Assembly (NCBI GenBank): GCA_907163375.1 | Contig: CAJQUW010008614.1 | Coordinates: forward strand, 310,001-374,000 | Length of the DNA: 64,000 nucleotides | Origin: Prostheceraeus crozeri | Lineage: Eukaryota > Platyhelminthes > Polycladida > Euryleptidae | Direction of reading: 5' to 3' | Shown here: positions 1 through 64,000 of the stretch, piece by piece | How positions within the stretch are numbered: position 1 is the first letter of the stretch | How the letters are laid out: every line of letters starts with the position of its first letter | Made by a program: the position numbers and the translations under genes | The notes under the pieces: model-generated | Database searches by the model: none | Told to the model about the DNA's origin: nothing | Seen by the model: the letters and a program-made list of their open reading frames with translations, nothing else

Positions 1-991
1 CAGTGTAGGTACAAAGGCTTTATCATTCAGAGTATGGCAAGAACGCGAGAGCACCGGATGCTCGTACCATAAAGTGGTGGCACACAAACCTGTTGATCAA
101 TGGTAGTGTGGTGACTGTCAAGCGGGACCGGTCATCTTCTGAACGAACGGAGCAGAATGTGGAACGAGTTGTGCAGCACTTCGAGGAAGACCCAAACACA
201 TCTACCCGTCGTGCATCTAATGTCTTCAAGTGAGTCGCCGCACTATCCAGCGCATCCTCCATGACTATAGATGGCATCCGAACAAGGTCCAGGTGGTACA
301 GCGATTACACGAAGAAGATCTGGAAAACCGAATGGAGTTCGCAGAACAGGAGCTACAGCGCATCCAAGCCAACCCGAGCCATTTAGTGGAACTAACCTGG
401 TCCGATGAAGCTCACTTCAATCTGGATGGTGGTGTGAATCGCCACAATTGTCGTTATTGGGCCAACCAGAACCCTCACTGGATCAAGCAAGAGTCTATGC
501 ACTCGCCACGCACCACCGTCTGGGCGGCAATCAGCCAATTAGGTATCTACGGACCGTTCTTCTTCGACACCTCCGTCAACAAGGATCGGTATCTCAAGAT
601 GCTACAGGAGGAAATTTGGCCAGCGCTGCAGTCGGACAGAAGAGGCAGGAGCATCATATTCATGCAGGGTGGTGCACCTCCACACTGGGGACTTCCTGTG
701 CGTGAGTGGTTGAACAAGAAGATGCCTAACAGATGGATGGGACGTGGATCTCCTAACATGCCCTGGCCACCGCGTTCACCTGACCTGACGCCTTGCGATT
801 TCTTCTTGTGCGGTTTTGTCAAGTCCAAGGTATACCATACACGGCCAACATTCATGCAAAACCTGAAGGACCGCATCATACAAGCATTTCAAGAAGTGAC
901 AACTGAGATGTGTCGAGAAACTGCTGTGGCCTACCAAAAGCAACTCGAATCCGTCCTCGAGAATGGAGGAGGACACATTGAAGTTCGATGA
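1..991 (+). pseudogene. DDE_3 (IS630/Tc1-mariner superfamily) transposase, frameshifted, catalytic Asp lost
   Basis: The main reading frame is 230-991. Counting from its GTG, it has the first catalytic region WSDEAHF (residues 57-63), a second region MQGGAPPHW (145-153) and a third, SPDLTPCDFF (183-192). Positions 1-229 encode the upstream helix-turn-helix part (VKRDRSSSERTEQNVE and NTSTRRA) in another frame, so a frameshift lies near 228. In this family the second region carries an invariant Asp before Gly-Ala-Pro; here it is Gly (residue 147), a likely single A-to-G change. The C-terminus GGGHIEVR is family-typical. The 5' end of the element lies outside the window and no terminal repeat was found downstream. 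It is a dead transposase relic. Confidence 0.88.
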
Positions 992-2211
992 CTACTAACA
1001 CTTTTTTCTTATGTTTTTCATTTAATAGATGTTTTCTATGACATTTACCTTAATTCGCTTTGATCATTATTGATAAAGACGTGGGGGAAATAAAGGGAAA
1101 AGTTTATCATTACATTTTACATGTTAAGATACACTGTTGGTATGTCAATTTTACTACATGTCATTCGGTCAATAGAATCAGAATTTTCTGACAATTCTCA
1201 GTACAACAGGTATAACCATCATAAATCCTATACTCAAAACTAGTATGAGTCGAAATTTCATGACGATCGGATAAATATTTGAGGAGCAATAAAATTTTAA
1301 AATCCGGCGGTTTACGTGCGCCACCCTGCACTTCGAACTAGGCATAGCGTTAGAATAAATTTTCGGAAAACACCAGTTTTTTTAAAGTAATTCGTGTTGC
1401 TAGCCACGAGCTTTCAACGGCTTGATGCAGCTCGTCATTATCATGTGGAATGAAAAAAACATAAGTGCGGTGCATTGTTCAAGAATCATCGACTACAAAT
1501 CACAAAGATTATATGGCGTGACATTTCAAGATCGATAAGTGATAAAATAGAAACAGAAAGAAATGAAATTTTATGTACACAAGCTACTAAAAACAAAACG
1601 ACAGCAACGACAATAATATGACAGGATGCACAATCGTAATACAAAATCTATCACAATAGAAATTGCTTTTTATGACTTCCATGTACTGCTAACCTCTATC
1701 CTTTGTCTGTTGCATACGAATTCTTGGCTTGCGGAGATGCGCAATGCTTTCTTAATTCGACGCCTCGTCGAGTCTCTCTTTCTCTCTCAAAATTCAAAAA
1801 GTTTATTGCTCAACAAGTGGGTACAAACGTTGTGGTACATACAATTATTTCATTTATTTACTAGAGGAATGAAGGTGAAAGATGACAAGAATGCATGGAT
1901 GAGATGAAAGGTAAAAACACACACTAGCACCTTGATCGTCGTTGAATTCCATTGATGACGTGTTTGAAATGAAAGTCTGAAAAGTCTGATATATGTACAG
2001 ATGATGATAATGATATGAATGTCAACAATGAAACGTGATTTAAAGAGATACAGGGAGGAGAGGAGACAGGGCATGCATCATATCATTTGCAAGATATTGA
2101 TGTTATTAATCAGGTTATTTACTGCTTTTATTTGCACATCACACCCAGCAGTGGATTACTAACCCTACTATTATTCCTATTATTAATCGGAGGTGCGGTA
2201 TAGTTTAAGTA
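992..2211. other. AT-rich intergenic stretch
   Basis: No coding region or element is recognised. The short open frames here (for example 1626-1907) have low-complexity, hydrophobic translations without motifs. The first part may be the 3' untranslated remainder of the DDE_3 element. Confidence 0.5.
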
Positions 2212-3342
2212 CAGTCCGTTTCATAAAAAGTAGATCATCCTAAAATTTGACTAAATAAAACATAACTATGATACAGAAAGCATTTTTCATGTTATTTCAT
2301 GTCCCTAATATATTTAAATGTCCTTATATAATCTGATAAGCTATGATACAGTAACGGTTCTTAAGAAGCTAATATTTTGTGGCCCTACCCTTATTGTCAA
2401 TGACATTACCAATTCGTCTAGGCATTGATTCGATGATATCGTTGATTTTTGACTGATCTAACTTTCTCCACTCTCTTTTTAACAGTGACGTAAGTTGTGA
2501 TACGCCATCTGTAGGTAGCAGTGAACGACGAACGTTACGTTTTAGAATACTCCATACATTTTCTATGGGATTCAGATCAGGAGAACGAGCTGGCCAAGAT
2601 AATGTCCTAAGCCCTAATTGAGACTTGCATAATTTGACTCTACTACTCCTGTGACACGTAGCATTATCATCCATAAATAACCAAGTCGATGGATCACCAA
2701 GTTGATCTGTCATTTGGCCAATGTTCATTCGTAAAGCATTCACATAGTGTTCAGAATTCATGTTTCCTTGCTGTATGTGAAGTAGTTCTAGCAAGGCTGA
2801 TACTTTGCCTTTTGTGAGTGCGATCTCGTTATTGTTCATTTGTGCTTTGTATTGTTTTCAACCGGTAAGAGATAGATTTCTAGCTGAAAGCAATCAGGAG
2901 TGCTGCCAACACCACCGCAACGAAGTCAGGAAGCTATGGAACATGAAGTCCAGTTAATCACATGTAGCAGTTACATTATTGTTGATGAATAATGGTGCTA
3001 TACTGGCTCTGATTGACCGATTTTCTTTATTTTTGTTATGCTTGATAGCTTTTGGATTGTAGAACAACATATTACATAACAAAGGAAACAAATGTAATTT
3101 TATAAGAGTGAGGTATGATTTTGTGTAACATTGCTAAATGAAGATCAAATTGTCTACTACTTTTTTATCTATAACAGGAAAACAACTCAATATTCATGCT
3201 TGAAATTTCCAACAATGATATTAGTAAGCACAACTGACATATATTCCAAATTTCAGAGAAATTCGTTCAAGTTTGGTGGAGTTAGACAAAGTTGAAGTTA
3301 AGGCGATGTTTAAGGGTGATCCATTTTTTATGAAACAATCTG
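2212..3342 (-). mobile_element. Tc1/mariner element, internally deleted (1131 bp)
   Basis: Imperfect terminal inverted repeats of about 30 bp are visible: the left end reads CAGTCCGTTTCATAAAAA and the right end, in reverse complement, CAGATTGTTTCATAAAAA. Both are flanked by TA (2210-2211 and 3343-3344), the target duplication of this superfamily. The element contains only the C-terminal half of a transposase, so it is shorter than an autonomous copy. Confidence 0.85.
2369..2839 (-). pseudogene. Tc1-family transposase, C-terminal fragment (DD34E)
   Basis: The 156-residue frame holds the second and third catalytic motifs of Tc1 transposases: FMDDNATCH (D58) and SPDLNPIENVW (E93), 34 residues apart, and ends with the family-typical SMPRRI...KGRATKY. 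The N-terminal DNA-binding domains and first catalytic Asp are missing; the sequence from 2840 to 3310 does not restore them. It could not encode an active enzyme. Confidence 0.9.
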
Positions 3343-3893
3343 TAGATACAACATTTTTACATCAATGATGTTGAACACATACCTGGAATGTGATTGAGAA
3401 AAGATCAGAAAACTGGACCTCACCCCGCGTTGTCAACCGACCTCCGATTAAGACTTGAAGCGAGTGATCGAGGCGATAATCTAGTCTGTTGTCGATATCT
3501 GTGAGTGATTTTTACTACCTCTTAACAATGCAACATCAACAATGAAAAGTCAATCATATTGATATTCAGGCATTCGCATACCTCGGGTAGATTGCCATCC
3601 GCTATCTATGATTGCATTTTGCATTTAGACGGCAACGTTTCATATCATGGATATCTAACCAAGCTGTCATGTCATTGTTTCATATGTCGAAGTTTTATAT
3701 TCGTTCATTATTTTTGTTGATCAAAGCGTAAACACAATCTTAGACCTGTTGTCGTCCACAGTCCACTATCTGTGTTCTTTTGTTTTTAATGTCCATCGCT
3801 CTATCAATATATTCGTCAACTATCCGTAACTGTCCGATTGTTAATGAATTCATGAAATCATAGAAATCCGTTCGTGAAATATCTTTTACGTAT
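3343..3893. other. Unassigned intergenic DNA
   Basis: Nothing coding is recognised. The frame at 3740-3970 on the minus strand overlaps the hairpin at 3894-4000 and looks like chance. Confidence 0.5.
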
Positions 3894-4000
3894 AGGATAA
3901 AGCACTGAACCGAGGATTTAAACAGTGATAATCTACGAGTCTGAGCGAAGCGAAGACGAGTTGATATCACTGTTTAAATCAGAGATTCAGTGATTTATCC
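3894..4000. repeat. Hairpin repeat A upstream of tyrosine-recombinase gene
   Basis: Two arms of about 37 bp (3894-3930 and 3964-4000) are near-perfect reverse complements, both containing GATTTAAACAGTGATA when read towards the loop. They surround a 33-bp GC-richer loop with GAGCGAAGCGAAGACGAG. A comparable hairpin lies at 62599-62706 in front of the second tyrosine-recombinase gene. Confidence 0.85.
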
Positions 4001-4053
4001 GTATTTCTATTCCGACATCAATGACATCATAGAAATTGACAACAATAAAACCT

Positions 4054-4253
4054 CTAGAATGGAAATTGAGCTTCATGCAATGCACAATAACGGCACATAA
4101 ATCGCACGCATTTTCACTTAGATGCACCTGCCAACGTCTGTATCATTGGGTTAGAATCAGTCACATGAGTAAATCGAAGCTTTTAATTGGTTCTTCATGC
4201 CCCAACTTAGTTCCCCCGGATGTGCCGCGACCTTGAGTCAATTTCCATTCTAG
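4054..4253. repeat. 200-bp foldback with perfect 16-bp arms
   Basis: CTAGAATGGAAATTGA at 4054-4069 has its exact reverse complement at 4238-4253. The enclosed 168 bp has no recognised coding content. It lies between hairpin A and the tyrosine-recombinase gene. Confidence 0.75.
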
Positions 4254-4596
4254 CGAACTTCAGATAAACAGTTTATTTCTATGAATGACATAGTACATCT
4301 ATGATTTCTGTTACATCCATGATTTATCTATGTTACATGTAGATGTCTATAGTGCTATTACTTTAGAATTCTATGGTTTATGCAGGGAAATTAATGCATT
4401 TGTGTCATGTCTGGTGTCAGTAGCATGTCTTGTCGTTTACAGATGTCCATTCTTTACATGCATGATGCAAAAATCAACTATTACCATAGATCTGAAATTT
4501 AAAATTTGATTCTCTTCTTGATATGATAGCAATTTTTGCATTCCATGACATTAGCCAGCACATTGACGCAATCGTTCTAGAGAAAAATAAAAAAAA

Positions 4597-5802
4597 ATGG
4601 AAGATCAAGCAACAACATCCGCAGATGAGATGAAAAGATTTGCGACAAGTTCAACAAGGGATATAGAAATGAATCAAGCCATAAGAGTTCCTAAGTCAAC
4701 TCGAGCAAAACAGCAATCATGTGCAAGACTTTTTAAATGTGGCACTCAGAATGGAAAGTGAGAGATGATGGCATGCTGAAAATCTACGATGACCTGGAAT
4801 ACATGAGTGTTTCAGATCCATCATACTGTTTGAAATATTTCATCGCAGATGCAAGAAAGCAAGATGGGTCCAAATATCCCCCTAAGTCTCTAAAAGAAAT
4901 CTTTGCTATGATACAACACTACATAAACTATGACTGTAAAAGAAACTGGTCATTTTTTAAAGATCCCGAGTTCAGTGATGCGAGGAACCAACTTGATGCG
5001 GAAATGCGACTCACTGCAGTTGAAGGCAATGCTAGACCTCCAAAACGAGCCGAGAATATTCCTCTTTCGGACGAGGAAGAAAGGAATACTAGGGTCAGGA
5101 AGCCCAAAACAGCTCCAGGAAACAGTTATCTTCTTGATGGGTGTTCAGCTCGGTTTGCGAGCAGCCACAGAGCACAAAGCATTGCGATTTGGTGCTTCTA
5201 GTCAACTGCAGCTTATAGAAGAAAATTCAGAAGAGGTTCTCTTGTATACAGAGACCGTTTCGAAATCCAGGAATTTCGGGATCAAGCAGTCTTGCATGGA
5301 ACCAAAATCTATGAAGATATTCCCAAGAAGAACGTTCAAGGAAAGGTGCTTGATAAACTTATACAAGGAGTATGTATCGCATCGACCAATAACAGACAGA
5401 ACTGAATTTCATCTGGCCTGCATCGTATCACCAAAGTCAACTGTCTGGTACAAGAATCAACCTCTCGGCATACATTCGATCGAAAAAGTTACAAAGACAC
5501 TTATGAAATCTCTAGGAAAATAAGGTTATTACACTAATACAAGTCTCCGAAGAACTGCAAAGACTCGTTTAGTTGAGGCCGGGATCCCTCGAGAAGTCAC
5601 AAAGAAAAGAATTGGCCACATCTCCAATTCCGACGAAGTATATGTGGCACAAAATTCAATGGAGAGACAAATGAGTGACATTCTTTCCGGAGAATATTCA
5701 TCAGTAACAAGACAAGTGAATCAACAGTCAAACAACACAGACAAGTCTACATCAAATACATTTGTGTTTAATAACTGCACATTCAGTGGATGTAACTTTT
5801 GA
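4597..5802 (+). pseudogene. Tyrosine recombinase (Crypton-like / DUF3504-type), multiply frameshifted
   Basis: Reading begins at ATG 4597 (MEDQATTSADEM). It moves to the frame of 4737 near 4740, where the SAM-like N-terminal domain is readable (YPPKSLKEIFAMIQHYI), then to a third frame near 5095 with the catalytic domain (GVQLGLRAATEHKALRF). It meets an in-frame TAA at 5521-5523, and continues with TSLRRTAKTRLVEAGIP, RIGH and a candidate catalytic Tyr in DEVYVAQ before stopping at 5800-5802. The first catalytic Arg (GLRAATEH) is present. The His expected before SLRR appears as Thr. The family catalyses strand exchange through a 3'-phosphotyrosine link. It is a pseudogene with at least two frameshifts and one stop. 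Confidence 0.85.
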
Positions 5803-5870
5803 CTTCTTCTGCAGTAAGCTTTGTTATCATTCTAATACATTATAATTGTTGTGAGTTCTTTTATACTAGC

Positions 5871-5935
5871 GCTACAGTAGATTAAATATTAAATTAAAAA
5901 CCTCCTGGTCTGTAGGTCATTTAATCTACTATAGC
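5871..5935. repeat. Small hairpin downstream of the tyrosine-recombinase relic
   Basis: Arms of 17 bp (5871-5887 GCTACAGTAGATTAAAT and 5919-5935) are complementary with one mismatch. It sits about 70 bp after the recombinase stop codon and might belong to the same element. Confidence 0.65.
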
Positions 5936-6044
5936 AATCTCATGGGAATTTAGATTATCATATGGAGATGTATAGATATCTGAAACTTTCGTCAGTATTT
6001 AGACAGTTTTCGTCTACTTAGAAAATACACGGAGACATAGGGGA

Positions 6045-6530
6045 TGGAGGAATTGAAATATGGGATTAAAGCATTTCTCACATCATTACAGCATGGACAC
6101 ACAGCAAAGAAGTGAAAGATATCTTCTATCTCATCATGTTCGCATAATTTACAAATGTAATCTTTATATGTAGTGCGGTTGTGATACGTTCCAACTTCTG
6201 CTGCTAGTGTGTGATTTCCTGCTGACTTTAATAATACTGTATTATTGATTTTAGTTTTGTCACTAGTGAGTTCTAAATATGGCTTCAGTTGACATTGAAA
6301 TCCAACACAGCTCCAAATGATTTAGAGCTTTAGTGCTATGTTTGGCACTATCAATCCATTCCTTCCTAAAGAATTCCGTTAGAGCACTATTAATTTTTTT
6401 TAGACTTTCCACTGTAATCCAAGCCTTGCATGTCTTTGAATTTTATTTTGTTAAATAAACTGTTTATTCGAACACACCATGTATTACGATAAGACTTATA
6501 GTGTATATCACATTGTATATTTTTGAATAC
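6045..6530 (-). pseudogene. Non-LTR retrotransposon RT, C-terminal relic
   Basis: Read on the minus strand from about 6530, the translation shows a thumb-like segment (NTWCVRINSLFNKIK). After a frameshift near 6395 comes the cysteine-rich C-terminal motif of LINE reverse transcriptases: DYICKLCEHDEIEDIFHFF followed by CP. The rest of the RT is absent. The longer minus-strand frame upstream to 6806 adds a Lys/Asn/Glu-rich, possibly coiled-coil stretch of unclear origin. Confidence 0.65.
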
Positions 6531-6802
6531 TTTGACTTGATGGTATGTCGACATTGGTGCAGGTTGATAGTATGTTGACGGGTTTTCTTCTTGTCTGCTC
6601 AAACTTTTATGCATGCTGGTCTTTAGGTCGTCGATGACGTACCTTAACACTGCTATCTCCGAACTCGTGTTTTGTCTGTTTGCGTCGACAAGCTTAATCA
6701 TTTCTTCAATGTCACTGTTCTTTCTTTCTTTCTCCTTGTTGCTATTGTTTTGATTTTTTATTACTGAGATCAGATTTTTAGATCTCTCATTGTATAAAGG
6801 CC

Positions 6803-7493
6803 GCAATAGTATTCTGTATAAAGTCGGTTTTAAACCAATTAATACTCACAGCATCTTGTCACCTACTTAATTTCATCCTCATAGTGTTTTTAAGTCAATC
6901 TTATTTGGTCAAATGTATCGTTGGTCTATGCGGAGTTCAAGTTATAAAGATTTTAAGGAGACGAAGTGTATCGTTCAACCGCGCTGGGAACAGCAAGGTT
7001 ACACCCGCACCGCTATCCGCAAGGCTTTTCGCCAAGTTTTAAGTTCAACGGGTCAGACGCCTAATGATTGGAGCACTGGGTTTTTCCGTGCCCTTGTAAA
7101 ACATGTAAATACAGTCTCCATACCTCCTCTGTACATAATCCTGTAAATAATAACTCTTTTTTAATTGTTCATAAGCTTACCTGCCAGACCTGCAATTTCA
7201 TTTATTTTATTAGTTGTAGAAAATGTAAAGTCGGCTACGTGGGACAGACCTCATGTACATTGTCGAGGCGGATTTCTCAGCACCTTAGCAGTATTAAGTA
7301 TTTGTCATCTTCTACCGTTGCTCAGCATTTTTCTCAAAAGTGTGACATTTCTGACTTCTCGTTCACTGCTTTGGAACACTGCCCTCTTGATGATAAGAGA
7401 CTTCTGCATGAGAATAAGTGGATCAAGTGCCTTTGTACTCTTGCCCATCAGCGCCTTAATTTAGAACTGAACAGGCTTGATAAGATCCACTGA
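6803..7493 (+). pseudogene. Penelope-like element 3' end with GIY-YIG nuclease
   Basis: From 6803 the translation matches the RT-to-nuclease linker of Penelope-like elements (RNSILYKVGFKPINTH, then a TAA near 6867, then FHPHSVFKSILFGQM). A frame change near 7070 leads to the 7068-7493 frame, which holds a GIY-YIG type nuclease: CQTCNFIYFISCRKC followed by GYVGQTS and ISQHL. The C-terminus ends at TGA 7491-7493. The RT catalytic core is missing, so this is a 5'-truncated and broken copy. GIY-YIG nucleases of this class make the nick that primes reverse transcription. Confidence 0.8.
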
Positions 7494-8106
7494 GTCCTAC
7501 CTTTCAGTGAGTAAATGTGTGGTGCAAGTGTGTCGGAAGGAACTAAACATTGACATTTGTCCTTCTTTCCGCATGCATAAGAATCTCGAAAGTCTTCTTA
7601 CTGCCAACCGTTAAGTTAGTGTGCACCTTTATTACTTTACTTTATTTTGTCCTTATTTAACTTATTAATCTTGTAGAGCACATATCAATTTTTAGTTTCA
7701 TGTTGTGCTACCTTAACATGCTTTATGCGTTTCGATTTTTGCATGACAGTATTATTCTTATTTGCATGTGTTTATTTTACATATTGACTGTCTTTGCATG
7801 CCTTATGACTTACCGTTGCATGTTAACTCTTTTTGCATGCTTTATGATTAACCGCTGCATGTTTTGGGTTGCATGCTTAGGTACCTTTGACTTATGTGTG
7901 ACGACCTTTTCCGATTGATTACAGTGTGTGGAATTGATAAAGCCAATAGAGCGAAACCGGTCTTCCACAATTTGCTGTTTTCCTTTTGCCGATCCGTGGG
8001 GTGTGTGCGTCTACATTTGTCGGAGTTAGGATCACGGGGTCTTCTGATCTCTCTCTCTCTCTCTCTCTCTCTTGTCTCTTGTGATCACTCTCTTGAGATT
8101 GTTTAA
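7494..8106. other. 3' flank of the Penelope-like copy and unassigned DNA
   Basis: No gene is recognised. A 27-bp (TC)n microsatellite occupies 8047-8073. The phrase GAAACCGGTCTTCC near 7954 resembles the GAAACCGGTC motif close to the 3' ends of the other Penelope-like copies in this window, so this copy's 3' untranslated region may reach at least there. Confidence 0.5.
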
Positions 8107-8429
8107 AACATAGTATCTTGAGTATATGTTAAAAAACATAGACTTAAAATCTATGTTTCCTACATCTCGCAAATGCTCCTCCTCTGTTGTGGTTGTCTTC
8201 CTTGATGTCTCACCAATTTAAAACTTGGGACATTCATTACACTTTACACAGTAAATCGCACCACGTTGTTTTTTTTTGCTCCTTCACTCTTGTTAAATAA
8301 TTTCGTAGACTTGGGCATGGTTTAAGGCATGTATTTCACTCGTATCTGTGCATATATGGGACATTTGCTCACAGTAGGGAAGAAACGCTGTCTTCTCCTC
8401 TTCAAAGTTGTATGGTTCCTTGTCTACTG
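8107..8429 (-). pseudogene. Penelope-like element B, GIY-YIG end (segment 1 of 3)
   Basis: Minus-strand translation with several frame breaks gives FLPYCEQMSHICTDTSEI, then AIYCVKCNECPKF and IGETSRKTTT, the nuclease domain of a Penelope-like element. It is separated by the 840-bp insertion 8436-9275 from the RT segment at 9282-9838. It is too degraded for function. Confidence 0.65.
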
Positions 8430-9281
8430 TCTTGACCATAGAGTAAGTATGTTAGGTAGAGTGGTAACTCAGCACTTATTAAATCCCCAATGTGTAACCA
8501 CCTTCGATTTTATTAAATGAACTCAAGGGAGATACAGGTTCTATTGTCACCAAATGTGAGATGTGCAAATTTTTGCAGTTTTGCAGAAATTACAACGGAA
8601 ATGAGTGATCATGATTGTAATGCAGAAGGAAATGATACTATTTTACAGATCGTCCGTGTCATGACAGCCTTGGAGATTTAATGTTTACTAAATTAGCAAT
8701 TCGATTGGTTCCTATTGCTTTCATGCTGAACAACATGAGTATTTTCTTAAGCGGGTGATACCACAGGCAACCTGCCACTGGCACAGCAAAATCACATAAT
8801 CAAAGACAATGACTTCATTTAACTTCGAAAGATGCAAATGGTTCCACCAGATTCCAGAAATGAAGCATGAATTTAGTGATCGAATCATAAAATCATGCCG
8901 GTGAAAATTGAATTCAAAACTTGAAATTTCAGCCAAGAAAGCATGAATAATATCGCGACTTTTTCATGAAGACTTTCATTATAATACAATTCATGAAGTT
9001 CCCTCGATAATCAGCCTGATTTCCGCTTAGTTAGGATGCTTATTAGCAAATATTCATTCCTTTTGATATCCAATTTGTTTCATACTACGTATATAGGAGA
9101 GTCATCTCGGTAGTATATAAATTGGCAAATTTTGACTTTTTAAAAGTGCTCAAATAATTTTTTGGCCACGGAAACGTAATCTCCGCAAAAAGTGAATCTT
9201 TTGACATACAAATTTTTACTGCATACAGATACTTTTTTTGAGTCGACACTCTACCTATATATCCCTACTCTATGGTCTTGA
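8430..9281. mobile_element. Non-autonomous inverted-repeat element, 840 bp, with 6-bp TCTTGA duplication
   Basis: The element is 8436-9275. Its ends are imperfect inverted repeats of about 35 bp: left CCATAGAGTAAGTATGTT, right in reverse complement CCATAGAGTAGGGATATA, both followed by AGGTAGAGTG. TCTTGA occurs directly outside each end (8430-8435 and 9276-9281), as expected of a target-site duplication. The interior has no transposase. It interrupts Penelope-like element B. A related end is present at 50567-50637. Confidence 0.78.
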
Positions 9282-9838
9282 CTATACTACGAGGATAGCT
9301 TTAGCTGAGAAGATCCATTGAAGATGTGACATCTCCCCTTGAGCTGATATTCATCACATGTTGTCTTTGCCTTGCGATGAAACAGTTGGCAATACCCGTC
9401 TTTACCTGTAGAGGATGGCTGGACTGATAAATGGGCACTGTGTTCGTATTTGTGGATTATTAGAACACTGATATGGCCATTGTTTCACCTCGTCTTTCAA
9501 TCATGGCATCCAGCTTTGAAATGCTAGTATAAGTCTCCATTTCTCGAGTATACTTTATATTTGTAGAAAACAGAGCATCTTGCAGACTGTATTCAACTAT
9601 CACTAGAGTGTTATCCACATACCGCACGAATGGGTTCACACTACTTGGAAGCGACTGAAGAACTCTTCCTCAAGTTCTTGCATAAAGAGCTCAAACATTA
9701 CTGGTCACACAGTAATCCAATAGGACAGGTTGAAGATTTGAAGAAGGACGTAAGACATTTGAAGCACGTTTCTTCCATGCTGAGTCTGAGCAATTCTTCG
9801 ATTTAGTTGATGGAGAGTGAAGTTCGTGGTGACAGGGA
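9282..9838 (-). pseudogene. Penelope-like element B, RT C-terminal half (segment 2 of 3)
   Basis: On the minus strand, starting at the edge of the large transposon, the translation includes SLSPRTSLSIN, LRLSMEETCFKC, CPIGLL, then FVRYVDNTLVIVEYSLQDAL with the catalytic box as YVDN (second Asp lost) and STNTNTVPIYQSSHPLQ. It continues the RT read at 19298-19700 and runs towards the nuclease at 8107-8429. Several frame breaks and stops are present. Confidence 0.75.
9834..9838. repeat. Target-site duplication, left copy (AGGGA)
   Basis: AGGGA directly abuts the CACGGTG terminus. The right copy (19298-19301) reads AGGA, one G short. Joining the Penelope-like RT across the insertion with one AGGGA keeps the codon phase, which supports a 5-bp duplication with a single-base deletion on the right. 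Confidence 0.72.
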
Positions 9839-10294
9839 CACGGTGCTCCATCACTTTAACCTTAAAAAATTGTCCATCAAATCTGAAAGTTGTTTCTAAA
9901 CCAAAATTTTAAGCAGAAGAGGAATTTTGCATTTCAAAATTAATTTATCGAGACCATCAAAAGATATTTGGAATTTATTGATCGGAATCGATTTGATTGA
10001 TTAGTACTGATTGATTTTTGTTAGGATAATGTTTGAAGTTCATAAAGCGAGTTTTCTAGATCAAAATCTTTCGGAGAAAACGATTTTAATACCTAAAAGC
10101 TCATTCAATACCTTCTTTTAATGTTATAGATGATTTATTGATCAGTATCGATAAGTATCGATCTGATTGATTGGTAGTGATTGATTTACGCTGGGACAGC
10201 AGTTCAGGTTTATGAAGCAATTTTTTGCGTAGAAAACGAATGTAATACTTAAAATGTCATGAGATACATTGTTTGCACCTGATAGATGATTATT
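9839..10294 (+). repeat. Left terminal inverted repeat with internal ~155-bp subrepeats
   Basis: This arm matches the reverse complement of 18826-19297 nearly throughout. It contains diverged tandem units of about 155 bp whose starts read TTTATTGATCGGAATC (near 9976), TTTATTGATCAGTATC (near 10134) and TTATTGATCAGTATC (near 10289), with TGATTGATT clusters after each. After the CACGGTG heptamer there is an A-rich tract but no recognisable nonamer. Confidence 0.85.
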
Positions 10295-11595
10295 GATCAG
10301 TATCAATCTGATTAATTTTTAATGACTGATTTGTCATGTATATGGTCAACTCTACCCTTGAGATTCATATATTTTCTCGATTTATTTCGTAGGTGCATAA
10401 GGTGTTCACATACATCTTAATTAAGTATTGAAGACAGTTTGTTGAGGATCATCTTCTGATTGATTGCTATTGATTGATTAACTATGAAATTCTAAACTTG
10501 CAATCAGAACTGAACTGAAACATTCTGACTAATTGAGTGCTTCTTGATCTTGAGATCAATCGCGTTTCATCTGCAGATACATGTAGCAGACCGATTACTG
10601 CAATCATGTCCAATATGCTGATCACAGCAAGGTTCGCGATCAGGCTATTGTTTATAGATTGATCGCATAGTAGGTCTACAGGCAACCTACAGCTAATTAC
10701 TCATCAACCGGCCACAAATTGTAATAGTTTCAAGAGTGGGCTCATATTATGGAGAAAATATCTCTTATCAACATATCAAAAATCTAGGAAAATCTAGTTA
10801 GTGGAACACCCTGAACTTTCCACTTACAGTCACGAGCCTTTTCGAAATGCAAAGACACGCTTACTCCAATAAAATCGCACATTTAGATAGTAATAGCCAA
10901 TCAAAATGGACCGCTGCAGCTTTCTCTCACTAGCTGCATTTACCGTCCACATGGCCCTCAACAATATCAGCCATGTTTTCTGAATTGCTTCCTTTCCACG
11001 CGCCTAGATTTCTTAGTCACTATAGTTCAACAATACATGTACAATCTGCAGATGCAAGTTGCACAAGTTAAGCCACAAATCTGCGAGTTTTGCCATCAAT
11101 AAACGATTACTTTTTGCAACTACCGTCTTGTGAAAACGCATAACTGTTTAAGACGCTAGGTCGAAACGAGTTTGAGCACCATTGTCTTGTAGATAATCTC
11201 CTAGGTACCTACCTTTGGGGTGCAAATTGATAAAGATTTGTATGAGTTAGAAAAATAAATTTGATCTAATAGACAATCATTGATATAAATACACACAGAT
11301 TTTTCCTTTGCCATAGGCAAATTTGTGTCAATTTACATCTATGGATACTTTGAAATGTGTATTATATGATAAGTGAGCGTAAATGCGTTTTTGATAGAGA
11401 TTCTTGAATTTCTATGCACATTCACAAGAGAGTACTTGCAAAAAAGCTTCGATTTTTGATAGAAAAAATGGAAAAAAATCTCACTTTCAAAAAAAATGAA
11501 AAAAATTCACAAATTCCAAGTTACCGAGCAAGAGACCCCCTCCGAAGACCTCCGACGGCAGTGGACAAGTCACTTACCAACAGACCTTCCATAGC
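10295..11595. other. Interior of the RAG1/Transib-type element, 5' region
   Basis: AT-rich sequence continuing the GATTGATT-rich pattern to about 10480, then no clear coding region. The minus-strand frame 10482-10685 and plus-strand frame 11414-11599 lack motifs. This is where upstream exons of the transposase would be expected. Confidence 0.45.
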
Positions 11596-12960
11596 TTGAA
11601 AGTTTGCGGTATGTGCTTGTCTGAAAAGAAAAACCTCATCGCAACTGGAATCGTTATGCATTATCAACTGGAACAGATTATGCATACATACATTGATGAG
11701 TCTCATTCTCAAAACGATGATGTGTCCTTGACATCGCCGAGAGGTGGTAGACCTCTGAAGTTGCTTTGTCGCAGATAAGAAGACTGTCGAGCCCAAGTTT
11801 CATGCACTACTATTTCTACGATGCAATCAGAATTGAATTTGAGCAATCGTGAAACACTGAAGATGTGTCAAGAATTGAGGAAAACAGCAAATATCTATAT
11901 ATTGATTGAACCTAATCTGCGAGAGCATCTAAGGGGCTAGAGACCATCTTATCGGTGAATTTTTTTAAATGGGAATGATCGTCATGAAATTGGGTACGGT
12001 TGCAGCTGTTAAGCTTACACCTGTTGTTGTCTGCAAAGATGTTTAACATCTCGTGAAATTCATTCTCGAGAAAAGAAACATTACGCATGACTACAGTATC
12101 AAAGTTTACATCGATGGAGGTGGTGGATTTATGAAGATATCTATCTGATGCAAATTGCAAGAGACAATATAAGATCACTGGAGCAAAACATATATTTATT
12201 GTCGATATCGCACCAAATGTGCAAGAAAATTACCCCAATATTCTAAAACTTTTGGGCATCCACACGCATGAATGACTTGGATTTCAGCGACGAAAAGCTA
12301 ATAATTGCTTGTGACATGAAACTTGCGAATTGGATATTAGGACTGATGTCGCATGGTGCAACATTTCCGTGTTGTTGGTGCACGAAGAAGAAAAGCGATT
12401 TGAGTGGATTTGGTCCCTGTCGTACATTTGAATCATTAAAGGAAATGTGTTGGTCGTATTATGACACTTGTCAAGACATTGTCAAGAAGCCACATTTTTT
12501 CAAAATGTTGTCCACCCCAGTATTGTCAATAATGATTCCACGAAACAAATAATTGATGTGATTCCCGCGCCAGAACTCCATTTGTTGATTGGAGTAGTCA
12601 ATACCCTATTTAAATCTTTGACAGAGACTTGGCCTGGCTCATCAGCATGGACACAACGACTTCACATTGAAAGGTAGGCCTATTACAGGAGAACGTTCAC
12701 AGGAAATTCCTATATGAAGCTCCTGTCAAATATTGACCTTCTTCAATCAAGAATCTCTGGAAATTTTAGATCAGTCTATTCCTTGTGCTCTGGTGATCAT
12801 CGCTGTGTTCTTCGTTCATTCATATTCTGTGGAGCATTGCTATTATCATCGTTTTTTCGCCGTTGTCCACGTCGATACCAGTGAATTCCATTCAGAGTGT
12901 GCAATCTGCCATTCTTGCCTTCTGTTGGTGTCTGTTGCGGAAATTTGACGTCACAGGGTA
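11596..12960 (+). pseudogene. RAG1/Transib-family transposase, N-terminal and central part
   Basis: In several frames the translation reads a CxxC segment (VCGMCLSEKK, from 11596), then LSNRETLKMCQELRKTAN and IEPNLREHL (11830-11940). Next is the first acidic site in VYIDGGGGFMKIS (Asp codon 12113-12115), then HIFIVDIAPNVQENYPNI, and the second acidic site CDMKLANWILGL (Asp 12313-12315). This is followed by PCCWC with Cys codons at 12370 and 12379, exactly 19 and 22 residues after the Asp. Vertebrate RAG1 has the same spacing (D708 to C727 and C730). ELHLLIGVVNTLF and, after an in-frame TAG (12675-12677), RRTFTGNSYMKLLSNIDLL follow. At least three frameshifts or stops make it inactive. Confidence 0.82.
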
Positions 12961-13029
12961 TCAGACATATTATGCACTGGATTTTCATTTATCCGGGTTA
13001 TGAAGAAGCAATTACAACTCTTGTAGATT

Positions 13030-13098
13030 GGCTGTCATGGTCTACTGAACTAAGTGTTTGACTAGTGATCTGTTTGGTCAGAGTTCGAGTCCCAACCA
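13030..13098 (+). other. tRNA-like sequence (possible SINE head or internal Pol III promoter)
   Basis: The stretch starts GGCTGTCATGGTCTACTGA, resembling a tRNA 5' end with A box, and contains GTTCGAGTCCC (13083-13093), a near-consensus B box, followed by CAACCA. The arms do not fold into a convincing cloverleaf by eye, so a functional tRNA is unlikely. It lies just upstream of a LINE endonuclease frame. Confidence 0.4.
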
Positions 13099-13146
13099 TT
13101 CTGTTTTCTTCGAAACTCTTTGGATTAAACTAACACGTACATTTGT

Positions 13147-16100
13147 ATGGGATTGATTACTTTTCTTATTTTGTTGGTGATAATAATGCCGAAAACCTTT
13201 TCTGATCTTTATGGATTCAAGACGAAGCACAAGAAGCAACTATGCATTGGTCAACTAAATGTGAACTCAATACGAAAAGAGGAAGATAGACCTCTAAATA
13301 CTCTGAAGCATGACTACTTAGACAAGCTCAGACTTGATATACTTAGTATTCAAGAAACAAAAATCGATGGAAGCACGTCTGATAACGAACTTCTCCACTC
13401 TGGTTACCGCACCTTTTGCGAGGGTAAAAGAAAACATGGTGGAATTCTTGTATATGGGGGTGAAACTTTGCCAATCGTTCAAATTCCATGTTCCATTGAA
13501 AAAGGAAAAGCTTTTGAAGCTATTGAATGTGTTGTTTTACATGTGTGTGCAATCGATTTACGCTTTGTTTTGGTCAGTTTATATCGAAAACCATCTAAAT
13601 CTCTCAAAACTGCTAGAGAAGAAATGGAGTTTGTTTTGACATTAGCCAGCTCCATAGAACCAGATATTCTTGTTACTGGGGATTTGAATTTATGTGCTCT
13701 AGGCACCCAGACTCAACAGCATCAAAATTTGCTGAATGATGTGCGTGATCAATTCAACATCGATTGCCAGATCAATGAACCAACTCGTCCCGAAAGTGGA
13801 TCCTGTTTGGATGTAATTCTTTGTAATGAAGACCTTGTATCAGAAGCTGTTGTTCATGATCCAGGACTATCCTAACACTGTATGGTTGTCGCAGCATTAA
13901 ATTGCACGTGTCCAGTGATTGAGAAAAGATATTTTAAATGTCGCTCCTTCAAAAACTTTGACGCCATGAAATTTCTATCTGACATTCGTGACGCTCTTCC
14001 GATATTCTACACATCCTCTATTTTTGCTTCGATTGATGAAATGTATGACTTTATTCATTCTATATACATTGAAATATTGGATGAGCATGCCCCTTGGATA
14101 GAGATGAATGTGCGCCCCAACAGGGTTCCTTGGTATACAGGAAAAATCGCTTACGCACGTCGCCAGAAGCATCATTGGCTAAATCAAACTCCAAAAGATG
14201 ATAATGGTAAAAGGGTTAAAAACAGCTATGCCTGGAATAACAAAATGTACTGGCAGAAGGTCGAACGCAGATTGAATCGCGAAGCTGCAACTGCGTTTTT
14301 CAGGAGAAAATGTAATTCTGATAAACCGAATGACTTTTATCGACTTGTTGAATCTCATATGCATAGCAGAAAAGTTAGGGATAACACGAAAATCTTTTTG
14401 ATCAGTGAGAACCAATATATAGTTGATGATGAAAAAGTCATGGACCAGCTTGGGGAACATTTTACTCATCTTGGTAGCAACATCAACAAACAAACAGCGA
14501 CAAACAACTTGACGTACTTGATGAAAATTGTATGAGTATTGATATCATACGTAGAGATGTTGGGACTATACTACCATTTGAATTTTCGAAAATAACAGCG
14601 AAAGATGTGGAAGATGTCATTAAGAACAAATGTGGGAAATCAAATGGAATTGATGGTGTTCCAGCGAGAGCAGTTAAAGCTTCGAGTGTTGAATTCAGCA
14701 ATGTACTCAGTTTTCTTTTCAACTGCATGATTCAATTATGTGAGTTTCCCACTGCTTTAAAACGTGGGGCATGGACTCCAGTTTTTAAAGGTGGCTCCCG
14801 TGTTGATGTAACACGATATCGTCCAGTGACTGTCCTATGTCATCATGCAAAGATTATGGAAACTGTTATGACAAGGCAATTATCGACTCATGTTCTACAC
14901 ATGCTATCGCCATACCAATTTGCCTATAAGAAGAACTACAGCACTGAGTCTGCACTATTGTATATGGTTGAATGCTGGAAATCTGCACTAGAGCTACGAG
15001 AAAATGTCGGCATTATATCTCTCGATCTAACAGCTGCATTTGACAGTATTCCTCATTCATTGATGTTAAGAAAGCTAGAAGCCTATGGATTGTCAACATC
15101 GTCGCTATTACTCATGAAATCCTATCTTTCATCAAGAAAGAACCGTGTTCGATTATAGGGAAAAGTGTCAGAAAAATGGTTTGAAACACAACGAGGTATT
15201 CCTCAGGGATCTCAGTGGGGACCATTGCTATGGAATGTCTATTTTAATGATATTCTTCCATTCATTCGATCTACAGGTGCTGAAGTCATTGCTTATGCAG
15301 ATGATGTCACAGTTTGGGTAAGGGATGTATCTGCAACAAAGGTGCAAGATCGTCTAAGGGACACCATTCAAGCAATTCTTTGTTGGCTTAAAGACAATGG
15401 TCTCAAACCAAATCCGCAGAAATTTCAGTGTATGGCTTTGGGACACGATAAAGAGAAGATACAATTCAACGCTCATGACATAACTTTAGAAAGCTTGAAG
15501 TGTATTAAATTATTGGGAGTCATAATAGATTCTGAATTCAAGTATGATAACCAAGTGAAAGAAATCTCAAGGAAAGTTGCGTGGAAGTTGTCTGGTATAA
15601 ATCGCCTTAAGCATTATACTAGCAGCAGAATGAGATGGAGACTTGTTCAGACATATATAGTGCCTCATTTTGACTATGCATCAATTCTCTTCTTGTTTTT
15701 ATCGGCTTCTCTAACGAAGAAAATAGATACGATGTTTAATCGGTGTATTCGTGCTGCCGCGAGAGATTTCAAAAACCCAGTTTGTGAACTTGTTTCCAAA
15801 TTTGATGCTCTTAGAATTCCTGTTCGGTGGCACATGGCTCTTTTCCGGCTTATGCAAGCTATCGCTAAAACGAAGACTGAGCTGAATGCAAGTCGTGACA
15901 GAGGATCATTCATTAAAAACTTCCAGTTTAGTGTTGGTTATGCACCATTAGTATTCGATGAACTGTTTATTTTGAGTGAGAATACTCACCACAATGTTTT
16001 CGTGCAGCCACGTGTTTGCAGTGTTAAGTTTGGCAAAAATAGTGTTAGAAGTTATGGGACTAGCTTTTGGAACAAAGTGCCTGAGACATTACGACAAGTA

Positions 16101-16302
16101 AAGTACAAAAGTCCGTCCATCATTGACTTTTTAAGATCATATTTACAGAAGCAGTCCGGTATTCAGACCTCAATTTACACCGCTTAACTTGCATGACTTT
16201 CAATGATTTTCTCTTTTTTTTCTTCATGTTATCGTTTTTTGTGTGTCTTTTGTGTCACATGCATCCCAGATGTAGTGAAAAATATATAAATCTTGAATCT
16301 TG
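13147..16302 (+). pseudogene. CR1/Jockey-type LINE ORF2 (endonuclease + RT), four disruptions or fewer
   Basis: An apurinic-type endonuclease is read from 13147: QLNVNSIRKE, SIQETKIDG, LVTGDLNLCA. The catalytic SDH motif is broken because its Asp codon is TAA (13873-13875, giving S-stop-H). Reading resumes in the same frame from 13876 to 14535. A frameshift near 14530 leads to the RT with LDLTAAFDSIPH (motif A, Asp kept), an in-frame TAG (15156-15158), GIPQGSQWGPLL (motif B) and YADDVTVW (motif C). It ends at the stop 16185-16187 after a conserved C-terminal domain (SYGTSFWNKVPETLR). The 3' tail ends near 16302 in a short AATCTTG repeat. It splits the RAG1/Transib-type transposase. Confidence 0.88.
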
Positions 16303-16389
16303 TAAAGACTTTCCGATGCTTTTCAAAGGTAGGAACCAACTGTTTACACATTTTGATCAATTTGAACTAAGAATCCTTCTAACTTTCAG

Positions 16390-16683
16390 GTTTCTGCCCC
16401 GTGCCTTGGTCGTGAATTGGAACCAACATACATAGATGACATCAACACCTCAAAATTGCTCCAACACCGAAAGTGTGCGCCCATTTTTTGGCATGTTCCT
16501 GAGTTTTGCGAGCACCGCAATGATGGTTTGGGTCGATTTTCTGAACAGTCCGGTGAATCAGCTCATCGCGATTTTTCATTAATTTGGAAAGATTACAAAA
16601 TCAATTCATCTTCTCATCCTGGTTTTGGTGATCAGTTGAAGCGCACTGTCTGTGCCTATAATGGGCATCATATTTATTGCTAA
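16390..16683 (+). pseudogene. RAG1/Transib-family transposase, C-terminal part with the third acidic site
   Basis: The segment reads LGRELEPTYIDDIN (frame change near 16420), then FWHVPEFCEHRNDGLGRFSE and ESAHRDFSLIWKDY, ending at TAA 16681-16683. In RAG1 a zinc-binding His is followed by Val-Pro-Glu and, 20 residues later, by catalytic E962. Here His (16492-16494) is followed by VPE and by Glu at +17 (16543) and +21 (16555). A polypyrimidine stretch with TTTCAG at 16384-16389 looks like a splice acceptor, so this may have been a separate exon. It continues the gene interrupted by the LINE. Confidence 0.8.
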
Positions 16684-18481
16684 AAGATCTTATAACACAG
16701 AGATGGACATATTTCAGGAATAATGAGACGACCAAATACCAGTACTTGAAAGACAAGGTTGAAACAGAGATCAAGAAAGCAAAATTGGCGTGGTATCACA
16801 GGTGTGCAAATTCAAATAAGAACATGTGGAATATTTGCCAAAGAGATCGTACCAAATCAGAACTGCAATGTATTTAGCACTCTTTTGGAAGATTATGGCA
16901 ACTATTTCAACATTGGCGAAGAAATAAACAATAAGCTATTGTTAGACAATGATGCACATATCCTTTTGCACAACAAGGAAGTATGCAATCATCCTGATCA
17001 TATGCCTTTAATAACAGTTGATCAACTATGTTCATAAAATTGAATACCAAAAAATCATGCGCCCCTGACGGTATTCCTATTGGACTACTCGAAGAAGCAG
17101 CATATTTGCTTGTGGAACCGTTTACCCATATCATAAACTCCTGCTTAATTGAATGCCATATTCCCGAGAAACTTAAATGCGCCGATATATGCCCAATTCC
17201 CAAAACTAAGCCTATTGACATTGAGAACATCAGACCTATTTCTGTAATGACAGTTCAGATGAAGATGCTTGAAAAACACGTTTTAAATTGCGTACAAGAT
17301 CATATTGATCGAACTGCTGGTAAATATCAATATGCATACAAGAAAATGTCATCAACAACATGTGCCCTAATTGATCTACATGAGAAAGTCACTTGTGCAC
17401 TGGATAGGAAAAGCACAGAAGCAGTAATTGTGCTCAGCTTCGATTATTCCAGAGCATTTGAGAAAGTCATAGTAGCCAACTTAATTTCAAAAATGAGGGA
17501 CATGAATTTCCCACCTGAATTTGTATGTTTTACATATAACTACTTGCAAGAACGATCACAATGTGTCAGATTGAATAATCAACGCAGCTCATTCCGTCGA
17601 GTAAATAGAGGGGTACCACAAGGATCAATTTTGGAACCTCAGTATTTCAATATTTACCTGAATTCGCTGAGACCCTTAAATCTAAGTACTCACATGATTA
17701 AGTACGCCGATGACGTCACGATGACCATAACGATCAATAAGGAAACAAGAGCGGAAGACATTGACAAAATGAGCAACGAAATACAGCAAATTACTGCCTG
17801 GTCGATATCAAACGGTCTAAAGCTAAATGCTTCAAAAACGAAAATGATTGTGGTGTCAAAGAACCAAGAGATCAAAGGTATTTTGAAAAGTAAATTTCAT
17901 GACATAAACTGCTGCAGTGAAATGAAGCTCCTAGGGGTGGTTTGGACTGAAGACCTTAAATGGAAAACGCACTTCAATCGTTTGATAAAGAGGACATCCC
18001 AGCGGTTATATATCATTCGCAAATTGAGGAATGTACTGGATCGAAAATCCCTGAAACGAGCTTGCATGTCGCTTATTTTTGCTCCAATTGAGCACGCGTT
18101 CCCTCTGTTCTGCAAACTGGACAGTGAGACAGTAAGATCAATAGAGATACTACAGACGAGGTGTTCTAAGGTTATCAATGGAAGAAATGCGAAAAATATT
18201 TTTGAAAAACCCCAATGTCGGTTGAATAAAGGACTTCTACGACTCTACGACAAAGCTGTAAAAGAAAAGCATCCACTTCATCATTTGCACGAAGAATCGA
18301 ATTTGAAGTCAAAACAACAATTTTTGCTCGCACCAAACGTCGACAAAACTCATTTTTGATATATGCCAGTTTACTGAAATGTGGTTTTGAGTAACTTTTT
18401 CACTTTGAATGACTTTGAATTACGTCGTTATGTTTTGATCATGACTTTGAATATAAACATTTATTATTATTATTATTATAT
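16677..18481 (+). pseudogene. CR1-like LINE, 5'-truncated, RT nearly intact
   Basis: The pre-RT linker starts at the element edge (LLKDLITQRWTYFRNNETTK, 16677-16877). After frame changes near 16870 and 17035, a 443-residue frame (17028-18359) carries IPIPKT-like RT motif 1 (CPIPKTKPIDIENIRPIS), motif A SFDYSRAFEKV (Asp kept), motif B NRGVPQGSILEPQYF (altered after GSIL) and motif C YADDVTMT, then thumb and C-terminal regions. The 3' end is a (TTA)n tail at about 18456-18481, typical of this LINE group. It lacks the endonuclease. Confidence 0.87.
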
Positions 18482-18825
18482 TACTGGTTAAATTTGATAA
18501 ATGTAATGTCATATGATACCACTTTTGATTATTTTTTAAATATGATTACATTAAAAATACTTATCTTCTAAATTTACATTGCTAGAATGGATAGATAAGT
18601 AGGTCTGCGTTAAGAACTACGTGTTCAATAAGATCATATCAAGTAATAGGCCTATTTCGTGTGGAAATTAGGCCTACAGCTACCGATGCATGCAAAAAAT
18701 TGAAATCGTCTTTATTGCTCTATTTTTAGAAATACATGTACCTCTACATGAATTGACTTTCGAATAAGAGTAGGCCTATATCAGGTATACACGTAGAAGC
18801 CAATACATCACTGTATGTATGTTAA

Positions 18826-19297
18826 ATAATAATCATCTATCAGGTGCAAACAATGTATCTCATGACATTTTAAGTACTACATTCGTTTTCTACGCAAAAA
18901 ATTGCTTTGGAAAAATTGCTTCATAAACCTGAACTGCTGTCCCAGCGTAAATCAATCACTACCAATCAATCAGATCGATACTTATCGATACTGATCAATC
19001 AATCATCTATAACATTAAAAGAAGGTATTGAATGAGCTTTTAGGTATTAAAATCGTTTTCTCCGAAAGATTTTGATCTAGAAAACTCGCTTTATGAACTT
19101 CAAACATTATCCTAACAAAAATCAGTCAGTACTAATCAATCAAATCGATTCCGATCAAAAAATTGCAAATATCTTTTGATGGTCTCGATAAATTAATTTT
19201 GAAATGCAAAATTCCTCTTCTGCTTAAAATTTTGGTTTAGAAACAACTTTCAGATTTAATGGACAATTTTTTAAGGTTAAAGTGATGGAGCACCGTG
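18826..19297 (-). repeat. Right terminal inverted repeat of the RAG1/Transib-type element
   Basis: Reverse complement of 9839-10294 with few differences, including a roughly 15-bp local duplication around 18900-18920. It ends with CACCGTG at 19291-19297 and is followed by AGGAGGGATC of the interrupted Penelope-like gene. Confidence 0.85.
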
Positions 19298-19700
19298 AGG
19301 AGGGATCGACTTTCAAGCGATCGATGGCGATGTTCACACCTTCATTCGCAGGCACTGTTCCAAAGAGTTTGACAACATCGTAGATCACTCATCGATGAGA
19401 CGATTTTAGTTGGATAGTCCGTAGAATGTCACGCAACTGAGCTGAGTTCTTTTATCTCCTGGATGTATATTTTCCAATAACGGCTGTAGGATCTTTGATA
19501 CCATGGCACTAATGTCCAATGATCCAATAAAGAAAACGATTGGACGAAGCGGTATGCCTTCTTTATGGACCGTGGGAATAATTAGACTCAGATACGATTA
19601 AGTCCAAACGCTGTCTTCGAGTAACGTCATTGTTCTTCTACAGACGCTTCAGGATATTCGTCAATTTATTGGACACAGTCTTTCTACTTACTAATATGTT
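19298..19700 (-). pseudogene. Penelope-like element B, RT N-terminal half (segment 3 of 3)
   Basis: Minus-strand translation gives TVHKEGIPLRPIVFFIGS, SKILQPLLENIHPGDK, VIYDVVKLFGTVPANEG (RT motif A region) and IAIDRLKVDPS, stopping at the transposon end. The next residues of the same gene are found at 9838 downwards. The order and codon phase show that the 9.46-kb transposon was inserted between them. Confidence 0.78.
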
Positions 19701-20150
19701 TTCATTACACACGTTTGATATTTTTAAAGCAACATGATATTGCAACAATATAAAGCAATAGAAATTTGGTTCGAAAGACAGTTTTTATTCTTAAACAGTA
19801 CATATTCAACTTACCTTATCAACAGAAGGCGGAAGAATTTTTGGAATCAGTATTTTCATCATCCCAAAAATACCTGAGTAATGGGTAGTGGGGACCCAAG
19901 TTACATCTTTCTGAAATTCATAATGAAATGGGGAAAGTAAAATGAGTAAGTGCAAAAAGAAATTCAAAAATTTTCACTTTTCTACTCACTAGCAAAGCTG
20001 AGTGGGATAATTGCGAATTAAGTTCAACAACGCTATATAGAACTGTTATAAAGTAAACATCTACAGCAGCAATATTAGGTCAACGTTCACAAATTCCTAT
20101 TCAAACCTGTTTGAAATTATTCTCAATTATTTCAAAATGAAAAGTTGATA
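19701..20150. other. Unassigned DNA between Penelope-like copies
   Basis: No motif recognised. It may include degraded upstream parts of Penelope-like element B. Confidence 0.45.
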
Positions 20151-21634
20151 TGTCACGACCGGTTTCAGTGTATTTTTTAGACCATCATCAGGTGTATGTA
20201 CAGGCATGGAAAAAATCGACGTATATACTACAATGATTAAAGCTAAATGAGAATAATAATCAGTAAAATTGCGTCTGTCAGGTCACAGAAAGACTCACAG
20301 CTTGAATGAGGAATCGTATTCATTCAGCAAGGTTCTGTCACTGCTATGACAAAGTGCGATACTTTCAGCTATTTTTGTGTAGGGCCTACTTGGTTTTGTA
20401 GATTATCGAGAAATCTTCAAGGTCAGCGGAGCGCAGATGTTTAGAAATTTCAGTTTCATTAGGGATGCCGCGAATACCTATGTTCTTTCATTCTAGAGAT
20501 GACGACGCTTAGTCTCACCAATATAGCTGCTTGAGCACAACTTACAAGTAACTTTATAAACGACATCAGAGGAGAGACTAAACTTCAATCTGTCTTTGTT
20601 TGGAAAAAGGTTAGCAGTCTTTAGAGTTCTGTAAGAAACAATAATGTTATGATTCGTTGGAAGGATTTTGTTCAAAATATCAACAGTCTTTTTAGTTTGA
20701 CTTTCAAGACTTTTGACATAAGGGAGGCGCCAGCATATGTTTTTAATATATCGCGATTGCTAGGTTGGAAATTGTCAGCATTATTTCTAATTCTGTCGAT
20801 ATGTTCATTAGAGTAACCATTGACAGTGAAAATACATTGGATGACAAAGAAACTGCTTTCATAGGCATTTTGACTACTACTTAACCGCTTTGCCCGAATA
20901 ATCAAGGCGCGAATGGCTGACGTTTTATATCTAACAGGAGCATGAGCACTGTTAGGAATATATAAACCAGTGTTGGTATCTTTCAAATGCCAATGATAAT
21001 TCAAAGAATTAGCATTTTTAGTGACCATAACATCGAGGAATTTTAATTGATTATTAGCCTGTTTCTCACAAGTAAAACGAATACTACGGTGAATACTGTT
21101 AAGAGAATGCAAAAGCTTTTCAGCATCCTTTTCGTTTCTAACGATAGCAAAAAGATCATCGACATACCGCCGATTCATCGCAAAAGATGCCAAAGTTGGG
21201 CCGAGGATCGATCCATGGCAACGCCTTCGATTTGATGGTAGATATTATCATTAAATTGGAACAGTATATTTTTACACGATACATTTAGGAGGGAAATCAT
21301 GGTTCCTTTATCGACCGGAAAGCTAGTGAAATCAATTAAATTACAAATATGATCGAAAGTATCGCTGAGAGGAATACTCGAAAATAAGCTCACAACGTCA
21401 TACGAGACAAGATCGTAAAAAAGATCATGAGAAATATCTTTGATCCAATCAACGAATTCGAATGCGTCTTTCAGATCTTGAGAGCGAGGAATGTATGGTT
21501 TCAGAATTTGATTTAGCCACCTTCTGCTTAAGCTGGTATTGTATGCTTTTGGCATACTTAAAATAGGACGCAAAGGTGGATTGGAACGTAATTTGTGTAA
21601 CCTAGGCAGCCATATAGCCTGGGCTGGCTGACTA
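20151..21634 (-). pseudogene. Penelope-like element A, left copy: RT and GIY-YIG part
   Basis: This is a near-identical reverse complement of 49083-50572. On the minus strand it encodes RT (LVSYDVVSLFSSIPLSD and RRYVDDLFAIV with the catalytic YVDD), then YHWHLKDTNTGLY, then the nuclease start VVYKVTCKLCSSSYIGETK. A one-base deletion relative to the right copy changes frame just after the VAM motif (near 21215), and further shifts separate RT and nuclease. Between VAM and YVDD about 30 residues usual for Penelope RTs are missing in both copies. The 3' end is marked by GAAACCGGTCGTGACA. Confidence 0.9.
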
Positions 21635-22031
21635 CTTTTGGCGAGACTTGAAAATAATGTAGGTGTAAGCTGAAGACTTAAAGGCCTTGTAATTCATCTT
21701 CAAATGTGGATGGAAGCGGCATCGTCAACAAGAACTATGAACTAAGTCAAGAAACCCAGGCTCTTAGCTTGGGCTTTTCCATGTGCTGTCCTCAAAAGGT
21801 CAATGCGTTTGATGAACAGAAACTGAAGTTGTTTTCAACAATGCTGCGAAAGTAAGTTTGAGTAAAGATGATGAGGAAATTCAAGTCTTTGGCTTACACT
21901 TGCAGTAATGACAAGTCTCGCCAAAAGTTCTTGACTGGCAAAATCAAAACTATCCGTAATTAGCGAGAAATAAAAACCTTTACGTTACAAAGTTTGACAA
22001 AGGCAACGGCGTTTGTATTATGGATAAAAAT
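21635..22031 (+). pseudogene. Penelope-like element, N-terminal part in opposite orientation
   Basis: Plus-strand translation includes LSQETQALSLGFSMCCPQ and FDEQKLKLFSTML (21735-21850), typical of the region ahead of the Penelope RT, and then matches 48791-48905 with about 10-15 percent differences (FTLQSLTKATAFVLWIK). It abuts the inverted RT part at 21634, and CTTTTGGCGAGACTTG (21635) has its reverse complement near 21911. So this locus holds a rearranged copy, or two copies of different age. Confidence 0.65.
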
Positions 22032-22228
22032 GTTCCTTGAACTGAGCATATACTCCATCTCATTGTGGTTTACACTGGTCGTCGTGTTGAGGTCTCGCAA
22101 TTTCCCATTGTACAATTTCCAGTGAGTTGTGATCCGTGGTGTTCTGTTGTTGTTGCTGAAGTCGGGAATTCAATATCTACGTCACTAACACGACACCACA
22201 GTCTTTGGTGGATTGTTTGGCTTATCTA

Positions 22229-23230
22229 CCGTGTGTCCCATAATTCACACAAATTCTAAATTGGCTCCCATTTCCTGAATTTATATGGTAGAGACGCGCA
22301 TTTTTTTGTAAACTGAAGCCGAAACTGGGGGGTTTATATGGTATACTGCTTTATGTATAATACCTCTAAACAATATTTCCCATTTCTGAAACAAAAAAAT
22401 AACAAAGAAATGCAGTATGCAATTATATTTTGTTGATAACAAGAATGACAAGAGATTAAAACAACAAGATACTACATAACAAATTCAACAAGATCCAATA
22501 TCTACAAAAAGAAAGGCAATGTTCAATTAGAGACAGTGTTCAATAGGTCCTCCTTCACAATCAATCACTTTCTGTAATCTCGAACGCAGATGGAGAACAG
22601 ATCTTCTCAGCTCATCGGGATCAATTGCTTCAATCACCATAGTGATTCGGTCTTGCAATTCGTCGAGACTTGTGAATGAGACGTGTGATGGTAGACACAC
22701 TAAAAGGATCACGACGACAGCCATGAGTAGACTTATAAAGAGCTTTAGAACTGCTGAAGCAGATTTGCCATTAGAAAAATATAGCTCAACAAGTTCAATT
22801 CGTGCTTCGAGATCCATGCGTGTCGAAGTCTACCGGTAAGTTCTGACTGATCGAAGGCATTAAATTACCACAGTACGAATCAAAGTGAATATAATTCACC
22901 ACCACACGTGCGTCATTATTAGATGTTGAACACAACAATAGCATGATACTTGATCAGTGAACTGCGATTGTGTTTACAACACTAATCAATAGATGTCTTG
23001 ATGTCTTAAGAACGTAAGAAATAGTGTACTTCAAGCAATATGTGACGATAATTAACGGTTATGTAATACCATGTATAATAATCAGAGGAAGACCCCAGCA
23101 TAATAAAGCAGTATACCATATAAAACCCCCCAGTTTCGGCTTCAGTTTACAAAAAAACCGCGAGTCTCTACTATATAAATTCAGGAAATGGGAGACAATT
23201 AAGAATTTGCGTGACTTATGGGACACACGG
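22229..23230 (-). mobile_element. Mariner-type deletion derivative, 1002 bp, with TA duplication
   Basis: Long terminal inverted repeats (about 130 bp) start CCGTGTGTCCCATAA at both ends and are flanked by TA at 22227-22228 and 23231-23232. The interior encodes only fused N- and C-terminal pieces of a DDE_3 transposase on the minus strand, so the element is non-autonomous. It lies just upstream of the LINE ORF1 start at 23315. Confidence 0.88.
22527..22817 (-). pseudogene. Internally deleted DDE_3 transposase (96 residues)
   Basis: The first about 28 residues (DLEARIELVELYFSNGKSAS) look like the N-terminal helix-turn-helix start. The last about 45 (DELQDRITMVIEAIDPDELR ... GGPIEHC) match the C-terminal end of the same transposase family seen at 230-991 (there GGGHIEV). 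The whole catalytic core is missing. Whether the remaining peptide is made is unknown. Confidence 0.75.
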
Positions 23231-23314
23231 TATATCTTTGGTTTAAGTCCCTCTGGGGCTGTAATTTTGTTCAAATTATCTTGTCTAAATATAATTCCAC
23301 ACATCTTTGCTGAT

Positions 23315-23443
23315 ATGTCGACACCACGAACAAGACGTGGGCGGGTTGCTGAGGATTCGAATTCAGAAAGCGTAAAGCAATCGATCACAGCGTTAGAAAA
23401 ACGTCCGTCCGATAAGTTGGATAAAATGATTGATCGAATTGAT
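23315..23443 (+). pseudogene. LINE ORF1, N-terminal 43 codons (interrupted by the Polinton)
   Basis: ATG 23315 begins MSTPRTRRGRVAEDSNSE, a basic then heptad-rich start. The frame meets the Polinton terminus after ATT-GAT, and continues in the same phase at 45442 (ATT-GAT-TCT). The protein is therefore split by the 22-kb insertion. Downstream host sequence at 23444-23545 in this frame belongs to the Polinton repeat. Confidence 0.82.
23438..23443. repeat. Polinton target-site duplication, left (ATTGAT)
   Basis: ATTGAT is found directly outside both element ends (23438-23443 and 45442-45447). A 6-bp duplication is the known signature of Polinton/Maverick integration. Confidence 0.92.
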
Positions 23444-24180
23444 AGTAGTAACCAAACCTCCACAATAAACACAGCGCCCCCCCCCCTCGGGAGAGAGTCT
23501 TGGTTGGCCGTCCAGGTTGACTTGGGCGGCCGACCAGGTTGGTAGATGTTGATAAACGACAGAGTTAACGGCGAATTTGGGATGGTTTTGGGCTGTAGAG
23601 CCAAAACGAAGCATCGGATGGGAAAACGGAGGCCAGATTCGGAATCTACGTGAAATTTTGGGTTAGGAAGGTTGTTTCCAGCGTAATCAGAGAGAAAAAA
23701 TTTTTGGGACGTCCCCCCCTCGGCAGCGTTGCTTCCAACTTTGGTTCTAGAGATCGTAGAAAGTCGTGCAATAGCTCGTTTGAAAGCTAAGAGTGAGACA
23801 CATTCAGTGAAAGAAACGACTTGTTCATGTCTGTCTTCGTTTAGATGTCAGACGTCATTTAAGATTTGGGAAATTGGCGAAAAACGACAAAGTTAACGGC
23901 GAATTTGGGATGTTTTGGTCTCTAGCGTCTAAACGGCTGCTCCAATGGCAGATCTGAGGACAGATTTGGAGTCAGCGTCAAATTCTACATCAGCATGGTA
24001 AATTTGAAAGCCATCGGAGAGAAAAAAATTTTCAACATTTTTCCGAAGACGAGTTATCGGCGAATTTGGGATGGCTGTGGGCTGTATAGCCAAAACGAAG
24101 CATCAGATGGGAAAACGGAGGCCAGATTCGGATTCAGCGTCAAATTCTACTTCACAATTGTGAGTTTCCAGCTCAATCGG
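23444..24180 (+). repeat. Polinton left terminal inverted repeat (~737 bp)
   Basis: Matches the reverse complement of 44703-45441. It contains a C-run near 23474 and at least two internal modules, each starting with GTTAACGGCGAATTTGGGAT and holding a GAGAGAAAAAA(A)TTTT block, so the repeat is itself built of tandem modules. Confidence 0.88.
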
Positions 24181-24255
24181 ACCTCCAGAATCGGTGATAG
24201 AAGTGTTTAAAGTTTTTGGATGATGGATATTACGTCATCAGCTGATCACCACAAA

Positions 24256-24264
24256 CTATATAAG
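24256..24264 (+). promoter_or_regulatory. TATA box of the leftmost rightward Polinton gene
   Basis: CTATATAAG, about 75 bp inside the terminal repeat. About 50 bp downstream CAACG is followed by a splice-donor-like GTAGGT (24311), and a matching acceptor TTTACAG ends at 24999 before the coiled-coil reading frame. Confidence 0.55.
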
Positions 24265-24999
24265 CTGGGAACCGACAGAGACTTTTCACTAAGACGAGAG
24301 ATTGTCAACGGTAGGTCGTCTCTCTGAGCTCCGATGATAGCATCGGACATTCCAAATTTTGGGTTTCTATGAGAAACCCACTTAGAAAATTTCATTGCTG
24401 ATATCAGCTAAGGCGTCAGACTTAAAGGTTAGCCAGGAGATGGCCTTAGTGTCCAGGCCATAAAAGACTCCAAAACTTTAAAGGCTTGTGACTTTGCTTC
24501 TACAAGTCCGTTTGACTTGATTCAAAAAAGTTTCGGTCGCTATTCACCTGCCCTAAGTGATAGACTACCTATAAAATTTCATAAGTAGTGCTAAATGTCT
24601 AAAAATTTAAATTCGCTATTTTTGGTGATTTTCGGGGTTTTCAAACCTTCTGATTTCAATAAAGACCTTTATAAAGTTGTCAGAGGCGATCTTCGGCTCA
24701 AGACATGCTTCCTGATGTAAATAACTCCACCGGTTTTCATGTCAAAATCGGGGTCCGAATACCAACACACTGATATGACGCACGCTCTGTCCGTGGGAGG
24801 TTGGATTTGAGGGCCGAGGCCTTGGAGTCGGGATGAGATCCCTCTGAGTAATGCCTGTAACGGATTCATCAGCCTAGCTTGTCTATCCTCAAGTATTGAA
24901 TGACATATTAGTTGTATTTTTAAAATGATTGTCAATGTATTCATTCGTTGAAGTTATAAATGGTATAAGTAGTAATTCTATTTCATCCTTCCTTTACAG

Positions 25000-26077
25000 A
25001 AAATGGGAGGAAATTCAAGATTTTTGCTTAAAAAGTGCTCTTGTGGAGAGATTGAGAGGCGGCGAATTTAAACGCCACATTAACAAATATAAGAATACTC
25101 CTCACTTTCACGAGGAAAGAGCCGTTATTTCCGGCTGCATACATTGCCTAAAATTTTTAAAAGGCAAGGACCAGACGGCATTTTATTCCGCTCACGCCGA
25201 ATGTCCGATCAAGAAGGCTAGTAATTATACAACATCAGACATCGGCAAAGTGATCACAGCCTTCTTCAACGAAACAACAGTCGATCTAGACGCAGAATTG
25301 CAAGATGCAATTGATACCATCTTGAGTCCTACTGCACCGACCACAGAACAACTAAGTTGATCGGAAAGCTCAGACGACCCCGATTCTGAGGAGGTCGTCA
25401 TCAATAGAAAAGCGGAAGACATAGGAAAACTGTCAAATCAGTCTTCCCCGATAAAGAAAGCGATCGCACAGCAGTCTTTCCCAGTAAAGAAGGGGATCAA
25501 GCAGCAGACGGATAGCTGGAACAAGGATGCCCAGATCGTAAAAGTGAGCCAGGAATATGCACTCACCAAATTAAAAGACGAACTGGCTCGTTACAAAAAC
25601 GAATGTGCGGCCCTCAGGGACGAGAATTTTCACCTGAAGGGTCAGGTACCCGAGATTCGGGCCCTGAAGACACAAGTCATCAATTTAGAACCTTTCCGCG
25701 AAAGGGCGCTTAGCAGCGAAAAACGCGTTACTGAGCAGGCGACGTACATAAAATCTTTAAAAGCTCAGGAAGAGACGTCAAAGCTGAAAATTGAACAACT
25801 GAAGATTAGCCTAACTGAGAGCCAGAAAAAAGAGGAGAAAAGAACAACGCTCCACCTTCCCGTTGTCAACAGCAGAATTGTTGGTAACATAATCATAGAA
25901 AGTGAGGACTTAGACACCACATTCGAGTGCTACGATGGGGCGATGGCGGAAGTGCGCTCCTTACACATTTCGATTAAGCATGATGGTGACATCAAGGAAT
26001 TGCGCCACCGCAAGCGGAAACTACCGACCAAATACCTACCTCACCCACCACCATCGAAGGTTCAACGAACCGATTAA
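25000..26077 (+). pseudogene. Polinton coiled-coil protein, unknown function, one in-frame TGA
   Basis: From the acceptor at 24999 the frame reads KWEEIQDFCLKSALVERLRG and continues to TGA 25358-25360. The same frame stays open after it (SESSDDPDSEEVVINRK...) to TAA 26075-26077. Together it would be about 359 residues. The second half has a long coiled coil (LKDELARYKNECAALRDENF and following, roughly 25550-25840) and a basic Pro-rich tail. The first half has a possible zinc site (CIHCLKF ... H..C). No family is recognised. No ATG was found in the presumed first exon, so the start is uncertain. Confidence 0.55.
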
Positions 26078-26085
26078 GTTAATTT

Positions 26086-26265
26086 ATGGTAAGTTAATAT
26101 CATCTCTATCACTTGAATATAATTTCATCTATTTTCTTTCTATTTTTCAGATGCGACGTGAACGAACCAACGGTCTTTAAGAGGCCACCCTGGGGCAAAA
26201 AGTGATAGTACCTCCACTTGGTTTGCCCTGGACAGACTTCGGTCTGACTGAATCTATCACATAAT
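26086..26265 (+). pseudogene. Broken short gene copy with ATG directly before an intron
   Basis: ATG 26086-26088 is followed at once by GTAAGT, with an acceptor TATTTTTCAG ending at 26150. The next exon begins ATGCGACGTGAACG, but its frame stops at TAA after ten codons. Positions 26161-26261 are a diverged copy of 26621-26720, the 3' end of the neighbouring 127-residue gene, so this is a degenerate duplicate of it. Confidence 0.5.
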
Positions 26266-26300
26266 TAGAAAGACTGAGTCATGTCTCTGTATCAGAGGGG

Positions 26301-26308
26301 TATATAAA
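26301..26308 (+). promoter_or_regulatory. TATA box for the 127-residue gene
   Basis: TATATAAA lies 38 bp ahead of ATG 26346, with a pyrimidine-rich CATTCTATACTTCATC before the start. Confidence 0.65.
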
Positions 26309-26345
26309 CCATTACCTCTCTTTCATTTTCATTCTATACTTCATC

Positions 26346-26729
26346 ATGAACACACCTAAGACGACAGTCAGCTCTCCTGACAAGCCTCGGCTTAGACCGA
26401 GAAATTTATTTATTGAATTTTTAGAGATGGAGGAGCGAGAGCGAGTCTATAACAATCTTGCTCGAATCGGCTCATCGGTTACCGATGATGCCGATTCAAC
26501 AGAGTGGAGATATATTCCGCCCTCTGACAGTCGGATGGAAGTAGAGGAGGTCGATGCCGCTGACATAGAGAGATTAAAAGTCTCTCAGCGGAATCGGTCA
26601 AATCTAGACATGTATCCGAGAATGAACCATCGGTCTTTAAGAGACCACATGGGGCAAAATGTGATAGTACCTCCTCGTGGTTTGCCCTGGACAGACTTTG
26701 GTCTGACTGAATCTATCACACGAATATAA
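26346..26729 (+). CDS. Polinton hypothetical protein, 127 residues
   Basis: An intact frame behind a good TATA box. The protein is acidic in the middle (RMEVEEVDAADIERL), with a Pro/Arg-rich N-terminus (PDKPRLRPRNLF) and a C-terminal GLPWTDFGLTES that recurs in the broken copy upstream (26161-26261). No domain is recognised. Duplication of its 3' end suggests that this part may be modular. Function unknown. Confidence 0.6.
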   Translation: MNTPKTTVSSPDKPRLRPRNLFIEFLEMEERERVYNNLARIGSSVTDDADSTEWRYIPPSDSRMEVEEVDAADIERLKVSQRNRSNLDMYPRMNHRSLRDHMGQNVIVPPRGLPWTDFGLTESITRI

Positions 26730-27255
26730 AAATATAATCATAAAGTTGTATCTGCTATCAGTCAAATTTAACGTTGCATGGCACGGAGAACTTCGGTATG
26801 ATTCTTCCTGTTGGTGGGCGATCTCTCTTGAGACAGCGGATGATATCGTAGTGATGAGTGTGGCAAGGGCTTGAGACTTACCTTAATCCGACTTTCCAAC
26901 GGTCGTCGTGGTCTCTTCGCTCAACGTAGCACTTTGAACGCCAATCGGTTGAGTCTTAGCTATCTGCCGCAGGTTACTTTTTAAATTCTCCATTGCATAC
27001 GTTATCTGAGAATGAATCATGAGTTCTCTTAAAAACTGCCTCTATCATTGAGGCTAAATGATGAAGGGATGAAATGGGAGGGCACTCTTGCGCCACACGC
27101 AAACATATACATCTTCTCTCTTTACTAACGATACGATCTCTTTTGATAGAAAAGTAGACCGATAATAAATATGACATTCGCAACCATGTATACAATAAAC
27201 CCCATATGTAAATTCTTCCCTTTATTTCCATTTCTAGATCAATACATTGTAAAAC
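26730..27255. other. Polinton region without recognised gene
   Basis: A minus-strand frame at 26974-27288 ends in a Cys- and His-containing stretch (CICLRVAQECPPISSLHHL) and might be a small gene, but nothing supports it beyond being open. Confidence 0.4.
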
Positions 27256-27277
27256 AATGACATGTAGCTCTTTAGAT

Positions 27278-27625
27278 TTATTTATCAAAGTTCAGTGGGA
27301 CTGGTTTCAAGTCATTATAAATCCTGTAATATACCACTCGCTTTGGTGCATCCCGTACTCTTCTGAGTCGCGTCGTCTTCGGTGTGAACTCGCTTTCACT
27401 CCATACAACTTGGGTGATTTCACTTTTGCTACCACTCTTCTCCTCGACATTGGCGATTTCGGGTTTATTGCCACTGTTCACATCCTCGTCCCATTCATCG
27501 ACAACTTCGAAAATTTTGTGGAAAATATTTAAGGCTTCAGAAGAATTTGCGATACTAGCATGTTTGATCGTTTGATGTGAATGAGAAGTGCTACAATCTT
27601 CTGATTTATATAGGATATTCAACAA
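27278..27625 (-). CDS. Polinton hypothetical protein, acidic then basic C-terminus
   Basis: The frame ends TTRLRRVRDAPKRVVYY with an acidic middle (VVDEWDEDVN). A TATA-like CTATATAAA on the minus strand (27604-27612) lies inside the first codons, so the real start is further in; the first ATG after the TATA box is out of frame with the conserved part, which suggests an early frameshift. A head-to-head diverged copy is at 27718-27912. Function unknown. Confidence 0.5.
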   Translation of the reverse strand: MLNILYKSEDCSTSHSHQTIKHASIANSSEALNIFHKIFEVVDEWDEDVNSGNKPEIANVEEKSGSKSEITQVVWSESEFTPKTTRLRRVRDAPKRVVYYRIYNDLKPVPLNFDK

Positions 27626-27717
27626 TACTTTCCTCGACAGCCAATCAGAATCACTCTAATTTAGATAAAGGCTGTTAAAGTCAGAAGATTGCAAGATATA
27701 CCAATCTCAGCTAAAAT

Positions 27718-27882
27718 GACAACTTTGTGATCGTCAATGAGTGCGATGAAGGCATGAGTAGTCAGGAGAGTGGTAACAAAACTGTAAGAATTATCTGGAC
27801 AGACGAAGAGTGAACACCGAAAACAACTCGTGAGCGAAGAGTGTCAGATGCTCCCAAACGATCAAGTATGCTTTGATTTTAA
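27718..27882 (+). pseudogene. Degenerate plus-strand copy of the 27278-27625 gene
   Basis: Translation gives VIVNECDEGMSSQESGNK, TVRIIWTDEE, stop (TGA), TPKTTRERRVSDAPKRSS. The match to the minus-strand gene is clear around TPKTTR and DAPKR. The TGA falls between IIWTDEE and TPKTTR. Confidence 0.65.
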
Positions 27883-28093
27883 ATAAATCTAAAGAACCAC
27901 ATGTCATTACTTTTTGATATTTTCCCTCAGTGATTGAGGTCGTATTTAGAAAAAATGATAGTGTCTAGCATCAGCTGCTATGATTTATACTGAGCTGTCA
28001 AATGATTAGATTTTCACTATGATGTTGATGACTACATTACCCAGAAATAAGTGAAAACAGACAGATATAACAAATGAAACATATATTCAGAAA

Positions 28094-28492
28094 TTACAAA
28101 TAATTTAGAAGTTCTTCAGTACTAATATTGTCCCACAGCGATTCGCAGTTACTGCAGTCAGATTTCAGTTGTCGCAGTTTTTCCTCCGCTGCAGCCAACA
28201 CACCAAAGACGTACTCCCATTCAATCTCGCTCCTGGGTTGAGACGATGGGCTGTACCATCTCCGTATGTCATGGAGAAGACTGATATCATCCTCCTTTGA
28301 CACATCCTCCTTGTTGTATAGTAGGTACTTCCACCTCACATACACCATTTCCATCTCCTCTTCCTCAGTCAGAGACGGATACTCCAAACTTGGAATATCC
28401 TCGACTGTTTTCTTCTTCTCCAACTTCACCGTCTTTGGAGCGGGAGGGCAAGTTGATGTGTCCACGGAGAGAGTTGCTGTTGGCGAATTCAT
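28094..28492 (-). CDS. Polinton hypothetical acidic protein, 132 residues
   Basis: An intact minus-strand frame from ATG 28490-28492. It is Glu-rich (SLTEEEEMEMVYVRW) with two Trp-containing helices (DIRRWYSPSSQPRSEIEWEY) and a C-terminal CSNCESLWDNIS. No family is recognised. It is divergent to the polymerase gene; the 232-bp gap between the two start codons holds a TATATA sequence readable on both strands. Confidence 0.6.
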   Translation of the reverse strand: MNSPTATLSVDTSTCPPAPKTVKLEKKKTVEDIPSLEYPSLTEEEEMEMVYVRWKYLLYNKEDVSKEDDISLLHDIRRWYSPSSQPRSEIEWEYVFGVLAAAEEKLRQLKSDCSNCESLWDNISTEELLNYL

Positions 28493-28588
28493 GACTTCAA
28501 ATTGTATGCTATAAACTTGATTTCTTAGTGCTTAAGTACAAGTAAGTTGCCAATCAAATGAATAGCCAATGAATGCCGAGTATGAGAA

Positions 28589-28598
28589 TATATAAAAG
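28589..28598 (+). promoter_or_regulatory. TATA box of the polymerase gene (possibly bidirectional)
   Basis: TATATAAAAG about 125 bp ahead of the polymerase ATG; its reverse complement also contains TATATA and faces the gene at 28094-28492. An initiator-like CATTCTATATTT follows, resembling CATTCTATACTT after the 26301 TATA box. Confidence 0.6.
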
Positions 28599-28726
28599 AG
28601 GGGAAACAGACTTATTTTTCATTCTATATTTAATACGTATTGAGAATAAGTGAAGTCTCTATTTTGATAAACTATACAATTTACTGACATTGAAGTACCA
28701 TACTTAAACTTGTTTTCGTTGAAATG

Positions 28727-28793
28727 GTAAGTTGAAGATTTCCTCACTCATCTCCCTCAAACGTTTGATTAATAGCATTTTTCTCAATTTCAG
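28727..28793 (+). other. Predicted intron 1 of the polymerase gene
   Basis: GTAAGT follows the ATG directly; the 3' side is TTCTCAATTTCAG. Splicing joins ATG to CCATCTACTTC, giving MPSTSSPKRS in frame with the zinc finger. It is 67 bp long. Confidence 0.7.
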
Positions 28794-28854
28794 CCATCTA
28801 CTTCATCACCAAAACGCTCCCTTCTCGAGGAAACTTTACAACTGTTAAGTGAAG

Positions 28855-28913
28855 GTAGGTTGTAACAATAAACTATAACTTTAATAGAGATGATAGAATG
28901 ATTTCTCTTTCAG
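28855..28913 (+). other. Predicted intron 2 of the polymerase gene
   Basis: GAAG|GTAGGT ... CTCTTTCAG|GTGATG. Removing 59 bp joins LLSEG and DVSTSSSG in frame. Confidence 0.7.
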
Positions 28914-30734
28914 GTGATGTTAGTACCAGCTCAAGCGGTCAGTCGCGGGAATCTAATGAGCGGGAATGTGCTGATTGTGGTCACATCTTTATAAGGAAGC
29001 GTGATCTCGCCCGACACATCAGACAACGTGTATGTCAACCCAAGACATCATCAATCTCCCGAGGTGAGGATGATTCTATTCAACATGTCTCCTTTACTTG
29101 CGACTTTTGCACGCTATCTTTGAAACACGTTTTGAATTTTCTTCACATAGACTTCACCACGCGCATACAAATGATAGTTATAGTAACAGCACCTCCTCTA
29201 TCCGTCTCACTGAAGTGTCTCTCAATAATGTAGTGAGAAATTTCCATATGGAATCCTCAGAAACCATTGCTGATTTTCCGGAGTGGTTTCATCAAAATTC
29301 AATATTAATAGATGCGTTCTTTAGAAATTTAGACAACTTTAGAATAAAAGCGCTCATCTATCTTAAAATAAAATATGTTAAAGTTGATCATCATACTGGC
29401 GAAGTAGTGCAGAGATTGGAGTTTCACATACCCTCCTCCCCTGCTACAGAGGTAGTAGATAAAGAAGTATGGTTAAATTTTCACATTCAAGGGCTAAATT
29501 CAAATATTCATAAATTTAACGAGCGCGATAGTGGTCTGATTTTTGATGGTGTAGAATCTGCCATGTTTAAAATTACTCTATTAGCAAATTACAGTGGACG
29601 AGGCCTCTTCAATCTTCCAAAAACGTTAGAAGATAAGAAAGCAGTCATTTCTATAGATTGTGAATTGCACTGTTTTAAGTATGCGGTTTTATCCATTCTC
29701 CGCTATCATGATGTACAGAACAACCGTTTCCGTAAAACCAAATATCATCAATGGGAGAATGAATTGAAATTTGATGACTGTAATAGTGAAGATATAAAAT
29801 TGAAAGATACAGAGAAATTTGAAAAATTAAATGAAATTAAAATGGTTGTTCACGTCTGGCAAAAAGGACTTAAAGGTGTACGCTACAACAAACGTTCATC
29901 AACTTATGATCGTGTTGTCAACCTCTTGTTGGTATATGAGGATAGCAGTCAACAATGGCATTACTGCGGTATTCCAAATGTTCATCGACTATATTCCCAC
30001 TTAACATCCAAAAGGGGTAGCATTTCATATGTGACCGTTTATGAGATCCTTCTGGTCAAAAGATAATTTTCAAACACATTATGAATGGTGTAAGCGAGGT
30101 AAATTGCAAATGGAACGCATGCCCAAAGATAAAATCTTTTCATATAGAGAGAATGGTAGTGAGTTAAGTCCTCTTCGTGTCATCTATGCTGACATCGATT
30201 GCTATATGGATGATAACATCCACAAGCCAGCAGCCATATCCTGTTATGAGGTATGGCATATTCATTTCCAAAATAAAAATAATAAAATGCACGTCTTGCA
30301 AGGTGAGGATTGTATACACAAATTCTTGCAATTCCTGGAAAGTGCTAGTAAATTTCAACAAAAATATGATAGTGAACTCGATCACAGATCATTAAATATG
30401 ACAGCAGATGATCAGGTAAAATTTGAAAGTTGTAAAGTCTGCTCAAAATGTAGTAAAACGTTCGATGACGGTAAAATTAAGAAAGTGCGTGAACATGATC
30501 ACATCACTGGTAAATTTAGAAACGCACTGTGTTCAAGATGCAATTTTTCTCTAAGAATGAAACGGCGCACTCTACCCGTAATTTTTCATAATTTCAAAGG
30601 CTATGACAGCCATATGATAATAAAAGGGGGGTCAGGAAAAATTAAGGGGTGGTTGATGAATGTTATAGCTCAAACGAGGGAAAAATCCATGTCCATGACA
30701 GCAAAAGTACCAGTTGATAAGACTAAAGAGATAA

Positions 30735-30785
30735 GATGAGATAAGATAATAAGATAATAAGATAATAAGATAAGATGATAAGACA
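30735..30785 (+). repeat. GATAA/ATAAG microsatellite inside the polymerase gene
   Basis: Repeated GATAAGATAA units with changes of spacing. They break the polymerase frame and suggest slippage-driven decay. Confidence 0.8.
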
Positions 30786-32319
30786 GTCTACTTTGATATG
30801 AAATTCTTAGATTCCTATCAATTCATGACTTCATCACTAGCATCTCTCGTTCAAAATATTAAGTCTCTTCCACTAACTCAAAATTTGAAGAAACAATATC
30901 CTAACTTGACAGATGAAGTCATCACATGCAAATGACTGTTTCCGTATGCATAATCTGACAACATTTCTAAATTTAGTGAGACTTTTCTTCCATCAATAGA
31001 TAAATTTAAAAATGATTTGACTGGTATAGAATGTAAGGTAGCAGATTACAATGATGCTCAAATTAATTGGACAAAATTTGACTGTCAAACGTTTAGCGAT
31101 TATATGATCGCCTATCTAAAATTAGATGTATTTTTGCTGGCTGATGTATTTCAGGAGTTTCGACGAGTGACACTGGAAGAAGATAAATTAGACCCTATCC
31201 ACTTTGTCAGTCTTCCAGCCATGTCATTCCAGTCTGCTTTTAAAATGACTGGAGAGAGCATCCATCTTATACAAGATCCAGAGATGTATAATTTATTTGA
31301 GCGATGAATTCGCGGTAGTCTCACATTTGTAAATAGACATCAAAAATTATCAAAAATAGTAGATGATGATCAGATTCATCTAAAGTACTATGACCAGAAT
31401 AATTTATATGGTAGTTCACTATCCAAACCTCTACCTCACTCTGAGTTTAGCTGGCTAGTGGATAGTGAAATTCAACATTTCTCCAATCCTTCAAGCATAT
31501 TAGCTTTTCCAGGTGATGGTGATTGTAGATATTATTTCGAGGTAGATCTTATCTATCCACATAGTATTAAAAATAAAACTGTGGATTTTCCACTTGCGTC
31601 CGAATCAGGTGAAGTGACTGAAGACATGTTTTCGGACTTTATGAAAAAAATTTCATTAAGATTTCGAAAGGAGTGGACAGCACAAGTATAAGCCTTGTCG
31701 CAAACTTTTGTTTACTCAATTTGATAAAGAAAATTATCTAGTCCACTTTTCCATCTTAAAATTTTATTTAGAAATGGGCATGATTTTAAAAACAGTTCAC
31801 CGCATTATCAAATTTAGACAGAAAGCCTTTCTGAAACCTCATATTGATAGTAACAGCCAGAAACGTGCACTAGCCCAAAATAATTTTGAAAAGGATTTTT
31901 ATAAATATAAGAATAATAGTCTTTTTGGTAAGACGATGGAGGATGTTAGAAAACGTATAAACTATAAACTTGTGAATCATAATGATAAATTTCAAAAGTT
32001 AGTGGCATCACCTCTCTTTATTGATGGAGATATCATAGATGATGAATTGGTTGGTGTTAAAATGATAAAATCAGAAGTAGAGTTGTGCAAGCCCATCATC
32101 CTGATGCAAACATATCACTAACCAAAAGAATTAAACTCACACTACCACATTCAGGAGATGTGTAAATAGATTCAGTCTCAAATCAGTATTTTGATGATGC
32201 TTTTGTTGACATTCATTGTTGTTTTATGTATCGCTTTAGATTGTACTTCCTTGTGAATATATGCCTACAGTCAGCTCATTCCCCCTATATCTGTGAAAAG
32301 ACTTTTTCATACACATATT

Positions 32320-32333
32320 TTTATTTCAATAAA
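32320..32333. terminator. Overlapping convergent poly(A) signals
   Basis: AATAAA on the plus strand (32328-32333) and its reverse complement TTTATT (32320-32325) serve the polymerase and the leftward gene ending at 32349. Confidence 0.6.
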
Positions 32334-32348
32334 CATATCACAATGACT

Positions 32349-33899
32349 TCACTTTGTTTTCCGAAACACTAAAGTTACGAGGGATTTAGTATCTTTCACA
32401 TGGATGAACTCATGTAGACCATTTGTAATTTTGATAGAAATAGATGGTATAGTTTGTTTGATAACAAGATGGTAGAAAATAGGTTGAAACATCTTCTCGA
32501 CCATTCCATATAAAGCATCCTTATTATGAATGAAATCACGTAAAATGTGTTCTTTTTCCTCCCCAACAGAAATAGGTAGAATCAAATCACTTTGAATGTA
32601 AAGGTGCTGTTCATGTTTATCAAGTGTCATTGGTGTTTCTATACCAATCGTATGCGCAACAGTAAACATATTTTGTAGCATTGAAAAACCAAAGAGTTTT
32701 TTCAAATTTTTGCTCAATTGACATTGAATGTCATCACCCAGTTTCAGAACAACGCGTTGATTTTCAATTGAAAACGAAATGTAGTGTGTCTTTACATCAT
32801 ACTTACTTTTCATCACATGCTTCAACTTCTGTTGTATATAAGGATTTATTACATGAATGAAGCTTTCAACTGTATGATATAGACACGGCATTATATTGAT
32901 AGCAACTTTAGATTCTTCATAAGACTGGTAAATTTTCTTGATGCGATCACCATAGATGTCCACCCACCATTCATCATTAACTGAATCAGCTTTAGTGTGA
33001 TATTCATGAGAAGCATAAACCAAACCGCTTCCAATAATGGGTGTATAATGTCTTACAAAATGACGCAAGGTTGGAGAGAAATAAACTGTAAGTTTGTCAT
33101 TATATTTCTGAATAACCAACTTATCTTTGTCCGCCATAATTTTCTCTCCATACTTCTTACCCACAGTCTCATTCCATCGTTTTACTAACTCAATAAGTGA
33201 TAAAGGTTGAACACCACGCTTTTTCAAAATGATGCGTTCTTCACATTCTACAACATCTTAATCAAATATTTTAAATTTATAATGAAATTTGTTGATTCGA
33301 TTTGAATAAACTTTTTTAACATTTGCAATAGCAATTGACGTTAGATGTAGTCCATGACCAAAACCGAGATGTGGATAGAATTCATTATCCAACCTCAGCG
33401 TAAGACCTTTAGTAAAAGAATGCAAGCGAAGGAAAGGTCTCCTACTCCAATGATAGATAGTAAACTCATAAACTTTCTGATCCTTATTCTTCATGATGGA
33501 AGTATTACCATCATTGAATCCCTCAATAATTTTCTCATTCCCAAATAGACCATAATAATCTGATTTTATCTGAATCCATTCATAGTTCCACTTTCCATCT
33601 GACGTTAAATTGTACGGGAACTGGAATGCATTATTTATCGTTATTCCATCATGGGTGCGAGGAGTCAATATCATTTCTTCCAAATCATTCACATTCTGAA
33701 TATTGCTATCATAGCAAATACTAGAAATACCTACTTTCCATTCACTTTCTAGATGTAGTGAGCGATTTAATTCTACTCGAAAGTCTGATGGTTTATTATT
33801 AGGAAATTTATTCATAGAAGCATTACTGGGTAAGTAGATTAGAAACGAGTCCTTATTTTCACTTTCCATACTAATCACATTGGAAAAATATATTAGCAT
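32349..33899 (-). pseudogene. Polinton structural protein paralog 2, split by an in-frame stop
   Basis: Two frames in the same phase, 33899-33258 (213 residues) and 33257-32349 (about 300), are separated only by TAA 33258-33260. The second has no early ATG, so one protein of about 515 residues was probably intact before. The N-terminal part has SFLIYLPSNASMNKFPNN and LESEWKVGISSI. The C-terminal part ends ISIKITNGLHEFIHV ... TLVFRK. The same N- and C-terminal arrangement occurs in the next gene, so both are probably virion proteins of one family found in invertebrate Polintons. The exact structural role (penton, fibre or minor capsid) cannot be told from sequence. Confidence 0.65.
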
Positions 33900-33908
33900 A
33901 CTTTTGCA

Positions 33909-35320
33909 TTAACTCTTCATTCGGAAATGGAGTGTGATACTTGTTACAGCATCTTTATGAAAAGGAATCAACGCACCAGCATCGTCATAAATTGCAATAT
34001 CAATTTGTGGGATGTAGTTTGATTTCAGCTTTGTATAATGCACTTTCTTGAAAGTATGCTCAGATAAAATACTGCAGCTTTTTGGCTGGTATGGTATCAT
34101 TGCTAGCAATGGAGCTTCAACATCTCCCACACGTACATCTTCACCAATATTGGAATATATCTGAAAATAGTTAATGCTAGCTTTGGTTACAGTACCACTT
34201 TTAAAGATATTTTGATCAAAATCCAAAATGTCCATTAGAGTTTTATCCATAATTAGTTCAATACCTTTTCCACTTATAGTGAGAGACAAAGCACCTTCTT
34301 TTTCAGAAAATGAAATATGTTGCTCATTAATCACTTCATTTAAATAATCTACAACCAATTTAACTGAAGTGATAATGCGAGGCATCAACACTCTTGTTTC
34401 ATGTAAGATACCACCTAAAGGCTCTATACGCTTTCTGTATAAAGATACGATCCATTCTGTATCAAATTGATTTGACCTTTCACATGGTAAATGTTGCATA
34501 TTAAATTTTCCATGGACAGCTGCAGAACGATGTCGTAAGAACTGATGAAAATCTTTTGAACAAACTAATACTAGATCATCATCATTTAATGTACTTATTA
34601 CAATATGATTAGATGATTTGATACAAGTCAATGTTGCCACTTGTTTACCATCAACTCGAATGAGCTAATTAAATTTCTTCAATAATGTTTCAGGAGTCAT
34701 GTTTGTCTTTCTTGGCTTAATCACAATCTTCTTCACCAACGTCTTCTCATTTCTTGGAATAAGATCTACATAATAAGCTTCCTCTCGATATATTAACTAT
34801 TTATGACTACTTGGGTAGTAATTAACGTTATAATTATGATAGTTTGTTAAGGCGCTAGCGAGGTAACCTAAATCATTTCTTAAACTTGGACTTGGTTAGA
34901 ACTGGTTGTTGGACTTCTTTAAATTGGACCAACAATCCAATCTTTCTCAACTAAATGATGTACATAATTATGATCGTCATTGTGCGGAGTAAATTGGACA
35001 ATATGTTTACACGCTTTATTCAGGAAATCATAAACGAATTTCTGACGTGATAGAATATCTTTCTTCGGCCATTGTGGAATGTATACTCGGCAGCCCTTTT
35101 CACATTGGTAAGCAGCTGTGAGTCTCATATTAATAGTCATCACCTCATGATCAAAAGTATAGACACAGTTACTGTGAACAAGTTGTGTGACCCCTACTTC
35201 CCACTCTCCATTCAGCTGTTGTATATTATCAATTGGAGTAGAAAAGATAGCGACTCGATTACTATCAAATCTATTTGTTGCTACATTGCTAAGCACAATA
35301 TGGTAAAATGACATTTTCAT
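33909..35320 (-). pseudogene. Polinton structural protein paralog 1, broken between halves
   Basis: N-terminal frame 35320-34919 (133 residues) carries LNGEWEVGVTQLVHS, and C-terminal frame 34640-33909 (243 residues) ends in IDIAIYDDAGALIPF followed by SITLHFRMKS. Between them (34641-34918) the C-terminal frame can be followed upstream through an in-frame TAA near 34668 (EEAYYVDLIPRNEK, KPRKTNMTPETLLKKFN), with stops before that. It is therefore one former gene with several lesions. The C-terminal extension aligns with paralog 2 (KPRKTNM-ETLLKKFN against KKRGVQP-IELVKRWN). Confidence 0.65.
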
Positions 35321-35358
35321 ATTCTGGTGATCTATATATTACCCATTTGCATAACATC

Positions 35359-35755
35359 ATGAAGACTTGGATTTTAGATTCTCAACAATACATCAAAGTT
35401 GATCGCAATGGATACGTTCATTTCAAAAATTCTCATGGAAATACATCGAGAGGAATTACATTAACATAGCGACAATTTTGTAAATCTTAATGACATCATG
35501 AGGGATTTGGAATATTTTGAAACGCTAAAATTCATCTCTTTGGGTAATCAAGTTTGGCTTCAACATTACAGAAAGGAAATTCAAATCTGTCATTCTGATT
35601 CCTCAATCTATTTTTTATTTCGCAAATACAATTGGGAAAAATATAAAAGATGGTTCATCGCTCCATTATGTCATTTATTCGTCGAGAGTTCATCGCTTTG
35701 CTATGCAAATCTTAATCAGACACCACCCTCAACACAATGTTACGCTCCATCATGA
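35359..35755 (+). pseudogene. Polinton small module protein, copy 1 (broken)
   Basis: ATG 35359 begins MKTWILDSQQYIKVDRNGYV. It meets TAG at LT-stop-RQF where copy 2 has LSYRHF, then shifts frame near 35480 into LNDIMRDLEYFETLKF, SLGNQVWL and NWEKYKRWFIA. The same order of segments is found in the next gene. No family is certain; the pattern of short strands ending in a W-Y helix recalls small ssDNA-binding coactivator folds such as PC4, but this is only an impression. Confidence 0.6.
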
Positions 35756-36076
35756 AGAGTTGGAAATTAGATTCCCTACAACATGTTGAGATTGATTATG
35801 ATCAAAACGTTTATTTCAACGACTATACTGGAAATATGAGAAGAGAATTTGCTTTATCATATCGACATTTTCAATGCCTAAATCATATCATGAAGGACTT
35901 GAAATATTTCTATATGAAAAGGCATTCACGCATAGGAAATCGCATATGGTTGCGACTAAAGAAGCAACGAATACAAATCTATCATTCCCAACTTTCTATC
36001 TGCTTCACATTTCATCAAGGTAGTTGGGAAAAGTATAAAAGGAAGATACATCGCTCTATTTACTCATTTTTTCATC
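35752..36076 (+). CDS. Polinton small module protein, copy 2
   Basis: ATG 35752 begins MKSWKLDSLQHVEIDYDQNV, followed by LSYRHFQCLNHIMKDLKYF, RIGNRIWLRLKKQRI and GSWEKYKRKIHRSIYSFF, mirroring copy 1 over about 108 residues. The frame stays open to 36564, but after about 36080 it runs over the TBP-like gene in a different frame and then, by that gene's frameshift, through its second half. The native end is probably just after 36076. Function unknown. Confidence 0.55.
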
Positions 36077-36564
36077 ATGAGACGTCATCGTTACACCATC
36101 GTCAACATTCTCCACCGCATCAGACTCTATACCAAAATCGATCTCGCAACATTACATCAACAAATTCCAAACAGCAAGTATTATCCGGGTCGACCGCAAA
36201 TGTTAGTGGTGAAGATGAGCAATTTTTTAGGAACCTTCAACTCTTTCCAAATGGGACGATACAAATTCTCGGCGCCCTTTCTCATTCATCGGCGCCGGTA
36301 ATGCGCTTAGAAATGCAGAAGCTACTACGTCGGATATGGAAGAGGGAGAAATGTGTGATGTCGAATCTGACTGTGAACAATCTGGTGATCTCTAGTCAAT
36401 TGAGTGAAAATGTATCGTATTCGAAGATTCATAGCAGCAGCTACAATTTATGTTATGAACCAAGACTTTTTCCTGCAGCTCTCATTAATTGTTGGAATCC
36501 TGTAAATATTGCAATCTTTCACGACACTAAAGTTATCATTACTGGACTGAAATCAGAAGTGTAA
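36077..36564 (+). pseudogene. TATA-binding-protein-like gene in a Polinton (one frameshift)
   Basis: ATG 36077 starts MRRHRYTIVNILHRIRLYTK, then IDLATLHQQIPNSKYYPGRP and MLVVKM. A frameshift between about 36220 and 36250 leads to LFPNGTIQILGALSHSS and VMRLEMQKLL. The second half repeats the pattern: MSNLTVNNLVISSQLSE, then YNLCYEPRLFPAALI, IAIFHDTKVIITGLKSEV. Two repeats of the type N-V-N ... Y-P-x-x-F/P ... I-F ... G ... TG-x-KS are the signature of the TBP saddle. The length, about 162 residues, fits a TBP core with no N-terminal extension. A role in transcribing the element's own TATA-bearing genes is an inference. Confidence 0.75.
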
Positions 36565-36619
36565 GCAGATACAATCCCAGACCGTTTAATCGAATTTGTA
36601 CATACCGAGCGGATTGTGA

Positions 36620-36659
36620 AATAAAAACAATTTTTATTCCAATATGATGATGTTTTATT
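36620..36659. terminator. Convergent poly(A) signals between TBP-like and protease genes
   Basis: AATAAA at 36620-36625 serves the rightward gene. On the other strand AATAAA (36659-36654) overlaps the TAA stop of the protease frame, showing very tight packing. Confidence 0.65.
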
Positions 36660-37116
36660 TCAAATCATTATAGAACTTACAAATCATTTTTTCATTTGAA
36701 GATGGATTACATGAAAACTTTTGAATAGCAGATTTAAATCGACGTACATGCAAACGTTTTAAAATGAAGTACAATACGAAAGCACCACAAGTTGATGAAA
36801 GTGGATGTTGTAGTATACGCTCATTTCGTTGATATTGACGAGTATGTTTTCTCAACCACTGCTGTGTTGGTATATTTGGAGGTTGAGCAAGGGAGTCAAA
36901 TAGTTCACCGCGTCTGTCTTTTCCAATAAAGATAGTTTTCCAATGTTCACCTTTTAAATTCTTTGACTGAGTGTTCAATACATTAATGATGGAATACTGT
37001 TTTACTGTAGTTGGTAGGGTACCTAGCGAATAGACATTATCAAAAGCTTTCAACGTAGCTTTATCTGCATTACGCTGTACTTTAGCTTTAATATCGTCAG
37101 CATTCAACCAACTCAT
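36655..37116 (-). CDS. Polinton maturation protease (adenain/Ulp1-type Cys protease)
   Basis: Begins near Met at 37116 (MSWLNADD). The catalytic features of the adenovirus-type protease are present in order: GEHW (His), ELFDS (Asp) and STCGAFVLYFI (Cys), at residues 300, 316 and 352 of the longer frame starting at 37842. The frame is open upstream into the capsid gene without a stop, so capsid and protease are at present one frame; whether that is native or came from loss of a stop cannot be told. In related viruses the enzyme cleaves capsid precursors. Confidence 0.85.
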   Translation of the reverse strand: MSWLNADDIKAKVQRNADKATLKAFDNVYSLGTLPTTVKQYSIINVLNTQSKNLKGEHWKTIFIGKDRRGELFDSLAQPPNIPTQQWLRKHTRQYQRNERILQHPLSSTCGAFVLYFILKRLHVRRFKSAIQKFSCNPSSNEKMICKFYNDLK

Positions 37117-38396
37117 TAACGATTGATTATAGTGAAGAATCACTTCACGATACTTAGTTATTTCAATATTTGAATCAAAAACTGCATAAATCAATACATT
37201 GATCGTCGCAGCTAGCGTTGTTTTAAACTCCAGATCCAAGCGAATATTATGAGGAACATTAGCTTGACGATAAGGTGCACTAATATCACTGTCGGCAGTC
37301 AAATCAAATGCATAAATAGTATAGGCATTCTTAAACTCTTTCATTGTAAGCCCGTTGGTGTCGCCTGTGTTGTAAAAGCCAAAGACATTCATGTAGTCAA
37401 CATAGCTGCGCAAAAATTGATAAGAAGAGAAGTCTGGTCTATAGGGCGGTCCAGGATGACTGACACTATCAACATGTAAAGCAATTTCGCTCAAACTGTT
37501 GTGTTTGAAGTTGAAAGGATTCTTCTTGACATTGCCATTGAATGCATCATTTTCAACCATTGCTACCATTAGGAGTTTTGGTGCTTCTGATGGAAATAAA
37601 CCATCTTTCATAAAACTCTTTTGATCTTTAGGAATAGTAAATGTGAGAAGCTTTGTATGTTGAATGGGATAAATAGCATTGCTACGGTTAAGACCCTCAG
37701 CATGTCCTCTAATTACACTTGGATTAGCTACCACTCGACGAATGTATAGCGTAAGATCTTCCACATGGATCTTAAAATTTACAACTTTAGCATATGCATT
37801 CAACAAAAATTCAGGCTTGTTCAATGTAAGTTTGACTCGCATGCTGGTATTACAGAGTAAAACTTTGACTGTCTGAAGAAGTCAAGATTTAGTGGACCAT
37901 ATAGCTGACATACTTTACTGTCTTTAATCAGAGCATATCGCTTTACAAAACCAGTGTTCGTCTCATTATCAAATTGTGTTGCTTCATCTCTATACCATCC
38001 CATTGCTTCCATATGACTCTTTTGTGCTGACGGATGCAACTGTGATAGGGCATTGAAATATGCTTTATAGGGATAATCGCCTTGCCCGTCTTCTACCTGT
38101 TGCTCTCCAATAGTTAGAGAAACATCACGAAATAGTGTTGCCAGCGGTAAATTGTTCAGACCAACTTTATGTGCATCATCGATGTTAGTACCATCTGCTT
38201 GATGAATTCTGAACCGCACATCAACCATCGCATAGCTTAAATCAATGTAGTCATCACTAGCACCAGGAATAACAAATTCAATTGGACCAGTATTCTCAGC
38301 AGTTCGAGGATGATAATCTACAATACTTGAGCTAAGAATATCTGTCTGTATCGCTTGTTGATCAAACAAACAAAAATTTGAAGTTTTACACTCCAT
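37117..38396 (-). pseudogene. Polinton major capsid protein (F54H12.2-like), one frameshift
   Basis: The first frame (38396-37821, 191 residues) has IEFVIPGASDDYIDLSYAMV and continues to LNLDFFRQSKFYSVIP. It is then read out of frame; the second frame (from 37842) resumes with RVKLTLNKPEFLL, YIRRVVANPSVI, NDAFNGNVKKNPFNFKHN and FEFK-like strands up to about 37120. This protein family is annotated in many animals as F54H12.2-like and is regarded as the double jelly-roll capsid protein of Polinton-type elements. A single-base lesion near 37845 disrupts it. Confidence 0.85.
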
Positions 38397-38441
38397 GATT
38401 AGAAGTTATGACAGCGTCGCCGTTTAGCACGCGATGAAGTA

Positions 38442-38861
38442 TTAGAGCGCCACGGCGTTTCGTGAATGACTTTTCTTAGATTTGCGTGAAGTTTGCCTCT
38501 TACCAGCTCCGCGCTGTTTTCTTTTTCTTCTAACATTCATTCGTTTAGGTGCTTTCTTTTGTCGATTACGACTTAAAGATTCCTGTAATGTTCTTAAAAC
38601 GAATTCCTTCCCACGATTTAGTAAAGTACTCTTTATATTTTTTCTACTGGCAATATCATTGACAACATCACCAGCAAAGCCAACAGCATTACTTAAAACA
38701 GATCGCTTTAAAGTTTTTCCGACAGTAGATAAGAGAGGAGATACAACAGATTTCAGCGCGCCAAATATACTACCGCCACGTTGACGGCGAGTACCACTGT
38801 AAATTGTTCCCGCGCCACTTACAGAGGAGGGCCGTGAATAAAACGATGCAGTCGGATTCAT
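38442..38861 (-). CDS. Polinton small basic virion-type protein, 139 residues
   Basis: An intact frame with a Gly-Ser-rich start (RQRGGSIFGALKSVVSPLL), an amphipathic middle (FAGDVVNDIASRKNIKSTLL), and a very basic C-terminus (KKAPKRMNVRRKRKQRG). Its place directly upstream of the capsid gene and its composition resemble minor capsid or core proteins of adenovirus-like elements. No catalytic motif. The end (RNAVAL) may be shifted, since the basic run is otherwise uninterrupted. Confidence 0.6.
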   Translation of the reverse strand: MNPTASFYSRPSSVSGAGTIYSGTRRQRGGSIFGALKSVVSPLLSTVGKTLKRSVLSNAVGFAGDVVNDIASRKNIKSTLLNRGKEFVLRTLQESLSRNRQKKAPKRMNVRRKRKQRGAGKRQTSRKSKKSHSRNAVAL

Positions 38862-38901
38862 TACTTAAATCTTGAACTCGCAAGTTATAGTTTTGCATAA
38901 A

Positions 38902-40092
38902 TCACTTGCGATCACTTTGATGAAAAATGTCTGCACGACGCATCCAAGAGTTCATACTTGAAGGATAGCCGAGCCATTTAACAAGACACCATTCTTCACC
39001 TTGACGTTTTTTGCAACGGATGATTTTCTCTACTAAATATGTTTCACTTTCAGTGACTACCTCAATCTCATCACGGTAAAAGCTGTCATCTATTTCTTCA
39101 TTATCGTAATCGTTTAACTTGTAAGTTGTGGGAGAGTCTTTTTTATTGATGTTTGAAACTGTAAAAATTTCTTCTGTCCAATTCGGTAGATAACCTTTGG
39201 CAAAAACACTCTTCACTTTTGATATGCGAACTTTGTCGCCTATTTTTACATCACTTTTTACATTATTACGCTTATGTTGGAATGTTTTACGCACTTCATC
39301 TACATTGTCAGCATTCACATCTGCTGGTCTGAGTCCAATAGAGCGATGTACAGAGTGATTGTAGGCATGTACCGTATCTTGTAGAATCTTTGTCCAATTT
39401 AGTTTTAAGTTGGCAGTAAAGTGTCGCCACAAGCGATTTTTCAATGTGGGGTTAAAACGTTCAACTAATGCAGCCCTAAAGGCACTCTTTACACTAAACA
39501 ACTGAATGTCATATCTCTCAAACAATCTTCCCACATGCTGATTTTCGAACTCTTTTCCTTGATCACTCTGAATTCTCTTTGGAATGCGACCCTCTTGGAA
39601 AATTGACTGAAATGCCTTTGCTACTCGTTTATCTTCTTTAGTTTTTAATGGTTGACCCCACGCATATCGCGAGAAAATATCAAATACTGTAAAAATAAAA
39701 TTACTTCCCGAGTTATGTTTTGAAATAGAGGCAACGTCACACAAATCTGGCTGCCACTGTTAATTAATGTCATGAGTAATATAATGACGGGTACGGTACT
39801 TCTTTTTCGCTTGTTTGTGGAGTGTATAGGTAGCCTGAACCTTTAACCATTGTTTAACTTGTGATTGTGGAAGACCACTCGCTTTTGACAATTTCTTTAT
39901 AGATGCAAATCCTGCTGGATGTTTTACATCATAGTATATTGACTTTAAAAGTTCAAGTGATGACGACTGACTCTTTCTCCTTCTTTTCATGTTTTTGCTT
40001 TCTTGTCTTTTTGCATTTACAACAGCCACAAGATTTAGCAGATTTACGTTCATGTTCACATTGCTTAGGAGTCTCACTGTAAGAGCTGGCAC
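38902..40092 (-). pseudogene. int: Polinton integrase with chromodomain, one in-frame TAA
   Basis: The upstream frame 40092-39760 has an N-terminal helical domain (HPAGFASIKKLSKASGL, VKQWLKVQATYTLHK). It stops at TAA 39760-39762; the same frame then continues with QWQPDLCDVA (first Asp), RIQSDQGKEF (second Asp) and VERFNPTLKNRLW (Glu), the DDE core of retroviral-type integrases. An SH3-like region (KIGDKVRISKVKSVFAKGY) and a C-terminal chromodomain (EEWCLVKWLGY) follow. This enzyme inserts the element and makes the 6-bp duplication. One stop separates the N-terminal domain from the catalytic core. Confidence 0.92.
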
Positions 40093-40162
40093 AGCAAGTT
40101 TATGCTACATCAACATGCACCTCCGGCGGTTGATTACATGGCATGCAACACATCTGCTTCAT
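39953..40162 (-). pseudogene. Cys-rich short ORF overlapping the integrase 5' end
   Basis: In another frame than the integrase, ATG 40162 reads MKQMCCMPCNQPPEVHVDVA, then TAA, then TCCASSYSETPKQCEHERKS, AKSCGCCKCKKTRKQK, ending at TGA 39953-39955. The Cys density (CCMPC, TCC, QC, CGCCKC) is unlike neighbours. It may be a small zinc-binding protein with one stop, or chance overlap. Confidence 0.4.
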
Positions 40163-40324
40163 ATTAATAGTCTGAGAACATATATTTCTTTGGTCAAGAT
40201 CTTCTACGTCTATCTCTTTCTCTTGTTTGCCTAGAGGGTGTAGATCTACGTCGTTCTATTCCTCTTGTTTTCTTAGTAAGTGTGGAAGGAGATGTAGAAG
40301 TTGAACTCTTGAACCAATTTCTTT

Positions 40325-40879
40325 TCATCGAACACTCCTAATTTTAGGAACAGAATTAACATTTGAAGTAGTACCAACTGAAGTAGAATCAAGTTCTTTC
40401 AATGTTTCATTATTCAATGCAAATTTTGGAACATTATGCTTTTTCAATAGTTGAAGAAAATATGGCCAACCATGTGGGACATAACCTTGTCGACGTTTTC
40501 TACGCGTTGCATACTGAATCAAGTCTTCATAACGCGAAGCGCTAATAATTTTATCATCATCTGTAATGATTTCACCTCTATCATTCACATTGAGATATGG
40601 TTCAATGCTGTTGAAAAGAGCTATTGCATGTGCGCGAGATGCTAAAGGTGTAGCAGTCGAAACAGAGTCACGCATCTTATTCTTCAAACTTTTCAATTCT
40701 TCAACAGTTTCTGATTGTAATAAAACTGCGCGATATGGATCTTTAATATGTGCATTTTCCTGATAATCCAGCTCTTTCTTATAAATTTGATTTGCTAGAG
40801 GTTGCTTTACTTGCTGTAAAGCAGTCAATTGTACATATTCATCCTGAGGAATAAAAATCATGCGAGAATAGGAGCTCAT
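40325..40879 (-). CDS. Polinton conserved hypothetical protein, 184 residues
   Basis: An intact frame. N-terminus MSSYSRMIFIPQDEYVQL; a helical middle; then YEDLIQYATRRKRRQGYVPH near residue 117, a basic patch typical of a protein commonly found next to the ATPase gene in invertebrate Polintons. Its function is unknown; a virion or DNA-contact role is possible. The ATG overlaps the end of the ATPase frame by 4 bp. Confidence 0.6.
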   Translation of the reverse strand: MSSYSRMIFIPQDEYVQLTALQQVKQPLANQIYKKELDYQENAHIKDPYRAVLLQSETVEELKSLKNKMRDSVSTATPLASRAHAIALFNSIEPYLNVNDRGEIITDDDKIISASRYEDLIQYATRRKRRQGYVPHGWPYFLQLLKKHNVPKFALNNETLKELDSTSVGTTSNVNSVPKIRSVR

Positions 40880-41492
40880 AGTTTGTAGATAATCATAGGC
40901 CTTTTCAAAATATCACTTCGAAATCTAAATTCTTCCGGACACTCTTGTGTAAAATCAATTAATAAGTATCCGTGTGGTTTTTCAGTTGCTGATTGAAAAA
41001 TTTCAATTAAGGCTTTTGAACCTCTTGGAGAAACTTGTTGCGCTAAAATTTCAAATTGACTTCTATCTCGTGGATTATTAAAGATAGCGTAATAGTGCGT
41101 TTCAGATTTCGTGTGCGGGCTTCTTTTCAATCAGGAAACAAATTTTGCGTGATATAGATTATAAAGCACCTTTTGTGATGTGCTACGCGAGTGAACATAT
41201 ATGTAAGGTCTTTAGAATTCTTGCTTTCCTTCAATAGATCATCCAATACAACGACATCGTTGGACTCTATCTTATCAGCTCGAATAATTCCTTCATTTCG
41301 AATAAAGTTACGACGTTGCAATTCCTGAAAGAGTAACGGCTGATATATACCATAACACCAAATAACTCGATTGATAGGTTCCCTAAACAATTCTTTTCTT
41401 TTGTCTAGCAAATTCAGAGTGAAAACAGTTTTAACTGCATGGGATGGTCCTGATACAGTCAGAACTTTATCACATTGAAGTCTGAAATCCAA
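40876..41492 (-). pseudogene. Polinton DNA-packaging ATPase (A32/FtsK-like), frameshift and altered Walker A
   Basis: Frame 41492-41127 has VSGPSHAVKTVF at the Walker A position (residues 13-24), with Val where Gly normally precedes Lys-Thr, and Walker B VVVLDDLLKES (80-90), then YMFTRVAHH and YITQNLFPD before a stop. The downstream part is read from 41130 in another frame (THYYAIFNNPRDRSQF, KPHGYLLIDFTQECPEEF). A frameshift near 41130 therefore breaks it, and the P-loop change would also impair ATP binding. Confidence 0.88.
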
Positions 41493-41522
41493 TTTAATAC
41501 TTTGGGACTCAACATTGCATAA

Positions 41523-41910
41523 TTAACGCTTAAAGCCAAAGATATTACCCAATACGTAGCCCACTACAGGAGCTAACATCGGAAGTATTGCTGACAGGAA
41601 ACCACCCTTCTGTGACAGAGTTTTCCTCTTTCTTTGAAGGGTGATTTTAGGATTGGAGATGAATCGTAATTTTGTAGTATATCGCTTAAGTAACTTTTGT
41701 TGTTGTGGTGATAATTTCTTTGTCCCCAAACTTCTCACATGAGAAACAATTCCTCGAATAAATTTATCATTAGCATGTTTGTATAGCATTATATCGATGA
41801 TTTCCTCTCATTCGTTGAAGAGCTCGAATGGCCTCAGAAAATTTTGAAGACTTTCGACTTTTACGTCTCGCAATTTTTCCTTTTCCATTAACGCAACTTG
41901 AGTTTTCCAT
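41523..41910 (-). pseudogene. Polinton small basic protein with hydrophobic C-terminus, one frameshift
   Basis: Starts MENSSCVNGKGKIARRKSRK (ATG 41910) and runs to about RMRGNHRYNA. The rest is in another frame from 41789: ANDKFIRGIVSHVRSLG, LRFISNPKITLQRKRKTL, then KGGFLSAILPMLAPVVGYVL. A strongly basic region followed by Gly-Gly-Phe-Leu and a hydrophobic tail is seen in small proteins of many animal Polintons. A membrane- or DNA-binding virion role is possible but unproven. Confidence 0.6.
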
Positions 41911-41923
41911 ATTTGCATAGGTA

Positions 41924-42088
41924 CTAACTTTTATGGCAGATGTGACACTCAAAATGAGCTATATCACAGTCGCTACATTGACAGAGTTGAATACAGCAGC
42001 GTATGAAACAGCGCTGGCAGAAAGTATGCTTACATCTCTTAAAGATGCGTTTTTCACTTCCATCCTTTCGCTTACATGCATCACACAT
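41924..42088 (-). CDS. Cys-rich 54-residue RING-like protein
   Basis: ATG 42088 gives MCDACKRKDGSEKRIFKRCK, then HTFCQRCFIRCC, QLCQCSDC and FECHICHKS, ending at TAG 41924-41926. The pairs CxxC, C-x-H-xx-C-xx-C and later CxxC suggest two zinc sites. It overlaps the preceding small ORFs in another frame. A comparable protein is encoded at 43339-43539. It is intact, unlike most of its neighbours. Confidence 0.55.
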   Translation of the reverse strand: MCDACKRKDGSEKRIFKRCKHTFCQRCFIRCCIQLCQCSDCDIAHFECHICHKS

Positions 42089-42248
42089 ATTTTCACTCTT
42101 ACTAACAACTTCTAAAGCAAGTCTTTTGACGACATGAACTTGCTAGCCTTTTCTAAATAATAGACGCATGTACAGAAGGAATGTACTTCGAGATTAAGTA
42201 GACATAACTCGAAAACCAATTGTGCTACGATCAAGTACCATTGCATCT

Positions 42249-42743
42249 TTAAGTTTCTTTTATTGAAAGTTGAATGTGAATATATGAAATTGCTTCAATC
42301 ACTAGACTGCTACCATGATGGTTAAATGCATCAAGACGTTGAGCAATTTTTCCCATATGTCTTTCAAAAAGTTCTTCAGGATTATCTACAACTTCCATTG
42401 AATACGAAGCAAAGTGGAAGAAACGATCTTCTACCTCTTCTTTCCCAAAATGACTGAAATGAATTTTCTCAACTAATCGCGCCATTACAATTTTATCAGA
42501 AAACGCATCCATTAACTTCAAAAATAGTGTGCTAGTATCACCAATAACTGATTTGATGTTAATCTCATCTTCATGAAATGTTATCACATAATCTCGAATA
42601 GTCCCTTTTAAACTTTGCCTATGAAAACGCAATGTTCCACAATCATTTGAGAATGACATTGTCTTCCTGCATCTATCCCTCCAATTGCATGAAAAACAGC
42701 AAGTCTTTACATAAAGCTTTAATTGAATGACTTCTTCAAGCAT
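42249..42743 (-). CDS. Polinton protein, 164 residues, resembling the polymerase N-terminal domain end
   Basis: The frame is intact. Its last third, FERHMGKIAQRLDAFNHHGS then SLVIEAISYIHIQL, has the same spacing as the polymerase segment at about 29490-29600 (LNSNIHKFNERDSGLIFDGV then MFKITLLANY). The protein may therefore be a free-standing paralog of a polymerase N-terminal subdomain. The N-terminus has Cys pairs (CCFSC). Function unknown. Confidence 0.5.
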   Translation of the reverse strand: MLEEVIQLKLYVKTCCFSCNWRDRCRKTMSFSNDCGTLRFHRQSLKGTIRDYVITFHEDEINIKSVIGDTSTLFLKLMDAFSDKIVMARLVEKIHFSHFGKEEVEDRFFHFASYSMEVVDNPEELFERHMGKIAQRLDAFNHHGSSLVIEAISYIHIQLSIKET

Positions 42744-42746
42744 GCA

Positions 42747-43277
42747 TTACAAATTTTGGGTTTGAAACAAATAAAATAGATACAGTTGGTAACTATCATA
42801 CAGAGAGCAATGAAAACCAAACCTTACTTTGGCAGTGTTGAGGTAAGGAGTAAAAGAACATTGATTATGAATGTAACTACTACAAAGAACATTTGAAATG
42901 GGAACACTCAGTTCCTTGAAACGTTTCGTAACTTCATGATAGTGTTGATTAACTCTACTATCCCAAGGTGGAAGTAGAATATCATCAATGACTAGATTAG
43001 GAAAGAGCTTTCTCTCCTTGGAGGGATCATTACAAAAGATACGTACAACATTGAAGGCTGCTAGCCATCTTTTAAAGTCAATAAGAAGAGCACTTTCACT
43101 AGGAAGACCAAAGTCTTGTAAATATTGTTGATTAAGTCCATGAATATGTTTTCTCGCCCATCCATCAGCTTTGGGATCACACTTGGCATGATGATGATAA
43201 ACACTAACAATCTGATATGAGACATTGTCCATGGCAATAGCACTGAGCTCCTGTACAGGTTCACCCTCACAATCCAT
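42747..43277 (-). CDS. DEDDh 3'-5' exonuclease-like protein
   Basis: ATG 43277 begins MDCEGEPVQELSAIAM with the Asp-x-Glu of exonuclease motif I (residues 2 and 4). Further on come HIHGLNQQYLQDFG, and near the end FHCSLYDSYQL, the His-x4-Asp of motif III. The 176-residue size fits a single RNase-H-fold exonuclease domain. It lies 3 bp from the preceding gene. A proofreading or DNA-processing role in element replication is an inference. Confidence 0.7.
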   Translation of the reverse strand: MDCEGEPVQELSAIAMDNVSYQIVSVYHHHAKCDPKADGWARKHIHGLNQQYLQDFGLPSESALLIDFKRWLAAFNVVRIFCNDPSKERKLFPNLVIDDILLPPWDSRVNQHYHEVTKRFKELSVPISNVLCSSYIHNQCSFTPYLNTAKVRFGFHCSLYDSYQLYLFYLFQTQNL

Positions 43278-43338
43278 AAAATTGATGGTGGATGACTAAA
43301 AAAAAAGTTATATAGTTTTACTCATCGGATGAAAAATC

Positions 43339-43539
43339 CTATAACATATTACAATATGAAGAAGTGCAACGATTCTGTTCACGACAAAATACACAAATAT
43401 CATGATGACAGCGAAGAAGTAAAATGTATCTGATAAGACCACGTCTACGACACTCAAAGCACATAAGCGAATTGTCATAAGGTAGAGATAGGAAAAGATT
43501 AGCGATTCTCCTTCTTTGATTTTCGTTTTCCGGCAACAT
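43339..43539 (-). CDS. Cys/His-rich 66-residue protein
   Basis: From ATG 43539: MLPENENQRRRIANLFLSLP, then LMCFECRRRG, LRCHHDICVFCREQNRC and SSYCNML. The CxxC ... C-H-H-x3-C-xx-C arrangement is RING-like and recalls 41924-42088. It overlaps the 3' end of the upstream gene by 41 bp. Two Cys/His-rich genes this close suggest a small family. Confidence 0.5.
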   Translation of the reverse strand: MLPENENQRRRIANLFLSLPYDNSLMCFECRRRGLIRYILLLRCHHDICVFCREQNRCTSSYCNML

Positions 43540-44268
43540 TCTTCTCTGACTTGTGCTTACCACCGCTCTCGTTGAGGATTTGATCAATAATGTTATTAAC
43601 ATCTGGCTGCTTCGGTATATATAGGATAGATTGAGTATACATTGCCATAAAGGCCAATTTATTATCCTTATGATAACCATAATATAGTCCGCTTATTGTG
43701 AAACGAATATTCCAAGTGCCTTCTGCGAGCTCTTCACACCTGATGGGTGTTATTTGTTCTCCATCCTTTCGATAGTAAGAACACCAATGCGATAGTGGTA
43801 GAGAAAGTCGTTCACCTTCCCATATCTTTTTATATGGTGTATCCTTGTCATCTGTCGCTCTCCACACTTCATCAAGGGGAGTAGGGATATCCATATTTAG
43901 TGTCACAAATTCTTCAATAATGTCAAGCTGGCGACGTATGTATGGAGCTACAGGAATGATGACGTAGTCTCCATACTGATTCATCTTCACACTCACGTCT
44001 GTGGAAGGGATCATTCCCGTTTCCAGTGCCATAGCATGATCGAAATAGCGTATGCTTTGTCTAAATTTACGCTGTAGAGGTGTAGGATTATGTACCTGTG
44101 TTGCTTCCTCCACTGGTCTCAACTGTAAATGGCCTGATTGTAGCGAACATTGCACCGTCTGGACATCAGCATCTAGTCTGGTAAGTGATGTAGAAGCCTG
44201 AAAGCGGAAAGATGCGATTAGGTAGACACTCAAGAAAGGAGGTGGAGGGAGGTTTTCCGACTTACCAT
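43499..44268 (-). CDS. Polinton hypothetical protein with start codon before an intron
   Basis: ATG 44268-44266 is followed at once by an intron (44265-44198) and then exon 2 from 44197: ASTSLTRLDADVQTVQCS onwards. Without splicing the frame continues upstream to 44233. The 233-residue product has a central strand-rich region (YGDYVIIPVAPYIRRQLD, EGTWNIRFTISGLYYGYH) and a basic C-terminus (GKRKSKKENR). No family is recognised; beta-rich structure and position suggest a virion protein. Confidence 0.6.
44198..44265 (-). other. Predicted intron directly after the start codon
   Basis: On the minus strand ATG|GTAAGT ... CGCTTTCAG|GCTTCTACA; 68 bp. It is the same arrangement as at the polymerase gene. 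Confidence 0.7.
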
Positions 44269-44361
44269 TCTAGTTGAAAAGTAGGATAGATGAGCTGAGA
44301 GAACGTGCGTCCGTCACTTATACGATTCAAAAATAGAATGATTGTCACTCTAAAGTCTCAT

Positions 44362-44370
44362 TATTTATAG
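44362..44370 (-). promoter_or_regulatory. TATA box for the rightmost leftward gene
   Basis: CTATAAATA on the minus strand about 95 bp before the ATG; followed by CATTCTATTTTT, again like the initiator region at 26301 and 28589. Confidence 0.6.
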
Positions 44371-44702
44371 AGAAATCCATGATTCTCATTGGATGATGAT
44401 CCTCATTGGACAATAACATCAAGCTGATTCCAAATCTGGCCTCCGTTTACCAATCCGAGCCTTCGTTCGCCCGCTAAGCTGTTTTTTGGAAAATTCTAAC
44501 TCTGTCGTTTTTCGCCAATTTCCCAAATCATAAATGGCGTCTCACATCTAAACGAAGACAGATATGAACAAGTCGTTTCTTTCACTAAATGTGTCTCACT
44601 CTTAGCTTTCAAACGAGCTATTGCACGACTTTCTACAATATCTAGAACCAAAGTTGGAAGCAACGCTGCCGAGGGGGGGGACGTCCCAAAAATTTTTTCT
44701 CT

Positions 44703-45441
44703 CCGATGGAGATGGAAATCACCCTACGGATGCAGAATTTGACGCTGAATCCGAATCTGGCCTCTGTTTTCCCATCCGATGCTTTGTTTTTGGCTCTACA
44801 GCCCACAGCCATCCCAAATTCGCCGTTAACTCAGTCGTTTTTCCGAAAAATGTTGAAAATTTTTTCTCGCCGATTGAGCTGGAAATCACCCTACGGATGT
44901 AGAATTTGACGCTGACTCCAAATCTGGTCTCAGATCTACCATTGGAGCAGCCGTTTAGACGCTAGAGACCAAAACGTCCCAAATTCTAACTCTGTCGTTT
45001 TTCGCCAATTTCCCAAAATCTTAAATGGCGTCTCACATCTAAACGAAGACAGATAGGAACAAGCCGATTCTTTCAGTGAATTTGTCTCACTCTTAGCTTT
45101 CAAACGAGCTATTGCACGACTTTCTACGATCTCTAGAACCAAAGTTGGAAGCAACGCTGCCGAGGGGGGGGGACGTCCCAAAAATTTTTTCTCTCCGATT
45201 ACGCTGGAAACAACCTTCCTAACCCAAAGTTTCACGTAGATTCCGAATCTGGCCTCTGTTTTCCCATCCGATGCTTCGTTTTGGCTCTGTAGCCCAAAAC
45301 CATCACAAATTCGCCGTTAACTCTGTCATTTATCAACATCTACCAACCTGGTCGGCCGCCCAAGTCAACCTGGACGGCCAACTAAGACTCTCGCCCCAGG
45401 GGGGGGGGCGCTGTGTTTATTGTGGATGTTTGGTTACTACT
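44703..45441 (-). repeat. Polinton right terminal inverted repeat (~739 bp)
   Basis: Reverse complement of 23444-24180. Inward of it, 44430-44702 repeats part of the same module (AACTCTGTCGTTTTTCGCCA, also at 44988), so the right side carries an extra partial unit. Confidence 0.88.
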
Positions 45442-46017
45442 ATTGATTCTCTAGCAAATAAAGTTGACAATCTAGAGAAATCCCTCACTGCAGTCGTTCA
45501 AGTTCAGGATATGCATCAGTTAGAGCTGGACCATCTCCGCAAATGTCTCATCGAATTGTTAGAGAAAAACGCAACGATATTTGATGAGTTCGAGGCTAGA
45601 GATCGAAAGAAGAATAAATTAATTGTCTCTGGAATATCTGAGAAAATTGGTGGAGATATTCATGAGCGGAAGTTGCATGATCATAACAAGGTGGTTAAAA
45701 TGCTAAAGGATTTAAGCATTGACGACAACTCAGCTAAGCACACTTACCGAATTGGAAGGGCTCATAGACTTGGATCTTCACGCCTACTCAAGACAGTCTG
45801 TGTTGACAATGAATCAAGGCAAACTATTTTGAAAAGGGCGAAAGACTTGAGACATCTGCGAAATTATGACAGTGTCTTCATAAATCCTGACCTGACTCCA
45901 TCACAACAGCAATCTCTAAAAGAACTGCGTGCTGAGTTCAAGAGAAGACGGGATGCTGGTGAGAAGGTTAAGATTTATCGTGGGAAAGTCGTCGAAATAT
46001 CTCAAAATTTTCAGTGA
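45442..46017 (+). pseudogene. LINE ORF1, C-terminal part (after the Polinton insertion)
   Basis: The frame begins with ATT GAT of the target duplication and continues coiled-coil heptads (LANKVDNLEKSLTAVVQ). An RNA-binding-type domain follows (KNKLIVSGISEKIGG, HTYRIGRAHRLGS, DLTPSQQQSLKELRAEF). It is the rest of the protein starting at 23315; the total would be about 233 residues. No lesion is visible in it apart from the insertion. Confidence 0.82.
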
Positions 46018-48790
46018 AGTTTTTATCTGATTATCGACCAACCCTGCCCTCCATCTGGCTCTCAAACGCTCGATCAGTTTTGACTAAAATCGATGAAATA
46101 CGTTCCACTCTCCTTCTGAAAAACATTGATATTTTTGCTTGCTGTGAATCCTGGTAACATGATGACATTGATGATAGTCTAATTAGTGTTCCTGGATTCA
46201 CTTGCTTTCGTTTTGACAGGCAGAATCGCATTGGAGGAGATGTTGCTGTGTGGATCCGTGATAACATATCCTGTATTAAACTTGACGTACAATTTTGCGC
46301 TATAATGTTGCATACAATAATGGTATACAATAATGTTGTTACCTAACATGAAGACCGTGCTCCTCGTTCTCTATTTTCCTCCGAAATTGGCGTCTAGTGA
46401 CTCTGAAACTTTAAACTCCTTTATAAATTGTGAAATTGATTCAGCACTGTTCTCAAGCTAATTATGACGTAATTATATGCGGCGCTCTTGACCGCTTCAA
46501 TGTCAAACATGTTTGCCAGCAACTTGGTTTGGATGATTGTAACAATAGTGCTACATACGGTAATGCTGAGCTTGACTACATTTTGTTCTCAAGCTTTTTG
46601 TCTGATCATTATAATGTGACTTTGTGTGCTCCTCTCGACATTTCCAAGACAGCTCATGTATCACTGCTAGCTAAGCCAAAACTTTCAAATGCAAAGGAAG
46701 GATGCTTTATCAGTCGTAAAGTTTATGATTTACGAAGCTCTCACGTCAACGAATTTCTTTATCACCTCCATAGAGTTGATTGAAACTTTATCTACGACGA
46801 CTCAATTTCACTTGACATAAAGTGCCAACGATTTCAAGACATCTTGATTGAGCTCGCTGATAAATGCATACCGGTCTCATATGTCAGACTATCACCCAGG
46901 AATAAGCCTTGGATGATGTCTTTCCTGAAGTCTTTAATCAACCGACATTGGGATGCCTTCCGTTGTGGAAACTTTGCCATGTATGCTCATCTGAAGGAAC
47001 GAGTTCGATGCGAAATCCAAAAAGCGAAGTCTTATTGGACCCAGCGTAGGACGACTAAAAATTTATGGCAAGCAATCAATTCAAGCGTTGGAACGAGTAA
47101 TAAAAATCAACTGAATATAGCGTCTTCTTTGTCAGTATGAAACTCTCTCAGAGGCTGTTGATGACATTTGTCATCATCTAGCTTCTCATTTCGAAGTAAA
47201 AAGCCTGTTTCAATCACACCCGTATCCCTCATGGAACTATGATATTAATGAATTAGATGTCCATATTCTTCTTTAGAAATTGAAGTCCAATAAATCATCT
47301 TTCGACATCCCTAATGCTCTTTACAAGGAAGCTGCTCCGTTAATTGCTGGCGTATTGGCTCATTTGTTTAAGCTTTCCTTCAAGTATCAATATGTTCCAA
47401 AGGCATGGAAGACCTGCGCTGCATCTCCGATTCCGAAAAAAGCTACTGCAAATATTGACAATATCAGACCTATAAGCATTTTGCCAACTCCTGCAAAGCT
47501 TCTAGAAGGCTTTGAAGGCTGTGAAGCAACAACTTATTGATAGTTTTGGTCATCAGCAGTTCGGCTTTAGACCGGGTTCTTCCACGTTGTGTGCCATGTT
47601 GGTAATTCAAGACTGTGTCACAAAATTCCTTGACAGCGACTCAACTTCTGGTGTTTGCATGGTGTCTTACAACTTTTCGAAAGCATTCGATAAACTTCCG
47701 CATAATGTCATACTGCAGAGACTCAGTGATTGCTTGTCGCCCCTAAATTTCATCAAATGGACTCAATCATACCTAACTGATCGACAACAATTTGTGCGTG
47801 TTGGAACCCAAGTGAGTTCTTACTCCTCGGTGTCCTCCGCAGTTCCACAAGGGTCCCCCCTATCTACTCGCCATGGCAATTGGTTCCTTTGTAAATGACT
47901 TTTCTACCTGTTCGGTCTTTAAGCATGCGAATGATGCTACACTGATTTTCCCGCTTCAGTAAAATCCCACACAAACTTTAGAAAACATTTCTTTTCATCA
48001 CCATCGCATGATTGATTGGTCTAGGTCTATCAAACTTCCACTTAATTCCAGTAAAGGCAAGTCCATGACGATTAAGAAGAAAAACAGTACTGTTATACCT
48101 GTACTTCCATCAGTGGTTAGCGTTGATAAGTTGAAGATACTTGGAGAAACGTTGAACTCAAATTGGACATGGAGTGACCACTTTGATAACAGATTATCTA
48201 CAGCATCTCGGCGCCTATGCGTTTTGAGGGTTTTGAAACAATCGGGTCTTTCAAAACAGCAATTGGTAATAATATGTAGCCTACTTCTCTCATGCGATCG
48301 TGGATTGAGTATTGTGCCCCTTTGTTTTTTTGACTATGTCATCATACGATTCGAATCGACTTGACAAATTTCAGAAGCGTGCTCATCGTCTCTTATGCGG
48401 TGGTGAATGCCACGAGGACTGCTTGTGTTCCTTAACTCAAAACGACAAATGTTATCTCTTAGGTTTCTGAAATCGGTATTGTCTGCCAATCATATTCGTC
48501 GTAATCTATTGCCTTCGATGTCAAAATCTGGTCGATTCATTATACCTCATCGTCGCACCAAACGACGCAGTGATTCTTTCCTCTTCAAAGTATGTGAAAT
48601 TTGCGACGGTGAATGTCTGAAGCCGAATATTTTACTTTCGACAACGTAGGAAGCTCTCTTTATAAGTATACTGTATGCCCCACTTCTTTGTTGAATTACT
48701 TTTCCTTTACTACTGACTTGATGTAATGCATCGATTTTCATTTGATCAAATATACATACATTATTGTGATTACTATTATTTTTATTATTA
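46018..48790 (+). pseudogene. CR1-like LINE ORF2, heavily degraded
   Basis: Endonuclease remnants are read from about 46020 (IDIFACCESW, VPGFTCFRFDRQNRIGGD). RT remnants lie at 46844-47140 (SPRNKPWMMSFLKSLI), 47280-47540 (KSNKSSFDIPNALYKEAA, NIDNIRPISILPTPAKLL) and 47512-47898 (motif A as SYNFSKAFDKLPH, the catalytic Asp replaced by Asn; motif B AVPQGSPLS). The YADD box is changed to HANDATL near 47930. Many stops. The 3' end is a TTATTATTA-like tail near 48770-48790, followed directly by Penelope-like sequence. Confidence 0.82.
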
Positions 48791-50572
48791 ATGACAAGTA
48801 TCGCCAAACGTTCTTGACTGATCTCCGTAATTTAGCGAAAAATAAAAACCTTCACGTTACCAAGTTTGACAATGGTAACGGCGCGTGTATTATGGATAAA
48901 AACAAGTATAATGATAAAATTCATGAAATTCTAAGTGATCGTAACAAATTCAAAAATTTGAAACAGTCTACCAAAGACAAAAGTCCATTCATTATCGCGG
49001 AGGAGAGGTTCAACTGCAACCTGTCTGATTTAAAGAAAGATCGCAAACTTCCAGAAAATGCTTATAACGAAGTTAGAAGCACTAGTCAGCCAGCCCAGGC
49101 TATATGGCTGCCTAGGTTACACAAATTACGTTCTAATCCACCTTTGCGTCCTATTTTAAGTATGCCAAAAGCATACAATACCAGCTTAAGCAGAAGGTGG
49201 CTAAATCAAATTCTGAAACCATACATTCCTCGCTCTCAAGATCTGAAAGACGCATTCGAATTCGTTGATTGGATCAAAGATATTTCTCATGATCTTTTTT
49301 ACGATCTTGTCTCGTATGACGTTGTGAGCTTATTTTCGAGTATTCCTCTCAGCGATACTTTCGATCATATTTGTAATTTAATTGATTTCACTAGCTTTCC
49401 GGTCGATAAAGGAACCATGATTTCCCTCCTAAATGTATCGTGTAAAAATATACTGTTCCAATTTAATGATAATATCTACCATCAAATCGAAGGCGTTGCC
49501 ATGGGATCGATCCTCGGCCCAACTTTGGCATCTTTTGCGATGAATCGGTGGTATGTCGATGATATTTTTGCTATCGTTAGAGACGAAAAGGATGCTGAAA
49601 AGCTTTTGCATTCTCTTAACAGTATTCACCGTAGTATTCGTTTTACTTGTGAGAAACAGGCTAATAATCAATTAAAATTCCTTGATGTTATGGTCACTAA
49701 AAATGCTAATTCTTTGAATTATCATTGGCATTTGAAAGATACCAACACTGGTTTATATATTCCTAACAGTGCTCATGCTCCTGTTAGATATAAAACGTCA
49801 GCCATTCGCGCCTTGATTATTCGGGCAAAGCGGCTAAGTAGTAGTCAAAATGCCTATGAAAGCAGTTTCTTTGTCATCAAAGGTATTTTCACTGCCAATG
49901 GTTAGGCTACTCTAATGAACATATCGACAGAATTAGAAATAATGCTGACAATTTCCAACCTAGCAATCGCGATATATTAAAAACATATGCTGGCGCCTTC
50001 CTTATGTAAAAAGTCTTGAAAGTCAAACTAAAAAGACTGTTGATATTTTGAACAAAATCCTTCCAACGAATCATAACATTATTGTTTCTTACAGAACTCT
50101 AAAGACTACTAACCTTTTTCCAAACAAAGACAGATTGAAGTTTAGTCTCTCCTCTGATGTCGTTTATAAAGTTACTTGTAAGTTGTGCTCAAGCAGCTAT
50201 ATTGGTGAGACTAAGCGTCGTCATCTCTAGAATGAAAGAACATAGGTATTCGCGGCATCCCTAATGAAACTGAAATTTCTAAACATCTGCGCTCCGCTGA
50301 CCTTGTAGATTTCTCGATAATCTACAAAACCAAGTAGGCCCTACACAAAAATAGCTGAAAGTATCGCACTTTGTCATAGCAGTGACAGAACCTTGCTGAA
50401 TGAATACGATTCCTCATTCAAGCTGTGGGTCTTTCTGTGACCTGACAGACGCAATTTTACTGATTATTATTCTCATTTAGCTTTAATCATTGTAGTATAT
50501 ACGTCGATTTTTTCCATGCCTGTACATACACCTGATGATGGTCTAAAAAATACACTGAAACCGGTCGTCACA
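48791..50572 (+). pseudogene. Penelope-like element A, right copy (RT + GIY-YIG)
   Basis: The main frame to 49905 (stop) contains the RT: LPRLHKLRSNPPLRPILSM, LVSYDVVSLFSSIPLSD (motif A), GVAMGSILGPTLASFAM (motif B) and WYVDDIFAIV (motif C). A premature TAG after FTANG and a second shift near 50010 separate it from the nuclease frame at 50048-50230 (VVYKVTCKLCSSSYIGETK) and its continuation near 50225-50345. The N-terminal region is missing. It ends with CTGAAACCGGTCGTCACA. It is the inverted partner of 20151-21634. Confidence 0.9.
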
Positions 50573-50637
50573 TTGGAGATTGGAGATTTAATTACTGCGG
50601 AGTTATCACTCTACCTAATATACTTACTTTATGAGTA
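50567..50637 (-). repeat. Solitary end related to the 8436-9275 element
   Basis: On the minus strand AAAGTAAGTATATTAGGTAG then AGTGATAACTC and TTAAATCTCCAATGTG parallel 8440-8505. Only one end was found, so it is a fragment. Confidence 0.6.
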
Positions 50638-51786
50638 AGCCAAGTCGTTAGCGGAAGAAGTTGTGAGAAAATTGAATTATTTTTCTCTCGGGTCATTCTT
50701 TTCTGACCCTCTTGGGATGGTCGAAGCATTTCAATTCCACTAGACTGATGAACTTCACAATGCACCCATTCATTCTCCAATGCTGACATTCGTTTTATAT
50801 TTTTGCTTGGCTTTGTTGCTATAGATAGCATCTTAGAGCTGAGCTCATAATTTTGGTAGATTCCATCATTTCATCTTTGTATAATACTCTTGTATATCTT
50901 TGTATTGAAACCCAGGAGAAATAAAAAATGATGACGTTTTGGTAAAAGCATAGTCAAAGATGACCTCTCAATCCGTAGAAAAATACATGGCCAAACTTTG
51001 ATATTTGAAGATAATACTATCATCATTACTTGTGATTTTATAAGTAATGTGAACAAGTTGTATATCAATGATATCGTGTCACAACACGACCTTACAGTGT
51101 GTATGTAAGACACACATAAACCTTTATGTATGACACCTATCTCATGATATATTACTCGGAGAAACAGAAAACATAGATGCTCAAAAATAGAAAATGTAGG
51201 AATAGTTTTTGTGAACGATTATTTTGAGCGCATTCTGTGACTGATATGATTCTAATGCACCCTGCTGCCGAAAAAATTTGGTTCGAAAATAATACAATTC
51301 ATTTCCGCTAGCACCATCGTGCAAAGCAGGTCATGAGCACTTGAAAAAATATAGCATACCAAATAATTGAACGAGCTAATAAAAAAAATATATTGATATT
51401 TATTGAAACCTTAAATTCATTTTTTATCCTTTTCATTAGCTTAAATTTCATATCACTGAAATAAAATGCAATGCATATTATTCACTGAACCATGTTAACA
51501 GCATTAAAAAGGAAAAAGTCAGTTGAGGAATATATTTAGCGAGCTAATCTGACAGTTGTTGATAATTGATTTTCAAATTTTAATTGCAGCTTTCTTACAT
51601 CTATGCGACCTCACTTGGAGGATTAGTAATACGTCAATGATAGCAAAAATACTTCATGTGCGTTTCTTGAATGAGTTGCATTTGGATGAAATATTCTTTA
51701 ATTATCAACCCCTCATTATGAATCATTCAATCAAAAGTTGTTCTTTGAGCAACATATTTATTTATCTTAAAGAAAATATTTGATGT
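50638..51786. other. Unassigned AT-rich DNA
   Basis: No gene or element recognised. Minus-strand frames 50871-51113 and others have no motif. Confidence 0.45.
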
Positions 51787-51788
51787 TA

Positions 51789-52956
51789 CAGTACTGGCCA
51801 TAAGTTTAGAGACACCCGTAGAATTTTCCCGAAATTTAATTTTCAATATTTAAAAGTACAAATTTCCAAAAATAATCGATTTATTTCCATGAAAAATAAA
51901 TCTAGAGTGTCACTAGAAGGCTAAAGTACACTTTCAGCTCAATATTTTGAATGACTTTCTTGATTTCGAATAACTTGTGTTATTCTGTTGGGCATTGAAT
52001 CAACTAACTTTTGGCACAATTCATTATCAATCTCTCCGCACCACACATGCATGATTGCGTCCTTCAACTCTTTGATGTTCTGTGGACTCTTAGCAGCAAC
52101 CTTCTTTTTCATAATAGTCCACAAATTCTCGATTGGGTTCAAGTCAGGCGAATTGCCTGGCCAATCGAGAACTTGGATTTGTTTGTCCTTGAGCCACTTT
52201 GTGACACCCTTGGATTTGTTGCAAGGTGCCGAGTCATGCATAAACGTCGTGCATTGATCGACGCTCATGAAGTTCAGAAGATGTTCCTCTAACACCTTTA
52301 GATAACGTGAACCATTCATGCTTGTTCCCTTTTCTAGGAAGTACAATCCTCCACGGCCCCGGGATGAGAAGCTGGCCCATACCATCACCGAAGGTGGGTG
52401 CTTCATTGTTGGTTGACAGTAGCGAGGGTCGGTGCTTGAAGATCCAAGTGGACGTCGAATAAAAGTTTTGTAACAACGGAATTGCAGGAAGTTGCTCTCT
52501 TCCGAGAACATCACTTTCCTCCATTGCTCAACAGACCAGCTTCTATGCAGTTTGCACCATGCCAGTCGTCTGGATCGCATTGTCTTTGTGAGTAATGGGC
52601 GTTTCCGAGCCTTTATTGTTCGAAGATTGCAGTCTTGTGCGAGTCGACGACGTATTGTGCGCAAGGAAATGTCTTTCAAAAAGGAATTTGTGAGACGTAA
52701 ATCAGTTGAAGTAATGGCAGGATCTTTCATCACAATCCTTTTATCAAGGCGCTGTCTGATTTAGACACTTTCCTGGGTCTTCCTGATCTTTTGCGAATTT
52801 CACGCGAGCCTGTAGATTTGAAACGTTGTAGAATTTTACCGATTGCAGATGTGAGCACACAAGGCGCAGAGCAATTTTCCTCACAGAATATCTTTCCTCG
52901 CTCAAAATCCTTGCTTGAGCACGAATATCAGACGGTATTTCTCGTTTACGACCCAT
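51789..52956 (-). mobile_element. Tc1-family transposon, one end visible
   Basis: The 3' end begins CAGTACTGGCCATAAGTTTA next to TA (51787-51788), a Tc1-type terminus followed by GAGACACCC. The matching inverted repeat was not found within several hundred bases after 52956, so the other end is probably truncated. Confidence 0.75.
51939..52956 (-). pseudogene. Tc1 transposase, near full length, one frameshift
   Basis: The N-terminal helix-turn-helix is in 52956-52744 (MGRKREIPSDIRAQARILSE, YSVRKIALRL). After a shift near 52745 the catalytic part runs to 51939. Motifs: VMFSEES, where the first catalytic Asp is Glu (residue 78 of that frame); FMHDSAPCNKS (D167, and His replaced by Asn); SPDLNPIENLW (E202); the DD34E spacing is kept. 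The C-terminus is SMPNRITQVI. Frameshift and D-to-E change indicate an inactive copy. Confidence 0.88.
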
Positions 52957-53194
52957 AGTAGCTCAGAAATGAACAGAATATGCACATTTCGACTAACAAA
53001 GCGATATATTACTTACATTTCCTTTGCATTAAGCACTAGAATTTACGCTTATATGTATTTTCGTGGTTTTCGCATGTTAACATTAAAGGAGTTCAAATTG
53101 ATTCTCATATTCCAACCATTTAACATTTCATTCATTATCCTAATAAATAAAATTAAATAACGGGGCGATCTAAATGAAAAGCACAATTTTCAAC

Positions 53195-54308
53195 AAATGC
53201 CTATGTCAAAATGACCGCCATTATTCTTTTGCAAACAAAGCAAACGATCAATGAGGGAGTCATGAACCGATTGCAACGTTGTAGAAGAATTTGAACTTAC
53301 CGCAGAATTGATCGTTTCTTTCAGATGACTGACATCTGTAATTGTGTCTTGATATACAGAATCTTTAATGGCACCCCACTAGAAAAATGACATGGGTTGA
53401 TATCTGGTGAACGCGGTGGCTATTTCATCTTTTTCAGTTTTGGAACAACATGATTCAAAATCATATTGCAGTAATTTGTTTGGTTTACATTTACTTCGAT
53501 TAAGAAGATTGGGAGAAGGAATTTGGCCGTAAAACCTGCTCAATCTGTTGCATTTGGTGAATTCAACGGCAACTGAATTGGATTGATATGAGGTGACGAT
53601 CCCTAAACAATACTGTTGTGTGTATTTACATGACCATGTAAATGAAATACGCATTCATCGGTCCAGAAAACATTTCGTGAAAATTCTTCATCCTCATCAA
53701 CTTTCAGAAGAAACCAATCATCAAATTCCTTTCAAGCAACCTTTTCACGTACATACAATTGATGTACAGTCCGTAATTTGTATGGATATAGATGAAGACG
53801 ATGTCGCAAGATCCTGTGAACTGACGTCTGCGTTCCCACAGTTTCAGAAATTTGACGTGTAGAAGATAATTACAGTTTTGAAGCATCCTTTGTTGAGTCA
53901 AGAGCATCTTTAACTTCTTCCACCATGTCGCTTCCATAAGAAGGGCGACCGGTTTTTGATAGGTCGAAGACTGACCCAGTTGTCTCAAATCTATCAATAG
54001 TTCGTATTACGGCTGACTCATTGAATGGTTTATTGTGCAACTTTTTAAATGTTTGGAGCTTGTGTACTACTTTTTGACTTTTGCGTACTTACTTTTGGAC
54101 GTTTGTTATTTTCGTATATAACTGCATTATATGGATTATATCTTTCGTCGACAAACGTAACATGTCATCAATTTAACAGAATATCAATGCAATATCATAA
54201 ATCCCAATGCATATAGAGCAATGTAACGTCAAATTTCATCAACATTGCTGTGATTGATCGATTTACTGATCGTGCAAAACATTGCGTTACTAAAAACTCA
54301 CCCTGTAT
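53195..54308 (-). pseudogene. DDE_3 transposase relic, internally deleted
   Basis: The minus-strand reading includes DLRQLGQSSTYQKPVALLM (53997 down), SETVGTQTSVHRILRH, FWTDECVFHLHGHVNTHN (first catalytic region) and PPRSPDINPC (third region, near 53410), with the second acidic region deleted between VVPKLKK and PPRSPD. Same broad family as 1-991. The right edge may be at 54308 (TACAGGGTGAGTTTTT on the minus strand) with a weakly similar left end near 53158. Confidence 0.72.
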
Positions 54309-54481
54309 ATCAAGGATGTACGAGATTTTGTCTCAAAAATATTTCAATATTTAAAACAAATTGCAACATCTGCACTATAGCGAAAAAATCCAATGTTTGC
54401 TGTTGAATTCACCAATCGATTTCAATAACGCGTCAGAGTGCTCATGTAGGACTATATATTTTTTTTCACAAGTCGCTTAGC

Positions 54482-54984
54482 TCAGAAATTCTGGAAAACT
54501 GTGTGAACCCTTTCGAAGGCCTGCTGTGAATAAGAGCCCAAGCCTGCGTTTGCTTCTTCACAGAAATCACCCACGTTTGCAGTAACTATATGTGTAATGT
54601 TAGGTTCGAACTTGACCGATAGAATATTCGAATCCAACATAGTATCAGATCCACGATCCATTGTGAAACCAAGATCAGAACTAGACACCGAATCTTCTTT
54701 ACTGATAAATAAATAGTGAACGAGACACACAAAGTTTATATCTCCGATTACACAGCGGACGATAAATGTGAAAAAGAAGAGATCAGTTAGTGAGTCTTTA
54801 ATACAAGAGAGAACTAGCACACCATGTTTTTTAGTCTGTTGGGTAATGCACGACACCAATGGCACGGCGACTCTCACCAGAGATAAGGAAGTGGTGGTCA
54901 GAAACTGTCGTGTTTATTCAATTGACTCAAGGAGTTGTTGTTCTTGCTGAATTCTCGGCGTCTTTTATAGCACTTCGATTTCGC
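54482..54984 (-). other. TATA-bearing ORF of unknown nature
   Basis: On the minus strand CTATAAAAG (about 54971-54963) is followed by an untranslated-like stretch with GAATAAAC, and a frame containing MDRGSDTMLDSNILSVKFEP up to stop 54482. The layout could fit the promoter and start of a retroelement or a small gene. No family recognised. Confidence 0.35.
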
Positions 54985-56820
54985 AAGCAAGTTGCTGGCC
55001 CCTCCTCAAAGAGGGATTAGTCCACGTGGATTTCAGCTTCGAAGGTTTTGATTTTTCAGTCTGATCTTCAGGCAGGCGGGAACAGGGGGGCTAAGGAGGG
55101 CTGAGCCCCCAAAATTTCACATACTTGCGGCAGGTCCGAGATATTCATTCAGACTACAGTCTAATTAATCGATAGGCCATATTTAGCAATACAAAACAAA
55201 TATTTCCCTATCATTTCAGAACTTTCAGAATGACTTCATTTTTATTACCATCCACGCGTATTTTCTCCTGTCATGACTCATGATTGTGCAAGAATGAAAT
55301 AGAGCTGCTACAGCGAGTTCAGTGATGCAGAGCCCACAGACAGATTGTTTGCTCTTCTAGGTTCGATGAGGATGCGATGTACGGGAATTTTCACAAGGGC
55401 TGTGAGAACTTATTGAATGAGCAGGGAATCTCTATGGATCTGTTGAAAAATAGAAACAGCCTCTCATCGCTTGCGCTTATCTTATGTCATGAATATCTTC
55501 AGATTATTCAAATCGTCACGAATTCCACCAATTTTCAAGAAATCCACATGTCAAGCTCTTTTTCCCTAATCAGAATGTTATTGATTTCGACAATATGACA
55601 ACTTGACCAAAAGATCCTTACAAAAGTTCTTATATAATCGGGTGAATGGCAAAATAAGACAAAGATTCGAGCAATCAATGATGATTGCAGCAATAATGGA
55701 AGCCTTGTTCGTCAATACATAACAAGGAGAGGCTGCGGGTTCTTCTATGAAATTATGCTTCCGGGGATGGATTTCAGTGATGGAGCTGTGAGCATATTAA
55801 ACACTCATAAAATCATTCTTGCATTCGGAAAGTCTAAGGATATCGCTTGATGAAATCTTTGCCAATACAAAACATGTTAGTTTACAAGTTTACATACCAG
55901 CGATGAAAGCCGGGTCAGCGGGTCAAAATCATCATTCGGTGATCAAGTCAATGACCCGTTTTTTGACTTAGCTGCTTTTGTGCATCCATAGAGCAAGCGT
56001 TTAGTTAAATTGTGAAGTCAGAGTGACTCATACGTCATACCACATAATTGTGTGAACTTGTAAATAACTAGGTGATTGGAAATGCAATTAATTATTATTT
56101 AACGGTGTAATACAAGCAAGGATTTTGTGTGCATAAGCACACCTATGAAAGAGGAGCCATGAGGCAGTGATGTAAATTTACCAATATTTTTTCAGAAAAA
56201 TGGTAATTTCCTTGAGTTACCGGGGTAATGATTTTCCAACTTTTGGTTGACCTAATTTAAAGCAAATCTGTTACAAATGAAACTCTTTTTTTACTATATC
56301 ACAGGAGTTCTGTGCGCATTTGATCGAGGTCAGCAATTCGTGCTATCAGCATTTAAAATGCAGCATATATGCGGTACCGCGCTAGCGGTGTAATTGCGAA
56401 AAATGAAAGGGAGGGAAAATTCGAAAGCACTTCTGCAAATTTTGAAAATTTGAATTTTACATATAACTTTTCACTATACTTCAATAACTTCAGCCCTACT
56501 CAAACAATCTAATTTCATTCAGATGCTGTATGTGTACATAATTAATGGTTGTCCTGATATTTTGAGTCGTGATCGTTGTTATACTTGCATATGCGATAAA
56601 AGATTGCAGACTTAAGTGAACCGGTAGCCTATAATAAATAGCATTTTTTGAGTGTTAAACACGTAGGCGAGAACCTATATCCATTTGACGTTTTTCTACA
56701 TCAACATGCTTTAGCTTCATCAATAATCATTTTAATTTCGAGTGTCATATCCTACAGTATAGTGATACAGTAGTGGATACATATACCGTAAAATCATTGC
56801 AGCTGTTATTCATTCATTAT
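54985..56820. other. No recognised features
   Basis: Mostly AT-rich with a GC-richer patch at 55080-55125. Short frames (for example 55377-55598) lack motifs. Confidence 0.45.
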
Positions 56821-56823
56821 GCC

Positions 56824-57060
56824 TCCGTTAACCGCTCCGTTGCTTGCATCGCATCAAGCATCTCTACGACGAGTCCGTCCGATCCTGCTGCTTGTCCTTT
56901 AGACATGTTCCTTAGCGCACAATCGATTTCCTCTTTGACAATTAGATCCGTCTGTATTGGGTTGTGGTGGAGCTTCACCTCGTTCCCCACCAGCAAACAA
57001 CTCTCCGATGTTCTCTTCCCAGCGTTTCAGAATTCTGTCGCGTTCCATGATGATATCGCC
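56824..57060 (-). pseudogene. Non-LTR RT fragment (region before the RT core)
   Basis: Minus-strand translation gives GDIIMERDRILKRWEENIGE, then after a shift LIVKEEIDCALRNMSKGQAA and GSDGLVVEMLDAM, the characteristic linker to RT motif 1 of LINEs. The rest of the RT is not present here. Confidence 0.65.
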
Positions 57061-57403
57061 GTCCTTAGTTTCAATGCAATTACAAGCTGCACTTTTCTTC
57101 CTCTTTGTTATAACTATATCATTTCTTCTTTCTATTTTTTAATAGAGTGCTTCCTGCACCATGTCTCATTCAGGACAACTCAATGCTTGCAGTAATGTAC
57201 GTTGGCGCCATCATTTTTACTATGCTAATTGACGGCATCAGCAGTTTTTTCCCTGACGCCTACTTCAGAAATTGACGGACTCAATTAGGATTGTAGAATT
57301 GAAAGTTTACATCAGATTGGTGCCAGAAACCAATCTTATACGATGATGAAAATCATCCCAGCAGACATTTATAATAGAATATAATGCTTACTAATTCAAA
57401 TTA

Positions 57404-57700
57404 TTAATTGAATAATAATATATAATAATGTGCCATGCATGGAACGAGGTCTCTTATTTCGTTGTGTCTTAAGTGAACTAAGCCTCCCAACTTGCAGATC
57501 ATGGCATGATTAACGTCATTCAATTGTCCACGGGAACATCTTCGAGGCATGCCAGAAATATTAAAGTTATTATATCTTAGCGATATGTCGTCAATGAATT
57601 CTACTTTATTCAAGTGAAATCCATGTTCTTTTGTGTATCGCAAATCTATTATTTCCATAGACATGATAATGCATTTACAACGGCAACAAGCTGAATTCAA
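57404..57700 (-). pseudogene. RT-like protein C-terminal fragment
   Basis: GFHLNKVEFIDDISLRYNNF and then MPRRCSRGQLNDVNHAMICK, GGLVHLRHNEIRDL form a Cys/His arrangement seen at the C-terminus of a widespread invertebrate RT-like protein group. No catalytic part is present. A separate relic from the fragment at 56824. Confidence 0.55.
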
Positions 57701-60057
57701 ATCATAGTCATCTGTAAGTCTTGCAGCAATGGTGAAATTTTCAATTCTGTTTGTGAACTCATTAGAGGAAGTAAAGTTTTACCATTTTTATCACTGCCAA
57801 TGCACCTGACCATGCAGTGACCTGAATGCACCAACAACTAACTTGCGACAATATGATTATCCCGCATTGCCTTAACATCATCGCATTGATAGATTGCTGG
57901 ACTGATGTCCCACAGTGTATATGCACAATTAATATTCGATGTAATAAATGGAGGTGCCAATGAAAAATTCACAGATGACGGCTAAAAACGTTTTGGTATT
58001 GCAACAAGAATCAATCTTCCATATAATCGATCACTTGGGTTACCGGGGTTGCGATGAACATTTATTTCTTAAACCTTATAGTCAATCTGTAAAATTTGAA
58101 GCTCAATTTGGTATTTGTCACAGATGGAGTAGGTAAAAATGTTTTGAATGAGTACATGAAACGAATACTGGCACAAGACGGCTTGAACAAAACTTATACT
58201 CATGTCTGAGGAATGTTCATTGCCTGAAATGCAAACAAGCTGTGACATGACAGTAGCATCAATAATCGATCTAAAGGTGCGTAGAGTGAACAAACCCTGA
58301 ACAAAATAAGCGAACAAATAAAACAACCTAATTTACAACTATACCTGAAACATATTTATCTTCTAATGTGATAAATTGTAGATGCTCGTCGACACCAGAG
58401 CGGAGCAGATTGAGGTTCAAATTGAGCAATTTGAAACAAGGGAGTCTTCTTCTAACTGAAGTCCATCAACTTTCTCAAAATCCTATTTCAAAGGCTGTAC
58501 TTTAAAGAGTTGCTCCTTGACCAAGTTAGTCAATTTGTACCTTTTAACATTTTGACGTGTCCATATAGAGATCAATTGTTTAGAGTTGCCAAGGACCACG
58601 TGAAAAGACTGCAAAAAGTTGCCTGTCATAAATTGATTCATAAATTGATATATCTTGCATCCCATGCTCTTTTAATTGAACATTGACATGGAATAAAAAG
58701 CCAGCTATCATTTTTTCGTCTTTAACGTCTTGTAACCATATTGGTTCCACTTTTGTGGACTCAGCTTTCGTCTTTCTGCCGTAGTTTCTGTCATTTACAA
58801 ACAGACTGAGCACAATTCGACGCAGCCTATCATCTCGATCAATCCTACACACTTGCACCACACTTGAGAACATAGAGCTATTTCACATTCATTCCTGTTT
58901 ATAATGTGCAAATTGAATCTTCCAATTATAAGCCTAAATGTAAGTCACAAACGTGGGATCGTTTTGTGATTCACAATTATTTTTCATTTTGTCTTGGAAA
59001 CGCATGACTCATTATTAACAATTACACTTCAAGCTTCGTAACAGACTGTCCCCACTGTGTAATTCCGTCGATACCATTTTGGGAAGAACCGTTGCGTGGT
59101 GCACGTAATCGATTTCGACTGAAAAAATTGCAATTAAAGGTTTTAACTTCTAATTGCTTTTCATTCATGAATACTCGATTAGAGAACTCCGTTGAAGAAA
59201 TCATCGTCCCAGGACGAATGTTTCACGATCTTAATTTAACATTTCTCATCGACAGCACAAATTAGAGCTACTTATAATTGTATCAAACTATCTCGATTGA
59301 AATCAACAATGTATTTCAACATAACTTAGTGCTAAATTAGAATCTCAAAAAGCAACTTCTTTTGAACTGGTCAGTCACAAAGATGATGCTAATGTTTGAC
59401 CGGCTGTGTTAAATTTTACTTTTTGTTTAAATTTTTCATTGAAGTTGAAACCAATCAAATGTTTCTTGAATCTAACCAATAAATCAAAAAGAAATTATAC
59501 ATTTTAATGGAAACAATATTTAAAGAAAGTGAGAGTCTACAGAACAAAATTGAAAGTAATTTCCAGTTGCCCAAAATTTGTACTTTTGAAAATGTAAGGG
59601 AGAAACATCGAAAATTGTTTCTTCTAATGCTTACCATAAACTGCAAAAAGTAGGTGTCCGGATCTTTTTTGGCCACCACAGCACTTCATTGCCATCGGAA
59701 GAAGCTAAATTTGATTGCGAGATAGCAAGAATCGTTGCAATATTAATCAAGAAAGCTGATTTGAATTTTGTTCTTCTAGATGACTAACCACATAAATATG
59801 ACACCAACATTTCAATAGCCTCGCTACAAATTTCACAATCTCGAACAAATTGGAAGCAAGATCAAAAGAAGGCTTGCATTAGATGTGGAAAACGCAAAAT
59901 TAAACTTCTCAAGATATCAGTGTATATCATGCATGAACCAGACAGAATAAAGTTTTACGGCAAATTATTGACCATAGAGTAAATAAATATGCATATATAT
60001 ATACGTGTATATATATATATATCTCAAAATAGGAAAATGAATCAAAATGAAATAATA
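57701..60057. other. Mostly unassigned; possible small ORF at 58580-58873
   Basis: The minus-strand frame 58580-58873 (FVNDRNYGRKTKAESTKVEP, IWLQDVKDEK) has protein-like composition but no known motif. An (AT)n/(TATA) microsatellite lies at 59990-60030 next to the palindrome. Confidence 0.4.
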
Positions 60058-60197
60058 CCATAAATGAAAAGACTTAAAGAAAAGTCATTACCTCCCGACC
60101 GGTTTCTGCTTGGCTTGCAGGCTACTCATGGGAAATGTATTTGAACTTAAAACAAACAAGATATATATACATTGTTGTACATAGAAATGAAATGAAG

Positions 60198-60836
60198 TCA
60201 ATTACAACGTTCATTCAGAGGAGGCTGCAGGAGCTTTATAATGTCCTTCTCTCTAATTTCGCGTTCTATGCAATTAGCATTCGGATGCAGTTGGTAGATA
60301 GGGGCAGCTTCAAACATTGGACACATATTTTTAGCACAAATTGCTATGTGTTTGCTGACGTCAAGAATTCTGTAGCTTGATTGAAACAGCTGTTGGCGAT
60401 GGACGGTCAGTCTATTCCTGAAAACTCCCCCGGTTTGACCCACATAGAAATCACCACACGACTTGCATCTGAGTACATAGCTGATCACATTGCTAGATGT
60501 GCAGCTTGGATTTCTGTTAACTGTAAAGGTTTTGGTGCCATTACCGAACTTAAACGTAATGGACCTCCCAGTAATTAAAGTGTCACAGCTTGCGCATCTT
60601 GGGTCATGACATTTAGTGATACCAAAAACCGTAGGTCGATAGTTGCGACTCAGAATCTTCAGGAGAGACGGAGGTTGACGATAAGACCTGCGAAACTTGT
60701 ACTCATCAAAAGGTGCAGATAACTTCAGATTGTTGCACACTGGCATTATTACATTAGCATAGATATTGGGGTTATTTTTATTATAAGTACATACGAAAGG
60801 TATTACTTTCTCATCATGCTCTTCTTCAAATGTCAT
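60198..60836 (-). pseudogene. Penelope-like element C, GIY-YIG nuclease (left arm)
   Basis: A 212-residue open frame. The linker KVIPFVCTYNKNNPNIYANV and RSYRQPPSLLKILS precedes Cys pairs CHDPRCASC and the nuclease core YVLRCKSCGDFYVGQTGG, FRNRLTVHRQQ, then HIAICAKN and IEREIREKDIIKLL. The RT is missing; a 3-bp insertion relative to the right arm adds one residue (VISYVL against VIYVL). The GIY-YIG fold is intact by eye. Confidence 0.85.
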
Positions 60837-61241
60837 GACCCAAGATGCGCAAGCTGTGACACTTTAATTACTGGGAGGTCCATTACGTTTAAGTTCGGTA
60901 ATGGCACCAAAACCTTTACAGTTAACAGAAATCCAAGCTGCACATCCAGCAATGTGATCTATGTACTCAGATGCAAGTCGTGTGGTGATTTCTATGTGGG
61001 TCAAACCGGGGGAGTTTTCAAGAATAGACTGACTGTCCATCGGCAACAGCTATTTCAATCAAGCTACAGAATTCTTGACGTCAGCAAACACATAGCAATT
61101 TGTGCTAAAAATATGTGTCCAATGTTTGAAGCTGCCCCTATCTACCAACTGCATCCGAATGCTAATTGCATAGAACGCGAAATTAGAGAGAAGGACATTA
61201 TAAAGCTCCTGCAGCCTCCTCTGAATGAACGTTGTAATTGA
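60816..61241 (+). pseudogene. Penelope-like element C, GIY-YIG nuclease (right arm)
   Basis: The 141-residue mirror copy, starting five residues before CHDPRCASC. It is truncated more severely at its 5' side than the left arm. The sequence is otherwise the same, with FKNRLTVH for FRNRLTVH. Confidence 0.85.
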
Positions 61242-61400
61242 CTTCATTTCATTTCTATGTACAACAATGCATATATCTTGTTTGTTTTAAGTTCAAATAC
61301 ATTTCCCATGAGTAGCCTGCAAGCCAAGCAGAAACCGGTCGGGAAGTAATGACTTTTCTTTGAGTCTTTTCATTTATGGTATATATATACGTATATATGT

Positions 61401-61490
61401 TTTAAAAAAGAATGACACGGTCAATAAATAAGTCTAACAAATTGTCCAGAAATAAGACCTTATTTATTGACCGTGTCATTCTTTTTAAAA
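61401..61490. repeat. 90-bp hairpin
   Basis: AAGAATGACACGGTCAATAA (from 61409) has its exact reverse complement at the right side (ending 61484); arms are about 33 bp around a 20-bp loop. It lies 15 bp after the large palindrome. Confidence 0.85.
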
Positions 61491-61521
61491 CCTATTCATT
61501 TGGTCAATGGCGAAAAATATT

Positions 61522-61552
61522 ATTAATATATATATATATATATATTATATGG
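61522..61552. repeat. (TA)n microsatellite
   Basis: A run of TATATATA, between the hairpin and the 33-bp repeats. Confidence 0.8.
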
Positions 61553-61559
61553 TAGTCGT

Positions 61560-61730
61560 GCACTTCTTCGAAACGGACACTTCTTCGACAAATTTTCGGA
61601 CACTACTTCGACAGTACTTTTCTTCGACACGGACACTTCTTCGACAGTACTCTTCTTCGACACGGACACTTCTTCGACAGTACTCTTCTTCGACACGGAC
61701 ACTTCTTCGATAGTACTTTTTTTAACTTTT
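61560..61730. repeat. 33-bp tandem repeat, open on both strands
   Basis: About five diverged units of CTTCTTCGACACGGACA plus CTTCTTCGACAGTA; the clear period is 33 bp (61623, 61656, 61689). Being a multiple of three, it keeps frames open as RTLLRQYSSST on plus and KKSTVEEVSVS on minus. A protein role is not supported. Confidence 0.85.
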
Positions 61731-62024
61731 CGACACATATTGGTTTATTTTGATATATACATGTAGACATTGATTCATTACTATTAGTACTGTTCCAGTT
61801 ATTGCTTCAACCGTATGATTTTTAACCCGTCTATATTTTTCTATCAACGTTTGTTATTACACATGTTGGTACTAAAAATATTCTGTGAATGACAGGAAAG
61901 TATAATTAACGATACTATTTAAAATATATTTAAAAATACTCTTTGATACTGACATGAAACTATATTAACGAGTTATTATTCAAGTTAGACAAAATATTCA
62001 ATATCGAGGAAAACAGTAAAAAAA
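61731..62024. other. No recognised features
   Basis: AT-rich sequence without motif. Confidence 0.4.
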
Positions 62025-62546
62025 TTACTTTAATGCAATGTTCATAGAAACTCCATGCAAATAATCAAGGATTGGCATTTCTTTATCATCATATAGCTTC
62101 TTCAAATGCTTAATTGCATTCTCCCTCTCGCGATTTAATTTGGTCTTCTTGGGTGGCCTTGCTCCATTACTCAGATGTTGTCGTATTTCGTGAAGGGTTA
62201 AGGTTTGTTTACTTATCAATAAGTCTGCCAATTCATAAATGCCGAGATGGCTTCTGCCTGCCAAGATCTTCATGGTATTGTGGTATCCTTCTATGACATT
62301 GTTTGTCCTCTCCAATTCCTCCTCTATTCCATTGTAAACATTCCATTTTTCAATCATGAATATTGGTTTCCTTCTGACTGTGTTTTCTCCTGAACCTCTG
62401 ATCGGAGCACCCCTGACAAATGTATTGTCGAAGTAATTGAGGAGTTCGGGGGCTTCTTCCAATAACTTTGACACCTCCAGATAGCCTTCAATAACGCGAT
62501 AGCTGTCATAGCTGACAATAGGATGAGATAGCAGTGCTCCTATCAA
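62025..62546 (-). pseudogene. MULE-type transposase C-terminal fragment
   Basis: ELLNYFDNTFVRGAPIRG, KPIFMIEKWNVYNGIEEELE, RTNNVIEGYHNTMKIL and ILDYLHGVS form the C-terminal helical part of MULE-domain transposases (related to FLYWCH-MULE genes). The catalytic DDE part upstream is absent in the sequence after 62546. A relic or one exon of such a gene. Confidence 0.65.
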
Positions 62547-62598
62547 GCCAGTAGGTCATTGTCGCTCTCTATGCCATCATGGCTTACATACACGTAGT

Positions 62599-62706
62599 AG
62601 ATAACTCATGACGCTGGAGGGAGATATCTGTTTAAATCCCTCCAGCCTTCGGCTGTCGGGATTTAAGTTTGATATCTCACTCCATGGTCATGAGTTATCT
62701 ATGTTA
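62599..62706. repeat. Hairpin repeat B upstream of tyrosine-recombinase gene
   Basis: Left arm TAGATAACTCATGAC ... GAGATATCTGTTTAAATC, right arm its imperfect complement ending GTCATGAGTTATCTA; the tip is CCTTCGG. About 108 bp in all, with GATATC and TTTAAATC in the stem as in hairpin A at 3894-4000. Confidence 0.8.
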
Positions 62707-62994
62707 AACCATAGGATTCAATATGTCACCTTCAGGGATCTATTTAGATATATCCCGGACAAAAAATAAATCCCGGACGCTATTTCATTCAATACTACAT
62801 TCAAATTTCAAAGAATATTATGAGATTGCGCATAGTCATTTAATCATAAGCCATTGCTTGGAATGGTATGCTGAATTTTGATAGGCATCCTGTGATCAGC
62901 GGACTCTCCGAAGAGCAAATTCAATGAATGATGAATGATAAGTGAAACATCATACGACCAAAATTGCAATTTTAGTGAAATTCAATTTCCTGAT

Positions 62995-64000
62995 ATGAAC
63001 AACCAAATGCCAACAACAAGCAAAAATCAGCAACAGCACAGATTTGTTGAAATCGACAGCATTAATGACACGAACAATCATGTAATCCCGAAGAACACAG
63101 TCAAACGTGATAGGTGGGCGATCAATATGTTTACGTATTGGTATAAGCAAAGGTTCAATGCAGATGTGCAAGTACAAAATTTGACCGATGAACAACTTAT
63201 TGACAATGTATCTCGCTTCATTCATGAAACAAGAAAAGATGGCGGAGGATGCTATTCTCCAACTAGTCTCGTCAGCATTATTTCCGGGATTCAGCATCAC
63301 ATCAATCTGGATGGTAATCGAAGTGTGGACTTTTTCAAAGAACATAAGTTTCATCTCATAACACGAAGTTTGGATGCTGCGATGAAGATCGCTACGAGAA
63401 ATGGTGTAGGGCTGCAGCGCAAACACGCAGAAATCATTTCAGAAGAGGAAGAAAAGAAGATGTGGACTTCTGTTTTCGGAGATGAAAGTCCTTCGCAGAT
63501 AATCAAGACGCTGTTCTACCTAAATGGAATACATTTCGCTCTAAGCGGTGGAAGTGAGCACACTGAGTTGACAATTGACCAATTCGAAGCGACAGAAAGA
63601 AACGGTAAACGCTGCCTCATTTACAGTGAGAAATTTTCCAAGACATTTAGAGGAGGTTTAAGGGATATGCGAAAATCTCCAAAGAAAGTTGTTCATTTTG
63701 AAAATGTTTCAAGCGACGGGAGGAAAAGTCACATCGATCTTTTCACAAAGTTTATCTCAGTTCGACCGAAAAGAACAACGCGATTTTATCTGCAGCCGCT
63801 CAAAGAACCGAAAGATGGATGCTGGTTTTCAACCAGACCGATTGGCAAAAATTCCTTGAGTAAATTTATGAAAGACATCTGTTTTCTGTCTGGAATTGAT
63901 GGCAGAAAAACTAACCATAGTCTCAGAGCTACCTGTGCGAGTCGCCTACATCAATCGAATGTCGATGAACAACTCATCAAGGAGCACACCGGGCATCAAA
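62995..64000 (+). CDS. Tyrosine recombinase (Crypton-like / DUF3504-type), open to the window end
   Basis: From ATG 62995 (MNNQMPTTSKNQQQHRF) the frame has no stop to the window edge (335 codons). A SAM-like N-terminal domain has YSPTSLVSIISGIQHHI. The catalytic domain starts IISEEEEKKMWTSVF, GIHFALSGGSEHTEL and ends in NHSLRATCASRLHQSNVDEQ, LIKEHTGH, the His-x-x-Arg and His of tyrosine recombinases; the Tyr would lie beyond the window. In the relic at 4597 the equivalent of LSGG has Arg (GLRAA). Here Ser replaces the expected first Arg (AGC for CGC), which would impair catalysis. The N-terminal tail is Gln/Asn-rich. It could be an element gene or a domesticated one. Confidence 0.85.
   Translation, partial: MNNQMPTTSKNQQQHRFVEIDSINDTNNHVIPKNTVKRDRWAINMFTYWYKQRFNADVQVQNLTDEQLIDNVSRFIHETRKDGGGCYSPTSLVSIISGIQHHINLDGNRSVDFFKEHKFHLITRSLDAAMKIATRNGVGLQRKHAEIISEEEEKKMWTSVFGDESPSQIIKTLFYLNGIHFALSGGSEHTELTIDQFEATERNGKRCLIYSEKFSKTFRGGLRDMRKSPKKVVHFENVSSDGRKSHIDLFTKFISVRPKRTTRFYLQPLKEPKDGCWFSTRPIGKNSLSKFMKDICFLSGIDGRKTNHSLRATCASRLHQSNVDEQLIKEHTGHQ

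Follow-up and report, generated by a model that had tools for sequence, protein, structure and literature searches.

A decayed transposon, probably of the Chapaev group, with long terminal inverted repeats in the genome of Prostheceraeus crozeri

Chapaev elements are described as having target duplications of 3-4 bp, CAC..GTG ends and the motifs C(2)C, LH and H(4)H, and Chapaev3 elements as duplicating TWA (PMC4079192). DUF1280 corresponds to the Chapaev transposases, and clade II contains RAG1 together with DUF1280 (PMC3985635). The account in PMC4411706 places the Chapaev clade within a broadly drawn Transib superfamily, with a zinc-finger 'Chapa' domain linking Chapaev to RAG1. RAG-like transposons (RAGL) are reported to have 5-bp duplications, a convergent RAG1L-RAG2L pair and, in protostomes, an end beginning CACTWMCAAAC (PMC7204232). 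The element described here is of a kind already known: it is very probably a dead cut-and-paste transposon of the Chapaev group, inserted in an older Penelope-like element and later struck by two reverse-transcriptase elements. On present evidence the branch is Chapaev, not RAGL or Transib.

The window, i.e. the whole stretch of 64,000 nucleotides that was analysed (G000:C7170:310001-374000), belongs to a genome of 2.05 Gb. The initial annotation had seen a real transposon here, with inverted repeats of about 460 bp that start with CACGGTG, and this was borne out by the arms, ends and transposase pieces, which are all present. Comparison of the window with itself gave one inverted pair of 387 nt (9839-10225 / 18911-19297) and a second of 80 nt (10215-10294 / 18828-18907), each 99 % complementary. 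Over their whole length the arms are 98.7 % identical (456 aligned sites), and each consists of an outer part of ~134 bp followed by two imperfect direct repeats of ~160 bp. The termini read CACGGTG...CACCGTG, so that both ends are CACGGTG, and the junctions with the flanks are ...AGGGA/CACGGTG on the left and CACCGTG/AGGAGGGA on the right. The features of the element are as follows.

9835..9838, no strand: 4-bp target duplication, left copy (GGGA)
9839..10304, plus strand: left terminal inverted repeat, starting with CACGGTG, from self-matches of the window and the consensus
10301..10664, plus strand: subterminal stretch common to other copies, from DNA matches to other loci
10665..11499, no strand: stretch without a DNA match in the compared loci L009-L028
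11503..12749, plus strand: decayed main exon of the transposase, matching P0001 residues 121-548
12750..16301, plus strand: insertion with a non-LTR retrotransposon, which also fills the position of the transposase intron
16384..16674, plus strand: decayed last exon of the transposase, matching P0002 residues 569-672
16690..18360, plus strand: second reverse-transcriptase insertion (RVT_1), outer limits approximate
18828..19297, minus strand: right terminal inverted repeat
19298..19301, no strand: 4-bp target duplication, right copy (AGGA), with three of four bases equal to the left copy

The subterminal stretch (from its positions 1-3 to 364) is 85-87 % identical to L013, L025 and L024, other loci matching less well or in part. 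The stretch that follows it occupies the place where other copies have an N-terminal Cys-rich domain; residues 1-120 of P0001 were not found in the window, and were found in L009, L011, L025 and others.

The reverse-transcriptase insertions at 12750-16301 and about 16690-18360 are not part of the transposon. The first contains an endonuclease ORF (13129-13875) and reverse transcriptase ORFs extending to 16187; Pfam matches in the two insertions were to Exo_endo_phos and RVT_1, the RVT_1 match of the second spanning 17022-18356 (4.9e-29). In another copy, L017, the first insertion is absent and the two transposase pieces adjoin with a short gap between them, and we therefore regard the insertion in the window as younger than the transposon. 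The non-LTR retrotransposon at 13129-16187 has 17 other copies that match 920 or more of 1,001 bases at 97-99 % identity, and is a recent burst. The transposon itself sits within a Penelope-like reverse transcriptase identified by eye on the minus strand (9300-9838 and 19298-19700). When these flanks are joined, the Penelope-like frame on one side of the junction is offset by one base from that on the other, which by our reading fits four added bases, although the shift alone is equally what five bases minus one would give. Proteins resembling Penelope-like reverse transcriptases were also recognised by eye at 20672-21693 (minus strand) and 48727-49905 (plus strand). Elsewhere in the window, a run of long ORFs at ~29000-44000 resembles a Maverick/Polinton element (integrase-like at 38902-39759, and others), and ORFs at 221-991 (plus strand), 2369-2857 (minus strand) and 51939-52760 (minus strand) resemble Tc1/mariner-type transposases, all as judged by eye.

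A search of the genome with the left arm, in which 40 of 258 candidates were scored, gave at least 41 matches, the two arms of the window included. Further copies, for which the initial annotation had proposed such a search, are thus present, and CACGGTG is their common end, with single-base changes in some old copies (CAG in L014, the right end of L036). Paired ends were sought in 29 loci fetched around arm matches, giving a usable two-ended set of 15 copies plus the window. The count leaves out L017 and L023 (with one unclear end each; an earlier arm tree had both in its 15 pairs), L031 (the same insertion as L012), L032 (an inverted duplication including flank) and ten loci with a single usable end. 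L012 and L031 are one insertion on two contigs (C3361 and C10585) with somewhat different sequence, i.e. an allele, a haplotig or a segmental duplication.

For these 16 pairs the k bases ahead of the left end were compared with the k bases past the right end and set against shuffles. Among the lengths compared only k = 4 stood out: 6 of 16 pairs were exact and 11 had at most one mismatch, a result equalled by none of 20,000 shuffles, and 67 % of positions were equal (28 % in shuffles). Five pairs (L009, L013, L014, L016 and L036) have at most two of four bases equal. With k = 3, 25 % of positions were equal (shuffle mean 26 %) and one pair in 16 was exact, and the 3-bp TWA duplication of Chapaev3 was not seen in the 16 pairs. 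The 5-bp duplication characteristic of Transib and RAGL was likewise not observed in them (k = 5: no pair exact, none with one mismatch, 25 % equal positions vs 26 % in shuffles). The initial annotation had read a 5-bp duplication with one base lost (TCCCT/AGGGA), which is compatible with the window alone and is ruled out by the 16 pairs. As these favour 4 bp, the window's own duplication is best read as GGGA/AGGA, with one substitution.

The transposase pieces in the window contain the DG-GG, CDMK...CCWC and HVPE...SE...ES blocks that had been noticed earlier, and counting by hand agreed with the reported spacings D-19-C, D-22-C and H-21-E. The main exon is matched by P0001 (2.8e-71) and the last exon by P0002 (1.3e-20), so that both pieces with motif blocks belong to one protein family. 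The first Asp codon lies at 12113-12115, the second at 12313-12315 and the zinc Cys codons at 12370-12372 and 12379-12381; in the last exon HVPE starts at 16492 and the codon of the catalytic Glu is 16555-16557. The copy is visibly decayed. Compared with a majority consensus built from 12 rows, the window included, the transposase has 91.7 % identity and 14 indels, 11 of which are not multiples of three; its first part has four stops in 427 codons, and Ala (16477-16479) stands in place of the first zinc His seen in other copies. A second related relic was seen at 54494-54622 on the minus strand, where a last-exon block (HIVTANVGDFCEEANAGLGSYSQQAFERVH) is matched by P0002 at 2e-5.

A first protein search with a short piece of the transposase gave no relatives, and the majority protein recovered 62, with E values down to 3.4e-190. 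Motif conservation among them is high: in their alignment A2 (62 rows, counted over covered rows) the conserved columns were D1 57/57, D2 62/62, C1 62/62, C2 61/62, LH 59/59, H1 46/46, H2 44/47 and E 43/43. The spacing D-19-C-22-C was found in 54 of the 61 proteins with the simple pattern (other values in seven), H-21-E in all 40 proteins with the pattern, and TPK[VIL]H-x4-H, whose spacing is set by the pattern itself, in 42 of the 62 relatives. The relatives thus have the C(2)C, LH and H(4)H motifs with DDE, the window copy being without the first His. They also have Cys pairs at the N terminus, which by our reading resemble the Chapaev zinc domain as presented in PMC4411706. In viral contigs tblastn gave no relatives; 43 stretches there fit a pattern only.

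A better-preserved sister family occurs in the same genome. P0001, 66 % identical to the majority protein across 78 % of the latter, has at least 88 matches (77 of 5,604 candidates scored), many at 96-98 % identity and several free of stops over the matched part. Long open frames also occur in three more matches at 44 % identity (C9478, C949; C4689), of which one has a stop. Two copies of the P0001 type, L044 and L045, were fetched. The element L044:746-4664 (3,919 bp) has an exact GGCA on either flank and terminal repeats of 494 bp with 99 % identity. The first exon has an open frame of 567 codons and is followed by a GT..AG intron and a last exon open to the stop. Judged by their lengths, the remaining stretches (408 bp before exon 1, an intron of ~285 bp and about 220 bp after exon 2) are too small to hold a RAG2-like gene. 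L044 has Tyr in place of the first zinc Cys and is for that reason not called active. L045 is 97 % identical to L044 over 3,842 columns, and its right arm is truncated by some 78 bp on the outer side.

A tree built from all arms placed both arms of a copy as sisters in 10 of 16 pairs; an earlier tree of other rows had, by our reading, 13 of 15 sister pairs. In the window copy, L009, L010, L011 and L015 the arms are 97.9-99.6 % identical to each other and at most 91.0 % identical to the best match elsewhere. Private changes occur in both arms of one copy, e.g. a 4-base gap after CTCC in the window that is absent from the other listed copies. The duplications of these five copies, chosen for their high arm identity, differ at 6 of 20 positions, against 0.25 expected from the arm divergence (p 2.5e-7), or without L009 at 3 of 16 against 0.23 (p 0.0017), and the insertions thus look older than their own arms. 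Gene conversion from arm to arm looks capable of producing this. Against it, six of the 16 pairs are not sisters, and of the six copies whose duplication is intact, five have arms less than 90 % identical; merging of the two arms in the assembly could also be a source of the likeness. Dating the conversion by the nested LINE was tried and rejected, since the LINE is of roughly the same young age as the arms and so cannot show conversion after its insertion. For Galileo, long repeats that fold back and recombine have been discussed (PMC2775673), and in Tm1 elements the arm identity within copies averages 93.15 % (PMC3169594). If confirmed, the similarity between arms would be a caution for dating such elements by their repeats. 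L032:206-1790 shows an inverted duplication that takes in the arms together with 16 bp or more of flank (ctatctgaagacaaag / ctttgtcttcagatag); this looks like a fold-back copy extending past the element, or like an assembly fault.

The RSS heptamer is CACAGTG, with which CACGGTG has six of seven bases in common; a nonamer at 12 or 23 is absent. The spacing D-19-C-22-C is that of D708, C727 and C730 of RAG1. The H-x4-H motif corresponds to H937/H942 of RAG1, a piece of the mouse protein being identical to PDB chains at residues 934-1018; the chain in PDB 6oem has Gln at RAG1 position 962. The predicted model, made for the relative P0002 and not for the window's own protein, could be superposed on RAG1 over 412 residues at 3.4 A and on HzTransib/Transib over 366 residues at 2.9 A, so that among the relatives a RAG1-core fold with DDE and a C2/H2 zinc site is predicted. 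This kinship was visible by fold comparison only. Sequence searches were blank: neither the transposase pieces nor the majority protein had a relevant Pfam match, and in PDB the queries (last exon of the window, majority protein, profile A1) matched neither RAG1 nor Transib.

The initial annotation had proposed a true RAGL or Transib transposon with 5-bp duplications and long repeats, a reading to which the predicted fold, the motif spacing and the CAC end with its likeness to the RSS heptamer give some colour. It is very unlikely, as the 16 pairs have no 5-bp signal, either exact or with one mismatch, and the window-family end continues CACGGTGCTCC, unlike the protostome end in PMC7204232, which also describes a convergent RAG2L, whereas L044 holds one gene. 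The RAG2-like partner that the initial annotation had proposed to look for has, by the available room, no place in L044. What stands of the claimed RAG relationship is the RAG1-type signature and the shared predicted fold; the 4-bp duplication speaks against membership in RAGL or Transib proper. A Chapaev assignment is in line with the duplication of 4 bp (GGCA/GGCA in L044), the CAC..GTG ends and the transposase motifs. Of 38 relatives, 11 matched DUF1280 at E <= 1; when ten were scanned individually, one exceeded the cut-off (P0007, 29.6 vs 25 bits), two fell below it and seven had no match at E <= 0.1. Since these matches are weak, the Chapaev label rests mainly on the hallmarks. A DUF1280 search of the genome gave none, as did the control genomes, and is hence uninformative. 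The weak scores, together with the lack of relevant Pfam or PDB matches of the majority protein by sequence, could also point to a separate, undescribed lineage of EnSpm-Mirage-Chapaev-Transib that has Chapaev hallmarks and lies outside Chapaev, and Plavaka, ESTA and Lanisha are named as further lineages in the clade (PMC12730594). Such a lineage seems improbable, given that the element has the hallmarks listed in PMC4079192 and N-terminal Cys pairs that we read as similar to the zinc domain in PMC4411706.

By homology with RAG1 and Transib, the Chapaev-type transposase, encoded by two exons, would bind the ~460-bp repeats as a dimer, cut beside CACGGTG through a DDE site of RNase-H type supported by the C2/H2 zinc site, and insert with a stagger of 4 bp. 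The same homology would supply the chemistry, any hairpins and the choice of the repeats bound. A tentative and rather doubtful extension is that the genome holds a recently spread, perhaps mobile, RAG2-less transposon of the RAG clade with a 4-bp stagger, whose ~490-bp repeats are overwritten from arm to arm within copies, which would keep the arms alike as the flanks and the interior decay. RAG1, the enzyme that assembles antibody genes, has cousins in the Chapaev transposases, and the many P0001 copies at 96-98 % identity, some with open frames, offer material to sort which features of RAG1 (the 5-bp stagger, the dependence on RAG2, the split signal) are as old as the clade and which came later.

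The relatives share with RAG1 the spacing of D-19-C-22-C and H-x4-H, the distance from His to Glu being 20 in RAG1 vs 21 here; RAG1/ProtoRAG differs in that here the duplication is 4 bp, the nonamer is absent and the sister element is without a RAG2 partner. Transib has the DDE and C2H2 zinc layout and the CAC end in common with the element but duplicates 5 bp instead of 4, and canonical Transib is described in PMC4411706 as having no domain in addition to the core, whereas an N-terminal Cys-rich domain is found in the relatives here. The TWA target of 3 bp separates Chapaev3. With Chapaev the element shares the CAC..GTG ends, the 4-bp duplication, C(2)C, LH and H(4)H, and its relatives have the N-terminal Cys-rich domain; it differs in its terminal repeats of 460-494 bp and, in the window's family, in the internal duplication of ~160 bp within them, both of which other Chapaev families may share.
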